From Periplaneta americana (lineage: Eukaryota; Arthropoda; Insecta; Blattodea; Blattidae), in the NCBI RefSeq assembly GCF_040183065.1, contig NC_091117.1, positions 110,301,001 through 110,365,000 of the forward strand: a stretch of 64,000 nt of DNA, in the 5' to 3' direction. A program made the translations under genes and the position numbers. Of the stretch, positions 1-64,000 are shown in pieces. Positions within the stretch are counted from its first letter, which is position 1; each line of letters starts with the position of its first letter. Under the pieces are notes generated by a model that saw only the letters and a list, made by a program, of their open reading frames with translations, did not search any database and was not told the origin of the DNA.

Positions 1-311
1 TGATTCTACTCAACCTTATATTAGAAACGCCATTATAATCACCACGTAAGTAAATAATATATATTTTTATCACTATTGGACTGATAGTTCATATGCACAA
101 ATATTTTAGAGACAACGAAATGGACAATGAAATTATTCGTAGAGACATAAATTCATTTAATCCTACCATATCACATTAGTACATTACCGGAGGGAACACG
201 CACATAATCGTCCTTATTTACCAAGTGATATAACTCTGATTGCCATGCACCATGAATTTATTACTCAGAATGTTAATTACAGTTGTTCATATGAAAATTA
301 CCGAATAGTAG

Positions 312-1336
312 CCAGTGAAATGGACATATCTTTTGCTAAACTGTGAAATCTTCAATGTGCATAATAATAGCCACACAAAGGAAAATTTGGACACTAATTT
401 TTAAACTTGTAAAATGTGGAAAACATATTGAGAGAGCATCAGAATCTCGGGCCAAATACAGAGAAGATGCTGAAAAAATTGAAGATGTTAACAAAATAAT
501 TTATTATGCAGATCTTCAAAAAGTTATCTTGTTGCCAAGACTGGACACATTTAAGGTAGCTATATTCATAAGTGTTTGACTTTCTACATGAGAGCTTCGT
601 TCCTGTTGGGGGGGGGGGAACAAAAAAAAACAAAAAATGTGCAAGCCGTTTGCAGATGTCCGGCACGAGGCTCTCTTTAAAAGGAGCAAAGAAGAAATAG
701 TAAGCACTTTCTATAATTTTTTCACGTACAAGAGAGATTGTTCAAAATTACTCTATGGTTGGACAACTGCACGGTCCAGAACAAAAATTGGACATTCTTT
801 TCATTTTTTATTTACATTGTTAATTCAAATGAAGTAAGTACTAATTAAATTTTGATAAGATATTTTGAGCAGGCCATTCGTTTATGCCTTCTGATCCTTT
901 CATCACAAAGTAGAACAGTCAGTGAAAAGACGTGGATATAAAGTATATGATTTTGCAGACTTTGTAGATGCAGTAAAATCAGCATCTTACCAGACTGAGG
1001 TACTGCCAGTGGAGCTTCAGTATTTTTTCATTTGGTCTTACTACTCATCACAATATAAATTGAACCTGATTCATTCAAGAACCTGTCTGCATGATATGGT
1101 TGAAATAATGGTTTCCGGAGTATCATACAGTATGCAGTACAAAAGTGACTTTGATGGTACATCATTCAATATAAATTTCCTGACTGGGAAAATAAACTGA
1201 AGGAAGGAACAGTTTACCACGTCCTGAGCAGCAACGAAAACCTCTTGGATTCCCTGCTTAAAAAAAGAGTAATTTGGGTGGAATAATGAAAAACAGACTG
1301 ACATTTTGGGAGAATCTTCCAGTAAATGATGACTAA
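312..1336 (+). pseudogene. Decayed transposase-like gene (arthropod multicopy family)
   Basis: Several reading-frame patches in order resemble one protein. At 400-575 there is a segment with the motif ADLQKVILLPRLDTF. At 640-760 comes DVRHEALFKRSKEEIVSTF. At about 755-835, in another frame, is an LWLDNC-type motif followed by QNKNW. At 915-1195 is VKRRGYKVYDFADFVDA and later SSQYKLN. A final patch near 1285-1325 reads MKNRLTFWENLP. The order and motifs match a multicopy arthropod family that I recall as transposase-like (possibly the one named DUF7869). That name is from memory and unchecked. Frameshifts and stops separate the patches, and a poly-G run at 608-617 interrupts the frame, so it is dead. 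I see no terminal inverted repeats, so element boundaries are unknown. Confidence 0.55.
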
Positions 1337-2502
1337 AATTTTATTATGTTCAAGTATCAATTATTTGGTATTAACTAACTTTTCATTGTGTGGTTATTTT
1401 TTTAGTTTATTTATTTACCTCAGTAATTTACGTAGAAGTGTTTTGTGAACTGTGTACCTTAGTAAATATAACCAAACATTTATTTTCATCTTCAACGATG
1501 TACCTTTGTATCATTAATATAGACTATTAACAGAATGATTGGTAAATAAATTGCTGTCTCTTCACTAATTTTCTAGATAATATTTGTCTTAGATTGCAGT
1601 ATTTTTTACAATACTGCAATGCAGTATGTGTTGTAATTTATTAAAATAATAAAAATAATTAATAAAATAAACCAGAATTAATTTCACTTACTGGTTTATT
1701 ATGTGCAATTTCAGATACGTCTAATTTGCTAAGCATATCAGTATCTTCAACAATTAATATTAATATTTAGCAAATTGGGCGTATCTCTAATTGTCCATAA
1801 AAATGTAAGCTAATTAGCCTAAAAATTGTATTCTCTATATTTTGAATATATTTCAATAATGAATAAGCTGAAAATTCCAATAAATTAACTATAAAAAAAT
1901 AGGCGCGCTTTCATCATTCACTAAATCCTCAATACTGGAAAATATTCAAGTTTTGAAATACGGCCTTTTGGCTTGGGTGGGCAGTATGGTCCCTTTTATT
2001 TAAGGTATGGATGCCATCAGTTTGGGGTAGTATGGAGTTGGTAAGACTTGATACAATCGTCTTGCATTCTACTCAGGCTGATGAGCTAAGTCCCGAATAA
2101 TACATACATCTTGCCTTAGCGGGAGCGCAACGATGCAACCTATAACATATTATCATTGCTCCTTAGAGGCTACTGTCCGATCCAACTCACAATAGAACTT
2201 AAGGGATAAAAATAAAATAAATCTTATTAATGCAACAGACGCGGCTTGAATTGTGTTTCATATTGTATTGTGTCACCAGTGCATTATATGAATATGGGTC
2301 ATTCATAATAAAGCATAAATTCCTACGTTGTGTGGTCTAGACCTTCTATATTTCACGTAAGTCGTCCTGATTCCAGTTTCGATCAAACCTAGTTTTTTTT
2401 CATTTGAAAAGTGTCTTTGGTGATACTGGTAGTAGACAAGTACTGTACGTAGTTAGAGCTTTCTCTGAGTTCTCCTTTTACACCACCATTAAATACATAT
2501 TA
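1337..2502. other. AT-rich stretch without recognisable gene
   Basis: No supported coding sequence. It contains two small inverted repeats, one near 1595-1619 (TTGCAGTATT / AATACTGCAA) and a larger one at 1714-1787 listed separately. Confidence 0.6.
1714..1787. repeat. Imperfect 20-bp inverted repeat (hairpin)
   Basis: AGATACGTCTAATTTGCTAA is followed about 33 bp later by its near-perfect reverse complement (18 of 20 positions). It could be a tiny foldback remnant. I see no target duplication. Confidence 0.5.
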
Positions 2503-2504
2503 TA

Positions 2505-3999
2505 CAGGGTGTATCAAAAATACGGGGCATAATTTCAGGTATGTATTTCCCACATGTAGACAATCAAAATAGTTCTTTACAACATGTGTCCAGAAATGCT
2601 TCATTTCCGAGTTATGGCTTTCACAACATTGAAATTCACCGGAACGTTTTTCTTTCCGCAGGTCGTTGTCATTACAGAAGATGTTCAAAATGTCCACCTC
2701 CTGCTTGAATACAGACCTCACATCGATGTCTCATTGACCTGCGAACACAATCCCAAACTCCAGGAGTATTGCGTATGTCCTGAGAACATGCCAAATATCG
2801 ATTCCGAAGGGATTCCAAATCAGGCACCGGAGACGAATAAACCAATGATTTTAAATGGCCCCACAAGTAGAAATCGAGAGTGTTCAGATCAGGTGAGCGT
2901 GGAGGCCAAGCAATTGGGCCACCTCTACCTATCCATCGATCAGGAAACCTTCGATCCAAGTACCGGCGAGCCGTACGACTGAAGTGTGCAGGAGCGCCAT
3001 CATGCAAGAAGTGAATGTGTTGACGATTGATCAGTGGAGTGTCTTCTAAAACATGAGGTATGGTGTTTTCCGGGAAGTTTATGTACGCCTGCCCCGTAAG
3101 TCTGTTTACAAGTACATGGGGTCCAACTAATCGATCACCAATGATACCGGCCCACATGTTGAAAGAGAACCGCACCTGGTGATGAGATGGAACAGTTGCA
3201 CGTGGGTTTTCATACGCCCATACATGCTGATTGTGGAAATCTGTTATGCCATCTCGTGTGAACTGTGCTTCATCTGTAAATAATACTAAGGCAGGAAAGT
3301 TCGGATTTACACCACACTGCTGCAAGAACCACTGACAGAACCTAACTCGTGCAGGGTAATCTGCTAGTGACAGGGCCTGTACACGTTGCAAATGATAAGG
3401 ATGCAATTGATACTTTTTCAACAGTCTCCAGACAGTCGTATGAGGAACATTGACTTGCAACGCTACCCTTCGTGTGCTGATAGAAGGAGTCATGTTCACA
3501 GCCTCCAGAATCTCCTCCTGTACTTCTGGAGTTGTAGATCTTGGTCGTCCCCTTCCCAAACCAGGAGAGTTAAATTTTCCATACTCGCACAGACGGTAAT
3601 GGAGACGTACAAATGTCTTCCGATCTGGACATTGTCGCTGTGGGTACCTCTCCTGGTATGGTACAAACGACGAGCCAGCGCAGCATTGCCGTCCGCCTTA
3701 CTGTACATGAAGTGTATCTCTGCCAGCTCTTGATTTGAATACATGTCGCACAGTCTAACGCCTACACAACACTGAATGTAACCTTCGTCTCGGAATGAAC
3801 TGTCAGAGTGCCCTCTTAATGTCTCCTTTGACGGCAACGACCTGCGGAAAGAAAAACGTTCAAGTGAATTTCAATGTTGTGAAGGCCATAACTCGGAAAT
3901 GAAGCATTTCCGGACACATGTTGTAATGAACTATTTTGATTGTCTACATGTGGGAAATACATACCCTGAAATTATGCCTCGTATTTTTTAAACACCCTG
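2505..3999 (-). mobile_element. Tc1/mariner-like element, copy 1 (DUF4817-type transposase)
   Basis: A 1,495-bp element flanked by TA on both sides (2503-2504 and 4000-4001), as expected for the IS630/Tc1/mariner superfamily. The ends start CAGGGTG. The terminal inverted repeats are about 165 bp (2505-2669 and 3835-3999), which is long for mariner. The transposase lies on the minus strand and is frameshifted. Two close relatives lie at 53501-54963 and 60295-61558. Confidence 0.93.
2672..3837 (-). pseudogene. Mariner-like transposase, frameshifted (copy 1)
   Basis: This would encode a DDD cut-and-paste transposase. Read on the minus strand, the first part (3837 to about 3665) carries the DUF4817-type helix-turn-helix (YSNQELAEIHFMY..., NAALARRLY). 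A 4-bp insertion near 3655-3665 relative to copy 3 shifts the frame. The second part (3559-2672) carries a second helix-turn-helix (TTVWRLLKKYQL) and the catalytic motifs LFTDEAQF, HDGAPAH and SPDLN. The C-terminus AGGGHFEHLL, which copy 3 lacks, is present. Apart from the frameshift the sequence stays close to copy 3 (for example SPDLNT here and SPDLNP there), so inactivation looks fairly recent. No ATG precedes the conserved N-terminal part; all three copies have TTG at that position. Confidence 0.9.
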
Positions 4000-5687
4000 T
4001 ATATACGACATAAAGAGTTGAATGTACAATTTTTAACAAATTTGGAAATATGAATGTTTTTCGTCATATTGTTTCGCATGGAATTACCCTATTGTTATGA
4101 ACGGTATAAAATTTATGTTTGTGCAAATTATAATCAAGGCCATCGTATTGAATTTTTATTTTTCTTAGAAAGGATACTTTGACTATCGTAATTTATTCTC
4201 TGATTTCAGATATAGGGTGATTCAAACCTCTGCGACCAACTTTGAGGGGTGATAGATCTAACAATAAGGAACACTTTTTGTTAAACAACCTATGTCTTTT
4301 GATGCGTCATTTCGAAGTTACCGTAGAAAATGTTTTTGCGCGGGCGTACGACAATGTATGCGAATGTGTGCACCCCTGTTTATTTGCTTGTTTGTTGAGA
4401 TGTTTGTAAGAGACGAGAAGGGTTGTTGTTTGTTTACTTTTAATGTTCAATACCTTTTCCTTTCAGTTCAGTGTAATCATCAATAATGTCTACACAGTCT
4501 TCCACCAATGCGCCGGGGACGAAGAGACACATCGTCTCGAAGGCGTTGATAAAGTTGAACAAACATTGTGTGGTGAGGGTGATTTCTGTTTTGAAACTGT
4601 TGTTGGTACATGTGCAGAGCACTTCTTCCGTTTCTGCGAGCCTCCCCATAAAACATTACCGGTCGGCTAACTCGGGAAAAGTGTAGACATCCATTCTCAA
4701 TTGATGATTAGACTGAACTGAAAGGAAAAGGTATTGAACATTAAACGTAAACAAACAACAACAATAACCCTTCTGGTCTCTTACAAACATCTCAACAAAC
4801 AAACAGGGGAGCACACATACGCATACATTGAAGTACGACTGCGCAAAACACTTTCAACAGTAACTTCGAAACGACGCACAGTGGGGCCAATTACAGGAAA
4901 AGCTGGCAAAAAGTCCAAAAATCAAATCACGGAACTATTTTAAATACCTATTGTTCAAGAAAGTTGAAGACCACCTGCAACATTTATATCGATAAGGAAA
5001 TGGCATAAGAAGTAACCTACTCCACACTGTGGAGGTCATAACTTACACGTTACACTGACGACTCATTGAGTAGCTGATAAGCGGAAAGAGCGCTGTGTTT
5101 TGAATTTGATATCATTTTGTTGTGTGTTCGTCTAATGCAGTCATGTCAATTGATGCCCATAGGAGCAAGCGCGCGCTTTAGAGCTAAGGAGAGCCTGAGC
5201 GCTTTACAGCGGAAAGGAAAGAGACAGACGAAAGAACTAGTATATGGCGTTTGGTCGAGCTATATTCAGGGATGGCCAGTACTGATCCAATAGATAAAAC
5301 GAAAAGAACTTATTAAAACTGTATCCATGGTAATTTTTAGATCTGTCTGAGAAGTTTAAGTGAATTATAAGAATGAAAGTTTTAATTGTAATGCTCATTT
5401 TTCACAAGTTTGATTTTTTTTATTCAAGAGAAATAATTCCTAAATTTTTTAAATAGAAAAGTGAACTTTTCAGATATAGGCCTATTTATTTAGTAGCCTT
5501 ACAGAATGTTTTCGTAAATCTAATAAACCGTACATACGCATTACTGAAGATAGTGTATTGAAAATTTTGAAAATATTCTCATGGAAATTGTTTGTAAGGA
5601 AATTAATTAACAAAGCAACTACTGTTACATCATAAGCAAAAGATACATGCTTATGTGTTGTAAAAATGTCAGCTCTATAGCTTTAGC

Positions 5688-5962
5688 ATATTTCGAGAAA
5701 ATAATTTAATATTCTGATGATAGGAAGTTGCTCACCAATATCACCTTAAAAGCATAATGCGATAAGAGTTTTGTTATGGAATATTAGTTACACTTAAAAC
5801 ATATACAGCACCTAGGTAACTTTGCTTTGTACTGAAATATTGTTTTGATTAGTTTATTGATTACTTTTATAAGGCTAAAGGTACCATCAATATCAATTCC
5901 AACTTATGTCATACTCAGTCTCTTTTTTTGGGAATATCACTTTCTTTATGAATGATATGTTT
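5688..5962 (+). repeat. 275-bp module shared with the giant palindrome
   Basis: Starts ATTTCGAGAAAATAATTTAA and runs through CACCTAGGTAAC and GTTTATTGATTAC. It closely matches the inner parts of both arms of the 8.5-19.4 kb element (reverse complement at about 11740-12010; direct at about 12712-12960). Confidence 0.85.
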
Positions 5963-6904
5963 CGTCCATTTAGTACATTATATGTGAATATTCCTTCTTA
6001 ACTCTTTATTATGTTATTAATATTTAAAACACAACTTCAGTATTAAGAAATTGATATTAGTACTTTTTTTTTACAGACAATATAGATAATATCAAACAGA
6101 AAGAAGCCGTATAAAAATAACGACATAAAATTTCAGGTTCCATTTGAAGTTTGTGCACCACTGTTTTCTTAATCCAACAGGCTGCTTATTCATATACACA
6201 ACCCTTCCTCTTTCCACACTTAGCGCTTGATGCCCGCGCACAACGTCAAGGTCAGAAAAATGCGCTTGCTTTGACATCACTGGTCTAATGAATGGTGATT
6301 GACATGGGTCTTCACCTGGAGATATGTAGTTTGCTGTTTTGCTATTTCTAAAGTAATATATTGAGGAAAAAACTTCGAAATTACAAATATAAACACTACG
6401 TGCTTTATTAGAATAAAAATCAAGTTCATAGATTTATTGTTACGATTTCAGTTATGTTCCGGGCGCGTCGGGCTATAATTTTGACTTCTTATGGTACACA
6501 AATTTGTCATGTTTTAAAAACATTCATAACATTTTGGGGATATTTGCGGAATTCTGCTGTATAACACTTTCTTTAGAGCGTGTGTCGACCAGTTATTTTT
6601 ACATTCTTAGCTAAATATATAATTTTCTTTAATATTTTATTCAGGAACTGGGTGTAATGATATTTTCTTAACAAGACTGGACCTTGCATTACGTAATAAG
6701 AAATTCTGGCAAAAAAAAATTGAAGCTAAATTGTGATCTTTGAGGAACTTTATGCAGAAACACATTAAATGCCCGGAAGATCTGAATTCGAATTTAAATA
6801 AAAGACTATTTTAATTCGTCTCTAATTTCAAAAATAAATATTTCTTCAAAGTAATAGAAATTGTCTGGAAACTTCGATCAGATTCCCGAACTACTCGACT
6901 ACCG

Positions 6905-7900
6905 AAAGAAATAAAATTGGTCGACCACAAAAAATTTCGAAGACAGTAATGAAAGAGTCAAACGTCAGAAAACTAGAAATTTGCGGCTTCAGCATTCTTT
7001 TGAGGAGCTTTCGTATGCTGCCAAAATGAGTCTTCGTTCTGTTCGTCATTTGGAAGCTTCCAAAGTCGTTAAAGATGTTGCGATGACTTCACCAAAACGA
7101 ACTTCAAAATATGGAGCTGCATACAAGCAGATAAACAGTCAAAAGACCCGAGAACTTCCTGTAACCGAAGCATTATCTACGTTTATTTAGACTAATCTTA
7201 CAAGAGAAGAGTAGAACAAAATTAGGAAAAAATGTTTGTCTCGATTTCCTTCTTACAATAGAATTCAGTCTGCCAAAAAAGAGTGTTATCCCAAAAAAGA
7301 AACAATTATTGTCACTCAAACTTCTTTCGAAGTAAAACTACAAGCCCTGTTGGATCGTACAGATTGACGAATTGTACAAACTCAAAAAGATGCTTTAATG
7401 AATCAAGGATTAGAAAGGGTGGGGGAAATTGAATTTGGTTAGTAAATGGGGATTTGATGTATCTAATCAATCAGAGTACAAGCAACAATTACGACGAACC
7501 CCGAAGAAACTGATGCAAATATATTCATTTCATCTCTAGTGCCTTTGTGACTCACTGTAGACAAATCTGGGACGAACGAAAAAATTTTAATTTGGCAAAA
7601 TAGAAGGTGTTCATTGACGAGATTCTGTAGACCCAACAGATTTCAGTTTCAGCGAAGAAGCACAAGAAGCCAGTAATAACGTGTTCAAAAGATACAGAGA
7701 ATGCTTCACAAGAAAAATGTCTCGAGAGAAGACAAATCAAGATGTGCATAATAGACTATTGATTACATCTGACCTTTACATTTCAAGTATGAAAGAATTG
7801 CACATTATTAGGAAGTCATATTTGATTAAAAAAAAGTGTTAGATATGGTACTGCCACCAAACATTGACTATAGTTCCGAAAATGAGTCACATTCTGACTG
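6905..7900 (+). pseudogene. Decayed gene of an arthropod transposase-like family
   Basis: Patches of reading frame in order: EELSYAAKMSLRSV and ASKVVKDVAMTSPKRTSKY at 7000-7130; EALSTFI followed by a stop; then SAKKECYP, VTQTSFEVKLQALLD, a QSEYKQQL patch near 7465-7490 and a SSLVPL-like patch near 7535-7550. I recall proteins with this motif order as a large unnamed family in cockroaches, aphids and cnidarians. I cannot give a function, though its place inside a TIR-bounded element suggests a transposase. Multiple stops and frameshifts make it dead. The C-terminal half expected of the family is missing or unrecognisable. Confidence 0.5.
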
Positions 7901-8343
7901 AGAACTCCACATGTAATCTTTGTTATTCCCTATTTTTGTATATTTAAATCTATACGCGTTTAGTTCATTATAATCGTTATTCTTAATGATTTTGTATAGG
8001 CTAATTTAAATCCACTAAGTTTATAACTTTATTTTAAGATTTTTATAACTGTAACATTTTGCCTATAAGTTTATCAGAAACTTGACAATTTACAGGTACT
8101 AAATGCTATGATGATTATTATTATTGTTATCATTATTATTTTGTTATACATATATATATATATATATATTTTTTTTTTCTGCTCATTACCTTAGCTAAAA
8201 TCCACTAAAATAATTTTTGCCAGCTTTTCCTCCTCTTGGCCCCACTGTACGACGCGTCAAAAGACATAAGTTGTTTAACAAAAAGGGTTCCTTATTGTTA
8301 GATCTATCACCCCTTAGGGTTTGTCGTAGAGGTTTTGAATTCC

Positions 8344-8533
8344 CAACAAACCGTGAAGTTTAGAAACATAAAAACAGTAACGTGTTTCTATTCAGCTGTT
8401 ATATGATAATTACGCTGCTTATGATTACTATCTGTGTTGCAGTGCCGAAGTATTGCAACGATACAAAATTGCGGCTTTCTTCCAAATTGCCTTTACAGAT
8501 GATGGTGCATTAGATTAGTGATTATAGAATATG
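8344..8533. other. Short spacer between two elements
   Basis: Unique-looking sequence ending in the 6-bp target duplication AATATG (8528-8533) of the next element. Confidence 0.5.
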
Positions 8534-8592
8534 AGTAGTACAGAAATGACGGCCATACCACCAAGAAAAGTGGTGCGAGGTGGGTGCGAGGG

Positions 8593-8800
8593 TGACGTCA
8601 CAGGTAGGCGTGGCGAGTGACGTCACAAGTGGGCGTGGCAAGTGACGTCATAGTGGGCGTAGCAAGTGACGTCATGGGCGTGGCTAAAATATGACGTCAT
8701 GGAGGGGGTGGAGGGCTTAAATTATGACGTAGGAAAGGGGCGTAACTTAAATTACGTCATAAATGGCAATCTAAGAGTTTAAGGATAAAGTGTGACGTCA
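8593..8800. promoter_or_regulatory. Periodic array of TGACGTCA palindromes, left tip
   Basis: TGACGTCA occurs at 8593, 8618, 8643, 8667 and 8692, spaced 24-25 bp, and again at 8793 and 9063. Between them is a repeated GGGCGTGGC-type box. TGACGTCA is the CREB/ATF consensus and GGGCGTGG resembles Sp1/KLF sites. Whether this is a promoter or a transposase-binding array is unknown. Confidence 0.6.
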
Positions 8801-9790
8801 TGCACACGTGCTGGTATGTAATTGAAGTTGTGGCATGACATGTTCATACAAGTTTGGGTGGGGTGAAATACACAAGTTCATATATGTTTATCTCCTCAAT
8901 GCAGATGTAATGTCTGCTATGTGTGCAAATATTATGCTGATTCACATCCGGTGATTGTTCTTGCAGCGTCTTATGTTATACAAGGGTGGAGATAGGGAGT
9001 GACTGGTGGTAGGGTGGAGGTAGGGAGTGACTGGCGGTAGGGTGGAGGTAGGGGGTTTTATGTGACGTCAGAAGTGGGCGTGGTGAACGTCACATGTGGA
9101 TTTTCACGAAGGGACATGACTTAAAAGTGTGACGACATAAATGGCTATCTCACAAGTTCATACATGTTTGAACATCCCATCTGCTACGTGTGCAAATATT
9201 ATGCAAGGTCACATATGGCGAGTGTGTGAATTGCTGAGTAAGAATTCACTTGTAAATTAAACACATACATTCTTCTTCTTACTATTATTAAGATTCTAAT
9301 GTAATGGTAATTTAATTGATGGGGAATGGAAAATGTGGGGGGGGGTATTGGAAATTCGCAAGTATAAATTGGAATGGAGGGCATAAATGGTTGTACTTTA
9401 AGCCAATTGTTGATAAAAAAAATTCATATAGTACACTTGTAAATTAAATTTGTAATTGAAGTTCAAATAAAATGCAAGTTGTTAATTCACATCCGGCGAT
9501 TGTTCTCGCAGCGTCTTATGATACGCAAATATTGCATAAGCGCTTTCTGCTGTGTGCAAATATTATGCAAAGTTGCTAATTTTACTGGTTGTACTTTAAG
9601 CCAATTCCTGAGTAATTGATAAAAAATTTTAAGATTCTAATGTACTGGTAATTGAATTGATAAATAGTAATGGGAAATGGAAATTGGAATGATGGAAATA
9701 TTGATGGCGTAAATGGTTGTACTTTAAGCCAATTGGTGAGTAATTGATAAAAAAATAATGTAGCACATTTGTAAATTAAACACATACAAT

Positions 9791-9825
9791 CTTCTTCTTC
9801 TTCTTCTTCTTCTTCTTCTTCTTCT
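9791..9825 (+). repeat. (TTC)n microsatellite
   Basis: About 12 TTC units; the mirrored (GAA)n lies at 17828-17858 in the right arm. Confidence 0.9.
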
Positions 9826-11446
9826 CATCATCATTATTATTATTCGTCATAAAGAAGATTAAAGTGTGACGTTATAAATTTGTAATTGAAGTTAGAAATG
9901 GGCGAGGGCTGTCTATAATTTGAAATACATACGGCGTAACTTAAAGTGTGGTGTTATAAATTTGTAATTCAAGTTGGAAATGGGGGGGGGAATTTGATAA
10001 AATTCTAATGTAATAGTAATTTAATTGATAAATAGTAATGGGGAAGGGAAATTCGCAAGTGTTAATTGAAATTGGAATGGGGGAATTATTAATGGCGTAA
10101 ATGGTTGTACTTTAAGCCAATTGATACAAAAAATAATCTAGCTCACTTGTAAATGAAACACATACATTCTTCTCATATTATTATTATTCCAATGTAATAT
10201 TTTTTGAAGTAAAATTGAGTGGTTTGTTTAGCGTATTTAATTTAATCCATACATTATTACCAACATTAAATTCATCAGCATGTGACATTATTATTTCGTA
10301 ATACAGCAATTGTAGTAGATAAATCAATGTAGATGTATATGTTGTGCAATGTTATTACATATGCATAAGTGTGTAAATATTATGCAAGCTTGCTGAATCA
10401 CTTCCGGCGACGATGCAATTGCTGAGTAATCATAAAAACATGTTTTTGAAGCACCTGGAACGTGTTATATTACACAAATATTGCATGATGCAAATAATAT
10501 GCAAGCTGTTAATTGACATCCGGCGATTGTTCTCGCAGCGTCTTATGTTACACAAATATTGTATTGATTTCAAGTGAATAATCACTATCTGCTATGTGTG
10601 CAAATATTATGCAAGTTTTCTAATTTTACATCCGGCGGTGAAATTGCTGAGTGATGATAAAAAATATACACAAATATTGCATGATGCAAATAATATGCAA
10701 GCTGTTAATTCATATCCGCCGATTGTTCTTGTAGCGTTTTTGTTACACAAATATTGTATTGCCTAATAGCTATCTGCTATGTGTGCATTATTAAATTGAA
10801 TATTAATTGCTACTTTGTGCTGTATTTCACAGAATGTTTACTTTAACCATAAATACCATTTTTGACCTAAACTACTTCTGCTCTGAACGTCTCAAATAAT
10901 ATTGTATGATAGTTCCAATATATTGCACCTTTTCAATAATTACTTAAGTTGGTGCTCTCTATTCGTATGTGATATTTGATTAAAAAACATTCGCAGAACA
11001 TGACATTGGCGTAACTTAAAGCGTGACGTTATAAATTTGTAACTGTAGTTGGAAATGAGGGATGGGGTTTATAATTTGAAATACACACGGCGTAACTTAA
11101 AGTATGTCGTCATTCACAAGTACAGGTATGTAACTGAAGTAGGGGCGTAACGTAATAATTTGAATTACATATGTTCATACAAGTTTGTATAGTTGAAATA
11201 CACAAGTTCACACATGTTTGAGATTTCACCTACACAATGATGTGATTACACGTGCAAGTATTATGCAAGGTCACATCCGGTGATGCAATTGCTGAGTAAT
11301 AATAAAAACATATTTTTGAAGCACCTGCAACGTCATATATTACACAAGTATTGCATGATGCAAATAATATGCAAGCTGTTAATTCACATCCGGCGATTGT
11401 TTTCGCAACGTCTTATGTTACACAAATATTGTATTGATTACATGTG

Positions 11447-11479
<33 letters not shown>

Positions 11480-11562
11480 AATGTAATACATTTTGAGCGG
11501 ATTGTTTAGTGTATTTAATTTAAGATTTACATTATTACCCACATTAAATTCATCAGAATGAG

Positions 11563-11563
11563 A

Positions 11564-11623
<60 letters not shown>
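11563..11623 (+). repeat. (ATT)n microsatellite
   Basis: About 20 ATT units, with a shorter run at 11449-11477; mirrored by (AAT)n at 13079-13139 and 13228-13275. Confidence 0.9.
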
Positions 11624-11625
<2 letters not shown>

Positions 11626-12180
11626 CAATTTAATACATTTTGAAGTAATATTTATTGGTTTAATTTTAAGCCATATATTATTAGCGAAAGTATGATTTAG
11701 AGCAGTTCGTAACATTCACTTAAATTCCAGAGTAGTATAATATTATACTGGATTAAGTGGACCATAAAGAAAGTGAAATTCTAAAGAAAGAGATTAAGTA
11801 TTACATGATAAGTTGGAATTTACATTGTTGGTATCTTTTGCCTTACAAAATTAATCAATAAACTAATAAAAACAATATTACAGTACAAAGCAAAGTCACC
11901 TAGGTGCTGTATCTGTTTTAATTGTAACTATATATTAGACAACAAAACTCTTATCACGTTATGCTTAGGTGATATTTGTGAGAAACTTCCTATCATCAGA
12001 ATATTAAATTATTCTCTCGAAATCTGCTGAATCATATTCGATATCTGCTATGTGATGCAAGCCTGCATAAACATCCCGTGATTGTTTGACGACCACCTGC
12101 AATGTATTACATTACACAAATACTGCATGCACATAATAGCTATCTACTATTTTCAGCAAATATTGTGCTAGCTTGCAATA

Positions 12181-12383
12181 CAGCATGTCGTTGCAATAAC
12201 GCAACAGCATGTCGTTGCAATAACGCAACAGCATGTCGTTGCAATAACGCAACAGCATGACGTTGCAATAACGCAACAGCATGTCGTTGCAATAACGCAA
12301 CAGCATGACGTAGCAATAACGCAACAGCATGTCGTTGCAATAACGCAACAGCATGTCGTTGCAATAACGCAACAGCACGTCGT
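12181..12383. repeat. 24-bp minisatellite in the palindrome loop
   Basis: About 8.5 copies of a 24-bp unit beginning CAGCATGTCGTTGCAATAAC, with only GTCG/GACG-type variants. All three minus-strand frames stay open because the period is a multiple of three. I regard these frames as non-coding. Confidence 0.95.
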
Positions 12384-12633
12384 AAGCGTGATTATGAAGA
12401 ATGTTCGAATTGTAATATATGTTTTTTTTGTAAATAGTATTGCACTATAATTTTTTTCCGTATTAACCATCCATTTCCATCTCACATAATCAAAGGGTTG
12501 GGTTCGTTTAGAGTTCCAAATGGGGAATGGGTTATTAACCTATAACACTCTCCTTTCAAATATTAGTAATCCTTTTCCAATATTAAGAATTGGTATATAG
12601 GTTTTCAAATATTAATAATCCTTAAGACATAAT

Positions 12634-12711
12634 CGTTACAACTTGTCGAAAATCGTAATCTTGCGACATATACGTTACAACTTGTCGAAAATCGTAATCT
12701 TGCGACATATA
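12634..12711 (+). repeat. Two tandem 39-bp units
   Basis: CGTTACAACTTGTCGAAAAT... is repeated with period 39 immediately before the right arm begins. Confidence 0.85.
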
Positions 12712-13078
12712 GGAAGTTTCTCACAAATATCACCTTAAAAGCATAATGTGATAAGAGATTTGTTGTGTAATATTAGTTACACTTAAAACAGATACAGTAC
12801 CTAGGTAACTTTGCTTTGTACTGTAATATTGTTTTTATTAGTTTATTGATTACTTTTGTAAGGCTAAAGACACCATCAATATAAATTCCAACTTATCATG
12901 TCATACTCAATCTCTTTCTTTATAATTTCACTTTTTTTATGATCCACTTAATACAGTATAATATTAAACTACTCCGGAATTTAAGGGAATATTACGAACT
13001 GCTCTAAATCATACTTTCGCTAATTATATATGACTTCAAATAAAACCAACAAATATTACTTCCAAATGTATTAAATTG

Positions 13079-13140
<62 letters not shown>

Positions 13141-13225
13141 TCACATTCTGATGAATTTAATTCGGGTAATAATCTACGGCTTAAATTAAATACACTAAAC
13201 AATCCACTCAAAATGTATTACATTG

Positions 13226-13276
<51 letters not shown>

Positions 13277-13782
13277 TAATGCACATGTAATCAATACAAT
13301 GTTTGTGTAACATAAGACGTTGCGAAAACAATCGCCGGATGTGAATTAACAGCTTGCATATTATTTGCATCATGCAATATTTGTGTAATATAACACGTTG
13401 CAGGTGCTTCAAAAACATGTTTTTATTATTACTCAGCAATTGCATCACCGGATGTGAGCTTGCATAATATTTGCACGTGTAATCACATCATTGTGTAGGT
13501 GAAATCTCAAACATGCATGAACTTGTGTCTTTCAACTATACAAACTTGTAAGAACATATGTAATTCAAATTAATACGTTAAGCCCCAACTTCAATTACAT
13601 ACCTGCACTTGTGAATGACGTCACACTTTAAGTTACGCCGTGTGTATTTCAATTTATTTCCCCCATCCCCTATTTCCAACTTCAGTTACAAATTTATAAC
13701 GTCACACTTTAAGTTTGCCAATGCCATGTTCTGCGATTGTTTTTAATCAAATATCACGTACGAATAGAGAGCACCAACTTAA

Positions 13783-16700
13783 TGTATGTATGCACGTTTA
13801 AAATGGGGTGTCTGGTCAAAATTTCCCATTTTTCGTTTTTTTCATAGCATGACAGCCACATTCTTCTAGTTTCGAAATCTGTATCATTTATGCGCATATT
13901 CCGCCCAGAAGTGCCCTATTCGGAAGTTTAATGGGACGGGCGCGCACGTGATTCACTAGCAGGAGGCGTGGCGCGAGCTCTGTGTCCAGCGTCAATTTCT
14001 TAATTTATTTTTGGTTTAAATCAAGCTTAAATAACGCGGTTTTTGAGTTCTTCACGTAGTACACACATTCACCAACAGATGGTAGGGCCTACACTGTTTT
14101 GGTTCGTGTCAACAACAAAGATGTCAGCTTCCATAATTTCAAAGCGTGTGTTTGTTTGTGTGAACTTTGGCTGCTAATTTCAGTGTGAAAATGGGTTCTA
14201 GTAGTCGAAGTGGAAGAAAAAGGAAGAGAAGTTTTCATTGTAACAGGTTTACTAAGAAAACTGAAACTGTAAATAGTAATACTACTGTACATATTAGCGA
14301 TAGTACTGTAAATAATAGTTCTAGTGTAGGCCTAAATAATAGTAATGTAAGTGAAGTCTGTGGTTCTTCCTACTCTAAAATTTCAAGTTGTGACATAGAT
14401 AATAGTAATGTTAGTGATAATTATAATGTGATTTTCGACTCAGACTGCCTTCAGAATTTAATATCAGTGTTAGCTTGCCCCTGTTGTTTCACATGTGGGT
14501 CTGTGACAGTGAATATTTCTGAACGACAAAGATTTGGTTGGGAACTACAGCATTTCCTAACTTGTAGACATTGTGGCTACAAATCAAAATTCTTCCCAAC
14601 ACCAAAAAGGCAGGGGAAAGTTCCAGAAATAAACAGAAGACTGGTTTATGCCATGAGATCTGTAGGCTGTGGAGATAGTGAGGCTGTTAGATTATCGTCT
14701 ATCATGCATTTACCTCCTCCTCCCAATGCAACACCATATCATGAACATACTAAAGCTCTAGCTACTGCCACCACAGAACTAGCAACTGAAAGCATGAAAT
14801 CTGCTGCTGAGGAAGTGAGAAAATTAAAAGGTATGGAGTGTGGTGTATCTGTCGATGGGACTTGGCAACGACGTGGCCATTCCTCTCTGTCAGGTGCTGT
14901 GGCAGCAATTTCTGTTGACAGTGGTAAAGTGGTAGATGTTGAAGTCATATCAAGAAGCTGCGTGGGATGTAAACTTCACTCCCATGAAGGTAAAACATCG
15001 CCAACTTATCTTGCATGGAAAGCAGACCACAACAGGAACTGTGCCAAAAATTACAGTGGTTCAACACCCAATATGGAAACAGAAGGGGCCAAAAAATTTT
15101 TTCTCCGCTCTGAGGAAGGGAGAGGGCTCCAGTATGTGGATTTTTATGGTGATGGGGACTCAAAAAGTTATAGGGCAGTGGTAGAAACAAATCCATACAA
15201 TGGAAAAACTATAAACAAATTAGAGTGCGTTGGACACTATCAGAAGAGATTAGGGACGGTTCTTCGAAAACTAGCCAAAGAGAAAAAGTTGGGAGGGAAG
15301 GGGAAACTTACGAGCAGCCTCATCGATAAGTTGCAAAATTACTTTGGCATAGCATTGCGAGGAAATGCCACTAGTGTGCAAGCTATGTCCAAAGCAATAT
15401 GGGCAACATGTTTTCATCTGTCAGCAAATCAGAACCAGCCTTTCCATAGCAAATGTCCGGAGGGTGTTGACAGCTGGTGTTCTTTCAATCGCGCCAAAGC
15501 AAAAAATGAATTGCACTTGTATAAGTATAAGGCAGGGTTGCCCATTGAAATTATGAGAGCAATCAAGCCTGTTTATGAAAGGCTGACAGATCAGAAAATG
15601 TTGTCCAAATGTCTCCATGGCCTGACTCAGAATTGTAACGAATCGTTCAATGGCATGATATGGCGAAGGTGTCCAAAAGATACATATGTAGGCCTCGATA
15701 CCCTGAGATTAGGAGTAATGGACGCCGTTAGCCATTTCAACTATGGCAACAAAACACAGGTTAATATTCTCAGGAAATTTAATACTAGTCCTGGGAAATA
15801 TTCTGTTGCTGGTGTAGCTAAGATTGACATTGTGAGAATAAGAAAGTGCAAGATTCAAAGTACACCGGAGCAGAAGAAACGGCGGAGAAGACTCATGGCA
15901 GCGAAGAAAACTCATGAAGACAAGAAACTTCATGAAGAAGGTACTACATATGCAGCAGGAGGATTCTGAAACCTGGCAGGCAGCATGGGGCATGGGTATG
16001 TTGAAATTTCACAAATTTTTATTTTTTTTTAATCTGCTACAATGTTTCTCTAATTAATTGAAAAATATAAACCAAAAATTTAGATATAACTTAATTTTTA
16101 AGAAAATTGAAGTTTAAAGTAAATAACGATGCTATAATTTGCAAAACGTTACCTACTGATAAAATAAGTGATCACATACTAAGTATAAACTTTCTACCTA
16201 CACTGTTTAACAACGAAAAGCCGCCGCTTTCAGAATTTCAAAACACAAAGACAACCTCAAACATTGAAATAATAGTTCCATTTATACATGGAATTAAACC
16301 TAATGAAATGGTGAATGCTCTGGTATAAGAATCTTTAACATATATCTTTAAATAAAAGATGTATGTTCGCCCAAACTTTCATCTTCGTTTATTACAAAAA
16401 AAAAAAATCTCGAAATTTTTCAGCATTCAAAACAATATAAAATGCACTAAATATAGAAATACAGAAGTCATTTATATACCAAGTTAAAGCTCATGAAATG
16501 AGGAATGTTGTAAGCTATGTAGTTTTTGTAATATTATTTGAAAAAATAGAGCAAAACATTTTTTTCTGAATATTTTGAAAATAAAAATCTTATTTTTCAG
16601 TGAATAAATTATAATTCTTGAACTAAGCTGACTAAACTAATTATCGTTGTTAAACACAATCAGGGGATGAAAACTAACATTTCTGTGCAAAAAGGAACTT

Positions 16701-16902
16701 GCTAGTGTTATTTGCTGCGGGATGAGAGCGTTTCAAAAATTTTATAATTTTTAATGATTATTATTTTTTTTAATTTTCAAAAAACTTAAATATATATTTT
16801 TTAATTGGATTGGTTTAGTTGAAGAACACTAATTGTGTACAAAAAATTTCATAATTTTTGGTTGGAAAAAGTGCATTTCAGGACGAAACGTGGATACATA
16901 CC
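13783..16902 (+). mobile_element. Kolobok-type DNA transposon with exact TTAA duplication
   Basis: A 3,120-bp element inserted in the palindrome's right arm. TTAA flanks it at 13779-13782 and 16903-16906, and the uninterrupted site is visible in the opposite arm. The ends are inverted repeats: GTATGTATGCACGTTT on the left and GTATGTATCCACGTTT on the right after reversal. It holds one open transposase gene with about 400 bp of leader and about 930 bp of trailer. TTAA specificity with a D-D-CxxH-E transposase fits Kolobok better than MULE. PiggyBac also uses TTAA but its transposase is different. Confidence 0.9.
14191..15969 (+). CDS. Kolobok-type (Mutator-like-domain) transposase, intact
   Basis: A 592-aa open reading frame without stops or frameshifts. 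I chose ATG 14191 because it has AAA upstream and begins MGSSSRSGRKRKR, a basic segment that may be nuclear localising. The frame extends 24 bp upstream but without an ATG. Residues 30-85 are Ser/Asn-rich and low complexity. A zinc-ribbon-like set of cysteines follows (C96, C98/C99, C102 and C125, C128). The catalytic core shows D222 in VSVDGTWQRRG, D321 or D323 in YGDGDSKS, a CxxH motif at C346-H349 and E484 in QNCNESFNG. This D-D-CxxH-E arrangement is known from MULE, hAT, P and Kolobok transposases. The C-terminus is basic (KKRRRR) and ends in a GGF tail. It would bind the element's ends and cut and rejoin them in the nucleus at TTAA. The leader (13800-14190) is GC-richer than the surroundings. 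Whether it is expressed cannot be seen. Confidence 0.92.
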   Translation: MGSSSRSGRKRKRSFHCNRFTKKTETVNSNTTVHISDSTVNNSSSVGLNNSNVSEVCGSSYSKISSCDIDNSNVSDNYNVIFDSDCLQNLISVLACPCCFTCGSVTVNISERQRFGWELQHFLTCRHCGYKSKFFPTPKRQGKVPEINRRLVYAMRSVGCGDSEAVRLSSIMHLPPPPNATPYHEHTKALATATTELATESMKSAAEEVRKLKGMECGVSVDGTWQRRGHSSLSGAVAAISVDSGKVVDVEVISRSCVGCKLHSHEGKTSPTYLAWKADHNRNCAKNYSGSTPNMETEGAKKFFLRSEEGRGLQYVDFYGDGDSKSYRAVVETNPYNGKTINKLECVGHYQKRLGTVLRKLAKEKKLGGKGKLTSSLIDKLQNYFGIALRGNATSVQAMSKAIWATCFHLSANQNQPFHSKCPEGVDSWCSFNRAKAKNELHLYKYKAGLPIEIMRAIKPVYERLTDQKMLSKCLHGLTQNCNESFNGMIWRRCPKDTYVGLDTLRLGVMDAVSHFNYGNKTQVNILRKFNTSPGKYSVAGVAKIDIVRIRKCKIQSTPEQKKRRRRLMAAKKTHEDKKLHEEGTTYAAGGF

Positions 16903-19104
16903 TTAAGTAATTATTGAAATGTGCAATATATTGGACCTATCATACAATATTATTTGAGACGTTCAGAGCAGAAGTAGTGTAGGTCAAAAATGGTATTGAT
17001 GGTTGAAGTAAACATTCTGTAAAATACTGCACAAAGTAGCAATTAATATTCAATTTAATAATGCACACATAGCAGATAGCTATTAGGCAATACAATATTT
17101 GTGTAACAAAAGACGCTGCAAGGACAATCGGCGGATATGAATTAACAGCTTGCATATTATTTGCATCGTGCAATATTTGTGTAATAAAACACGTTCCAGG
17201 TGCTTCTAAAACATGTTTTTATCATTACTCAGCAATTGCATCGTCGCCGGAGGTGATTCAGCAAGCTTGCATAATAGTTGCAAACTTATGCATATGTAAT
17301 AACATTACACAAGATATACATCTACATTGATTTATCTGCTACAAGTACTGTATTACGAAATAATAATGTCACATGCTGATGAATTTAATGTTGGTAATAA
17401 TGTATGGCTTAAATTAAATACGCTAATCGAACCACTCAATTTTACTTCAAAATGTATTGCATTGGAATAATAATAATATGAGAAGAATATATGTGTTTAA
17501 TTTACAAGTGTGCTAGATTATTTTTTTTTATCAATTGGCTTAAAGTACAACCATTTACGGCATGAATAATTCCCCCATTTCAATTTCAATTAACACTTGC
17601 GAATTTCCCTTCCCCATTACTATTTATCAATTAAATTACTATTACATTAGAATTTTATCAAATTACCCTCCCCCATTTCTAACTTCAATTACAAATTTGT
17701 AACATCACACTTTAAGTTACGTCGTATGTATTTCAAATTATAAACAGCCCTCGCCCATTTTCAACTTCAATTACAAATTTATAACGTCACACTTTAATCT
17801 TCTTTATGACGAATAATAATAATGATGAGAAGAAGAAGAAGAAGAAGAAGAAGAAGAATGTATGAGTTTAATTTACAAATGTGCTAGGTCATTTTTTTAT
17901 CAATTACTCACCAATTGGCTTAAAGTACAACCATTTACGCCATCAATAATTCCTCCATTCCAATTTCCATTTCCCATTACTATTTATCAATTCAATTACC
18001 AGTACATTAGAATCTTAATATTTTTTATCAATTACTCAGCAATTGGCTTAAAGTACAACGAGTAAAATTAGCAACTTTGCATAATATTTGCACACAGCAG
18101 AAAGCGCTTATACAATATTTGCGTATCATAAGACGCTGCGAGAACAATCGCCGGATGTGAATTAACAGCTTGCAAATTATTTGCATCATGGAATATATGT
18201 GTAATATGACACGTTGCAGGTGCTTCAAAAACATGCTTTTATCATTACTCAGCAATTTCATCGCCGGATGTGAGCTTGCATAATATTTTCACTTGTAATC
18301 ACATCATTGTGTAGATGAAATTTCATACATTTATGAACTTGTGTATTTCAACTATACAAACTTGTATGAACATATGTAATTCAAATTATTACATATATAT
18401 TTTTTTTTTCATCAAATTATTACGTTACGCCCCAACTTCAATTACATACCTGCACTTGTGAATGACGTCACACTTTAAGTTACGCCGTGTGTATTTCAAA
18501 ATATTACCCCCTCCCCAATTTACAACTTCAGTTACAAATTTATAACGTCACAGTTTAAGTTACGCCGTATGTATTTCAAATTATTATCCCGCTCCCCCAT
18601 TTCCAACTTCAGCTATATCCTGTTTAATTTACAAGTGTGCTAGATTAATTTTTTATCGGAAAGTACAACCATTTATGTCCCACATTCCAATATCCAACAC
18701 CCAACCCATTCCCCAATCAATTAAATTACCATTACATTAGAATCTTAAGAAAAAGAATGTATGTGTTTAAGTGTGATAGATTAATTCTTGGACACTCGCC
18801 GGATGTCAGTTTGCAAAATACTTGCATACATAGCAGATAGCAGTGCGAGAACAATAGCCGGATATGAATCAGCATAATATTTGCACACATAGCAGATAGC
18901 GATTGTGGGATTTTCAAACATGTATGAACTTGTGTCTTTCACCCCCCCCTTACAATTAACTCGAGAACAATCGCGGGATATGAATCAGCACAATATTTGC
19001 ACACCTAGCAGACATTACATCTGCATTGAGGAGATAAACATGTATGAACTTGCAAACTTGTATGAACATGTCATGCCACAACTTCAATTACATACCTGCA
19101 CGTG

Positions 19105-19315
19105 TGCATGAGGTCACACTTTAACCTTGAACTCTTAGATTGCCATTCATGACGTAATGTAAGTTACGCCCCTTTCCTACGTCATAATTTAAGCCCCCAC
19201 ACCCTCCGTGATGTCTTACTTTAGCCACGCCCATGACGTCTCTTGCCACGCCCACTATGACGTCACTTGCCAAGCCCTCTTGTGACGTCACTTGCCACGC
19301 CCACCTGTGACGTCA
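19105..19315. promoter_or_regulatory. Periodic array of TGACGTCA palindromes, right tip
   Basis: Mirror of the left-tip array: TGACGTCA at 19258, 19283 and 19308 with exact 25-bp spacing, separated by GCCACGCCC boxes. A degenerate site (ATGACGTCTC) lies near 19232. Confidence 0.6.
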
Positions 19316-19380
19316 TCCTCGCACCCGCCTCGCACCACTTTTGTTGGTGGTATGGCCGTCATTTCTATACTACTAATATG

Positions 19381-20036
19381 AGAAGTCCTTCGCTTAAAAT
19401 GAATGCCGGCAACAAGCTGCTGTGTAGCTAGTATGAACAGAGCGTTATCATACTTGTAGTTATGTTTACTGTACTACAAGAAAGATCCTTGAAGTCACTG
19501 CAAGTTTTAAAACATGATTTCAGCTATAATTTATGTAGAATGTTGATTGAGGTTGGGCTACTTTTTCCTTGAGATAAGGATTCTGATAACATCAAAGTGA
19601 GGACATCTATTAACTATTTTTCAATTTTGGTTTCTTTGTGTAGAGGGAGGAGCACCGTAAAACAGGCAATATTAGGGACAAAGTTGCGAATGTAATGGAT
19701 TCAATTCTCTTGAAGCAGTGAGACAAAAGTCTTTATAGCCTAATTCTTTATTTAGCATTCAATGCAAATTAGTTATAATTAGGAAATAATGTTCCAGTAA
19801 TGGAGCTATGATAAAATAGGAAGGAAGTGAAGACAACCTATTCAATCACAGAATTTCTCCCTTTGGTATGGCTGCAAACAGAAATCGTAAGAAATTTTTA
19901 TAGAGTGACTTTCTCTAGCAACTAGGTTTACATACATTTTTTTTTTCCTTTTTAAACACAAGTTCTTTTGAATCTTTATCTCTCTCAATTTAATAATTAA
20001 TAAAATTTAAAATACGCTTCAAATTGGACTTGTTCT
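19381..20036. other. Non-coding spacer
   Basis: AT-rich; I see no gene, repeat or element end. Confidence 0.5.
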
Positions 20037-20038
20037 TT

Positions 20039-20123
20039 AGTCAACTGTCCGAACTGATACCAAGAATGCACCACTTATGAGGCAACTACGCCAGGAGATA
20101 ATGGGTTAGGGTGGCCAGTTATC
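20039..20123 (+). repeat. Dispersed repeat R, copy 1
   Basis: Contains AGTCAACTGTCCGAA, then GAGGCAACTACGCCAGGAG. Other copies lie at 51045-51240, 52323-52515 and, inverted, 60064-60172. Confidence 0.8.
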
Positions 20124-20291
20124 TTCACATAAAGAATTCCTAAGAGTAGAGAAATCCACAAATATAAGAAAATGACCATTTTGTGTATAACTTAAGAGAG
20201 ACATAAACACTGGAACATGTCTTTAGTAAGATTCTGTTCACTTCTTATGAGTATATTCCTGCATATATACATTCACAAATAGGCAGTAATT

Positions 20292-20480
20292 TTTTTTAAT
20301 AATTTCAAGGGAAAAATTGTTCCGAGGCCAAGTTTCGATTCCGCGACTCTTCGTTTAGCGCACGAATGCTCTATCGATTGAGCTGTCCCAGGAACTATAC
20401 ATGGCAGTGTCACAATTCTTCCCCTTATATCCACACAACTCAAATGGACTGACAAGACGCCAGAAGCCCAACTTTGAATG
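20292..20480 (-). repeat. tRNA-derived SINE, copy a (diverged)
   Basis: Read on the minus strand: TTCCTGGGACAGCTCAATCG, then GTCGCGGAATCGAAAC (degenerate A and B boxes of an RNA polymerase III promoter), then CAATTTTTCCCTTGAAATT and an A-rich tail. Confidence 0.75.
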
Positions 20481-20531
20481 CACACAATTCTGTGTGACTT
20501 AAATTGTGGCTTTATGTTAACGTAAGTTACC

Positions 20532-20697
20532 TACAGCAACGAATATATTATACAAATCTGGCTTTCAGATAGAAGCTCCCTGTGAAGCAGGCTTGAATAA
20601 TTTCAAGGGAAAAATTGTAACGGGTCGAGTATCGATCCCGGGACCCTTCGCTTAGAGCACGAATGCTCTACCGACTGAGCTACCCCAGGAACTACAC
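20532..20697 (-). repeat. tRNA-derived SINE, copy b
   Basis: Minus strand: GGGGTAGCTCAGTCGGTAGA (A box) and CCCGGGATCGATACTC (B-like box), then the tail CCTTGAAATTATTCAAGCC. A TTCGT/GCGAA stem around GCTCTAA suggests descent from a tRNA, perhaps tRNA-Arg(TCT). The anticodon reading is tentative. Confidence 0.85.
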
Positions 20698-20721
20698 ACG
20701 AGTATAGTTGCATTGTACGGA

Positions 20722-20905
20722 TATAAAGGGAAGAATTGTGACGGTGTCGTGTACAGTTCCTGGGGTAGCTAAGTCAGTAGAGCATTCGTGCGCTAAAGGA
20801 AGGGTTCCAGGATTGCTACTCGGCCCCGGAACAATTTTTCCCTTGAAATTATTCAAGCCTCCTTCACAGGTAGCTTCTACCTGAAAGCCAGATTTACATA
20901 GTAAC
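20722..20905 (+). repeat. tRNA-derived SINE, copy c (head to head with copy b)
   Basis: Same family as copy b in the opposite orientation: GGGGTAGCTAAGTCAGTAGA, then CCCTTGAAATTATTCAAGCC. Copies b and c together form an inverted repeat of about 165 bp per arm. Confidence 0.85.
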
Positions 20906-21103
20906 TTTTGTTCAATTTATTCAGATTTCCCTGCAACTACTGTGTAACACAGGCCTGCACAAATGGCGCTCAGTGAGCAAGAGAGCCGTCTAAGAGCTCG
21001 CCGGAAAGGTAAGTCGGAATGACGTAGAGGGTAGTCCACGCAGCTATCTGGTGTAGTGTGTATTATCAGTAGCTATTTCACTTTGCCTATCTACGGCTAC
21101 ATA

Positions 21104-21300
21104 ATGGAGGAATCTAAAAGACGGAAAAGTGATGATTAGGCAAATCCTTGCAATATTGCTTGGGAAAATGCTTATTATTTCACAGCAGCAGGAGTCAATA
21201 CTTATCTGCCACAAAAGTTTGAAAGAAAGAGGAAAACATAATATAATACGTTATTACTAGTCCACACATACAGATACGATGGCTTTGTTAGTGAAGATCG
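21104..21300 (+). pseudogene. hAT transposase, N-terminal remnant
   Basis: ATG 21104 opens a frame reading MEESKRRKSDD, a TAG stop, then NPCNIAWENAYYFTAAG. This resembles the start of insect hAT transposases of the GTF2I-repeat/ZBED-like type, where a basic KRRK segment precedes the BED-type zinc finger. The zinc finger itself is not recognisable. A jockey-type LINE fragment lies about 480 bp downstream. The matching C-terminus is at 30119-30945 in the same orientation. In-frame stops show it is dead. Confidence 0.55.
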
Positions 21301-21779
21301 CAGTAAAAGGTTCAGGAGTTGAAAGTTGCATTAGAGCGTTTCGAATAGAAAGTGTGGTAACTCGTTTTTCTTTTCATTGGGGAATTTAATTGAAGTGAAT
21401 TTTATTATGGCAGGCAGAGTAACTATCTTATGCCCCCATGCTATATTGCTACCTATGCACTTCATTAGAACCAGGTACCCAGATTCGAAGCCGTTAACCC
21501 TGTGAATTTAGAGTATATTTATTTTCCCCTATTAGCACATTATAAAATTATCTAAGAAATTAGAAATTTCTTTGTGATAGTAGAAGAGAAAAGAGTGGAG
21601 GAAGAGAAGTGGTCCGTGGTCCATTTCTTTTAGGGCTTATCCTGACATTTGTCTTATTACTCAAGGGAAACCACGGAAAAACCTTGAGCAGGATGAGGTG
21701 TCGTGCTGACGACAAGCCAATTGGCTTCTGTGGGGTCTGTATATATTGAGGTGGAAGATTGTCTTTTAATCATGATTTA
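21301..21779. other. Unassigned hAT interior
   Basis: No recognisable coding sequence. 21680-21710 has AACCACGGAAAAACCTTGAG, vaguely like the 3' region of the SINE family at 38044-38315. Confidence 0.4.
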
Positions 21780-24012
21780 AAATACAAATACATTAAAAAT
21801 TCATAAAAATTATTTACAAGAAAATATGTACAATACAGCTATGCAGCCAATAACGTGATGACCCTGAAACAGAGAAATAAAATTATTAGTGCATTAGTAG
21901 ACTTATGTCTGTCTGTCGAGTCATGTGGTTGTTAATGTTCAATTTGATTTTCGTCTTGTACGTTGCCGTTCCAAGCTAGTGGGTGGAGTACGCTCTTAGG
22001 TCTTTTGTGTTTATCTAAAGCAGGGTTGTAGTTACCGAGGGTAGAAATTAATGGGTTGTTGCTGCTGTACGATTTGGTGTACGTGCAGAAGGCTTGATTT
22101 GAAATTATATTCTTGAGTTGTAAAAATTTCGAGTGCTTTATGAATCAATCTAACAGGTGTTACTCTAAGAAGTCCTGTAATGAATCTTAAACGTTTGTTT
22201 TGGAAAACCTGTAATTTTTTAAGAACTGTAATAGGTGTATGTCCCCAAGCAGCACAAGCATATAATATTACTGACCTAATTAATGTTCTATACAAAGTCA
22301 AGGCTGTATGTGTGTTTAAACGTCTGCTTTTATTTAGAATTGGGTACAGCTCCACTATTCTAGAATTGGCAAGTCTGAGTTTCTGTAGTACATGTTTGGA
22401 AAAAGTGAGCCTTCTGTCTATTGTTACTCCGAGATACTTAACTGAAGTTTTCCACTCGATTTGTGATCCATTTACAGCTAATTTTGTGTGATGTATTTCC
22501 GGTCTATTGAATATATTTCTTTTGCTAAATAAGATGGCTTGTGTTTTTGATATATTTAATTTAATTCTCCATCTGAGGAGCCATGGTTCAATGTCACGTA
22601 GGTGACCTTGAAGTCTGTTAATGGCAACAGTTCGCTTCCATGATGCCGTGAGAAATGCCGAATCGTCAGCGTATAGCGCTAAAATAGTATTATTGAAATT
22701 TTGATTAAAGGGTAGGTCATTAATATAGATTTGAAAAAGTATCGGAACCAGAATGCTGCCCTGAGGCACTCCAGCGTTGATATCTCGCGACGTGGAGTAC
22801 ACGCCGTTCTGTTTAACCTGGAACGTTCTGCCCCGAATATAATTATCCAACAATTTAACTAGACGGTCATTTAAATTATTATTAATTAATTAATAAATAT
22901 ATATCAAGCCCGCATGCCAAACTCTGTCAAAGGCTTGTGTATAATCTAGGAATATAACCGTTACTGTTCGGTTTAGATTAAAGGCAGTAGTAATTAATTC
23001 CATCGTGCGAAACAATTGCTGTGTGCACGAATGACCTGTGTGGAATCCAAACTGTTCATTTCGGATTAGATCATTTTGTCCGAGTTCAGATTTCAATCTT
23101 CTTTGTATGATCTTTTCCGCAACTTTACCTAAAATGTTTAGTAAACTGATAGGGAGATAATTTCGTGGCTTAGGAATTTGAATAATGTGCGAGTGTTTCC
23201 AGATGGTAGGAAAATAGTCTATCTGAAAGATAGCATTTATAATATTTGTAAGTAATTTGAATGCTTTCGGTGATAGCTGTTTCAGTACTTCAGCTTGTAT
23301 GCCATCGGGGCCAGGAGCTTTTTATTTGGCAGGTGTCTAACTTGCACTTGAACACTAGCAGGACGGACTTGTGGTGCGTCCTTGTTGAGGTCCTTATTAA
23401 GTAAGTACGTAGTTGTGTCTTGCAGTATTTTGTCATGTACATGTCTGTCATACAAGTCGCCATGTGGATGGAAGGAATTCTCGAGGACTTCCGCGAAAAT
23501 TGTTGTTTTCTCCTCTGGATTATTATAGGTTGTCCCATTGTGCTGGATGGGAGGGATGTCACTATATGGCTTAGTGAAGAATTTTGTAATTTTCCACACT
23601 TCGCTCATATTGTCGGTATCTAAATTACTAACTTTTTGAGTCCAGGCTTGGATGATCTGATCGTTTATTTTCTGAGAAATTTCCCTTTTTAAACGATTCA
23701 TCCGTGGTCTTAGGCGAGGGTCCCGCGTTCTTTGCCACACACGCCGAGAGTCGTTTCTTTCCCTACTTAATTTTAAAGTATCCTTTGGAAGCTCTAATTT
23801 CCCAGGAGTAACAGTTTTTGTAGGAATAACCGACAAAGATTCCTGTACAGCGTTCCTTAGCATTTTAGCAGCATCTTCGACCGCCAAAGGTGACGTTGGA
23901 ACCAAGTCATTGTGGTAATTCGGCCGTGGTGGGAATATAATGGTGTAGCAGACGGTTGACTCAAACTCGTTTTCTACTGCGCATGTCGTCACTTGGGAAG
24001 CAGCAGCGGCGC
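21780..24012 (-). mobile_element. 5'-truncated jockey-type non-LTR retrotransposon
   Basis: A minus-strand LINE fragment starting in the linker between endonuclease and RT and ending in an AT-rich 3' region below 22031. The 3' boundary is approximate because I see no clear poly(A). ORF1 and the endonuclease are absent, as is typical of incomplete reverse transcription. Confidence 0.75.
22032..23992 (-). pseudogene. Jockey-clade reverse transcriptase, broken
   Basis: This encodes the RT part of ORF2, which would copy the element's RNA at a nicked target. In order on the minus strand: linker (23992-23300, ending KKLLAPMAYK after a frameshift); RT fingers with PRNYLPISLLNILGKVAEK (about 23190-23100); palm motif A in FLDYTQAFDRVWHAGL (about 22940); an AT-rich ATTAATTAATTAATAA disruption (22868-22900); then a 273-aa open segment with DINAGVPQGSILVPILF, LYADDSAFL (catalytic YADD), VKYLGVTIDRRL and a C-terminal thumb. 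At least one frameshift, the AT-rich interruption and 5' truncation make it inactive. Confidence 0.85.
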
Positions 24013-24154
24013 GCTAATTCGCGCCGCAGTGCTCGAGGAACAGAACAAACAGCTGTTGAGTGTACGTGCACGGTGTTAATTCTTTGTTTATATATATTAT
24101 ATTGAATGTTATTCTTGTATCAGTAATGCCATAAATGTGACACATGCTATTAGT

Positions 24155-24767
24155 ATGCCTGGATGTGCAGTATCTGGTTGTTTCAGTTACAATCGAAAAA
24201 CAAAAGGAACTGACGTAAAATATTATAGGTTTCCGAAGAATGAAAACTTGGGAAGACAATGGTTGCATGCTTGTAGAAGGGAGGATGAAGTCAATTTACA
24301 GCACGATGAGTTTTCTCGCACGTTAATAAATTTTATTTGCTTCGCAACTCATTTGCAAAATATATTTTCATGTTAAACTTATTGTTTGACTTATTCCATA
24401 GATTGCTTTGAGGGAAAAGAAAGGGGGTAAAAATCTTAAGACTTAATGTTGTTTCAGCTCGAATATGTTCACTTCATTTTGAGGAGTCAAGTTACGAAGT
24501 ACCTTTAAAGCAGAAACTCCTAAATTATGAACCAAAAAGCAGTCGTAATCTGAACGTAGACGCCGTACCCACAAAAGCTCTGGCGCACTCTTGCTTCAAA
24601 CGAAAATCAACAGATAGTCTGAGATTGGACAGATGTGAAAAACGGAGAAGGAGAAAAGAAATTCATGACATCATTGCCAATAGTTCATGTACTCTTCAGG
24701 CCACTTCCAAAACCAATTCTGACTAACATGTGTCAGAGGATAGTGCATTAGACCTAAATAACGAAAC
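24155..24767 (+). CDS. THAP-domain protein, probable two-exon gene or gene fragment
   Basis: A THAP zinc finger (C2CH, sequence-specific DNA binding) split by an apparent intron. Exon 1 from ATG 24155 reads MPGCAVSGCFSYNRK, then YYRFPK and RQWLHACRRED, giving the first zinc pair (C4 and C9) and the conserved W. After an acceptor-like TTGTTTCAG (24449-24457), exon 2 continues ICSLHFEESSYEVP (C-x2-H) and NVDAVPT (the AVPT box), then a basic tail KRRRRKEI. The frame ends at TAA 24724, and the same frame beyond it runs to a GTGAGT donor at 24768, so the TAA may be a real end or a nonsense mutation. Exon 1's donor is unclear: GT sites near 24322 give the wrong phase. CpG-rich DNA (24000-24060) lies just upstream. 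It may be a THAP gene or part of a P-type element; no element ends are seen. Confidence 0.5.
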
Positions 24768-26365
24768 GTGAGTAATTACAGCATTATAATAACTATTAAC
24801 TAGTATGTTCCTGTGTATCATATTGTTAAAATTTTTCACATATGAGTCGCTCCGCAGAAGGGAATAATTTTCTCATAGTTCTTCAAAACTTTCTAAGCTA
24901 AAAGGACTTAATTACATGTCTCATAAAATGTTAAAGCTGTGGTATCTTTTAACAACTTCCAGACAGAAAAGCTTCAGTAAATGGAAGGATTCAATTGTCT
25001 CGAATGTCAATAGAGGAGCAAAAAAGGCGTCAATCAATGGGCATAAAATAATTATTTTCTCTCTTAAACCTAGCATTATCACGGTTGGGAAAAAATTGCC
25101 CACCCTTTTTACTTTCTAAATTGTTTTGAATTAATGAAATCTGACAGCTTTCACCTTTACTCTATTTGTCTCTAACAAGATAAATTATGCACACATGTGT
25201 ACTGTTTTAGATTTCAAGTATAGCAGATTAATAATTTGAAGTATTTGTTAGTTGACAGATTTTACCCACCCTTGGAATTTCATATGACCTACACTTTTAA
25301 ACATTTTCTAGTTTGAATTCTGTGATTTTTGTCCATTGTTGTAACTGTTTGTAATGCCATTAAAGTCGTTTACTGTTTCAATTCTCCACTTTACCATTTA
25401 CTTGCAGTGTAGAAACTTGAGTTGGTAAATTTGTTCTTTCTTTATTGGTGATTATTCAAATCTAGTTGTATTCAGGGATACAGAACATAGACATCAGTTG
25501 ATTTGTGGATAATAGCAGCCTTAATGTTTTGTGTGAACGTGATATTATAGTGCTTTTGGAAATTGAATTACCGGCGGAGTTGAAGAAAGAAAGTGGTAGT
25601 GAGGAAGATAATACAGAAGTGGTTGGTGAGGGTGAATCAAGGTCTATTTCAAGTACTAGCTGCTAACAAGAAAGCCGTTCGCATTACGAAAATTAATGTC
25701 AGATGTGGAAATTGTGGACTTAATTTGTGTAAAAAATATTCAGATATTAAAATTGTGTGCAGGAGCATTTTACTAAAAGAAATATGCAGAATCACTGGAA
25801 TGAAAAAACTGGTGTGTTTTTTTAAGTAATGTAAAAATGTTGACGATGAAACTTTATTGAACGTATTTGAGGAGTTCGGAATCAAAACGCGTTAAGTCCA
25901 CATTTTATCGAGAATGTGGGTTTTTTTCGAATTTACCTTCTTTTAGGGACACTTCATCATGCTACACTTGACATTTGTTGCGATTCACATTTTCAGCCTC
26001 TTTAAAGCCAGGCTGAAATCGAAGGTCTGATTCAGAACGTATTCTGTCCATCACCCTGAATGGATCAAACCGAGTTGAGTCCGTGAACTTAAGATATCTT
26101 CTAACGAAAGCAGTACACCAGAATGAACGTAATTAATTCGACACCTGCCTTTAACAAATGTTCATTATTGACTCTTTTCTAAAGTTTGCTTGTTGCTACC
26201 TTTAAGTTCATGCAGTAAGATTTAAAAGGACGGGTTTATTGCCTGGAATCTCTATTTAAATCTCCACGCGCAGACAGTGAATTTGTGGTGTGCGGTAAGT
26301 GGCATTTAAAGGCAGGTGGAGGCCGTTTGCAATAAACATGGGTCTTTTACTACAAATTTTGATAT
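24768..26365. other. Unassigned stretch with a weak coding-like patch
   Basis: Mostly AT-rich. Around 25563-25830 there are short coding-looking runs in shifting frames, for example an acidic patch ELKKESGSEEDNTEVVGEGE and, in another frame, VRCGNCGLNLCKKY. They might be later exons of the THAP gene upstream. I cannot support a gene model. Confidence 0.35.
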
Positions 26366-26369
26366 TATA

Positions 26370-26535
26370 CTCATAATTTGGTAACAGTTTGAACAGTATG
26401 TTAAGTTTCGAAAGACTCCAGTACGAAACATTGTTTGCATCCCCACGTTGTTTCGCCTCTTTCTTGTGAGATTTACAAACTTTGCAGGTTCTCGCTGGCT
26501 TCTTTTTCTGCGGATGGGGGAATAAGCCCAACAGC
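26370..26535 (-). pseudogene. PiggyBac-like C-terminal zinc-finger remnant
   Basis: On the minus strand, KKKPARTCKVCKSHKKE is followed, after a one-base frame change, by ETTWGCKQC. The CxxC...W.CxxC spacing and the preceding basic segment resemble the cysteine-rich C-terminus of piggyBac-family transposases. No upstream catalytic region is recognisable, so the rest has been lost or diverged. The assignment is tentative; another transposase family with a similar terminal finger is possible. Confidence 0.35.
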
Positions 26536-26539
26536 TTGT

Positions 26540-27360
26540 TTGTAATATTGCCGTCGTAACTCCAGCATCCCCTCCCCTTTCACTAACACTTCAGTAAGAC
26601 AAGGTTAACCCTCTATAAAATGCCTGCTTCCAGGTCAAGTCGAAGATTTGTATAGACCCTTTCCTTCCTGGGTTTGCTTCCCTTCACGGCCTTACATGCA
26701 ATTACGTAGACATTGAAAAGCTGAAAAGTACCATAAACATTACATTGAAGAAACATTACTGTAGATTTTTTACGTATTTTCCTAAAATGGAGAAGGGATA
26801 TAAGACTTCATTTTGACGCTGACCTGACAGTCAACCCACAACATAACGTTATTGTACTCTATTACGTCCTTCAGTTTCACTACTGTTTATTCCCATTCAT
26901 TGTTACCCTTTTTTCCTTTATGTTGACCATGTGAATGTTGTGCTTCGTAGACAGACCTTTTCTGTCATGTCACTTTATTGCCAATAACTCTTACAAGACC
27001 CCGATTCTGATTCCCTTTCTTAAACTTTGTTCATTCCACTTGGATTGCAGGACAGAACTTCAATGCACTTTTATTCAAACAGTTAGAATTCTGGAAAACC
27101 TTTCGCGTATATTTAGAGGAAAATAACTCCTCTTCTTCACGAAAGATCGTTTTACAACATACAACAACCCTCTAAATAGACAGCTTGAAAAAACTGCATT
27201 TGACAGCTTGAATGAAAACTGTAAATAAAAGTCGCAGCGTCACAAAGACGTCATGTCTAGACGGCTATGCTTTGGGAGCGCATCACGTTCCTGACAAGAC
27301 GTTAGTAGGGAAGGGATTAGTTAATACAGCTTCTTGGTATTCATATCAATTAACCTACCC
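26540..27360. other. Non-coding stretch
   Basis: No gene or repeat recognised. Confidence 0.4.
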
Positions 27361-27419
27361 CACTTCCAAAACCTTACGGAGCTGAGCTGAGCTAAGCTAG
27401 CAAGCTGCGAGAGTGTCTG

Positions 27420-27445
27420 CAATGCTTCCCTCGTGACGTCATCAC
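27420..27445. promoter_or_regulatory. Isolated TGACGTCA site in GC-richer DNA upstream of a THAP relic
   Basis: CTCGTGACGTCATCACG contains a perfect CREB/ATF palindrome within a locally GC-richer stretch about 290 bp upstream of the THAP remnant at 27726. It may be an old promoter. Confidence 0.25.
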
Positions 27446-27725
27446 GTAGTAGGAGAACTGACGAGGCTGCGCACTGCTTCACAATTATATTCCCACCACG
27501 AATTCGGCAAGGGTCTGGGACTTTTAAACTCCCTAGTGTCGCCACGGCAACTGAGCGAAACATTGGCGTCGCGATCGTTTAAATACTCCAATTTTCCTCT
27601 TAATACTGTGGACAGAACAGATAAAACTCACTCTGGTAAGGAATTAAACAGATATTTCTTGCGATGTTCGGGTGATTTTTATTATGCCCTTTTATGTGAG
27701 CGAGTAGTAATATGCCCAATTGATT

Positions 27726-28060
27726 TGTCCTTGTTGTAAATCCGGTTATATAATCTATAACGAAGTAAGATGTTTCTTTTTTCACCCAAAGACTAGGCTA
27801 TTTTTCAGAAGTGGTGTAGAGCAATTCCACGGAGATAGAAAACTGTATGCTCGTTCTTATATTTGTAACATCCATTTTTCTGCGGTTTTTATAGTAAGAG
27901 CCGATAAATTTATTATTGACGGTAAAGAGGCAGGACTTCCACGGAAGAACTAGTGACCAAAACCGGATGCCATACCACATAGTTTCCCGAATTTGCCTCG
28001 ATACCTTAAAAAATTAAAAGGGAAAATCTCCACCCAATCCTTTCTCATAACAATGCACCC
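27726..28060 (+). pseudogene. THAP-domain relic
   Basis: One frame reads PCCKSGY..YNEVRCFFFHPK, then RSYICNIHFSAV (C-x2-H pair), then after two stop codons PKPDAIPHSFPNLPRYLKK, which matches the end of a THAP domain (AVPT-like DAIP). The first zinc pair is only partly kept and the central tryptophan is not evident. It is unrelated in detail to the THAP sequences at 24155 and 32350. Stops at about 27951-27956 show it is inactive. Confidence 0.5.
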
Positions 28061-28289
28061 TTACCAAATACCATCTGGCTATGACCAATTCTATCGACGC
28101 TAAATAACCCAATAGTTGTTATAGCATCGTTAAACTAAGCAAAAAAAAGAATTGGACGTGATACCCCAAAATCAGAAGAACACGCTAGCTGATCTTGCGC
28201 TTGTATGTATGTATGTATGTGCCATTATTTCACACCTGGATGTCCATAATTGTCTAGTTACTTTGACCGTAATCTCCTTTTTTTTTACT

Positions 28290-28540
28290 TGGTTATTTAA
28301 CGACACTATATCAACTACGAGGTTATTTAGCGTCGATGGGATTGGTGATAGCGAGATGGTATTTGGTAAGATGAGGCCGATAATTCGCCATAGATTACCT
28401 GACATTTACCTTACGGTTGGGGAAAACCTCGCATAAAACCCAACCAGGTAATCAGCCCAAGCAGGAATCGAATCCGCGCCCGAAAACAACTCCGGATCGG
28501 CAGGCAAGTGCCTTAGCCTACAGAGCTACGCCGGTGGCTC
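28290..28540 (-). repeat. tRNA-derived SINE
   Basis: Minus strand: GCGTAGCTCTGTAGGCTAAG (A box), GCGGATTCGATTCC (B box), a body with ATTACCTGGTTGGG, and the tail GTGTCGTTAAATAACC. Same tail type as 38044-38315. Confidence 0.85.
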
Positions 28541-28549
28541 GTAATCTCT

Positions 28550-29157
28550 TCCAGTGAATGAACGCTAGACCATCATTTCAGCTGTTTAGTGCTAGTTTTT
28601 CAAAATCGATTCATTTTTAGAGCCATAATCTGTGATAGGTTCGAGGAAAGTGAAAATACAAAAGAATTCAGAAGGTGAAGGAATGGGCTTGCAGACACAA
28701 TGAACTCTTAATACTCCCTCCTCTGCCGTGTAAAAAGGATTCTAGCATTACACGATTTTATAATATATATTACACGTAATTGGCAACACAAAGAACACAT
28801 TTGCCTAAGAAAAAACCCTTGAATTATTTAGAGTGATAATTCAGACATTTCGGAATTATAAAATGATTATCTTGTGATGATCACCATATACTTTCTACAT
28901 TTTTCAATATCTTTGCAGGTTAAAAAATGTGCTATATGCAATTGCTAATTGTGAACCTCTAATTGGACTCAAGTACCTTCTACTTCATTAAATGTACATG
29001 TTTAATTATTAATTGTTTTATTTTTAATAATAGCACTTCTGTCATAATTAACGAAAAAGTTATTTCAGTAACAAAAATGCAGTATAAAGCTGCTTTGTAT
29101 GTAGGCTACAGGTTAATCTGATTTACAATTATATTATATTTATTTATTACATTTCCA
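28550..29157. other. AT-rich stretch without recognisable feature
   Basis: Nothing supported here. Confidence 0.4.
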
Positions 29158-29160
29158 CAT

Positions 29161-29488
29161 CATAAGAGATTTGTGGTCAAGCATATGAGAAAGTAAATTG
29201 GTCTCATGGAAAAGTTGTTAATTTAATATTCTCCAATAAGTTGCTTTCAACAACTTAATGCACTGCTACTAAATTCTTTTAATTTTACAAAACACAAAAT
29301 AACCAATATATTTCAAAGGATCATCATAAGAGATTTGTGGTCAAGCATATGAGAAAGTAAATTGGTCTCATGGAAAAGTTGTTAATTTAATATTCTCCAA
29401 TAAGTTGCATTCAACAACTTATTGCAGTGCTACTAAATTGTTTTAATTTTACAAAACACAAAATAACCAATATATTTCAAAGGATCAA
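29161..29488 (+). repeat. Tandem duplication, two 164-bp units
   Basis: Units begin CATAAGAGATTTGTGGTCAA at 29161 and 29325 and differ at only a few positions, so the duplication looks recent. Confidence 0.95.
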
Positions 29489-30118
29489 AACTAGCATTAT
29501 CATAGATATAACATCGAAGCTTAATTTGTAAGTCTGAGTTGCAGTAATATTTCTTGTTCCACCTGAATTACGTATAAACCAGTTACAACTGCAACTAGTG
29601 GATAAATAGTAGATAAAAGTTATTGCTGAAAATAAAGTGCCTCATTTATTTTATTATATTCTTTCTTGCGTATAAGAAACATAATTTCATAGCAATGCGT
29701 ACTTTATAATGCCATGAAAGTGTTCATTTTTGCGAAGCTGTACTTCTTTTCTGTTTGAAGCCAGCACAATGTTCCAATTTTCGGTTAATTATTATATTTA
29801 CTATTCAGGGTGTATTATAGTCTATAGCTCACAATTTGTTAATGTAGTAATATTGCATTTTTTAAATAAGTGAAATATTGCGACAAAGTACTCTACAATG
29901 CATTCTTATTTAATGGGATATTTTTAAAACCTTTTGCATTCGCTCGAATAGTGATCCTGAAATTGGGTCGGACAACAGAGCTAGCGCTACTCGGCGACGA
30001 ACCACTGAACTAGAGGAAGTTACATCACTTTCTCTTCTACCCGCTCTGGTTCCATTATTACATGAGGTAGGGTACATTGGAATTTATTAAAATTCAACAA
30101 TTTTAATATCTCTCTTCA

Positions 30119-30945
30119 GGGAAAAGGACAGCTCATTGTTGATATGTTCAATAAATTACTGGATTTCAGTCGTAAACTTACACTTTTCGTAAGTCAGTTT
30201 CGGAAGGTAATATGGTCCACTTTCGAATGATAGAAACTGCTCGTGATGGAGCCATGTTAAACGATTATGTGAAAATATTAATTGAAATTCAGAATGAATT
30301 TAATTCTAGGTTCCAAGATCTTGTTTTAATTGAAAAGAAGTTTAACGTTATCATAATACATTCCTTCAAAACCAGTTGAAACATTGTCATACAATTTACA
30401 GGTCGGCCTGGTTGGCGCAGTTGGTATAGCGCTGGCCCTCTATGCGCGAAGTTGCGGATTCGATTCCTGGGCAGGTCGATGGCATTTAAGTGTGCTTAAA
30501 TGCGAGAGGCTCATGTCAGTAGATGTAAAAGAACTCCTGCGAGACAAAATTGTGGCATACGGGCGACGCTGACATAACTCGGCAGTTGCGAGCGTCGTTA
30601 AATAAAACATAATATTTAACATTTAACGATTTACAGCTCGAACTTATTGAACTTCAATGGGGCCTATGGGCTAAAAACCGTTTGAATAATACTACTAGCC
30701 TGGTTGAGTTTTGCAAGACTAAACCTCAGCAATAATATCCATGACTACACAAGCTGGCTGTGAAAATGATTGCTATGTTTGGCTCAACATTTATATTTGT
30801 GAGCAACTTTACTATTTTCTATAATCAGCTTTAATAAAGGCAGGCATCGAAACTGATGTTTCATTACAAGCAGTACTGTTCCTTTCAGCTGCCAACAGCA
30901 TAAAACCCCGTTTTCATGTACTGGTAAATAAAAATGTAACAAAAT
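30119..30945 (+). pseudogene. hAT transposase, C-terminal remnant (split by a SINE)
   Basis: Before the SINE, 30119-30395 reads GKGQLIVDMFNKLLDFSRKL and later EFNSRFQDLVLIEKKFNV. After it, 30637-30945 reads LELIELQWGLW, then LHKLAVKMIAMFGSTFICEQ and, in a shifted frame, DVSLQAVLFLSAAN. These match in order the C-terminal part of insect and vertebrate GTF2I-repeat/ZBED-like hAT transposases, including the dimerisation region (FGSTxxCEQLFS). Removing the SINE and one ATTTACAG restores YNLQLELIELQ. It pairs with the N-terminal remnant at 21104 and lies just inside the hAT right end. Stops and frameshifts make it inactive. Confidence 0.75.
30402..30628 (+). repeat. tRNA-derived SINE with 8-bp target duplication
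   Basis: Head TTGGCGCAGTTGGTATAGCG (A box) and GCGGATTCGATTCCTG (B box), body with GCATTTAAGTGTGCTTAAAT, tail GAGCGTCGTTAAATAAAACA. ATTTACAG is duplicated at 30394-30401 and 30629-30636. A second copy in the opposite orientation is at 45908-46128. Confidence 0.93.
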
Positions 30946-31274
30946 GATATTGTACATTTACAGTAAGTAGGATAGCTATAGAATTTCTATTATTTCTGTA
31001 AAATAAATATTTCTTTATTAATTAATAGTAGTCCAAGATAGTTTTGTAACACTGAACGGAAATTCATTTCATGAACACTCTTACTAGTAATTTCTTTTGT
31101 GTAGTACGTTTTGTACGAGATGACCCCTTCTTCCAGTCCAACCTTATATTGAGTGCAGCCAATATCTGCATTCCGCTCATGAGCTGTGAGCCGGCTCGGA
31201 GAGCGCAAATTTTGTGCAGGCCTGGTAACACATTTAGATTATAACGTGATGTAAGAGAACGTTGTAATTTTAAT

Positions 31275-31335
31275 GAATGAATGAACGAACGAATGAATAA
31301 ATAAATAAATTAACAAACGAACGAACGAATTAATT
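31275..31335 (+). repeat. (AATG/AACG)n degenerate tetranucleotide repeat
   Basis: Alternating AATGAATG, AACGAACG, AATAAATA runs just outside the hAT right end. Confidence 0.8.
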
Positions 31336-31902
31336 CTCTTCGAATCAATAAAGGGGAAATTGGAGGAGAAACGCTTAAAAAGCAAGCGATCGCTCGTCCT
31401 TGCAAGGGAAATAAACTTATTTCAATTTAATAATTATCATTACAGAAAATTCTTTAAAATTGAATATGTTTAATATTTTCTAACAGAATGAATACTTCCA
31501 TCGTTTATATTCAAATTGCTTTAATAAGATAGTTTTTAAGTATAAAGTATAGGATATAAATTGATCACGTTGGCAAACATGCACATAGATCAGGGGCGAA
31601 TTCTCCAGGCTAGCTTAGCATGCCCGCATTTTTGAAGTATAAAATAATAAAAGAGAAAGTTTTAACTGTCATTATGCTTATTTTATTTGAGAACAAAGAT
31701 GCCAATAATAGGCTACAACCATTATTCTAACCTAACGTGTGAACTTCATTATTGATTATTGCTGTAGATTGACACGTAACCGTTTTGCCAATCATTACTA
31801 TGCTTGCCGGAACTCCATCGCTTGCTCGTGTGAAGGTTTGCAGTAAATAAGAGCACGGGCCGGTTGAGTTACTTCTTGACCTTGAGTTACGCGACTAGGG
31901 TA

Positions 31903-34843
31903 AAGGCTCATTCACAATGAAAATTAAACATAACGTAAGCGTTAATTTAAGAATGTAAACGTTGCGGTAAAATCAAGATGTCATATCATCATTCACGATG
32001 GGAACATAAACCTAACAGCAAACATACTTGGTAACCATGGAAACATAACAACGACGCCATTTCCTCATATTCTGTCGTATACTTCAGCGCTCAACGATTG
32101 TGTTCTGTTTGCAAATCACGTAAGCATAAGCACGACCGACTTGATGATTGCTTTGCTTCTTCCTTACCGGCCTTGACAATTCATGTTGATCCCTGTGTTA
32201 AAGCTGTAACGAGAAAATGTGAAATTTTCGCCAGATGGCATTAGCTGCCAAGGTTCGCTGAGGAATTTGTGTATAGTTTCTTTTGCGATTATATTAAAAT
32301 ATTGTGCTTCTTTCTACTGGTAAGTGAGTTTATTGTGATGTGATTCAAAATGACGAATTGTTGTGTACCATTGAGTACTTCGAATAGAAAAAAGAGTGGA
32401 GGAACAATATCGTTCCACGAATTTCCGAGTGATAGAGAAAGATGCGAAAAATGGCTTAAAGTGATTTCACGCCAAGACTTCGTTCCAAACAGCAACTCCC
32501 CATCTTCAGTCGTTTGTAGTTTACATTTCAAGGAAGAAGATTATTCTAATAATGGAAAATTTAGACGATTAAAACCAAATGCTGTGCCAACAATATTCCA
32601 TCATTATCCTACGTATAAAGTGACAAATATCAAAAGACCAAGATTAGCCTACTAAAACTGATCTCCCTCCACCAAAGAAACGCAAATCTTTTAGTAATAT
32701 TGGTTTTTCACTATTTGAACAAGATGTTCCGAGTGGCTCAACATTAGTTAGTGACATTTCCTTCTTCCCAGTTGAAAATGACCATAAAGCCACGCAAACA
32801 GACGCTGTCAACATTGACGAGCTAAAAAGAAATATTAAAGATTGCGTGTGAAAATTACACGACTTAATCGGGTGTTACAAGAGAAGCAAGATGAACTAAC
32901 GAAAACAACCGAAAAACTCCAACTAATTGAAAGAGATCCGTTACATAAGGAACTGGAAAATGTAAAAAAAGAGGCAGATGAAGACAGTATTCATGCAAAA
33001 TTTATCCTAGATCAGCTGCTTAATGATCGAAAGATAATACCAAGGTGGAATTGTGAGACAATCAGAGAATGCATAATACTGCAATACATATCTCCTACAA
33101 GTTATTCCCATATACGATCAAGAGGTTTTTAAACTGCCTTCTAAGAGAACACTCACGAGATATTCTGGCCCTACTGATTGCTCGTCTGGTGTCACTCCTG
33201 TGATTAAAGAAAGGTTGATCTTAGAGGCAAAAACCTCACTGTAGTTGAGCGGTTTTCATCACTTATTGTAGATGAGGCTGCAATCAACCCCAAGATAATA
33301 TACGATCGCAACCTTGATAATTTTTTTGGCTATAAGGAAACAACAGAAGCACAAAGAAATGAGGATGAAATACTTAATGTTCCCAAGAAAGAAGTAGTGG
33401 CTAATCGAGTCTTGTGTTTTGTTTTAAGGGGGCTCTCAACCAGCTACCGTATACCATGTGCATTTTTCTTCACAAAATAATTATCAGGGCAAGAGTTACA
33501 TATACTAACATTGCAAGTGATTAGTGAAGTCAAGAAATGTGGTTTTATAGTTATTAGAATTGTTTCTGACAACCATAAAAGCAATACTACAATGATGAAG
33601 CATCTTTCAGGTAGTTCATTGAAACCCGTGACCACACACCCTTGTGATGGAAACAGAAAGTTATTTCTAAGTTTTGACCAGTACCACATATTGAAAAACC
33701 CAATTCCTGGAACGTGAAATGTCTGATGGTACTGGAACAATCTCAGGGAAATATGTGAAATTGTTACACAAACTCCAAAATGATGATACGGTGAAATCTG
33801 TCAGATATCTCACGAAAAAACACGTTGAGCCTATTGCATTTGAAAAAATGAACATTCGAAGGGCAAAAGAAATATTTTCTCCATGTGTAATTGCTGCTAT
33901 TAGAACACTGAAAGAAAATGCAAGCTCACACTCTGAAGCCCACAAATTCAAATATTCTGATGCGACATTGACTTTTATGGAAAATATCAACAAGTGGTTC
34001 ACAATGCATGATATTAGCAATACACATTATCATGTGGAAAGTAGAAATCATGATAAGCAACAGTTCTTCTCTTTGGATGATTATCGTCTAGACTGGCTAG
34101 AAAATTATTTCCTTTCTTATCTCCATACAACGAAGTGTGCAAGTAGCACACGTCAAAAAGATTTCCTAACTAACGAGACATATGAAGCTATCACGTTGAC
34201 AACAAAATCAACTGTTCTCTGCATTAAATATCTTAGAAAATGGGTACCATTATGTTTTTATAAAACTTAGTACAAGTTATGGTAAATATTTACCCTAAGT
34301 GATTATTTATAAACATCGCAGTTTAGGCTAGGGGTGTTACTCAGCGAATCAACTACAAAATTACACCTCTGTCATCATGTTACTTAAACTGAACAAGTTC
34401 CTATGTGTTATCTTCCCTGCTTTTAAACTCACGCTTTTACCATACTTAACAGAACTAAACATAATAACAATTATTATTTTCTTATTTATTATTTATAAGT
34501 GTTACTATTACTCTTTAATCATTTATTTTAATTCATATTGAGTATTTCTTCTGTGGACACCAGAGCTTGGCAGACAGCGCCTCGTGGTGGAAATGAGAAA
34601 TTATCCAATTTCAAGAAAACATTACTATTGTCAAGGCCGTATACAAAAAAGCGAAGGGACATCAAGTCGGCCGTGGCATAAGCATGAAAGTTTGAAGTTT
34701 GCAAACTTTCATGTCAACGTCTTACGGCAATGTTAATGTCAGTGTTTATGTGAATCATTGTGAATGATCCCATTTGGTAGCCTGGACGCAAACTTCTGTG
34801 TTTATGTTATAGCTATGTTTAATTTTCATTGTGAATAGGCCTT
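31903..34843 (+). mobile_element. P-element/THAP9-like transposon relic
   Basis: The ends are inverted repeats: AAGGCTCATTCACAATGAAA on the left and, reversed, AAGGCCTATTCACAATGAAA on the right, continuing through ATTAAACATA. A subterminal ATCATTCAC(G/A)ATG motif and ACATAAAC recur near both ends. Length is about 2.9 kb. A P-type transposase gene with a THAP domain fills the interior. I could not identify a clean 8-bp target duplication. Confidence 0.85.
32350..34270 (+). pseudogene. P-element (THAP9-type) transposase, broken
   Basis: Ordered pieces of a P-family transposase. ATG 32350 starts a THAP domain with KWLKVISRQDF, VVCSLHF (C-x2-H) and LKPNAVPTIF (AVPT box). The start reads CCVPLSTS, so the second cysteine of the first zinc pair is missing. 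A coiled-coil-like region (32842-33000) follows, then PRWNCETIRECIILQY. At 33240-33480 is FSSLIVDEAAINPKIIYD, the first acidic residue of the RNase H-like core. At 33511-33717 are VSDNHKSNTTMMKHL and SFDQYHILKN. At 33719-34270 is the insertion-domain region with ISGKYVKLLHKLQND, KKHVEPIAFEKM and TNETYEAITLTTKST. Frameshifts at about 32655-32842, 33132, 33480 and 33717 and a short C-terminus make it inactive. Confidence 0.88.
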
Positions 34844-34860
34844 AAGTTGCGTCATCATAT

Positions 34861-35092
34861 AACAGTTCAGAGCAGAAGTGGTGTAAGTCAAAATTGGGTG
34901 ATGAGATTTAAAGTAAAAATTCTGTAAAATACAGCGCAAAGTAGCAATTAATATGTTCTTCGTGCTATCCACTGACTACTAATAGTTTAAATAAATTGAA
35001 TATAATTCCTACATGGCGCTGTATTTTACAGAATGTTTACTTTAACCCTCATTACCCATTTTTGACTTACACCACTTCTGCTCTCAACCGCT
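34861..35092. mobile_element. 232-bp MITE with about 85-bp inverted repeats
   Basis: Arms contain AGAGCAGAAGTGGTGTAAGT and TTCTGTAAAATACAGCGC in inverted orientation. CATAT directly flanks both sides (34856-34860 and 35093-35097). A related half-copy lies in each arm of the giant palindrome (about 10825-10905 and 16965-17035). Confidence 0.85.
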
Positions 35093-35097
35093 CATAT

Positions 35098-36430
35098 CAT
35101 GCAGGCTTGTACTGTCCTCTACTCTTTCTCCGCGGGCTGGAGTAAAGCATACTACATATCTAAAACGGTTAGCTTATCGATACCAGATGTAACTTCTGTT
35201 GTCAATTCGGTAGTAAGGGTAGTAATACATAAACAATCTTCCTTTACAGTAACTTGGAGTGACTGAAAGGTACATACATTAAATATGTTAAATTGTTATA
35301 GAACGAAATATTACATTTACAAATAAAAAGTCCTTATAAAAATTTAATTGTAAGTTGCCTTAATTATAATTAATGTTATTAATGTTCTGTATTTCCTTTT
35401 CAAGCATTATAAAATGTGCAGTTATAAGTTAAAAAGCAGCATTATTATTTCACGTAAAATATGTCTTTATTGTACATTTGTAAAGGGACAAAAAAAGAGC
35501 TGGAATAATACTGATGTGGGGGATAATAAGAATAAAAGATGACTATAACAGTGAGAGAAATGTTCACTGCTATGAGTAACAATGTACTTAACCACAATTT
35601 TTCGTCCACGGATGAAGCGTCAATTCCACATTAGGACCTACGTCGATTTTATTACTTGTCTGATGTCTGTAAATAATAAAATATCTCCTCAATTTTTGTT
35701 AGCTAAACAAACATAATCAATCATAATTTTCAGCAAGTTTTCTCGGCTGTACATTAGATATATACACTTTCGTTAGAAAATATGAAAGTAGTATAATCCA
35801 GCATTTGAAAACTGCAGCACTATGTATAGGCCTACATTGAGATTTAAGTCTAATTCATCTTAGTGGAATTCAGAATTAGTGCAATAAATGCCGCCTTCCA
35901 CTTATTCCATTGGAAGATAATCTGGACCAAGTAGCAGCCAGTTTTCAAAATTATATCCAAGACCTTATTATATATCGATACAAAATCTTATGTAAGAGGC
36001 TGTCTAGCAAGATATAGAAGGGATTACCTCCAAGATTTCCATTAGCATTTTGGAATGTCTATGACCAAGAGATAAACAGAGCGCAGAGTAGATCTACTTC
36101 TTATGTTGGAAGGTTACAATTTCCGTTTTCAAAAAATTATTAGCACACATCATTGGAACATCTGGATCTTTTTTGAAATACATTGAAAAGATCATTCCAT
36201 CATTAGGAAATCCAAATGGAAATTCAACAGTTACCCGCGGAACACATAAACATCCGGTACAGACAGATTATTTAGTCCTGACAGCTCAGCTACCTTGTTA
36301 AAAAGGTACATCCTGAAGCAAAGGTAACTAGAACAAATTGTGGGTAGATATCAAACATAGGCCGATTGTGAACATGAGTAATATTAATCAGTAATCGAGA
36401 ATCGTAAATAAATAATTTTTCTGTATGATC
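35098..36430. other. AT-rich stretch without recognisable gene
   Basis: I see no supported feature in about 1.3 kb. Confidence 0.4.
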
Positions 36431-36438
36431 CACTAATA

Positions 36439-36480
36439 CAGGGCTGGGCACATTACGTGATTCTGAGAAATGAGCGCTGT
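36439..36480 (+). other. Possible hAT terminus
   Basis: CAGGGCTGGGCACATTACGT resembles the common CAGGGCTGGGCA start of hAT/Buster-type elements. No matching reverse terminus was found downstream, so this is either a solo end or chance. Confidence 0.25.
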
Positions 36481-36899
36481 GACGTAAGCTTGACAGAAGT
36501 ACGATTTTGTTACAATAGTTTATTCATGTAAAACAGAAGTGTAAAAGAGTGTTTATTGTTAATTTTCTTCTTTTTTTTTGTTTCTGATTGCAATCATTTG
36601 TTACTTATGTTTATATTGTGACTTTTAATTGAAACAATAATGTTGCTTTTATTCACAACAATAATGACTTTCTATAACTGAATTTAAATACTCCCGTCAA
36701 CAATGGGTATTTCACTCCACACAGCAACACAGTATTCGTTATTGCACTCCACAGACGACAATGAAAATTCACTTGGATTATTGAGAAAAACAATGTACTG
36801 CTAATCTCAACTAATGTTCACAAAGCACTATTTACAAAACAAAACTGTCAGTTCTCAGTTCACAGTTCGTTGCCTTAGCTAGTTCTTCTAGCTCATTCA

Positions 36900-37420
36900 C
36901 TCAAGTTCACAGTATATCGAACCCAAGACTTCCAGAGACAGTCCACTGCACTCGAACTCAAGACTTCCGGATACGCCGCACTCGCCTGGTCGCTGTCACA
37001 GTTGCGGTCCTCGAACCCAGGTCTCGAAGGCTAGCTTCTTTGACGTTCACTGACTGACTCGCTGTTCTAAACTTAACTGGCTTGCTGTCCAAACTAAAAA
37101 CTGGCTGTGTTCGAAGGCTGCTCGTTCTTATATTGCCACATTACACGCTCTCGTCTCTTCGATCCTCTAAGTTTCTGCTTCTAGAGACTTCCTGTTCTCT
37201 GCTGCTTCTTTTCCTGGACGATTCTGTGCTGGAGGTTTCGTTCCCCCCTTCACCTCGCACAGCGAAGCACCTGCAGCTTTGCCTCCTCCTTGCTTCGCGC
37301 CTTACCGCAGCGACCAAGCCCCTACAGTCTCGGCTGCGCGAAACGAGGAAACCGGGGCAAATTGAACGCTGCGCTTGCCGCCATATTGTTGGAGAGCAGA
37401 CAAATAATAGCAGTGCGTAA
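36900..37420. repeat. GC-richer repeat region, related to 39877-39975
   Basis: 37210-37310 (GGACGATTCTG, then CACCTCGCACAGCGAAGCAC, then TTGCTTCGCGCC) matches 39877-39975 closely. A repeated AAGACTTCC phrase occurs near 36925 and 36962. The open frames here (for example 37082-37420) lie over the repeat and are unlikely to be genes. Confidence 0.6.
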
Positions 37421-37449
37421 ATCACGCAACTTTACGCTGTGATGATCTA

Positions 37450-38040
37450 AAATTGACATATTATGGCCATTTTCGACGTTTAACGTAAAATTAGGACGAA
37501 ATAAACATATTCAAAGTTTCATTGATATGTGTTAGAACATTAAAGAAAAGAAAATACGTATATAGCAATTTATAGAAAACATATTGTTACATCCATAAAT
37601 AGGCCTACACAATACACATTATAGATTGTATAATTTTACGATAATCAGCAAATTGTTAGGTTTCAGAGAATCTAAAATTATATTAACATATTAACTCTTA
37701 GATCACAAGACATAAATATATGCACCTTGATTACACAAGTTCTTGTTATAATCAAATTCCTAAGTGAAATAAATATGCGATAATCAGTATAGACTTGTTG
37801 TTAAGTTTTAGAGAATCAAAAATAAATTATATTACCGGTACTTTTAGACCACAGGACATAGGTAATCTGGTAAAATGTAATGCGAAGGTAGCCAAATTAC
37901 ATTGAATGCATTCTTCAATTAATAAAGGGAATGCTATCAATTATAAAAATTATCGGTACCTAATAAACTGCAAACAATAGGTAACGTGAAGACCTAAAAA
38001 CTAAACAATCACTTTATGCAAGATAAAAAAACCACATACT
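37450..38040. other. AT-rich spacer
   Basis: Nothing recognised. Confidence 0.4.
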
Positions 38041-38043
38041 TTT

Positions 38044-38315
38044 TATTTATTTTTTTATTTTAGTAGGTTATTTTACGACGCTTTATCAACAGCTTAGGTT
38101 ATTTAGCGTCTGAATGAGATGAAGGTGATAATGCCGGTGAAATGAGTCTGGGGTCCAACACCGAAAGTTACCCAGCATTTGCTCATATGGGGTTGAGGGA
38201 AAACCCCGGAAAAAACCTCAACCAGGTAACTTGCCCCGACCGGGAATCGAACCCGGGCCACCTGGTTTCGCGGCTAGACGTGCTAACCGTTACTCCACAG
38301 GTGTGGACCATACTT
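38044..38315 (-). repeat. tRNA-derived SINE
   Basis: Minus strand: GGAGTAACGGTTAGCACG (A box), CCCGGGTTCGATTCCCGG (well-kept B box), then CAAGTTACCTGGTTGAGG, and the tail AAGCGTCGTAAAATAACC followed by an A/T-rich end. Confidence 0.9.
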
Positions 38316-38319
38316 TTTA

Positions 38320-38868
38320 TGTGTGGATTTTTTACATATTGTATTTTTATTTTAAATAAATAAAATAGATATATTATCATTGCTTGCGGAGTGATGGTAC
38401 ATAATTTTTATGCACATGTGCAATATCAATAAGATGCCATTCCTTGTTTTTGTTAATAAAATATATCCGGCAAAATGTAAAAGAGTTATTTATAGGTGAA
38501 CTATGAATCATAAATTCACAAAGGAGGCTTAGCTATTACAGCTATTTATTTATTTATTTATTTATTATCTGTATATTTATTTATCCATATATGGATCTTG
38601 AATGAAAGTTTATTATCTTGCAGATAAATTCATTTACATAATAAAAACAAAAAGTTATCTTTCCACTAATGTTTTAACATCTGATGTGTAAGTTTAAATA
38701 ATTCACTCAGTGGGATTTCTCTACAGTCTGATATACCTGTACTAACAATTAAGTATTCTTTATTGTCGTAAACTACTGATTGATTTTTAATGATATTGAT
38801 ATTGTAACAACAGAGATAATATTTTATCGTACCTTTTGCAAATAGCTTGGAAAATTAAACAGGGATGG
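38320..38868. other. AT-rich spacer
   Basis: Nothing recognised apart from a short TATT microsatellite near 38545-38567. Confidence 0.4.
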
Positions 38869-38870
38869 TA

Positions 38871-39185
38871 TTATCGCCGCGCTCTCATGGTAAACATTCG
38901 GCAGGTCTTTGAGCGGCCTCATGCGTTCGGCAGGTCTTTGAAATTTAATTGTATTATTGTTTTCAATTTCTTGTGTCGCCGCTCCAATCACTCGCCTCAA
39001 TTTCAATAATGCAACCAATAAGCTGCTTCAATTATTATTAAATGACACTTACTTGTCTAATCCACGTAGACTAAACCCGAGGTTGCAATGTCTTGTGCTG
39101 AGGACGAACATTAAGGTATGTGATTAAAAATTATTATTATAGAGTTATTATTAAGAGTTAAGAAAGCCAACGTACTCGTATATGA

Positions 39186-39272
<87 letters not shown>

Positions 39273-39445
39273 CATTTAACAATATAACAAACTAGTGCTT
39301 ATTCTTATCGAGAAAGTAGACGTGACAACGTGACGCTTAGAGTGAAACCTACAGAGCAACAATCGGTCGGCAAAATTATTTTTTTAAACCACACCGCACG
39401 TTATTGTATGATGCCGACATGTTAACCATGAGTCCGCGGCGATAA
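38871..39445. mobile_element. 575-bp MITE with TA duplication
   Basis: Ends TTATCGCCGCGCTCTCATGG (left) and, reversed, TTATCGCCGCGGACTCATGG (right) are inverted repeats of about 37 bp, flanked by TA at 38869-38870 and 39446-39447. This fits a Tc1/mariner-type non-autonomous element. It contains an (AAT)n microsatellite at 39187-39271 and no gene. Confidence 0.8.
39187..39271 (+). repeat. (AAT)n microsatellite
   Basis: About 28 AAT units with one interruption. Confidence 0.95.
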
Positions 39446-39639
39446 TATATCATCTTTCAAGATTATATTGCCATTACTTTCACACTATTCACTAAAAACA
39501 CCCGAGACAAAACAAAGGACAAGTATGACAATCGTGTTTACCGCTCTATTTCTACCAGTAGCATGGCGGCGTAAACATGCGCAGACTGGTTTCAATTTTG
39601 GACAGCACACCAGCGCTCTGTGTGAGTCTAGTATACTAT

Positions 39640-40192
39640 TATAACGTCTTTGGCAGCGACCATCATTTTCGTCTCCCCTCCGCGCCGCACCGCCCCTCAG
39701 CGCTCCGCGGTGCTAGCCTCATCTATCGCGCTTCATGTCTCCTCGCGCGCCCTCCTTTCTGTGGGACGCGTGATCGACTCTCGACGTGGCTGTCACAATA
39801 TTATTAATACACTACCAGTACGTCTGATTGTAATCCTTTATGTTTATATTATTAATAGCCTAACATTCTGTAATTCCTGGACGATTCTGTTCAGGAGATT
39901 TCGTTCCCCCCTTCACCTCGCACAGCGAAGCACCAGCAGCTTTGCCTCCCCCTTGCTTCGCGCCACACCGCAGCAACCATCGTTTCATCTCTCCTCCGCG
40001 CCGCAACCCCAGCGCTCCACGGAGCTCGCCTCGTCTATCGCGCCTCATGTCTCCTCGCGCGTCCTCCCTTCTGTGGGACGCGTTATCAACTCTCGACGTG
40101 GCTGTTACAATATCATTAATACACTACCAGTATGTCAGATTGTAATCCTTTATGTTTATATTATTAATAGCCTACCATTATGTAATTGTTAA
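39640..40192 (+). repeat. GC-rich tandem repeat, two units of about 312 bp
   Basis: CATGTCTCCTCGCGCG, CTCTCGACGTGGCTGT and ATACACTACCAGTA recur at about 312-bp spacing (for example TATCGCGC at 39724 and 40036). A third partial copy lies at 37210-37310. Open frames across it reflect high GC, not a recognised protein. Confidence 0.85.
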
Positions 40193-40955
40193 AGCACTGT
40201 GCGTATGTGTTATATGTAAATAAGCATAATGATTTGTGTGTCTGCATAGAGCGAAGTTTATTTCATTAAATTAATAAGAGTGTTATAAAGTCTGTAATGT
40301 ACAATGGATTGATGTAATATCCTTATAAACTATTATGTACTGACAGACTGAATGACTAGAACAACCGTGGCTCTTGTTATATTAATGCAGGGAAGGCAGC
40401 TGTAATGCTAGTCCGTCACTGCGTAAGCGTTCTGCTCTGGCTTGCCTTGCGGAGCAAGAGCAGCTCTGGCTGGCTAAATGGAGCCGCTCTCATGCCCGGC
40501 CGTGTACTAATAGGTGACCATCTAGAACAGCCGTGCTCAATGTTGAATTTACGCCTTTCACCGAGTTTGCGATAACCCGCCAAGCATGGTGACATATGGC
40601 CATCTGGCAGACTTTGTAGGTAAGCAGTGGTGACTGATGCAAACCAAAGGTACATACATATCATCTTAGACAGAAATAATGATCAGCAGCCATAGGCTAA
40701 GTCCCCGTCGGAAAATTTCATGTGCTTTCGTGAGAACTTAGTTTCACACATGAACGAATGTATTACACGGCTGGAGAGTTCCAATAATTTGTTGTCATTG
40801 TTTCAAATGACTCTTATAGGGATATCCTGAACTAGCACCAACAGATAGCACGCGTGTACTTTGAGGGATACGCTTTCCGTGTGCATTTGTTTTCCGGTAC
40901 ATAAACATTGAGGATTTACGTAGTGTATCAGTACATTAAATACTCTTTAAAACAA
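40193..40955. other. Unassigned stretch
   Basis: No recognised gene or repeat. Confidence 0.4.
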
Positions 40956-40961
40956 TTCAAA

Positions 40962-41165
40962 ATGCTAATTTTTTGTTGTGTTCCTGTATGTAAAAACCAG
41001 GGAAAGTCTTTTGTCTTCCATTTTGAATCTTGCGTACACTACTTTTAACACTTGAATATAAGTAATTGATTAACTAGCCCACAAACTTAAATAATTTACA
41101 CGAGTAAGTCCGCTAGTTAATCAATTACTTTTGTCTTCATTCAGTTCCCGAAATATTCTGAATAT
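40962..41165 (+). pseudogene. THAP-domain N-terminal fragment with a hairpin insertion
   Basis: ATG 40962 reads MLIFCCVPVCKNQGKSFVF, a typical THAP start with the first zinc pair (C5 or C6 with C10). A piece of about 107 bp follows, flanked by imperfect copies of CTTTTGTCTTC(C)ATT (about 41006 and 41128). After it the frame resumes as FVFIQFPKYSE, matching the xFPK part of a THAP domain. The rest of the domain is not seen before the LINE at 41538, so it may be split by an intron or lost. The inserted piece contains a perfect 19-bp inverted repeat (41060-41078 and 41112-41130). Confidence 0.45.
41060..41130. repeat. Perfect 19-bp inverted repeat (hairpin)
   Basis: AAGTAATTGATTAACTAGC and its exact reverse complement are separated by 33 bp, inside the apparent insertion that interrupts the THAP fragment. 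Confidence 0.85.
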
Positions 41166-41537
41166 ATGCTTTAAACCTTAAAAAATGTAACTAATTACAT
41201 TGCGCCTCGAAAGTGCTAGCTATTAAACAAAAATAACTACTTCAAGTAAGAAATTGCTGGGTACAGTTTCATTTTGGAAGAGGGAAAAGAAAAATTAATA
41301 AAATATATACAACCTCGACAGCAAGCTATGTTGGCGTAGATTATGTTCAGTACTTCTAGGAGTCTCCGAAGTTTACCCCTACAGTAAACTCTCGATTAAC
41401 TAAAATGTCTATCCAGGACGATCCATAGTGAAATCCATTTCGTCAATAATGTTTTTAATGTGCTGTGGACTAATTATTAAAACCATGTTTTTACTTCAAA
41501 TTTTCAAAATCATCCTACATAGTATTCAAAACTGCAT

Positions 41538-44500
41538 AAGGGAAACGGTTTGCTCATAGCCATGGACAGTAATTCTAGAAGCAGAATGTGGCATGACACT
41601 GTAACCAACCAACGTGGACAAAATCTGGAAGAATTTTTTATTTGTAACAACCTCTATGTTATGAATGAAAGTACCGATGCTGCAACTTTCCAATCCAGTA
41701 GAGGAAGTAGTCGCGTTGACTTAACAATAACTAATAACAAATTGCTTCGTTATTTTTCTGAGTGGCAGTGCGGGGAGGAAGAAAGTTGCTCGGACCACAA
41801 CATCATAAAATTCAGAATTGAAAGTTCTAACATTGGAGAATGCAAGACGAGCTACTTGGGAGTACGTTACATCACTAAGCAGGAGAATTGTAAGAAGTTT
41901 CAAACTAGTCTGGCCAACAATTTCATCTCTACCTTCAACTGCTCCAACCAACTAGAAGTAACGAAGCTCGACAAGGAATTACGAGAAAAAACTAAACAGT
42001 ACAACGCTGAAGCATTAATACAGGACTGTTTCTCGTGTATAACAGCAGCATGCAATACAGCTTTTAGAATCTCAAGAAGTAAAAAGCAAATAACAGGTAG
42101 AACTGTTCCATGGTAGTCCACAGAGCTACAAATACTACGGAAAAAAACAAATGCACTACGTCGAAGATACCAACGAACTCGGAACAATGAAGACCTAAGG
42201 AGCGAGCGGAAAACACAGTACATGGAAGGAAAAAGGTTATACCAATCCAGAATAGAGGAAGAAAAATTTAAATCCTGGCAAAAGCACTGCTCCTAAATTG
42301 AAGGGAACAATCCATGGGATACAATTTATAAAATCGCGTCTGGAAAAGCAAGAACCATGACCTGTCTCTCGACTCTTCAAACATCAGACGGAACCTTCAC
42401 CGATAATGCAGAAAGCACGATAAGTCATATGTTAGATGCTTTCGCCCCCAGGGACGAAGAGATCAACGATAGTGCAAGTCCTAAGCGAATTAGAGAGCTA
42501 ACAACGGAGGCCATACGTACTGAAGATGATAAACTCTTCACTCGTGAAGAAATTTTATATACGATAAAACAATTCAATCCTAAGAAAGCACCCGGGGAAG
42601 ATGGACTGACAAGCGAGATACTCCTTCAAGTTTTCAAAGCTTTTCCAGCATTTATGACTGAGATATACAATAAATGTCTCAAAGAAAGCTGTTTCCCACA
42701 ACAATGGAAGAAATCTAACATAGTGGCGATAATTAAACCTGGCAAAGAAGAGGTTAAGGACGTGTCAAAATATCGACCTATCAGCTTGCTAAACGTGGCG
42801 GGTAAAGTCCTAGACAAATTAATGATTAACAGAATCCTGCATCATGTGCATACTAATACTGCTGGTTTGAACAGGAATAAATATGGTTTCATGCCCCAAA
42901 AAGGAACAGTGGACGCATTGATGGCGGCTAAGGAGATCATTGAAGAAAACTTAAGTGAAAATAACTGTATTGCAGTAGTTAGCTTGGACGTCCGAGGAGC
43001 ATTTGATGCGGCTTGGTGGCCAGGCATTCTTTACAATCTTAGAGAATTGAAATGTCCTAAGAATCTCTTTAATCTTGCAAGAAGAAGTTATTTTAGCAAT
43101 AGAATTGCTGCTCTAGGGACTAATACTTTTAAAATAGAGAGACCTGTGACTATGGGATGTCCACAAAGTTCTTGCAGCGGTCCTGGGTTCTGGAATATAC
43201 TGTATAATTCGCTGCTCAATTTGGACTTCACTCATCGTACGAGGGTCATTGCTTTCGCGGACGACTTAATGGTTCTAACGCAAGGAAAAACCACTACGGA
43301 TGCAGAGAATTATGCCAACCTAGATTTGAAGAAAATTGAAAAATGGGCGAGAGAAAACAAAATGCACTTCAATGAAAAGAAGTCCAAAACATTATTAATA
43401 TCAAGGAAAAGATCAGGAACGACAAAACACTGAACATCTAATTAAACAATAAACGTCTGGAGCAAGTATCCGAACTAAAGTACTTGGGTATCTATCTCGA
43501 TACCAGATTTAATTTTGACAAACATGTAGATTACATTACAGAGAAATGCACTCCGATAATAAACATGCTAGCAAGAGTAGCTAAACTCAAATGGGGTCTA
43601 GAACATCGGGCACTAAAAACCATATACGTGGGTGCAATTGAACCAGTACTAACATATGGCGCACCGATATGGGAGAAGGCCTTAACAAAACAAAACAAGT
43701 TAAGGAAATATCAACGTGTTCAAAGACTAATGAACATAAAAATAGCGAAGGCATTTAGAACACTTTCATATGACGCCTCATGTGTAATAGCAGGAGTTCT
43801 TCCAATTCGTCTAGTCATAGAAGAAAAGGTCAGAATTTATAGAGCCACCCACAAAAACATGGAGTACGATGTACCTCTGGAAGTGATTCACTGGCCACAC
43901 CCAGCTGAAGAACCACTCATAAGAGCGCCTATGGAGGATACGGCAAACAAAATAGATATATACACGGATGGAAGTAAAATCGGAGGAAAAGTTGGAGCTG
44001 CTGCGGTCATAATCCAAAACGACATGGTCATCCACCGATCCAAATACAAACTGCATGAAAAATGTTCTAACAATCAGGCAGAACAAATAGCAATCTTGAA
44101 GGCACTACAACATATTGAGAATGTAGAAATAACAGAAGAAACAGAGAAAATTGTAGTAGTTAACACAGACAGCAAAGTGACACTGGACACTTTACAGAAC
44201 AAGAATAAACATAATCCAATAATTGAAAATATAAAGAGAGAATTGAAAAAATTGGAGAGACAGCAATGGACAGTTCTCTTTAGGTGGGTGAAGGCCCATG
44301 TCGGAATAGTAGGGAATGAGATAGCTGACCGTCTTGCCAAACAAGCCGCCATAGAAGATGAAGGGGAAATAGCATATAACAAAATACCGAGAGATACCAT
44401 AGTAACAGAAGAGAGAGAAAAGACCTTAAGAAAATGGCAAGAGCAGTGGGCTATCTCAACTAAGGGCGCAATAACGAAATCATTCTTCCCATCAATTAAA

Positions 44501-45021
44501 GATAGATTGAAGATAAATTTACCTGTCGGGGCAGAATTTACTTCTATTGTGACAGGTCACGGCTTCACAAGATCGTACCTTCACAGATTCAAGATTATTC
44601 CAACTCCAACGTGCCCTTGCAGACTAAAAGAAGAACAGACAGTCAACCATATAATATTAAGATGTGCCACACTGATAAAAGAAAGAAGAATCCTACGAGC
44701 TAGTATAATACGCACAGGTCAAACCTGGCCTCCACCTTTTGATCAGTTCACAACAGCATACCTCAAAAGCTTCAGAAAATTTATAAAATCCATAGAATTT
44801 GGCAAAATGTAACAGAATTGAAATTATAAATAATATTAACAATTATGGTAACCTAAAATATAAGAAATAAAATTAGGCAATACTTGTATCTATAAGAATT
44901 TCAAGATCGCAATCAAAATTGTAAATATCTTGTTCTCATAAATTATGTAACTAATTATTGTAATATTTTATGTAAGCATGTAGTATTACTCCAATGTAAT
45001 GGAGCATGCTGATAAAAAAAA
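41538..45021 (+). mobile_element. 5'-truncated R1/I-group non-LTR retrotransposon
   Basis: Begins within the endonuclease domain and ends after a 3' UTR of about 200 bp at an A-run (GCTGATAAAAAAAA, about 45008-45021). The 5' junction is approximate and I could not find a target duplication. Confidence 0.8.
41550..44812 (+). pseudogene. Non-LTR retrotransposon ORF2: endonuclease, RT and RNase H
   Basis: An ORF2 that would nick the target, reverse-transcribe the RNA and degrade the template. Endonuclease C-half (41550-42116): AMDSNSRSRMWHD, SSRVDLTITN and CSDHNIIKF. RT: PKKAPGEDGLTSEIL, YRPISLLNVAGKVLDK, motif A in VVSLDVRGAFDAAWW, MGCPQSSCSGPGFWN (an R1-like PQG block with G replaced by S), and FADDLMVL (about 43254). 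RNase H: IYTDGSKIGG, NNQAEQIAIL, NTDSKVTL and KAHVGIVGNEIADRLAKQAA. A C-terminal CPCRLKEEQTVNHIILRC finger-like motif follows. Two in-frame stops (about 42114 and 42294) separate endonuclease from RT, and a frameshift plus a stop near 43430-43440 separates RT from the rest. The truncated 5' end also makes it inactive. The R1 clade is my best guess; LOA or I clades with RNase H are alternatives. Confidence 0.88.
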
Positions 45022-45905
45022 TGTCCTTAACCTACAAAACACAGTAATAATCGTGATCTACTGCGAGCATATTATATCTTATCGAACATTCCATTTGATC
45101 TTTCTGCAACTAGAGAAAAAAATACGAGGAATTCAATCTCGATAGTCCCTTCCCTATAAAATAAAAACACATTGGTGGCTGCATATTCCTGTTTTTATCG
45201 TACGGTACTTGCAATACTAATGATTAAAGAGGTAATATTCACCTTCGACAAAGTTCCTTTTTATTAATTTTTTTTATTCGTGAACTTCGTTCTCAAAGTT
45301 CTCGTTTAGGTTCATGAATATTCAATTTACTCGTATCCATATCTGCATACTGCAGATTTCTCCATCCATCTCTTAAGGAGAATAGTTAAGTATTATACAA
45401 GTTGACGCTATTATTTATTGTAAATTAAATTAAATTATGAGGTAAGAAAATACTGAATTATATTAAATTATACTAGGTTACACATATAGAATAATTATAA
45501 ATATAATTTAGATACGCTCAGAAAACCAACAAGAGGGAGAACAATCAACTGTAGCATATGATATAATATAGCCCTACAACATGTTGTGCCGCATGAAACG
45601 CTCCTGCCATCTAACAGTAAAACTTCGCATAAGATATCGCTATTATAAGAACACGTAACTGTTACCTGGAAACCCAGGGTTCATGTGGCGGTTTAGTAAA
45701 AGAGAGGGTGTGAGTGCAAGACTCCGCTCTGTGTTTCTTTTGTTTTGTTTCTCTGTTGTTCTTTCTGTTTGTAAATCAAGTATTATAAATAATTTAGAAT
45801 AAAGATTTATATTCAAGAGGTAAATTAGATGCAAAGTAAACATCTTTTCTCTCGCAATGTGAACCAGGCGATGTCTGAAGGAGGACTTAAGAGAAAATTA
45901 AAATT
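45022..45905. other. Mostly non-coding; possible solo LTR-like segment
   Basis: 45660-45835 has GC-richer sequence followed by AATAAAG, like the end of an LTR or a 3' UTR. I cannot define termini. The rest is AT-rich. Confidence 0.25.
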
Positions 45906-45907
45906 AA

Positions 45908-46128
45908 ATTATGGTTTATTTAACGGCGCTCGCAACTGCAGAGGTTATATCATCGTCTCCCGTATGCCGGAACTTTATCTCACAGGAGTTCTTTTACATG
46001 CCAGTAAATCTACTGACATGAGCCTGTCACATTTAAACACACTTAAATGCCACCGACTTCGGCCGGGATCGAATCCGCAACCACGAGCATAGAAGCCCAG
46101 CGCTATACCAACTACGCTTTCGAGAGCA
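45908..46128 (-). repeat. tRNA-derived SINE (same family as 30402-30628)
   Basis: Minus strand: GTTGGTATAGCGCTGGGC, GCGGATTCGATCCCGG, GCATTTAAGTGTGTTTAAAT, and the tail GAGCGCCGTTAAATAAACC. Confidence 0.9.
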
Positions 46129-46129
46129 A

Positions 46130-46790
46130 CGACTTAAGAGAAATTCAGGCTACAGGAGATGGCTTATTTTTTGTGTCGAAGAAATTGCAACAATGGAAAT
46201 TAAATAATTCCCGTATTCATTCCAATTTGTATTCGGTGGGCTGCATTGTTCTTCTTCAAGGCGAAACAGCTTAGGACATCAGCTGTTGTAGTTTATGATA
46301 CGAACTGAGAAAAAGATAATGCTAACTATTGAATTATACAGTTTTATGTTTGTTATTAAGTTAAAGTAGGACATCTCTATTGCGTTTTGTATGCACCATT
46401 TACTCATTAATCTGTGTGTTTGTGAAGAGTGGTTGGATTTTAACCATAGGTGAGGAGGGAGAAATCTACAAAATAGGTTGTGCAAAGCACGTACGGTCAA
46501 AAGATCCGTGTTCTGGATTTAAGGACAAATTTTGATAATGTACGGTAATGCATTTGTATGTATAATTTCTGAATAAGTCCACATCTATCTGTATATCTAT
46601 AAATCTCTAAAAACTGATATGATATCCGGAAACCATTTTTTTTTTTAAATTTAGAGTGGGAACCTCCCACTACATTATTGGTTCTACGACCGCCTTGCAA
46701 CGTTATTTCCTAGCCATTCCACATAGAAGGTGGGAATCTTGACAGTGTACCTCTCCGAAAAGAGTGTAGAATAATTGACTCTGTATATAC
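46130..46790. other. Unassigned AT-rich stretch
   Basis: No recognised feature. Confidence 0.4.
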
Positions 46791-46795
46791 CATAT

Positions 46796-46995
46796 AGGCC
46801 TATTGGACATTTTGACTTTTGGACATTTCTGTATATTGAACATTTGGGTTTGTTGGCATTTCTATGTATGGACATTTTGACTTGTGGATATTTCTATATA
46901 TTGAACATTTTGACTTACGGACATTTCTGCTTATCGAACATTTTGACTAGTGGCCTTATTAGATTGTACATTTTAGTTGTGGACATTATTTAGTG
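46796..46995 (+). repeat. Degenerate minisatellite, period about 36 bp
   Basis: GGACATTTTGACTTNTGGA and CATTTCTATATATTGAAC alternate about four to five times. The open frame across it is a by-product. Confidence 0.8.
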
Positions 46996-46999
46996 AACG

Positions 47000-49330
47000 T
47001 TCTGTATGAATATTACACATTGTGCTGTTGACGAATCGACTTGGAATGACAAATCCAGTTATTATAGCAATATGTTATTTCCTGAACTTCAGAAACCAGG
47101 CCAGAGACGAATAATGAATGCAAGGTAAAAGTTCCAAGAGCAATAGGATATAAACGATTAAAGAATCAATTCAGACGTGAAGGAAGAAAAATAATTTTAA
47201 AATAAATCAAGTATCACTTTGAATTCAAAGTAGAAAAAGAAAGAGTGAGATGACTATGCAAGTAGTTATGAAATTGGAAGAGTCGTGAAAATAGCAAGAG
47301 ATAAGTTTCCAATTGGAAAAATAGGCATATGTTAGAACAAAAGGAAGGCGGGAAACGGACACAGGGACAGTGTATTGAGAAAACAGACAAAATGTCTGTA
47401 TTGGAAGAAAGAATAAGTCTGTTTTATCTAAGAGATAATTTTTTCAATGTCTTGAAGGTCTCTATGTGGTTTTCCTGTAGGCTTATATTTAATTATTTTT
47501 GTCATTCTGTCACCAGTCATTTTTAGATTATGCACGTACAATTTATGTCTGAGCTTACTACCTAAGTTAACATATGTTCAAAATATCAGATGTCTCTGTT
47601 AATCACTCAGAAGTTACTCACAGTAACCTAATTTCAGCTATTTTATTATTGTTTTATCTGGGAAAGTATCTTTTCTCAAATATTCTAAATATTTCTCTTG
47701 TAGTTCCAAAGAATTTTTGTGCATTTTCTGTACTAATTTACCAAGTTCCTTCCCCACTGGATTCTGACATCTCACTTGTCATACTGAGAGAGACATAATA
47801 TATATCACTTCACGCTGTCATTTTCAGGTAGGTCTGGGAGTTTGTGATTCCAATCTTATATTTCATCTCTACTCGTCTTATTTTTGTTTACCGGTAATGC
47901 TAGATCTGAAACACAAATTGCTTGCTTACTGTTGGCAATGTTTCCCTATATTCTTCATAGTAAGCATGGAACAATGTCGACAAATTATCATTTTTATATA
48001 AAAATTTCCTTTCACTGTGAGTGAAAGACTCACAACACTCAACTTGAACAATCAAGGTCTTCAGAAGAAATTAAATTACTATTGTCAGTTATCTTCCTCT
48101 TATTTCGAACATGTCGTCGTTAAACTCTTCTGTTGTCCATTATCACGCTGATTTTATTTATCACGCTGTCTACATATTCGGCTACGTAATAATGTACAAG
48201 TTTAATGTTATGTATTTTCTAAATCTCAAACAAGTTGCGAAATGTTTTATTTCCTTGATCTGTTCTTCTCTCTGTACACAATATGCCGTACTATTGCCTT
48301 AGAGCACTCCTATTTGAAAAACGTGTGAATGTTACTTATTCTCTTAATTGCATTGAAATGTCATGCATTTGTCAAAATACAATGTCGCCAACACAAAATT
48401 TGAAATAAAATTTTTCAATGTAGCCTACTGTGTAGCACTAACTTACCGGTACTGAACTGTCATAAATCTTAGAGAGTCGGGTTGAATTAGTGCAAGTTTC
48501 TTTCGTTAACAAATGAGACACCGATCACACCACAATTCCAAGAACTCATATATTTACACATTGCATTTCACTCGAATAGGAGAAGAAACATACACAAATT
48601 CAAGAAAAAAATTGTCGTGAGAGGCTTGACTGCGATAAGATTCGTAGGTCGTGACCTACGTGTCAGGTATTGGGAATTCTAAGAATTATACCAAGCTTGC
48701 AAGTAGGCATACTAATATTCTATTTAGTTTGCTTAACAGCTGTTCTTGTCTCACGCTCGCTTTCTTAAAATATGTCCAAAGTTTTCGGTCGAATTTGTTC
48801 ATGGGAAAATGGTAAATGAGCTTTCTCTTTATAAATTTTCTATTAATCTTTTCAAAGAATGATTAAGTTATCTTTCGTAGCAGTGGCAGCTCTTGCAAGA
48901 AATTAGATATAAGTCGCACTATTTTTAAGTAGCCAACTAAAGGAGTAAAAGGAAGCAGAAAATATTATAAATATAATTCTCATTCAGTGCCAAAAAATGA
49001 AATCAATACGTCGGCAGAATTTATCAATCACTTTGGAGTATAATCTATCTATGTTGAAAACCACACTCTTTTCAATAGACAGCATCGCAAGTTAATAAGG
49101 TCGTTTAGGATCATCTCGACACGCTAAGAAAAAATGTTAATTTTGGGACCAATTTATGCAAATGTTATTCTAATTTTTTTCCCTAATATGTTTTCCGTAC
49201 ATTTCACATATCTGAGGCCAATAATATCATTTTATATCACTGTAGGCCTATTAAAAATATAAATTGATGCGGAAATGTGGACTTTTCCCATAATGGGGGA
49301 GATTTCGACTTAATGTAACAAATATAGGAA
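47000..49330. other. Long unassigned non-coding stretch
   Basis: About 2.3 kb of AT-rich sequence. I see no gene, SINE or element end. Confidence 0.4.
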
Positions 49331-49349
49331 ACACTTTAAAACTCAACAA

Positions 49350-49740
49350 TTACAACACAAATTTTGCTCCTGAAATATAAATATTTTATAATACTCTTAC
49401 TAATGTTGGTCACATTTGAATTTTTCATCGGAACCATCTTCAACACATGCCTCGTAAAACCAGTTTTGGCATTCTCCAACACAATGAACACGAAGTTATT
49501 TAGCATTGTCATTGTAGTAATACCCACTACACACGGCACTATAGGTTTTTTTTAATTGTTCAGATTGTTTGGTGAACTAGCACCCTTTGCCTACTCGTCG
49601 AGAATTAGATTGCTTCCTTCTGAGAGAAAACCGCATGTCTGTTTGCTGCTTAGTCTCCTTCAGCTGTTTTCTATAGTCGTCAGACTTTATTACATCTGAG
49701 TCTTGTAGTTTTCTTACTCTTTTGCCACCAGATAGAAGTG
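49350..49740 (-). pseudogene. Coding-like minus-strand patches, unknown family
   Basis: Two minus-strand runs look coding by composition. One, near 49735-49600, contains KLQDSDVIKSDDYRKQLKET and then RFSLRRKQSNSRRVG. The other, near 49490-49410, contains VLENAKTGFTRHVLKMVP. They may be remnants of the N-terminal part of the family seen at 312-1336, but the match is weak and I do not name a function. No splice sites or start are convincing. Confidence 0.22.
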
Positions 49741-51040
49741 TTAACAACAGAACTGGCTACAGTTCTTCAAAGGAAGTATCAGTAGATGAGGAATTAGGCA
49801 AGCCTAAATGTCCTTGTGCAGATGATGTCTATGGTGTTCTTGGGGGGAGTGGTAATGTCTTCCCCAGCGCGAAATTCAATTTTCGGCTAGAACGAGATCG
49901 TTCTCAAACATGTTATCCTGCAGTACGTCAGGATGTCAATTATTCTCTTACGTCATTAATAGTGTTAATCCATACAGCTTTCAGAATCAAGTCGAAGAAT
50001 ATGACGAACTAATTGATCTTTAGTGTTTGTATCGAAAGTTGTGCCTTTTTCTTATTGGTCTGATAACAATGAAAATAATTAAAATATAAAACTTAATTAA
50101 GACTGGTTCAATGGAAGATGAGTAGTTTCATACATGCAGGCAGACACACAGAGGAGAAAAACAGATAGACTGACAAAATAGCACTAAAAAGTTTGCGAAC
50201 TCTCTTAAGCCCAAAAGCACAAAAATGTTGATAGAGACAGTCCCCAGGTATCTAAGAAGGACCACAAGCGAAATCAGAGAGAACTCAACACATGTCGAGG
50301 TCTCCCCAAAACGCAGTGTCGAAATCTCCTCTAGTTATACCTTCATTCAAAAGATGAAAGCACACTCGAAACAAAGATAATTTTTTAGAGTAATCACTTT
50401 GCTGCCATTACTAACCTGTAAAATATATATACAGGATAATAATTTAAGCACCTATTAACATCACGCACATCCAGTCAAAGTACAATAAACTAAAGATGGT
50501 ATATTATATTTCATAACCGAAAAGAAAGGAGTAACTCACATTTACTGCTTTTATTGGCTTCTGTGAATGTAAAACACAAGCTGAAGCTACGAGATTCACT
50601 GACACAGAGATTACAAACACAGTCAAACACACAGCTTATGTAGTTCTTACTTTTTTCGCTAGGAACAATGCTCGCAATGGCTAATTTTCTTAAAAGCGTC
50701 GATATTTCCCAAATGTCGAGATCTCCCAAAATACCCTATATATTAAGATATGCAAGATTTGTCACGCTTCCTTCAATCCAAGCATCACTACTGTTTCAAA
50801 AATGTAAGAGGGGGGGGGGGAAGAAGAGCATTCCGAACTCTACATCTACACACCCAACTGCTTTTGTATATTTTTCTATTATTTTTCTTACATTATGTAC
50901 TTTTGCACCTTTTCTTCCAGAATTCTAACAGAAAAAGACCTCTTTCATAGGTTTCCCACTATGTTTTACATGTTATAATAAGCACATGACAACACGCCCA
51001 TAAACTTCGCACCTCTCACCTCACAACTCAATACCCTACT
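49741..51040. other. Unassigned stretch
   Basis: A 96-residue open frame on the plus strand (49722-50012, no ATG start) has no recognisable motif and is not supported. The rest is AT-rich, with a poly-G run at 50811-50820. Confidence 0.35.
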
Positions 51041-51044
51041 GAAC

Positions 51045-51240
51045 AGTTGTTTAGTCAACTGTCCGAAGACAGGTCTGAACCTCACAAGTGATACGAAGAA
51101 GGCAACACTTTTGAGGCAACTAGGCCAGGAGATAATGGGGTAGGATGGCTAATTCCTTTCCCCCTCCATTGCATACATCGCCTACTAGCTACATATTACA
51201 TTAGTCAGACTTAAGATGCATGTAAACAATTACTGAACAG
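51045..51240 (+). repeat. Dispersed repeat R, copy 2
   Basis: Starts GTTGTTTAGTCAACTGTCCG, runs through GAGGCAACTAGGCCAGGAGA and CCTCCATTGC to about GATGCAT. It is longer than copy 1 and closest to copy 3. Confidence 0.85.
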
Positions 51241-51574
51241 TGTTACCACGTTTTTCAGACGGAAATTCCTACAGTTGTTAAAAATAAATCCCTAAGTGCG
51301 TTGGGTAAATCAATTATCAATGGCGCTATTATTAATTAGGCCTATACAAGAAGATGATAAATAAAACATGTTTGTACTTAGAGTTAAAATTGATATTGAA
51401 TTTCCTTGTCATCTTCTTCACCCACTAATAAGTCCAATAATTTCGTTTTTCCTTTTGTCCCTTTTACAAATATTTTGATTAAATAATTTAAACAGTTGTG
51501 CTACAGGATAGTCCCATGTTGCGTGTGTCTAGTTTTATGTACACAAGTATGATGAAATAATGCCTTCAACGGTT

Positions 51575-51760
51575 GAGCTGTTTGGACTTTTCCCATTGCT
51601 AATTTTCAAAATTGTAGCACAACGTTTCGAAGAGTGGTTCTCCCTTCGTCGTCAGGTGAAAACCTACTGTGGAGATCGTTACAAACAGCTAGCCTGTCTG
51701 ACTGATCGACGACCGTCAGGTCGGAGCGAAATATAAAGATGGAACACACGATGTCATAAG
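51575..51760. other. Possible Penelope-like or other retroelement terminal fragment
   Basis: GCACAACGTTTCGAAGAGTG, then CTTCGTCGTCAGGTGAAAAC, resembles the conserved CAACGTTTCG...CTTCGTCAGG signature that I recall from Penelope-like elements. No coding part is present. Confidence 0.2.
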
Positions 51761-51780
51761 CTGTTGTAACGTGAACAAAA

Positions 51781-51873
51781 CTAAACTAATTATATGGAAC
51801 AATAACAACAACTGTTCATTTAGTGTCTATTATTCCTTTTCGTTGTTGTTATTGTTCCATATAATTAGTTTAG
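51781..51873. repeat. Perfect 32-bp inverted repeat with 29-bp loop
   Basis: CTAAACTAATTATATGGAAC... at 51781-51812 is exactly complementary to 51842-51873. It is a strong hairpin in DNA or RNA and is not followed by a T-run. Confidence 0.95.
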
Positions 51874-51879
51874 CTACAA

Positions 51880-52320
51880 TGACGTAATTCTTCTTTTTAT
51901 TCTTCTTTTCATTCTATATAGTTCCCTATCATAGTAACTGATTAGGACGTTTCTCAATTGTTATTTTATCTACAAATTCTCAATAATTTCTGTTCTAACA
52001 ACATGCAAAGTACAATTATTAATTTATTTTCTCTTAAGATATACGATTCAAAATACCAAAATACACGACTGTTATAAGAACTCAACATGCCCATATGGAT
52101 AACTAAAATTGCTGTTGCTCGTTTAGATAAATTTCATGCCTGCATGTTATGTTCTACATAACGATCTTGTAACTTAAATGACTATAATAGAATCAGCTAG
52201 TGACTATTCTTGTTTACTCCCATCGACGTTGTTTTTAGTGGTATTACGTTATGAATTGTTCATTTACTTAACATTGGCCACTCTAACACTTTACTCAGTT
52301 ATTTTTACACAAATTACCAC
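51880..52320. other. Unassigned AT-rich spacer
   Basis: No recognised feature. Confidence 0.4.
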
Positions 52321-52322
52321 TA

Positions 52323-52515
52323 GTTGTTGTTTAGTCAATTATCCAAAGGCAGGTCTGAACCTCACAAGTGATACCAAAGAGCACCACTTATGAGGCAACT
52401 AGACCAGGAGATAATAGGGTAGAGTGGCCAGTTCCTTTCCTCCCTCCATTCTCCTCTGCCGATTAGCTACATGTTACACTAATCAGACTTCAGATGCATA
52501 CTGGTACAAACAATT
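52323..52515 (+). repeat. Dispersed repeat R, copy 3
   Basis: GTTGTTTAGTCAATTATCC, then CAGGTCTGAACCTCACAAGT, then GAGGCAACTAGACCAGGAGA. Closely parallel to copy 2 over about 190 bp. Confidence 0.85.
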
Positions 52516-52916
52516 GTTCTTCCTATGACACTTATCGTCAAGTGAGATGTACTGCCTGATAATAGAGGTATCTATCAGCCAGAACCTCAATCAGAGCATA
52601 TTGCCACTAGTATACTATAACAATTCAAAATAAAGATTTACGATTAGGCCTATTTGCAAATCAATGACTTTCAGTGATTGTGTATTTGAGAGGCAGCAGC
52701 TTGCATAAGAAGGGAGGTTTCGGCATGTCTAAGAAGCAGAAAAGGGAATGGAAATCAACCTTGTGAAGATGATATTGATGTGGAATCACATAATGAAAGA
52801 CTCGTAATCCTGAAATCCAGCAGATTACGTAAAAGAAAAAGATTTTTATTACTGGAATATCATCAAGTAAATGGCAGAACTAATATACTGTAACTATCTG
52901 ATGAAGAATAAATTCT

Positions 52917-53213
52917 GTTTGACTGACTGATTGACTGACTGATTTGTTGGCTGACTGACTGATTGACGGACTAATTTATTGACTGATTGATTGATTGACT
53001 GATTGACAGACTGAGTGATTGACAGACTGAATGAGCGACTGATTGATTGACTGACGGATTGATTGACTAACGGATTGATTGACTGACTAATTTATTGACT
53101 GAGTGACTGACTGATTCACTGATTGATTGATTGATTGATTGACTGATTTATTGACTGATTGACGGATTGATTAACTGACTGATTGATTAACTAACTGATT
53201 GACTGACTGACTT
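52917..53213 (+). repeat. Degenerate (GACT/GATT)n repeat
   Basis: About 300 bp of four-base units alternating GACT, GATT and variants (GACG, AATT, GAGT). Confidence 0.95.
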
Positions 53214-53500
53214 TAATGAGTATTATATGTTCCAGTTACAATTCCGTGTTAATATTTATTAAAAAGGTAGATAATTGGGAGATTAAAAGCAAAATATTTA
53301 TCTTATAGATTTGCTTCTTAAACAGAAACAATTGACAGTTGCTTAGCTTAACTATGCTAATTATCTTTAAACAGAAGACCTTGTCGATGCACGAACCGTG
53401 AGTGTCGTAAACTCCGTTGTGAAAGCGAGCCTCAAACCAAAGCTACGCGCATGAAAAAGGAAGACGGCGTTCTCGCTTCTGAATAGGCTACATTTCTATA

Positions 53501-54963
53501 CAGGCTGTTTCAAAAATACGGGGCATAATTTCAGGTGTGTATTTCCCACATGTAGACAATCGAAATAGTTCATTACAACATGTGTCCGGAAATGATTTAT
53601 TTCCGAGTTATGGCCTTCACAACATTGAAATTCACTTGAACGTTTTTCTTTCCGCAGGTCGTTGCCGTCAAAGGAGACATTAAGAGGGCAATCTGACAGT
53701 TCATTCCGAGGCGAAGGTTACATTCAGTGTTGTGTAGGCGTTAGACTGTGCGACATGTATTCAAATCAAGAGCTGGCAGAGATACACTTCATGTACGGTA
53801 AGGCGGACGGAATGCTGTGCTGGCTCGTCGTTTGTACCAGGAGAGGTACCTATAGCGACAATGTCCAGATCGGAATACATTTGTACGTCTCCATTACCGT
53901 CTGTGCGAGAATGGAGAATTTAACTCTCCTGGTTTGGGAAGGGGACGACCAAGATCTACAACTTCAGAAGTACAGGAGGAGATTCTGGAGGCTGTGAACA
54001 TGACTCCTTCTATCAGCACACGAAGGGTAGCGTTGCAAGTCAATGTTCCTCATACGACTGTCTGGAGACTGTTTAAAGAGTATCAATTGTATCCTTATCA
54101 TTTGCATCGTGTACAGGCCCTGTCACCAGCAGATTACCCTGCACGAGTTAGGTTCTGTCAGTGGTTCTTGCAGCAGGGTGGTGTAAATCCGAACTTTCCT
54201 GCCTTAGTATTATTTACAGATGAAGCACAGTTCACACGAGATGGCATAACAGATTTCCACAATCAGCATGTATGGGCATATGAAAACCCACGTGCAACTG
54301 TTCCATCTCATCACCAGGTGCGGTTCTCCCTCAACATGTGGGCCGGTATCATTGGTGATTGATTAGTTGGACCCCATGTACTTGTAAACAGACTTACGGG
54401 GCAGGCGTACACAAACTTCCTGGAAAACACCATACCTCATGTTTTAGAAGACACTCCACTGATCAATCGTCAACACATTCACTTCTTGCATGATGGCGCT
54501 CCTGCACACTTCAGTCGTACGGCTCGCCGGTACTTGGATCGAAGGTTTCCTGATCGATGGATAGGTAGAGGTGGCCCAATTGCTTGGCCTCCACGCTCAC
54601 CTGATCTGAACCCTCTCGATTTCTACTTGTGGGGCCATTTAAATCATTGGTTTATTCGTCTCCGGTGCCTGATTTGGAATCCCTTCGGAATCGAATTGTG
54701 GCATATTCTCAGGACATACGTGTTCGCAGGTCAATGAGACATCGATGTGAGGTCTGTATTAAAGCAGGAGGTGGACATTTTGAACATCTTCTGTAATGAC
54801 AACGACCTGCAGAAAGAAAAACGTTCCGGTCAATTTCAATGTTGTGAAGGCCATAACTCGGAAATGAAGCATTTTCGGACACATGTTGTCATAAACTATT
54901 TTGATTGTCTACATGTGGGAAATAGATACCTGAAATTATGCCCCGTGTTTTTTAAACATCCTG
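53501..54963 (+). mobile_element. Tc1/mariner-like element, copy 2
   Basis: A 1,463-bp element flanked by TA (53499-53500 and 54964-54965), with ends CAGGCTGTTTCAAAAATACG and, reversed, CAGGATGTTTAAAAAACACG. Same family as 2505-3999, opposite orientation. Confidence 0.92.
53656..54797 (+). pseudogene. Mariner-like transposase, broken (copy 2)
   Basis: The same transposase as copies 1 and 3. The DUF4817-type segment (YSNQELAEIHFMYGKADG) is followed by a one-base deletion near 53810, then the frame resumes with GRGRPRSTTSEVQ, LFTDEAQF and the rest of the catalytic domain. A CGA-to-TGA change creates a stop in GD*LVG near 54359. HDGAPAH and SPDLNPLDFYLWG remain, then a one-base deletion near 54645 shifts the frame again. 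The C-terminus CIKAGGGHFEHLL is present, so this copy defines the end that copy 3 has lost. Three independent lesions make it the most damaged of the three. Confidence 0.9.
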
Positions 54964-55774
54964 TATAGAAATCGCCGGCGAGCACGGCCAGCATGTCGCG
55001 AAAATGAGTCATTCCACGTCAAATCGCACAAATTTTGCCTGGAATAGACTTTCATGTCTCCGATTTAGATAAAACAAATTTTACACATTCTATGGAATGA
55101 AAAAATAAATACGGGTTCTATTATTGTTGTCTATATCTATTATTGTAGTAGATATGCGTTATCAAAGATTCTGAAATAGGTCGCGCATCATTATTGTTAA
55201 ACGTGATTATCTCCACTAATAATCATCACAGAGATTTGCTCTGTCTCAATTTGAAGGTGACAGTACACACTTTATTCTTCGCATTATAATATAAAAATAT
55301 AACTTTGTTAACTTTGTTTTAAAAAAACATTTAAATGTATAAAAATATGTTTTAATGGCAGCGACTTAATTTAAAATTACAGAAAAAAATCCTTAAATAC
55401 CTTGAAATTATTTTAACCGCCCTTAAAAAAATCAGAACTCTACTTCGAGCCGTTGAAGAATAATTAAATGACTCACCAAGCTGCGCGTCTTGAGGTCGCG
55501 GGCTGCATAAGTACTGTTGCAAGATGATGTGCAAGTGCAGCTCCGGATGAGAGTCGTGTGACCACTTTACACGGTTCCACGGTCAGAATATCACTCTTTT
55601 ACGTAATTTACATAACACAGTACTGTATTTAAATATTGTTTTTGTAAAATATACACTTGTGAAAATATCTACAGTTTACACAACACTGGACTTTTAAAAG
55701 TAATCAACTACAACCAATATCAATTCTGACAATCTGAACAAATTTTCATCATGCTCTCTAAGTTAATATCAATT

Positions 55775-56143
55775 CTATTTAATGTCCACCACTTTGCTCT
55801 CACTTTGAAGGGAATCGTTCTTTATCATGGCCCGAGATTTTGTCAGTGGAACAAAAGAATGAAGTTGTAAGGTAGTTCGCACCACTTTTGCTTGTTGGTA
55901 CCTTGAGTAGAAAATATTGCTAAGTTTTTTGTGTTCACTAATGGTAAAAAATTTAAAAGCAATATTAGAAATGTTTTTCTCAGCCCAGTTATACAGTTTC
56001 CTTGGCGTTACAATAGGATCTATACCAGGTTGAAGACTAGCTTTCATAGCAAGCCGCTTAACGGTACCGCCAATGCCATCACAAGGCCCTTTTCCATGTG
56101 ATGTAGCAAAAGAAATGCCACTCAGCACAAATCCCAAACTCAT
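55775..56143 (-). pseudogene. Transposase-like C-terminal fragment (SHGKG family)
   Basis: A 122-codon open segment on the minus strand with FATSHGKGPCDGIGGTVKRL, then KLYNWAEKNISNIAFKFF, and a C-terminal LHSFVPLTKS. I recall the HGKGxxDGIGGxVKR motif from a widespread unnamed animal transposase-like family, where it follows a core motif of SDGxxSQFKN type. That core is absent here, so this is only the C-terminal part, or a last exon. Position inside a TIR-bounded element in the same region supports a transposon origin. Function is not established. Confidence 0.5.
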
Positions 56144-56149
56144 TTTCGT

Positions 56150-57310
56150 GGTAAAATATTTTATTTTTAAAGTTATTTTTTACTCGAAATCAATCTGAAA
56201 CCAACGTAGTTCTATGTAAAATATAATAGATTGTACGCATATTTTTTGGCGTTTTTAAAGTAAGCTGTTATAAAAAAAATATTAAGTTATGTTTAAAAAG
56301 TGACCCTCTAAAACAACCCCATTTGTATTTCAACTTATACTTAAAAGAATTAATATAATAGTTCATTTCTTCCCATTTCAGATGGCACCAACACTCAACG
56401 TTTATGATGCATAGAATCTTAACAATGAGCATTTTCATACTGCGTCGTGGATGAATTTGTCATATAATTAAAAGAGTATAAATAGTAAAATTTTAAAGTA
56501 TGATCCCAGAAAAAATTACAGACCTCTTATTATGATCTGCACAACATATTTTAGAAGATTTAAGCAAATACTAAATGGTCACGTTTCGTATACAGGTGTT
56601 TGATTTGACATGCACACAACACAACACAATACCTACTTCGAAAGACTTAGGAATTATTGTTACATAAATTAAAGGGAAACTGCTATGTGTTGAAGGGACA
56701 TTACGTGAATTTAGAACTAGAGGTTATCTGTTTATTTACGTAAAGTAACACCGCACCACTGATAATGTATTAGTCACTCTCGCTGCTGCTGTCGCAGCTG
56801 CATGCTCCGGCGCGCGGTCTCACTCAATCCGAGCCTTCCGACCCGAACACACCATCAGTAAATTATTTGCACAGCGACTTCTGATTCGAATAGAGTTCCA
56901 AAACCAACGCAGTTCTACGTAAAACATTTCAAAGAATATAATGACATTTTTTTTCCTTTTTAGAAGTAAGTTCCTGATATATGAAAACGTATTTAAAAAA
57001 TATAACCCCCTAAAAGAGGCCCATTTTATATTTTGATTGAACACTAAAAATTAGTATATAATACTGCAATTATTGCACTTTAAAATGATATAAATACGAC
57101 ATTTCTACGATTTAGAGAATCTTCAGTATAACCATTTTCATAATACGTTGCATCAAAATTTACGGAAAATGTAACATTTACTAAATGACTAAATAATTGT
57201 GTCAGCCCGAAAAAATTACACATGGGTTATTTAATTTCATCAATAGAATATATGAAAAAAAAATTGAGCAAATATTAAGTTGTCATGTTTCGTAGGTGTT
57301 CGATTTGACA
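56150..57310. repeat. Diverged tandem duplication, about 430-bp units
   Basis: 56150-56615 and 56885-57310 share in order CCAACG.AGTTCTA.GTAAAA, then GTATGTTT-type AT-rich text, AAAAAATTACA, GCAAATA.TAA and GTTTCGTA..GGTGTT. Both end in the element's terminal-like motif. Confidence 0.65.
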
Positions 57311-57332
57311 TGGAATGACTCAAATACAAGGC

Positions 57333-58050
57333 GAACAAGGGGCATACAAGGAGAACAAGGGAAATACAAGGAGAAGAAGGGGACAACAAGGAGAACAATA
57401 GGAAGACAGGAATATCAAGAGAATTAAAAGGAGAAAAGGGAAAAACAATGAGAATGAGATGACAGGAATAACAAAGGGAATACAAGGAGGATAAAGGAAA
57501 TAAAAAGAGAAGAAAGGGAAGACAAGGAGAACAAAGTGTACAAGGAGAACAAATGAAGCACAAAGAGAAAGGCATGGAGGAAAAAGAAAATGCTAAAATA
57601 ACAGTGGAAGTCAAAAAAGGGAGAATAGGTAGGCCTATTAGGATGGCAACAAACTTACAGGAAGAAAAGGGGGAAGAAGGAGAACAAGGGAAGATAACTG
57701 GACAAAGAGAAGACAGGAAGAACAGGGGTAATAAAAGAAGAACAAGGAAAAGACAAAGCAAATAGGGCGAATACTAAGAGGTCTAGGAACATACAAGTAG
57801 AAAAGGGGGGAAGAAGAATAAGGGGAGTACAAATACAAGGAAAGACAAGGGGACAAAGATAAGGTAAAGAGAACAAGGGGAATAAAACAAGAACAAGGAA
57901 AAGATAATTAAAATAAGGGAAATACAATGAGAATAAGGAGAAGACAAGGAGAGCAAGGGGCAAAGGAGAACAATGGCAATACAAGGAGAAGACAAGAAAT
58001 AAGAGGAATAATGGAAATACAAGAAAAAGGAGTAGACAAGGAAGACAAGG
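57333..58050 (+). repeat. Polypurine minisatellite, about 720 bp
   Basis: Irregular copies of ACAAGGAGAACAAGGGGAAT-like units with very few pyrimidines other than the C of ACAAGG. Long pyrimidine-strand frames on the minus strand are by-products. Confidence 0.92.
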
Positions 58051-58149
58051 CGAATACAAATACTGCCTTTCATACAGATTTTTCCGCTGGACAGAACCCA
58101 TACAAGTTCTACAAAGATTTGCAGCATAGTAAAGCTATGCAGATTTTTG

Positions 58150-59440
58150 TATGTTAAGCTCAGAGAATAAGGAGAGCAGTACGATAAAGATGCCGTTATC
58201 ATCTACCTTGTTCAACATGTACTTGGAGAATTTAGTGAAGAACTTTTTCAGAACATGAGAAGGATGATAGTAGGAGGAAGAAGAATAAATTGTATCAGAT
58301 TTGCTCATATGATGTTGTTAGCATAAGACAGGCGTGTCCAAAGAAATTGGTAGCGCCGAATCACTGCTAATGCAACCTGCAAAACTTAAGTCTACGTTTG
58401 AGGAGTGTGGATGGAGAGGTAACTCATACAAATCACAAAGTGTGTCAGCGGTGGATTACTTCATTTAGCTGTTACCAGTGGTTGTTTATTTGTCACATTA
58501 TCAAAGTTAATAATGTATATTTACACAAAATCATTTCTTGAAATACGTATTTCTCTGCAGTTACTTTTTTGAATACAACGCAATCAACATTTCTTTGAAA
58601 CTGAATATAATGCATGTAATGTATAAATCGCCTTATATTGAATTTTATATACTAATGAACTGTTATTAACTAATTATTGGTTACGATGTTTCCATATCAA
58701 ATTAATCAATAAATCACTGTAAAGAACAGTAGGCTATGTGTGGAACAATATATAATAATTATGTTTAACCATTATTATTCCCTAATCTTCTTTATCGACC
58801 CTAGCAGAAACAACTTCAAAATCTGGTGTTATATCTGCGAAACGTGCGAATTGAAACGAAGCAGTAGAACAAGTAGACAGCTTCAAATACTTGGGGTGCA
58901 GTATAAGCAGTAACATTAACTGCTGCCAGGAAGTCGAAAGGAGGACAGCAATGGTAAAGGAAGCTTTTAATAGAAAAAAGAGAATCTTCTGCGAGCCTCT
59001 GGGAAAATAAGTAAGGAAGAGATTAGTGAAATTATATGTGTGTGTGGAGTGTGTCATTATATGGAGCAGAAACATGGGCATTACGAAGAAGTGGAGAGAA
59101 GCGAATAGAAACATTTGAAATGTGGATATGGAGAAGAATGAAGCGTGTGCAATGGACAGACAGAATAAGAAATGAAATGTGTTTTAAACAGTGGGTGAAG
59201 AAAGAATGATATTGAAACTGATCAGGAAGAAAAAAAGAGATCAGTTGGGTCACTCGCTAAGAAGAAACTGCCTACTAAAAGATGCATTGGAAGGAATGGT
59301 GAACGGGAGAAGAGTTCGAGGCAGAAAAAGATACCAGGTGGTAGACGACATTAAGATATATGAATCGTATGTGGAGACTAAGACGAAGGCAGAAAATAGG
59401 AACGACTGGAGAATGCTAGGTTTACAGTGAAAGCCTGCCC
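58150..59440 (+). pseudogene. Non-LTR retrotransposon RT relic
   Basis: 58195-58325 reads LSSTLFNMYLENLVKNFF and then INCIRFAHMMLLA, matching an RT palm where RFADDMALL is expected (ADD changed to AHM). After about 500 bp of unrelated sequence it resumes: VDSFKYLGCSISSNINC, RRTAMVKEAFNRK, WRRMKRVQWTDRIRNE, RDQLGHSLRRNCLLKDALEGM, GRRVRGRKRYQVVDDIK and NDWRMLG. These are the RT thumb and C-terminal region of an insect LINE commonly annotated as endonuclease-reverse transcriptase. The clade is uncertain (RTE- or L1-like). Frameshifts and the interruption make it dead. Confidence 0.7.
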
Positions 59441-59803
59441 TTGGTCAAAACACTATGAGTGAATGAAGCGTAGAGAAGTCATTGACAACGAAAAAGTTGT
59501 CTGTACAATTATGGGCAAAAATTCAATGGTTTTCTATGCTCGTACGTCAGGTTTGAAAAATAATATTCTTTCGTATCTTGTAGAATTTTTTTTGTTTTAT
59601 AATTTGTGTGCATTACTTTTCATTTCAAAAGACATCATTATAACGAATATACCGCGATTTATGCAACTAGTCCCTTACGCCACTGGATGGATGGACGGTA
59701 TCGCTCCACACCCCCATCGCCATAACAACACAGACGAAGTAAGACATATCTCCTTTCTCTCTCTTTTCACAGTGAGACAAGATACATCACACAGGCTTTA
59801 TTA

Positions 59804-59805
59804 CA

Positions 59806-59890
<85 letters not shown>

Positions 59891-59910
59891 GCCTACTAAT
59901 ACTACTACTA
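59804..59910 (+). repeat. (CTA)n microsatellite
   Basis: About 30 CTA/ACT units, with a short interruption near 59890. Confidence 0.97.
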
Positions 59911-60063
59911 CATGCTCTTAATATTCTATCGTAACTAGTACAAACTACTACCATTTCGCTGAAGCTTTCAAATAATTTATTCAAAATGTAAATGTAAATG
60001 TACTTATTTTGCTAATAAACAGATAAAAGGCGGCAAAAGGACTAGAAATAATAATAATACTAG

Positions 60064-60172
60064 CCACCACACTCCATTATCTCTTGGCATAGTTCCGTCA
60101 TAAGTGATGCCTTATTGATGTCACTTGTGAGATTCCAACGTGTCTTCGATCAATTGACTAAACAATATGTCA
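60064..60172 (-). repeat. Dispersed repeat R, copy 4 (inverted)
   Basis: Minus strand: TTGTTTAGTCAATTGATCG, then CTCACAAGTGACATCAATAA, then CAAGAGATAATGGAG. Confidence 0.75.
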
Positions 60173-60294
60173 AAAATTTAGAACTGGAAACAAATCGTCT
60201 TCTTCCCTGCATATTGTCACAGCTCGCCAATGTCATTTTCTCTATTGCTGTCTTCTTCAACATGTATGACGGAACAGAGTAATATCACAGTATA

Positions 60295-61558
60295 CAGGGT
60301 GTTTCAAAAATACGGGGCATAATTTCAGGTATGTATTTCCCACATGTAGACATTCGACATAGTTCATTACAACATGTGTCCGGAAATGCTTTATTTCCGA
60401 GTTATGGCCTTCACAACATTGATATTCACTTGAACGTTTTTCTTTCCGCAGGTCGTTGCCGTCAAAGGAGACATTAAGAGGGCACTCTGACAGTTCATTC
60501 CGAGGCGAAGGTTACATTCAGTGTTGTGTAGGCGTTAGACTGTGCGACACGTATTCAAATCAAGAGCTGGCAGAAATACACTTCATGTACGGTAAGGCGG
60601 ACGGCAATGCTGCGCTGGCTCGTCGTTTGTACCAGGAGAGGTACCCACAGCGACAATGTCCAGATCGGAATACATTTGTACGTCTCCGTTACCGTCTGTG
60701 CGAGAATGGAGAATTTAACTCTCCTGGTTTGGGAAGGGGACGACCAAGATCTACAACTTCAGAAGTACAGGAGGAGATTCTGGAGGCTGTGAACATGACT
60801 CCTTCTATCAGCACACGAAGGGTAGCGTTGCAAGTCAATGTTCCTCATACGACTGTCTGGAGACTGTTGAAAGAGTATCAATTGTATCCTTATCATTTGC
60901 AACGTGTACAGGCCCTGTCACCAGCAGATTACCCTGCACGAGTTAGGTTCTGTCAGTGGTTCATGCAGAAGGGTGGTGTAAATCCGAACTTTCCTGCCTT
61001 AGTATTATTTACAGATGAAGCACAGTTCACACGAGATGGCATAACAGATTTCCACAATCAGCACGTATGGGCGTATGAAAACTCACGTGCAGCTGTTCCA
61101 TCTCATCACCAGGTGCGGTTCTCCCTCATCATGTGGGCCGGTATCATTGGTGATCGATTAGTTGGACCGCATGTACTTGTAAACAGACTTACGGGGCAGG
61201 CGTACACAAACTTCCTGGAAAACACCATACCTCATGTTTTAGAAGACACTCCACTGATCAATCGTCAACACATTCACTTCTTGCATGATGGCGCTCCTGC
61301 ACACTTCAGTCGTACGGCTCGCCGGTACTTGGATCGAAGGTTTCCTGATCGATGGATAGGTAGAGGTGGCCCAATTGCTTGGCCTCCACGCTCACCTGAT
61401 CTGAACCCTCTCGATTTCTACTTGTGGGGCCATTTAAAATCATTGGTTTATTCGTCTCCGGTGCCTGATTTGGAATCCCTTCGGAATCGAATTGTGGCAT
61501 ATTCTGAGGACATACGTGTTCGCAGGTCAATGAGACATCGATGTGAGGTCTGTATAGT
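60295..61558 (+). mobile_element. Tc1/mariner-like element, copy 3 (3' end deleted)
   Basis: The left end CAGGGTGTTTCAAAAATACG is intact and preceded by TA (60293-60294). The right terminal repeat is missing. Sequence matches copies 1 and 2 up to GAGGTCTGTAT (about 61554) and then leaves the element. The junction reads CTGTATA, which equals the CCCTGTATA end plus flanking TA of an intact copy. This points to a deletion across CTGTAT microhomology. Confidence 0.88.
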
Positions 61559-61571
61559 GAATATCACGTAA
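60456..61571 (+). CDS. Mariner-like transposase, open but C-terminally altered (copy 3)
   Basis: The only one of the three copies with an uninterrupted frame: 371 codons from TTG 60456, or 328 from the first ATG at 60585. The conserved region extends upstream of that ATG, so the true start is unresolved. Numbered from 60456: DUF4817-type helix-turn-helix at about residues 34-80 (YSNQELAEIHFMY, NAALARRLYQERYP); RLRYRLCENGEF; a GRGRPRS hinge-like segment; a second helix-turn-helix near 130 (TTVWRLLKEYQL); catalytic D187 (LFTDEAQF), D278 (HDGAPAH) and D315 (SPDLNPLDFYLWG), with 36 residues between the last two. The last 10 residues of the family (AGGGHFEHLL after CEVCI+K/Q) are replaced by VNIT from flanking DNA. 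Without a right end this copy cannot move itself, though the protein might act on other copies if made. Confidence 0.88.
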   Translation: MPSKETLRGHSDSSFRGEGYIQCCVGVRLCDTYSNQELAEIHFMYGKADGNAALARRLYQERYPQRQCPDRNTFVRLRYRLCENGEFNSPGLGRGRPRSTTSEVQEEILEAVNMTPSISTRRVALQVNVPHTTVWRLLKEYQLYPYHLQRVQALSPADYPARVRFCQWFMQKGGVNPNFPALVLFTDEAQFTRDGITDFHNQHVWAYENSRAAVPSHHQVRFSLIMWAGIIGDRLVGPHVLVNRLTGQAYTNFLENTIPHVLEDTPLINRQHIHFLHDGAPAHFSRTARRYLDRRFPDRWIGRGGPIAWPPRSPDLNPLDFYLWGHLKSLVYSSPVPDLESLRNRIVAYSEDIRVRRSMRHRCEVCIVNIT

Positions 61572-62685
61572 GTTCAGTTCCCAAACAGCAAATATTTCCG
61601 CCTTGTCAGTGTTGCCAACTGTTACCAAATATCACCACATGTAGTAAAATCACGATCCTATGTACTGAATGACTTCTTTACTCACCGTACTTTACTTTAA
61701 TGTTGGAAGGTTATTCTAAATAGTTTCAATAATAATGAGAAATGTATTGCTATGTTCTATTCTTTTATTCCTTTACATTATTATTAGTATTAGCATTAAT
61801 AGGTTACTAGACGTAAATATACAACAAAGTATAGTATATAATATTCAAGAATCAAATCTGTTCCAAGACCAATTAAATTATTGTCACTTCACTTCAAAGA
61901 TTCCAGCGTACATATACTGTACTTCCTAAAGGTAGATAAATTAATAACCAATTGACTTTTGGTTGGAATTCGAATGAACTTCTGATTATCTTTTGAAATT
62001 AGTAAGGAAATGGATAATACAACTAGGCTAAAACTGAAATAATAATAAATCAACTTACAAAAATAATTTTGGTCCTTAAAAGCCATAAGTAATTTCACTT
62101 CTAGATACCTTTTTAAAGATTTCATTTGTTTGTAAATTGCTTAATAATGTTACACTTACACTTATTATTTATGGAACTCCACGTCTGTCATTGAAAACAT
62201 GTATGATACATGACTGTGAAGTCTCTTTTTGGCTCTTGTGTCCTAAATTTAAATAAGAAAAAACAAATGATTCAAGAAATGTGAGCTGGTGTAAATTAAA
62301 TACTCAATTAATAAAATAATTACTACCAAAAGAGTATTTTATTAATTCTATACAAAAGATGGATTACACAGAACAGATGGCCAGAAATCATAGATTTATA
62401 CACAACATACAGCATGAAACGATCATCAAAAAATGCTTTTTGTACACAATAACATCTTTCAAACGAAGTGAAATAGCCAATAAGTTCAATAAATATTATG
62501 CTAATAAGTAATAACTATAATTAATAATTATCTACAAGCTATAAAAGGGAATAAAATAGTATATTGTTGAAATTAGGGGGTATGGTTTATTACGTGTATT
62601 TATAATTTTAATTACTTTTTCTACATTTAATTATATTTTAATTTCTATTAGATTAGTTGGTGGTGTGGGTGTTAGTTTTATCTGT
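61572..62685. other. AT-rich spacer
   Basis: No gene or repeat recognised. Confidence 0.45.
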
Positions 62686-62689
62686 GTAC

Positions 62690-63835
62690 GTCAGACTATT
62701 AAGGAAAAACTGAAAGAAATATTAAATCTACAATCTACTTTATATAACAATATTTAATCAAGAACTGAATATTACTATTCATTTAATAACATAAGACCCA
62801 AAACATCTCCAAGTCCAGAAAATACACATGCTGATTTTCTTAAATATGTTGGCAAACAAGCAAACTCACTACTTTTATCTTGTAATCTCAACTAAAATAC
62901 AATATCTGTCTGGAGAAAATCTATCATAACATCAATTTTGAAAAGCAATTATTCAACTAATATCTTTTCGAGTTATCGACAGATACCACTTACCAGTATG
63001 ATAGCCAAAATTATGGAAGAGATGATTTCATAGATTGAATTGGTTCCTGGAATCTAGTAACTAACTTTCATCTTATTGAGTTGACTTTAGAAAATTACAT
63101 TCAACAAATGGACAGATTTTAAATTTTAGTCAAGATATTAAAGATATTTTAAACAGAAAACAAAACACCTTAGCAATTTTAATTTATTTTCAAGGATCAT
63201 ATGGCTCTGTAAATATAAATCACTTAAGAAATTGCAAACTTAGGGTGTCCATGATAAAGTGTTACATTGGGTCAGTGACTTGATTATTTGATTCATTGTC
63301 ACAAATATGTAAATAGAGACAGATTCATCTGGGCTTCCCACATTGTTGTTTTCAGGAATACATTTTCCAATATTAATGTCGATGGTCTAACTAAAGAAAT
63401 AGGTCTTATGATAATCTCATCATTTGCAGATAATATGGTTGTCTAGAACAAAAAATCACAGTCCACAAATATTAATAAACTGAGCCAAAATCCCAACAGA
63501 CTTTTTGACTCTACTTGGAGAACTCAAACTTGCTCAATCAAGGGAAACTTTACTAATAAAACACAATCCCAAGTTATTTCAAAATGAATAGTATATAAGT
63601 TAACTTTAACAGATGATGTTAAGAAATGTGATACTTCTCCAGACATTTTAAAAATCATTAGAAACGATAAATGATCTGGTCAGTGAGTGACTACATACAG
63701 TATTTTTTATAGATGGATCCTGTTTACCAAGCCATAGATGTAGTGGTGTTGTAGTACAATACCAGTATATTCCCTTTTACAGGGAATTATATTCAAACAC
63801 TTGTTTGCCCCATTTTAACCGTGACAATGCTTTTT
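62690..63835 (+). pseudogene. Highly decayed non-LTR retrotransposon (RT to RNase H region)
   Basis: Short frame patches in the expected order: SYRQIPLTSMIAKIMEEMIS near 62970-63030 (RT block PISL..IAKxxE), a VNINHLRN patch near 63205-63230, ISSFADNMVV near 63417-63445 (cf. FADDMVV, with D changed to N), and FIDGSCLPSHRCSGVVVQY near 63705-63760 (cf. the FTDGS start of RNase H). Stops and frameshifts are frequent and no block is longer than about 25 residues. The clade cannot be told. The sequence runs toward a CTAA repeat at 63937-63990 that may be the microsatellite tail of the element. Confidence 0.5.
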
Positions 63836-63936
63836 AGTTTTTTAAACTTTCTGGTTATTGTATTGTGTTTGTGTTTAGTGAAAGATTTTAGATAAGGGTG
63901 CAAATAGCCATAGTAGCTGACGCGCCCTTTTTAAAT

Positions 63937-63990
63937 GCCACTAACTAACTAACTAGCTAACTAACTAACTAATTAACTAACTAACTTCAA
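63937..63990 (+). repeat. (ACTA)n tetranucleotide repeat
   Basis: About 13 units of ACTA with minor variants, directly after the decayed LINE; possibly its 3' tail. Confidence 0.9.
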
Positions 63991-64000
63991 ACACTGACTA

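What the first reader, a model, noticed from the sequence alone, without database searches (positions are those of the whole stretch)
8534..19374. A 7.7-kb palindromic element with about 3.5-kb inverted arms and no gene of its own
Seen: exact 6-bp flanking repeat AATATG, inverted termini starting AGTAGTA, and inverted similarity along nearly the entire element apart from a 0.7-kb loop. The arms are mosaics of recurring submodules. Known: foldback elements and Polintons can have long inverted repeats, and Polintons make 6-bp duplications with 5'-AG ends. Inference: a large non-autonomous foldback element whose mobilising enzyme is unidentified. Polinton-type integrase is one candidate on end structure alone. 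When replicated or transcribed it could form a very large hairpin or long double-stranded RNA.
Basis: partly seen in the sequence, partly recalled or inferred. Interest (0 to 1): 0.85.

Follow-up and report, generated by a model that had tools for sequence, protein, structure and literature searches.

The report
Palindromic gene-less Polinton (Maverick) derivative
This 7.7-kb mirror-image stretch of an animal genome is a gene-less passenger of Polintons, virus-like mobile DNA, and some of its relatives in the same genome look like fold-back copying errors that were then inserted whole.

Summary
In detail: 8534-19374 is a 7,717-bp palindromic element (arms 3,460 and 3,542 bp, aligned blocks 94% identical; 715-bp loop), interrupted by a 3,124-bp TTAA-flanked transposon. 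It ends 5'-AGTAGT//ACTACT-3' between AATATG repeats. The own genome (3.23 Gb) holds 61 such ends, 26 pairs of 4-16 kb. Of 23 pairs checked, 20 have perfect 6-bp target repeats and 3 have one mismatch. One copy (C3) encodes a Polinton capsid protein (PF21738, 6e-96), integrase and a weak ATPase match between 2.3-kb inverted repeats of the same modules, so the element is a non-autonomous Polinton derivative. A polymerase-bearing Polinton (C7) shares 14 of 16 terminal bases.

Two related coding palindromes (C4, C1) run from the capsid-side end inward, switch strand and return to the same end; both have perfect 6-bp repeats. They therefore formed before integration, like copy-back defective viral genomes. 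For the window element this origin is inferred; integrase and polymerase would act in trans. Not shown: mobility, small RNAs, the organism's name.

The parts
8528..8533 (.). left 6-bp target-site duplication AATATG
8534..11993 (+). left arm (3,460 bp), starting AGTAGTACAGAAATGACGG
8592..8674 (+). tandem repeats of period 25 (consensus GTGACGTCACAGTGGGCGTGGCAA) near the left end; mirror array at 19234-19315
11994..12708 (.). 715-bp loop, the part without an inverted counterpart
12180..12383 (+). 8.5 copies of a 24-bp tandem repeat; the same unit lies in the middle of the coding Polinton on C3 (L056/L057)
12709..13782 (-). inner part of the right arm (1,074 bp)
13783..16906 (+). nested DNA transposon (13783-16902) plus its second TTAA (16903-16906); first TTAA at 13779-13782; splits the right arm
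14191..15966 (+). open reading frame of the nested transposon, 592 aa from the first Met, PF20700 Mutator-like transposase; not part of the palindrome
16907..19374 (-). outer part of the right arm (2,468 bp), ending TACTACT
19375..19380 (.). right 6-bp target-site duplication AATATG

Best explanation
The element is a non-autonomous, palindromic derivative of a Polinton (Maverick). Shown: it belongs to a family sharing termini, arm modules and 6-bp target duplications with a capsid- and integrase-coding Polinton of the same genome. Shown in relatives: some Polintons became palindromes by a strand switch that gave the molecule two copies of the same end before it integrated. Inferred: during protein-primed strand-displacement replication of linear Polinton DNA, the polymerase switches onto its own displaced or nascent strand and copies back to the starting end. 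The product has two identical origins and integrase sites, so it is replicated and integrated by enzymes of other Polintons. In the window element, genes are gone, arms consist of expanded terminal-repeat modules, a short stretch of the Polinton's central 24-bp repeats remains in the loop, and a TTAA transposon later entered the right arm.
For: 61 ends matching the terminal pattern (up to 3 mismatches) in the genome, 0 for the reversed control. 26 pairs; 6-bp target duplications perfect in 20 of 23 checked (19 different sequences), one mismatch in the other 3. Coding copy C3:94045903-94057597: PF21738 6.2e-96, rve 1.5e-11, Pox_A32 0.001 and below its cut-off; 2,323-bp inverted repeats 99.9% identical whose modules match the window arms; central 24-bp repeats matching the window loop. 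Two further capsid matches lie 1.8 and 2.1 kb inside single ends of the family (C13, C17). Copy-back C4:129659258-129667487: follows L056 for 4.1 kb at 94.4%, switches strand, returns to the same end; arms 99.6% identical; target repeat AGTGGC. Copy-back C1:115596188-115606447: both arms match the capsid gene; ends AGTAGT//ACTACT; target repeat GTCAGC. C14 has the polymerase-side end at both sides, 351 bases near the two ends 100% identical. Own mate is the nearest relative for 29 of 36 ends. Polymerase-bearing Polinton on C7: ends match the window's at 14 of 16 bases, TSD TACATA. End motif and 6-bp duplication match published vertebrate Mavericks (PMC8097293).
Against: The window element has no coding remnant that I found, so its own copy-back origin is not shown; stepwise elongation of the inverted repeats would look similar. 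It is an exception in the mate test: its ends are 90% identical and the mate ranks only 4th. Only 8 of the 61 ends begin AGTAGT; 50 begin AGTAGA, so the published motif is relaxed in most of the family. Only 7 of 17 fetched copies have arms reaching 80% of the half-length, so palindromy is common but not universal. The closest polymerase match to any end of this family is 130 kb away, so help in trans is assumed. Some copies share nearly identical ends (L043/L048, L051/L054), so some palindromes may descend from one master.
Confidence: 0.78

Rival explanations
1. The palindromes grew by gradual elongation of terminal inverted repeats (unequal exchange of modules and gene conversion between arms), as proposed for Galileo, and one or a few master palindromes then spread by Polinton enzymes; no copy-back event is needed.
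For: Modules in the arms are direct repeats (357 same-strand rows, 0 opposite). Aligned arms in the 17 fetched copies range from 0.5 to 5.2 kb. Some copies share nearly identical ends. Galileo arms expand by internal tandem repeats and recruitment of internal sequence (PMC3573991, passages).
Against: C4 and C1 contain coding arms duplicated as a block with one strand switch, and C14 has the polymerase-side end at both sides. A palindrome with a capsid of another lineage exists on C15.
Confidence: 0.3
2. An ordinary foldback transposon of the Mutator or P superfamily that happens to carry a 6-bp duplication.
For: Long, internally repetitive inverted repeats and no gene resemble Foldback, Tetris and Galileo. 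Tetris was assigned to Mutator and most foldbacks were said to be (PMC4079207, passages).
Against: The duplication is 6 bp in 20 of 23 pairs (Tetris 8-10 bp, Galileo 7 bp). The coding relative carries capsid and integrase genes. The PF20700 gene in the window is a nested TTAA insert, and those in L043 and L046 are only 33-38% identical to it.
Confidence: 0.03
3. A local chromosomal inverted duplication or an assembly artefact.
For: Large palindromes can arise in both ways (general knowledge).
Against: Target duplications flank both outer ends. Inverted similarity runs only 5 bases beyond the ends. Arms differ by 6% with indels, and a nested insert sits in one arm only.
Confidence: 0.02

Closest known systems
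Polinton / Maverick
   Same: 6-bp target duplication, AGT-type repeated terminal trinucleotides, long inverted repeats; a coding relative with capsid and integrase genes carries the same kind of ends and modules
   Different: No gene; about 90% palindromic; arms 3.5 kb against 46-1,447 bp inverted repeats in intact vertebrate Mavericks (PMC8097293); 7.7 kb against 12.7-24.6 kb
Foldback-type transposons (FB, Galileo, Tetris)
   Same: Gene-less copies made almost wholly of long, internally repetitive inverted arms
   Different: Different enzyme lineage and duplication length: Galileo is a P element with 7-bp flanks, Tetris has 8-10 bp (PMC3573991, PMC4079207, passages)
Copy-back (snap-back) defective viral genomes
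   Same: Relatives on C4 and C1 run from one end inward, switch strand and return to the same end, giving two identical ends
   Different: Known mainly from RNA viruses, with inverted end duplications also described for adenoviruses (both recalled; of the one search on it, I saw the listing only); here integrated in a chromosome with target duplications
Kolobok (nested element at 13783-16902)
   Same: TTAA duplication and a transposase domain
   Different: PF20700 is labelled Mutator-like; termini TG/GG meet the published RR..YY rule (PMC9587614, passages) at one end only

Membership tests
Polinton/Maverick | 6-bp target-site duplication | tested here: met
   AATATG at both sides; 20 of 23 paired copies perfect, 3 with one mismatch
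Polinton/Maverick | Short repeated terminal motif such as (AGT)2//(ACT)2 | tested here: met
   Exact in the window element, the C1 copy-back and the polymerase-bearing C7 Polinton; in the family only 8 of 61 ends are AGTAGT, 50 are AGTAGA
Polinton/Maverick | Core genes: protein-primed polymerase, integrase, ATPase, protease, capsid proteins | tested here: not met
   No convincing family in six frames of left arm and loop; hence filed as a gene-less derivative, not as a Polinton
Polinton/Maverick (as derivative) | Coding relative with the same kind of termini and subterminal modules | tested here: met
   C3 copy L056/L057: PF21738, rve, weak Pox_A32
Polinton/Maverick | Protein-primed replication | not testable with these tools
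   Needs biochemical or extrachromosomal DNA data
Foldback/Mutator-type (MULE) | 8-11 bp target duplication (recalled) and MULE transposase in a relative | tested here: not met
   6 bp in 20 of 23; the coding relative has an rve integrase
P-type foldback (Galileo) | 7-bp flanking duplication (PMC3573991) | tested here: not met
IS3EU/GingerRoot | TA..TA termini with 6-bp duplication (PMC10045372) | tested here: not met
   6-bp duplication present but termini are AG..CT
Copy-back defective genome | Same end at both sides with one strand switch inside | tested here: inconclusive
   Met in relatives on C4 and C1; the window element has the same end at both sides but no coding sequence to map its switch

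The most novel reading that the evidence does not exclude
Polintons of this animal recurrently produce copy-back defective genomes that are integrated like whole elements. A Polinton lineage without its own polymerase, together with its gene-less palindromes, lives as a two-step parasite of polymerase-bearing Polintons. If so, these integrated palindromes are a fossil record of extrachromosomal, protein-primed Polinton replication in an animal, and an analogue of defective interfering genomes.
Probability: 0.5. Interest if true: 0.87.

Novelty: new variant of a known kind. Interest (0 to 1): 0.78.

Why it matters
Whether Polintons still replicate outside the chromosome as linear, protein-primed DNA in animals is, to my knowledge, unsettled. 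A palindrome carrying two copies of the same Polinton end, flanked by a target duplication, was most simply made before integration. Each such copy would therefore record a replication error of free Polinton DNA, and its junction can be read. The set also suggests a further route by which foldback elements can arise, and offers large natural hairpins as possible small-RNA sources against Polintons.

Tried and rejected
Rejected: Mutator or P foldback (duplication length, coding relative). IS3EU (termini). Local inverted duplication and assembly artefact (target duplications on both sides). An 8-bp duplication AATATGAG (would leave asymmetric ends; 6 bp in the other copies). The PF20700 gene as the palindrome's own transposase (nested between TTAA repeats; only 33-38% identical to those in L043 and L046, and no DNA similarity to any fetched copy).

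Led nowhere: Rfam and tRNA scans. Terminal pattern in viral and bacterial contigs (0 matches). Left arm against phage records (none). Pattern AATATGAGTAGTA in the genome (206 matches against 179 for the control, so not specific; 8 of the 206 were cut out and, but for a 55-base match in L001, only the window itself resembled the element). A gradient of arm divergence along the arms (13 of the 17 fetched copies, chosen for arms of 1.2 kb or more; L041, L043, L046 and L051 left out): pooled 0.7-1.1% in the outer 2 kb with no trend; some inner bins of L053, L050 and L058 are misaligned. TTAA-bounded ends for the PF20700 genes in L043 and L046: the best-scoring pairs lay in the arms, so undecided. 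The C15 palindrome (L071, L076, L077): arms run on beyond the fetched sequence, ends not reached. C14: the left terminus was missed by about 51 bases, so its target duplication was not read.

Dropped rows: the unpaired ends L027 and L031 were cut on the wrong side and carry no information. Three of 26 pairs (C1:101083081, C2:138412129, C8:108410633) were not checked for duplications. Nine of 61 ends stayed unpaired. Of 102 capsid matches only 36 near-full-length ones entered.
Full report
WHAT IS THERE. The window holds a 10,841-bp stretch (8534-19374) between two AATATG repeats. A 3,124-bp segment (13783-16906, counting one TTAA) is a later insertion: it lies between two TTAA repeats and carries an open frame with a Mutator-like transposase domain (PF20700, 1.6e-71). 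The remaining 7,717 bp are a palindrome: left arm 8534-11993, loop 11994-12708, right arm 12709-13782 plus 16907-19374. Four colinear arm blocks are 92.8-94.9% identical (pooled 94.0%, K2P 0.063). One block is rearranged. With both arms read from end to loop, recurring modules match in one orientation only (357 same-strand rows, reciprocal and arm-to-arm rows included, 0 opposite), which speaks for growth by direct duplication rather than by random nested insertion. The outermost modules are tandem repeats of period 25 with TGACGTCA and GGGCGTGG motifs. No convincing protein family was found in six frames of left arm plus loop.

A FAMILY IN THE SAME GENOME. The window lies in an unnamed 3.23-Gb assembly at C1:110301001-110365000. 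A 29-base terminal pattern gave 54 matches with up to 3 mismatches and a looser form 61, with 0 for the reversed control in both. They form 26 inward-facing pairs 4.1-16.3 kb apart and 9 single ends. Of the 61 ends, 8 begin AGTAGT and 50 AGTAGA. Seventeen paired copies were fetched and the ends of five more. Together with the window, 20 of 23 pairs have perfect 6-bp target duplications (19 different sequences) and the other 3 differ at one base. Three pairs were not checked. Of the 17 fetched copies, 7 have arms reaching at least 80% of the half-length, the longest 5.2 kb. In 13 of the 17, arms differ by about 1% (substitutions only) in the outer 2 kb, so these are probably younger than the window copy. 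Of the four left out, L041 and L046 have much more diverged arms (88.5% and 82.8%).

THE CODING RELATIVE. The copy at C3:94045903-94057597 (L056/L057) has 2,323-bp inverted repeats 99.9% identical and TSD TCTGGT. Inside are a double jelly-roll capsid protein (PF21738, 6.2e-96), an rve integrase frame (1.5e-11), a weak Pox_A32 ATPase match (0.001, below the curated cut-off) and further frames; the integrase region is split over several frames. Five of its 27 listed frames were scanned against Pfam. The combination is that of a Polinton. Its inverted repeats are made of modules seen in the window arms, and its middle holds the same 24-bp tandem repeat as the window loop. The genome-wide polymerase search has no match within 24 Mb of its capsid gene. 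Two further capsid matches lie just inside single ends of the family (C13:116419503 at 1.8 kb, C17:99102858 at 2.1 kb).

HELPERS. PF03175 polymerase has 54 matches in the genome, the closest to an end of this family 130 kb away. Of 102 capsid matches, the 36 near-full-length ones were split by where the match ends on the model. Of 18 that end at position 315-316, 13 have a polymerase within 25 kb; of 18 that end at 313-314 (the C3 type; the C1 palindrome counts twice), 0 have. That split is a rough proxy chosen after seeing the list, and the polymerase search scored only 91 of 115 candidates. It suggests a Polinton lineage without its own polymerase. One polymerase-bearing Polinton (C7:79367658-79384443, 16.8 kb) has ends AGTAGTAAGGAAATGA and TSD TACATA, found by sliding the boundary up to 12 bases. 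Its terminal 16 bases match the window's at 14 positions and those of other family ends at 12-14, consistent with shared end-recognition enzymes. Beyond that, its end regions gave only short matches to the C3 inverted repeat and none to the window arm.

HOW PALINDROMES FORM. Reading the capsid list by eye shows four places with two capsid matches in opposite orientation close together, all facing outward (C1, C4, C15, C11; those on C11 are short partial matches). The polymerase list shows two such pairs facing inward (C14, C8). Those are the orientations expected if each palindrome keeps the natural end at both sides; this is not a formal test. Three capsid pairs and one polymerase pair were examined; C11 and C8 were not. 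On C4 (129659258-129667487) the sequence follows the capsid side of L056 for 4.1 kb (94.4%), then switches strand and returns to the same end; arms are 99.6% identical over 2.66 kb, and AGTGGC flanks both sides. By eye, TCTTGG occurs at the switch in both stretches of L056 and in the copy, but L056 is a relative, not the parent. On C1 (115596188-115606447) both arms match the capsid, 206-aa and 118-aa frames, some in two pieces; arms are 97.3% identical; GTCAGC flanks both sides. On C14 the polymerase-side end lies at both sides, 351 bases near the two ends 100% identical; its target duplication was not read. On C15 a capsid of another lineage (47-54% identical) sits in 99.4% identical arms whose ends were not reached. 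Target duplications outside both ends mean that the C4 and C1 palindromes most likely existed before integration. The simplest route is a template switch during strand-displacement replication, as in copy-back defective viral genomes (recalled). Other routes before integration, such as recombination between two free molecules, are not excluded. In addition, 29 of 36 ends have their own mate as nearest relative, so the two ends of a copy seem to be renewed together. The window copy is an exception: its ends are 90% identical and the mate ranks fourth.

WHAT REMAINS INFERRED. The window element has no coding remnant that I found. Its origin by copy-back, as opposed to elongation of inverted repeats, is inferred from relatives. 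Trans-mobilisation, RNA production and present activity are untested.

COMPARISON WITH PRINT. Vertebrate Mavericks most commonly end in (AGT)2//(ACT)2, have 6-bp duplications and inverted repeats of 46-1,447 bp, and their end repeats are linked to a jumping-back step of protein-primed replication (PMC8097293, section 7 and passages). Most foldbacks were assigned to Mutator, Galileo to P (PMC4079207, PMC3573991, passages). [quoted passage not shown] Searches for non-autonomous Polinton or Maverick phrases (3 papers, each with one use of 'Polinton-derived', none read) and for Polinton with foldback, palindromic-element or long-TIR terms (12 papers) listed no title or abstract start describing palindromic or copy-back Polintons. 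Of the latter 12 I saw passages of PMC2836005, PMC3573991 and PMC6431247 only. The library lacks most subscription papers, so this does not show absence from print.

Noticed in passing
window 13779-16906: Nested TTAA-flanked transposon with an uninterrupted PF20700 frame; ends TGTATGTATGCACG / GGTATGTATCCACG (12 of 14 alike).
   Followed up: partly
window 5682-5951: Diverged copy (87-90%) of the innermost arm sequence next to the loop, lying outside the element.
   Followed up: partly
window 34853-35101: Small palindromic repeat whose halves resemble arm module 10792-10900 (84%).
   Followed up: partly
window 2501-4003, 53497-54967, 60291-61555: Three copies of one transposon, 95-98% alike, in both orientations; the third was scanned and has DDE_3 and HTH_Tnp_Tc3_2 matches near their cut-offs.
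   Followed up: no
window 41523-44812 and 22032-24013: Two retrotransposon coding regions: endonuclease/RT/RNase H on +, and a broken RT on -.
   Followed up: no
window 33695-34270: Frame with a TNP-like GTP-binding insertion domain (PF21788, 4e-12), probably a P-element-type fragment.
   Followed up: no
L043:1217-3100, L046:1813-3264: PF20700 transposase frames inside two other copies of the family, 33-38% identical to the window's nested one; nested or cargo not decided.
   Followed up: partly
L040, L051 and the C7 Polinton (L080/L081): Three different insertions share the same target duplication TACATA, L040 and L051 within CATA-type repeats: a possible target preference.
   Followed up: no
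G000, C3-type capsid matches: A capsid subtype with 0 of 18 matches near a polymerase, against 13 of 18 for the other subtype: a possible polymerase-less Polinton lineage.
   Followed up: partly
L071, C15:103631600-103638300: Palindrome with 99.4% identical arms carrying a capsid fragment of a different Polinton lineage; ends not reached.
   Followed up: partly
G000 C11:129090560/129097112 and C8:125785234/125788009: Further inverted pairs of capsid and of polymerase matches, not examined.
   Followed up: no
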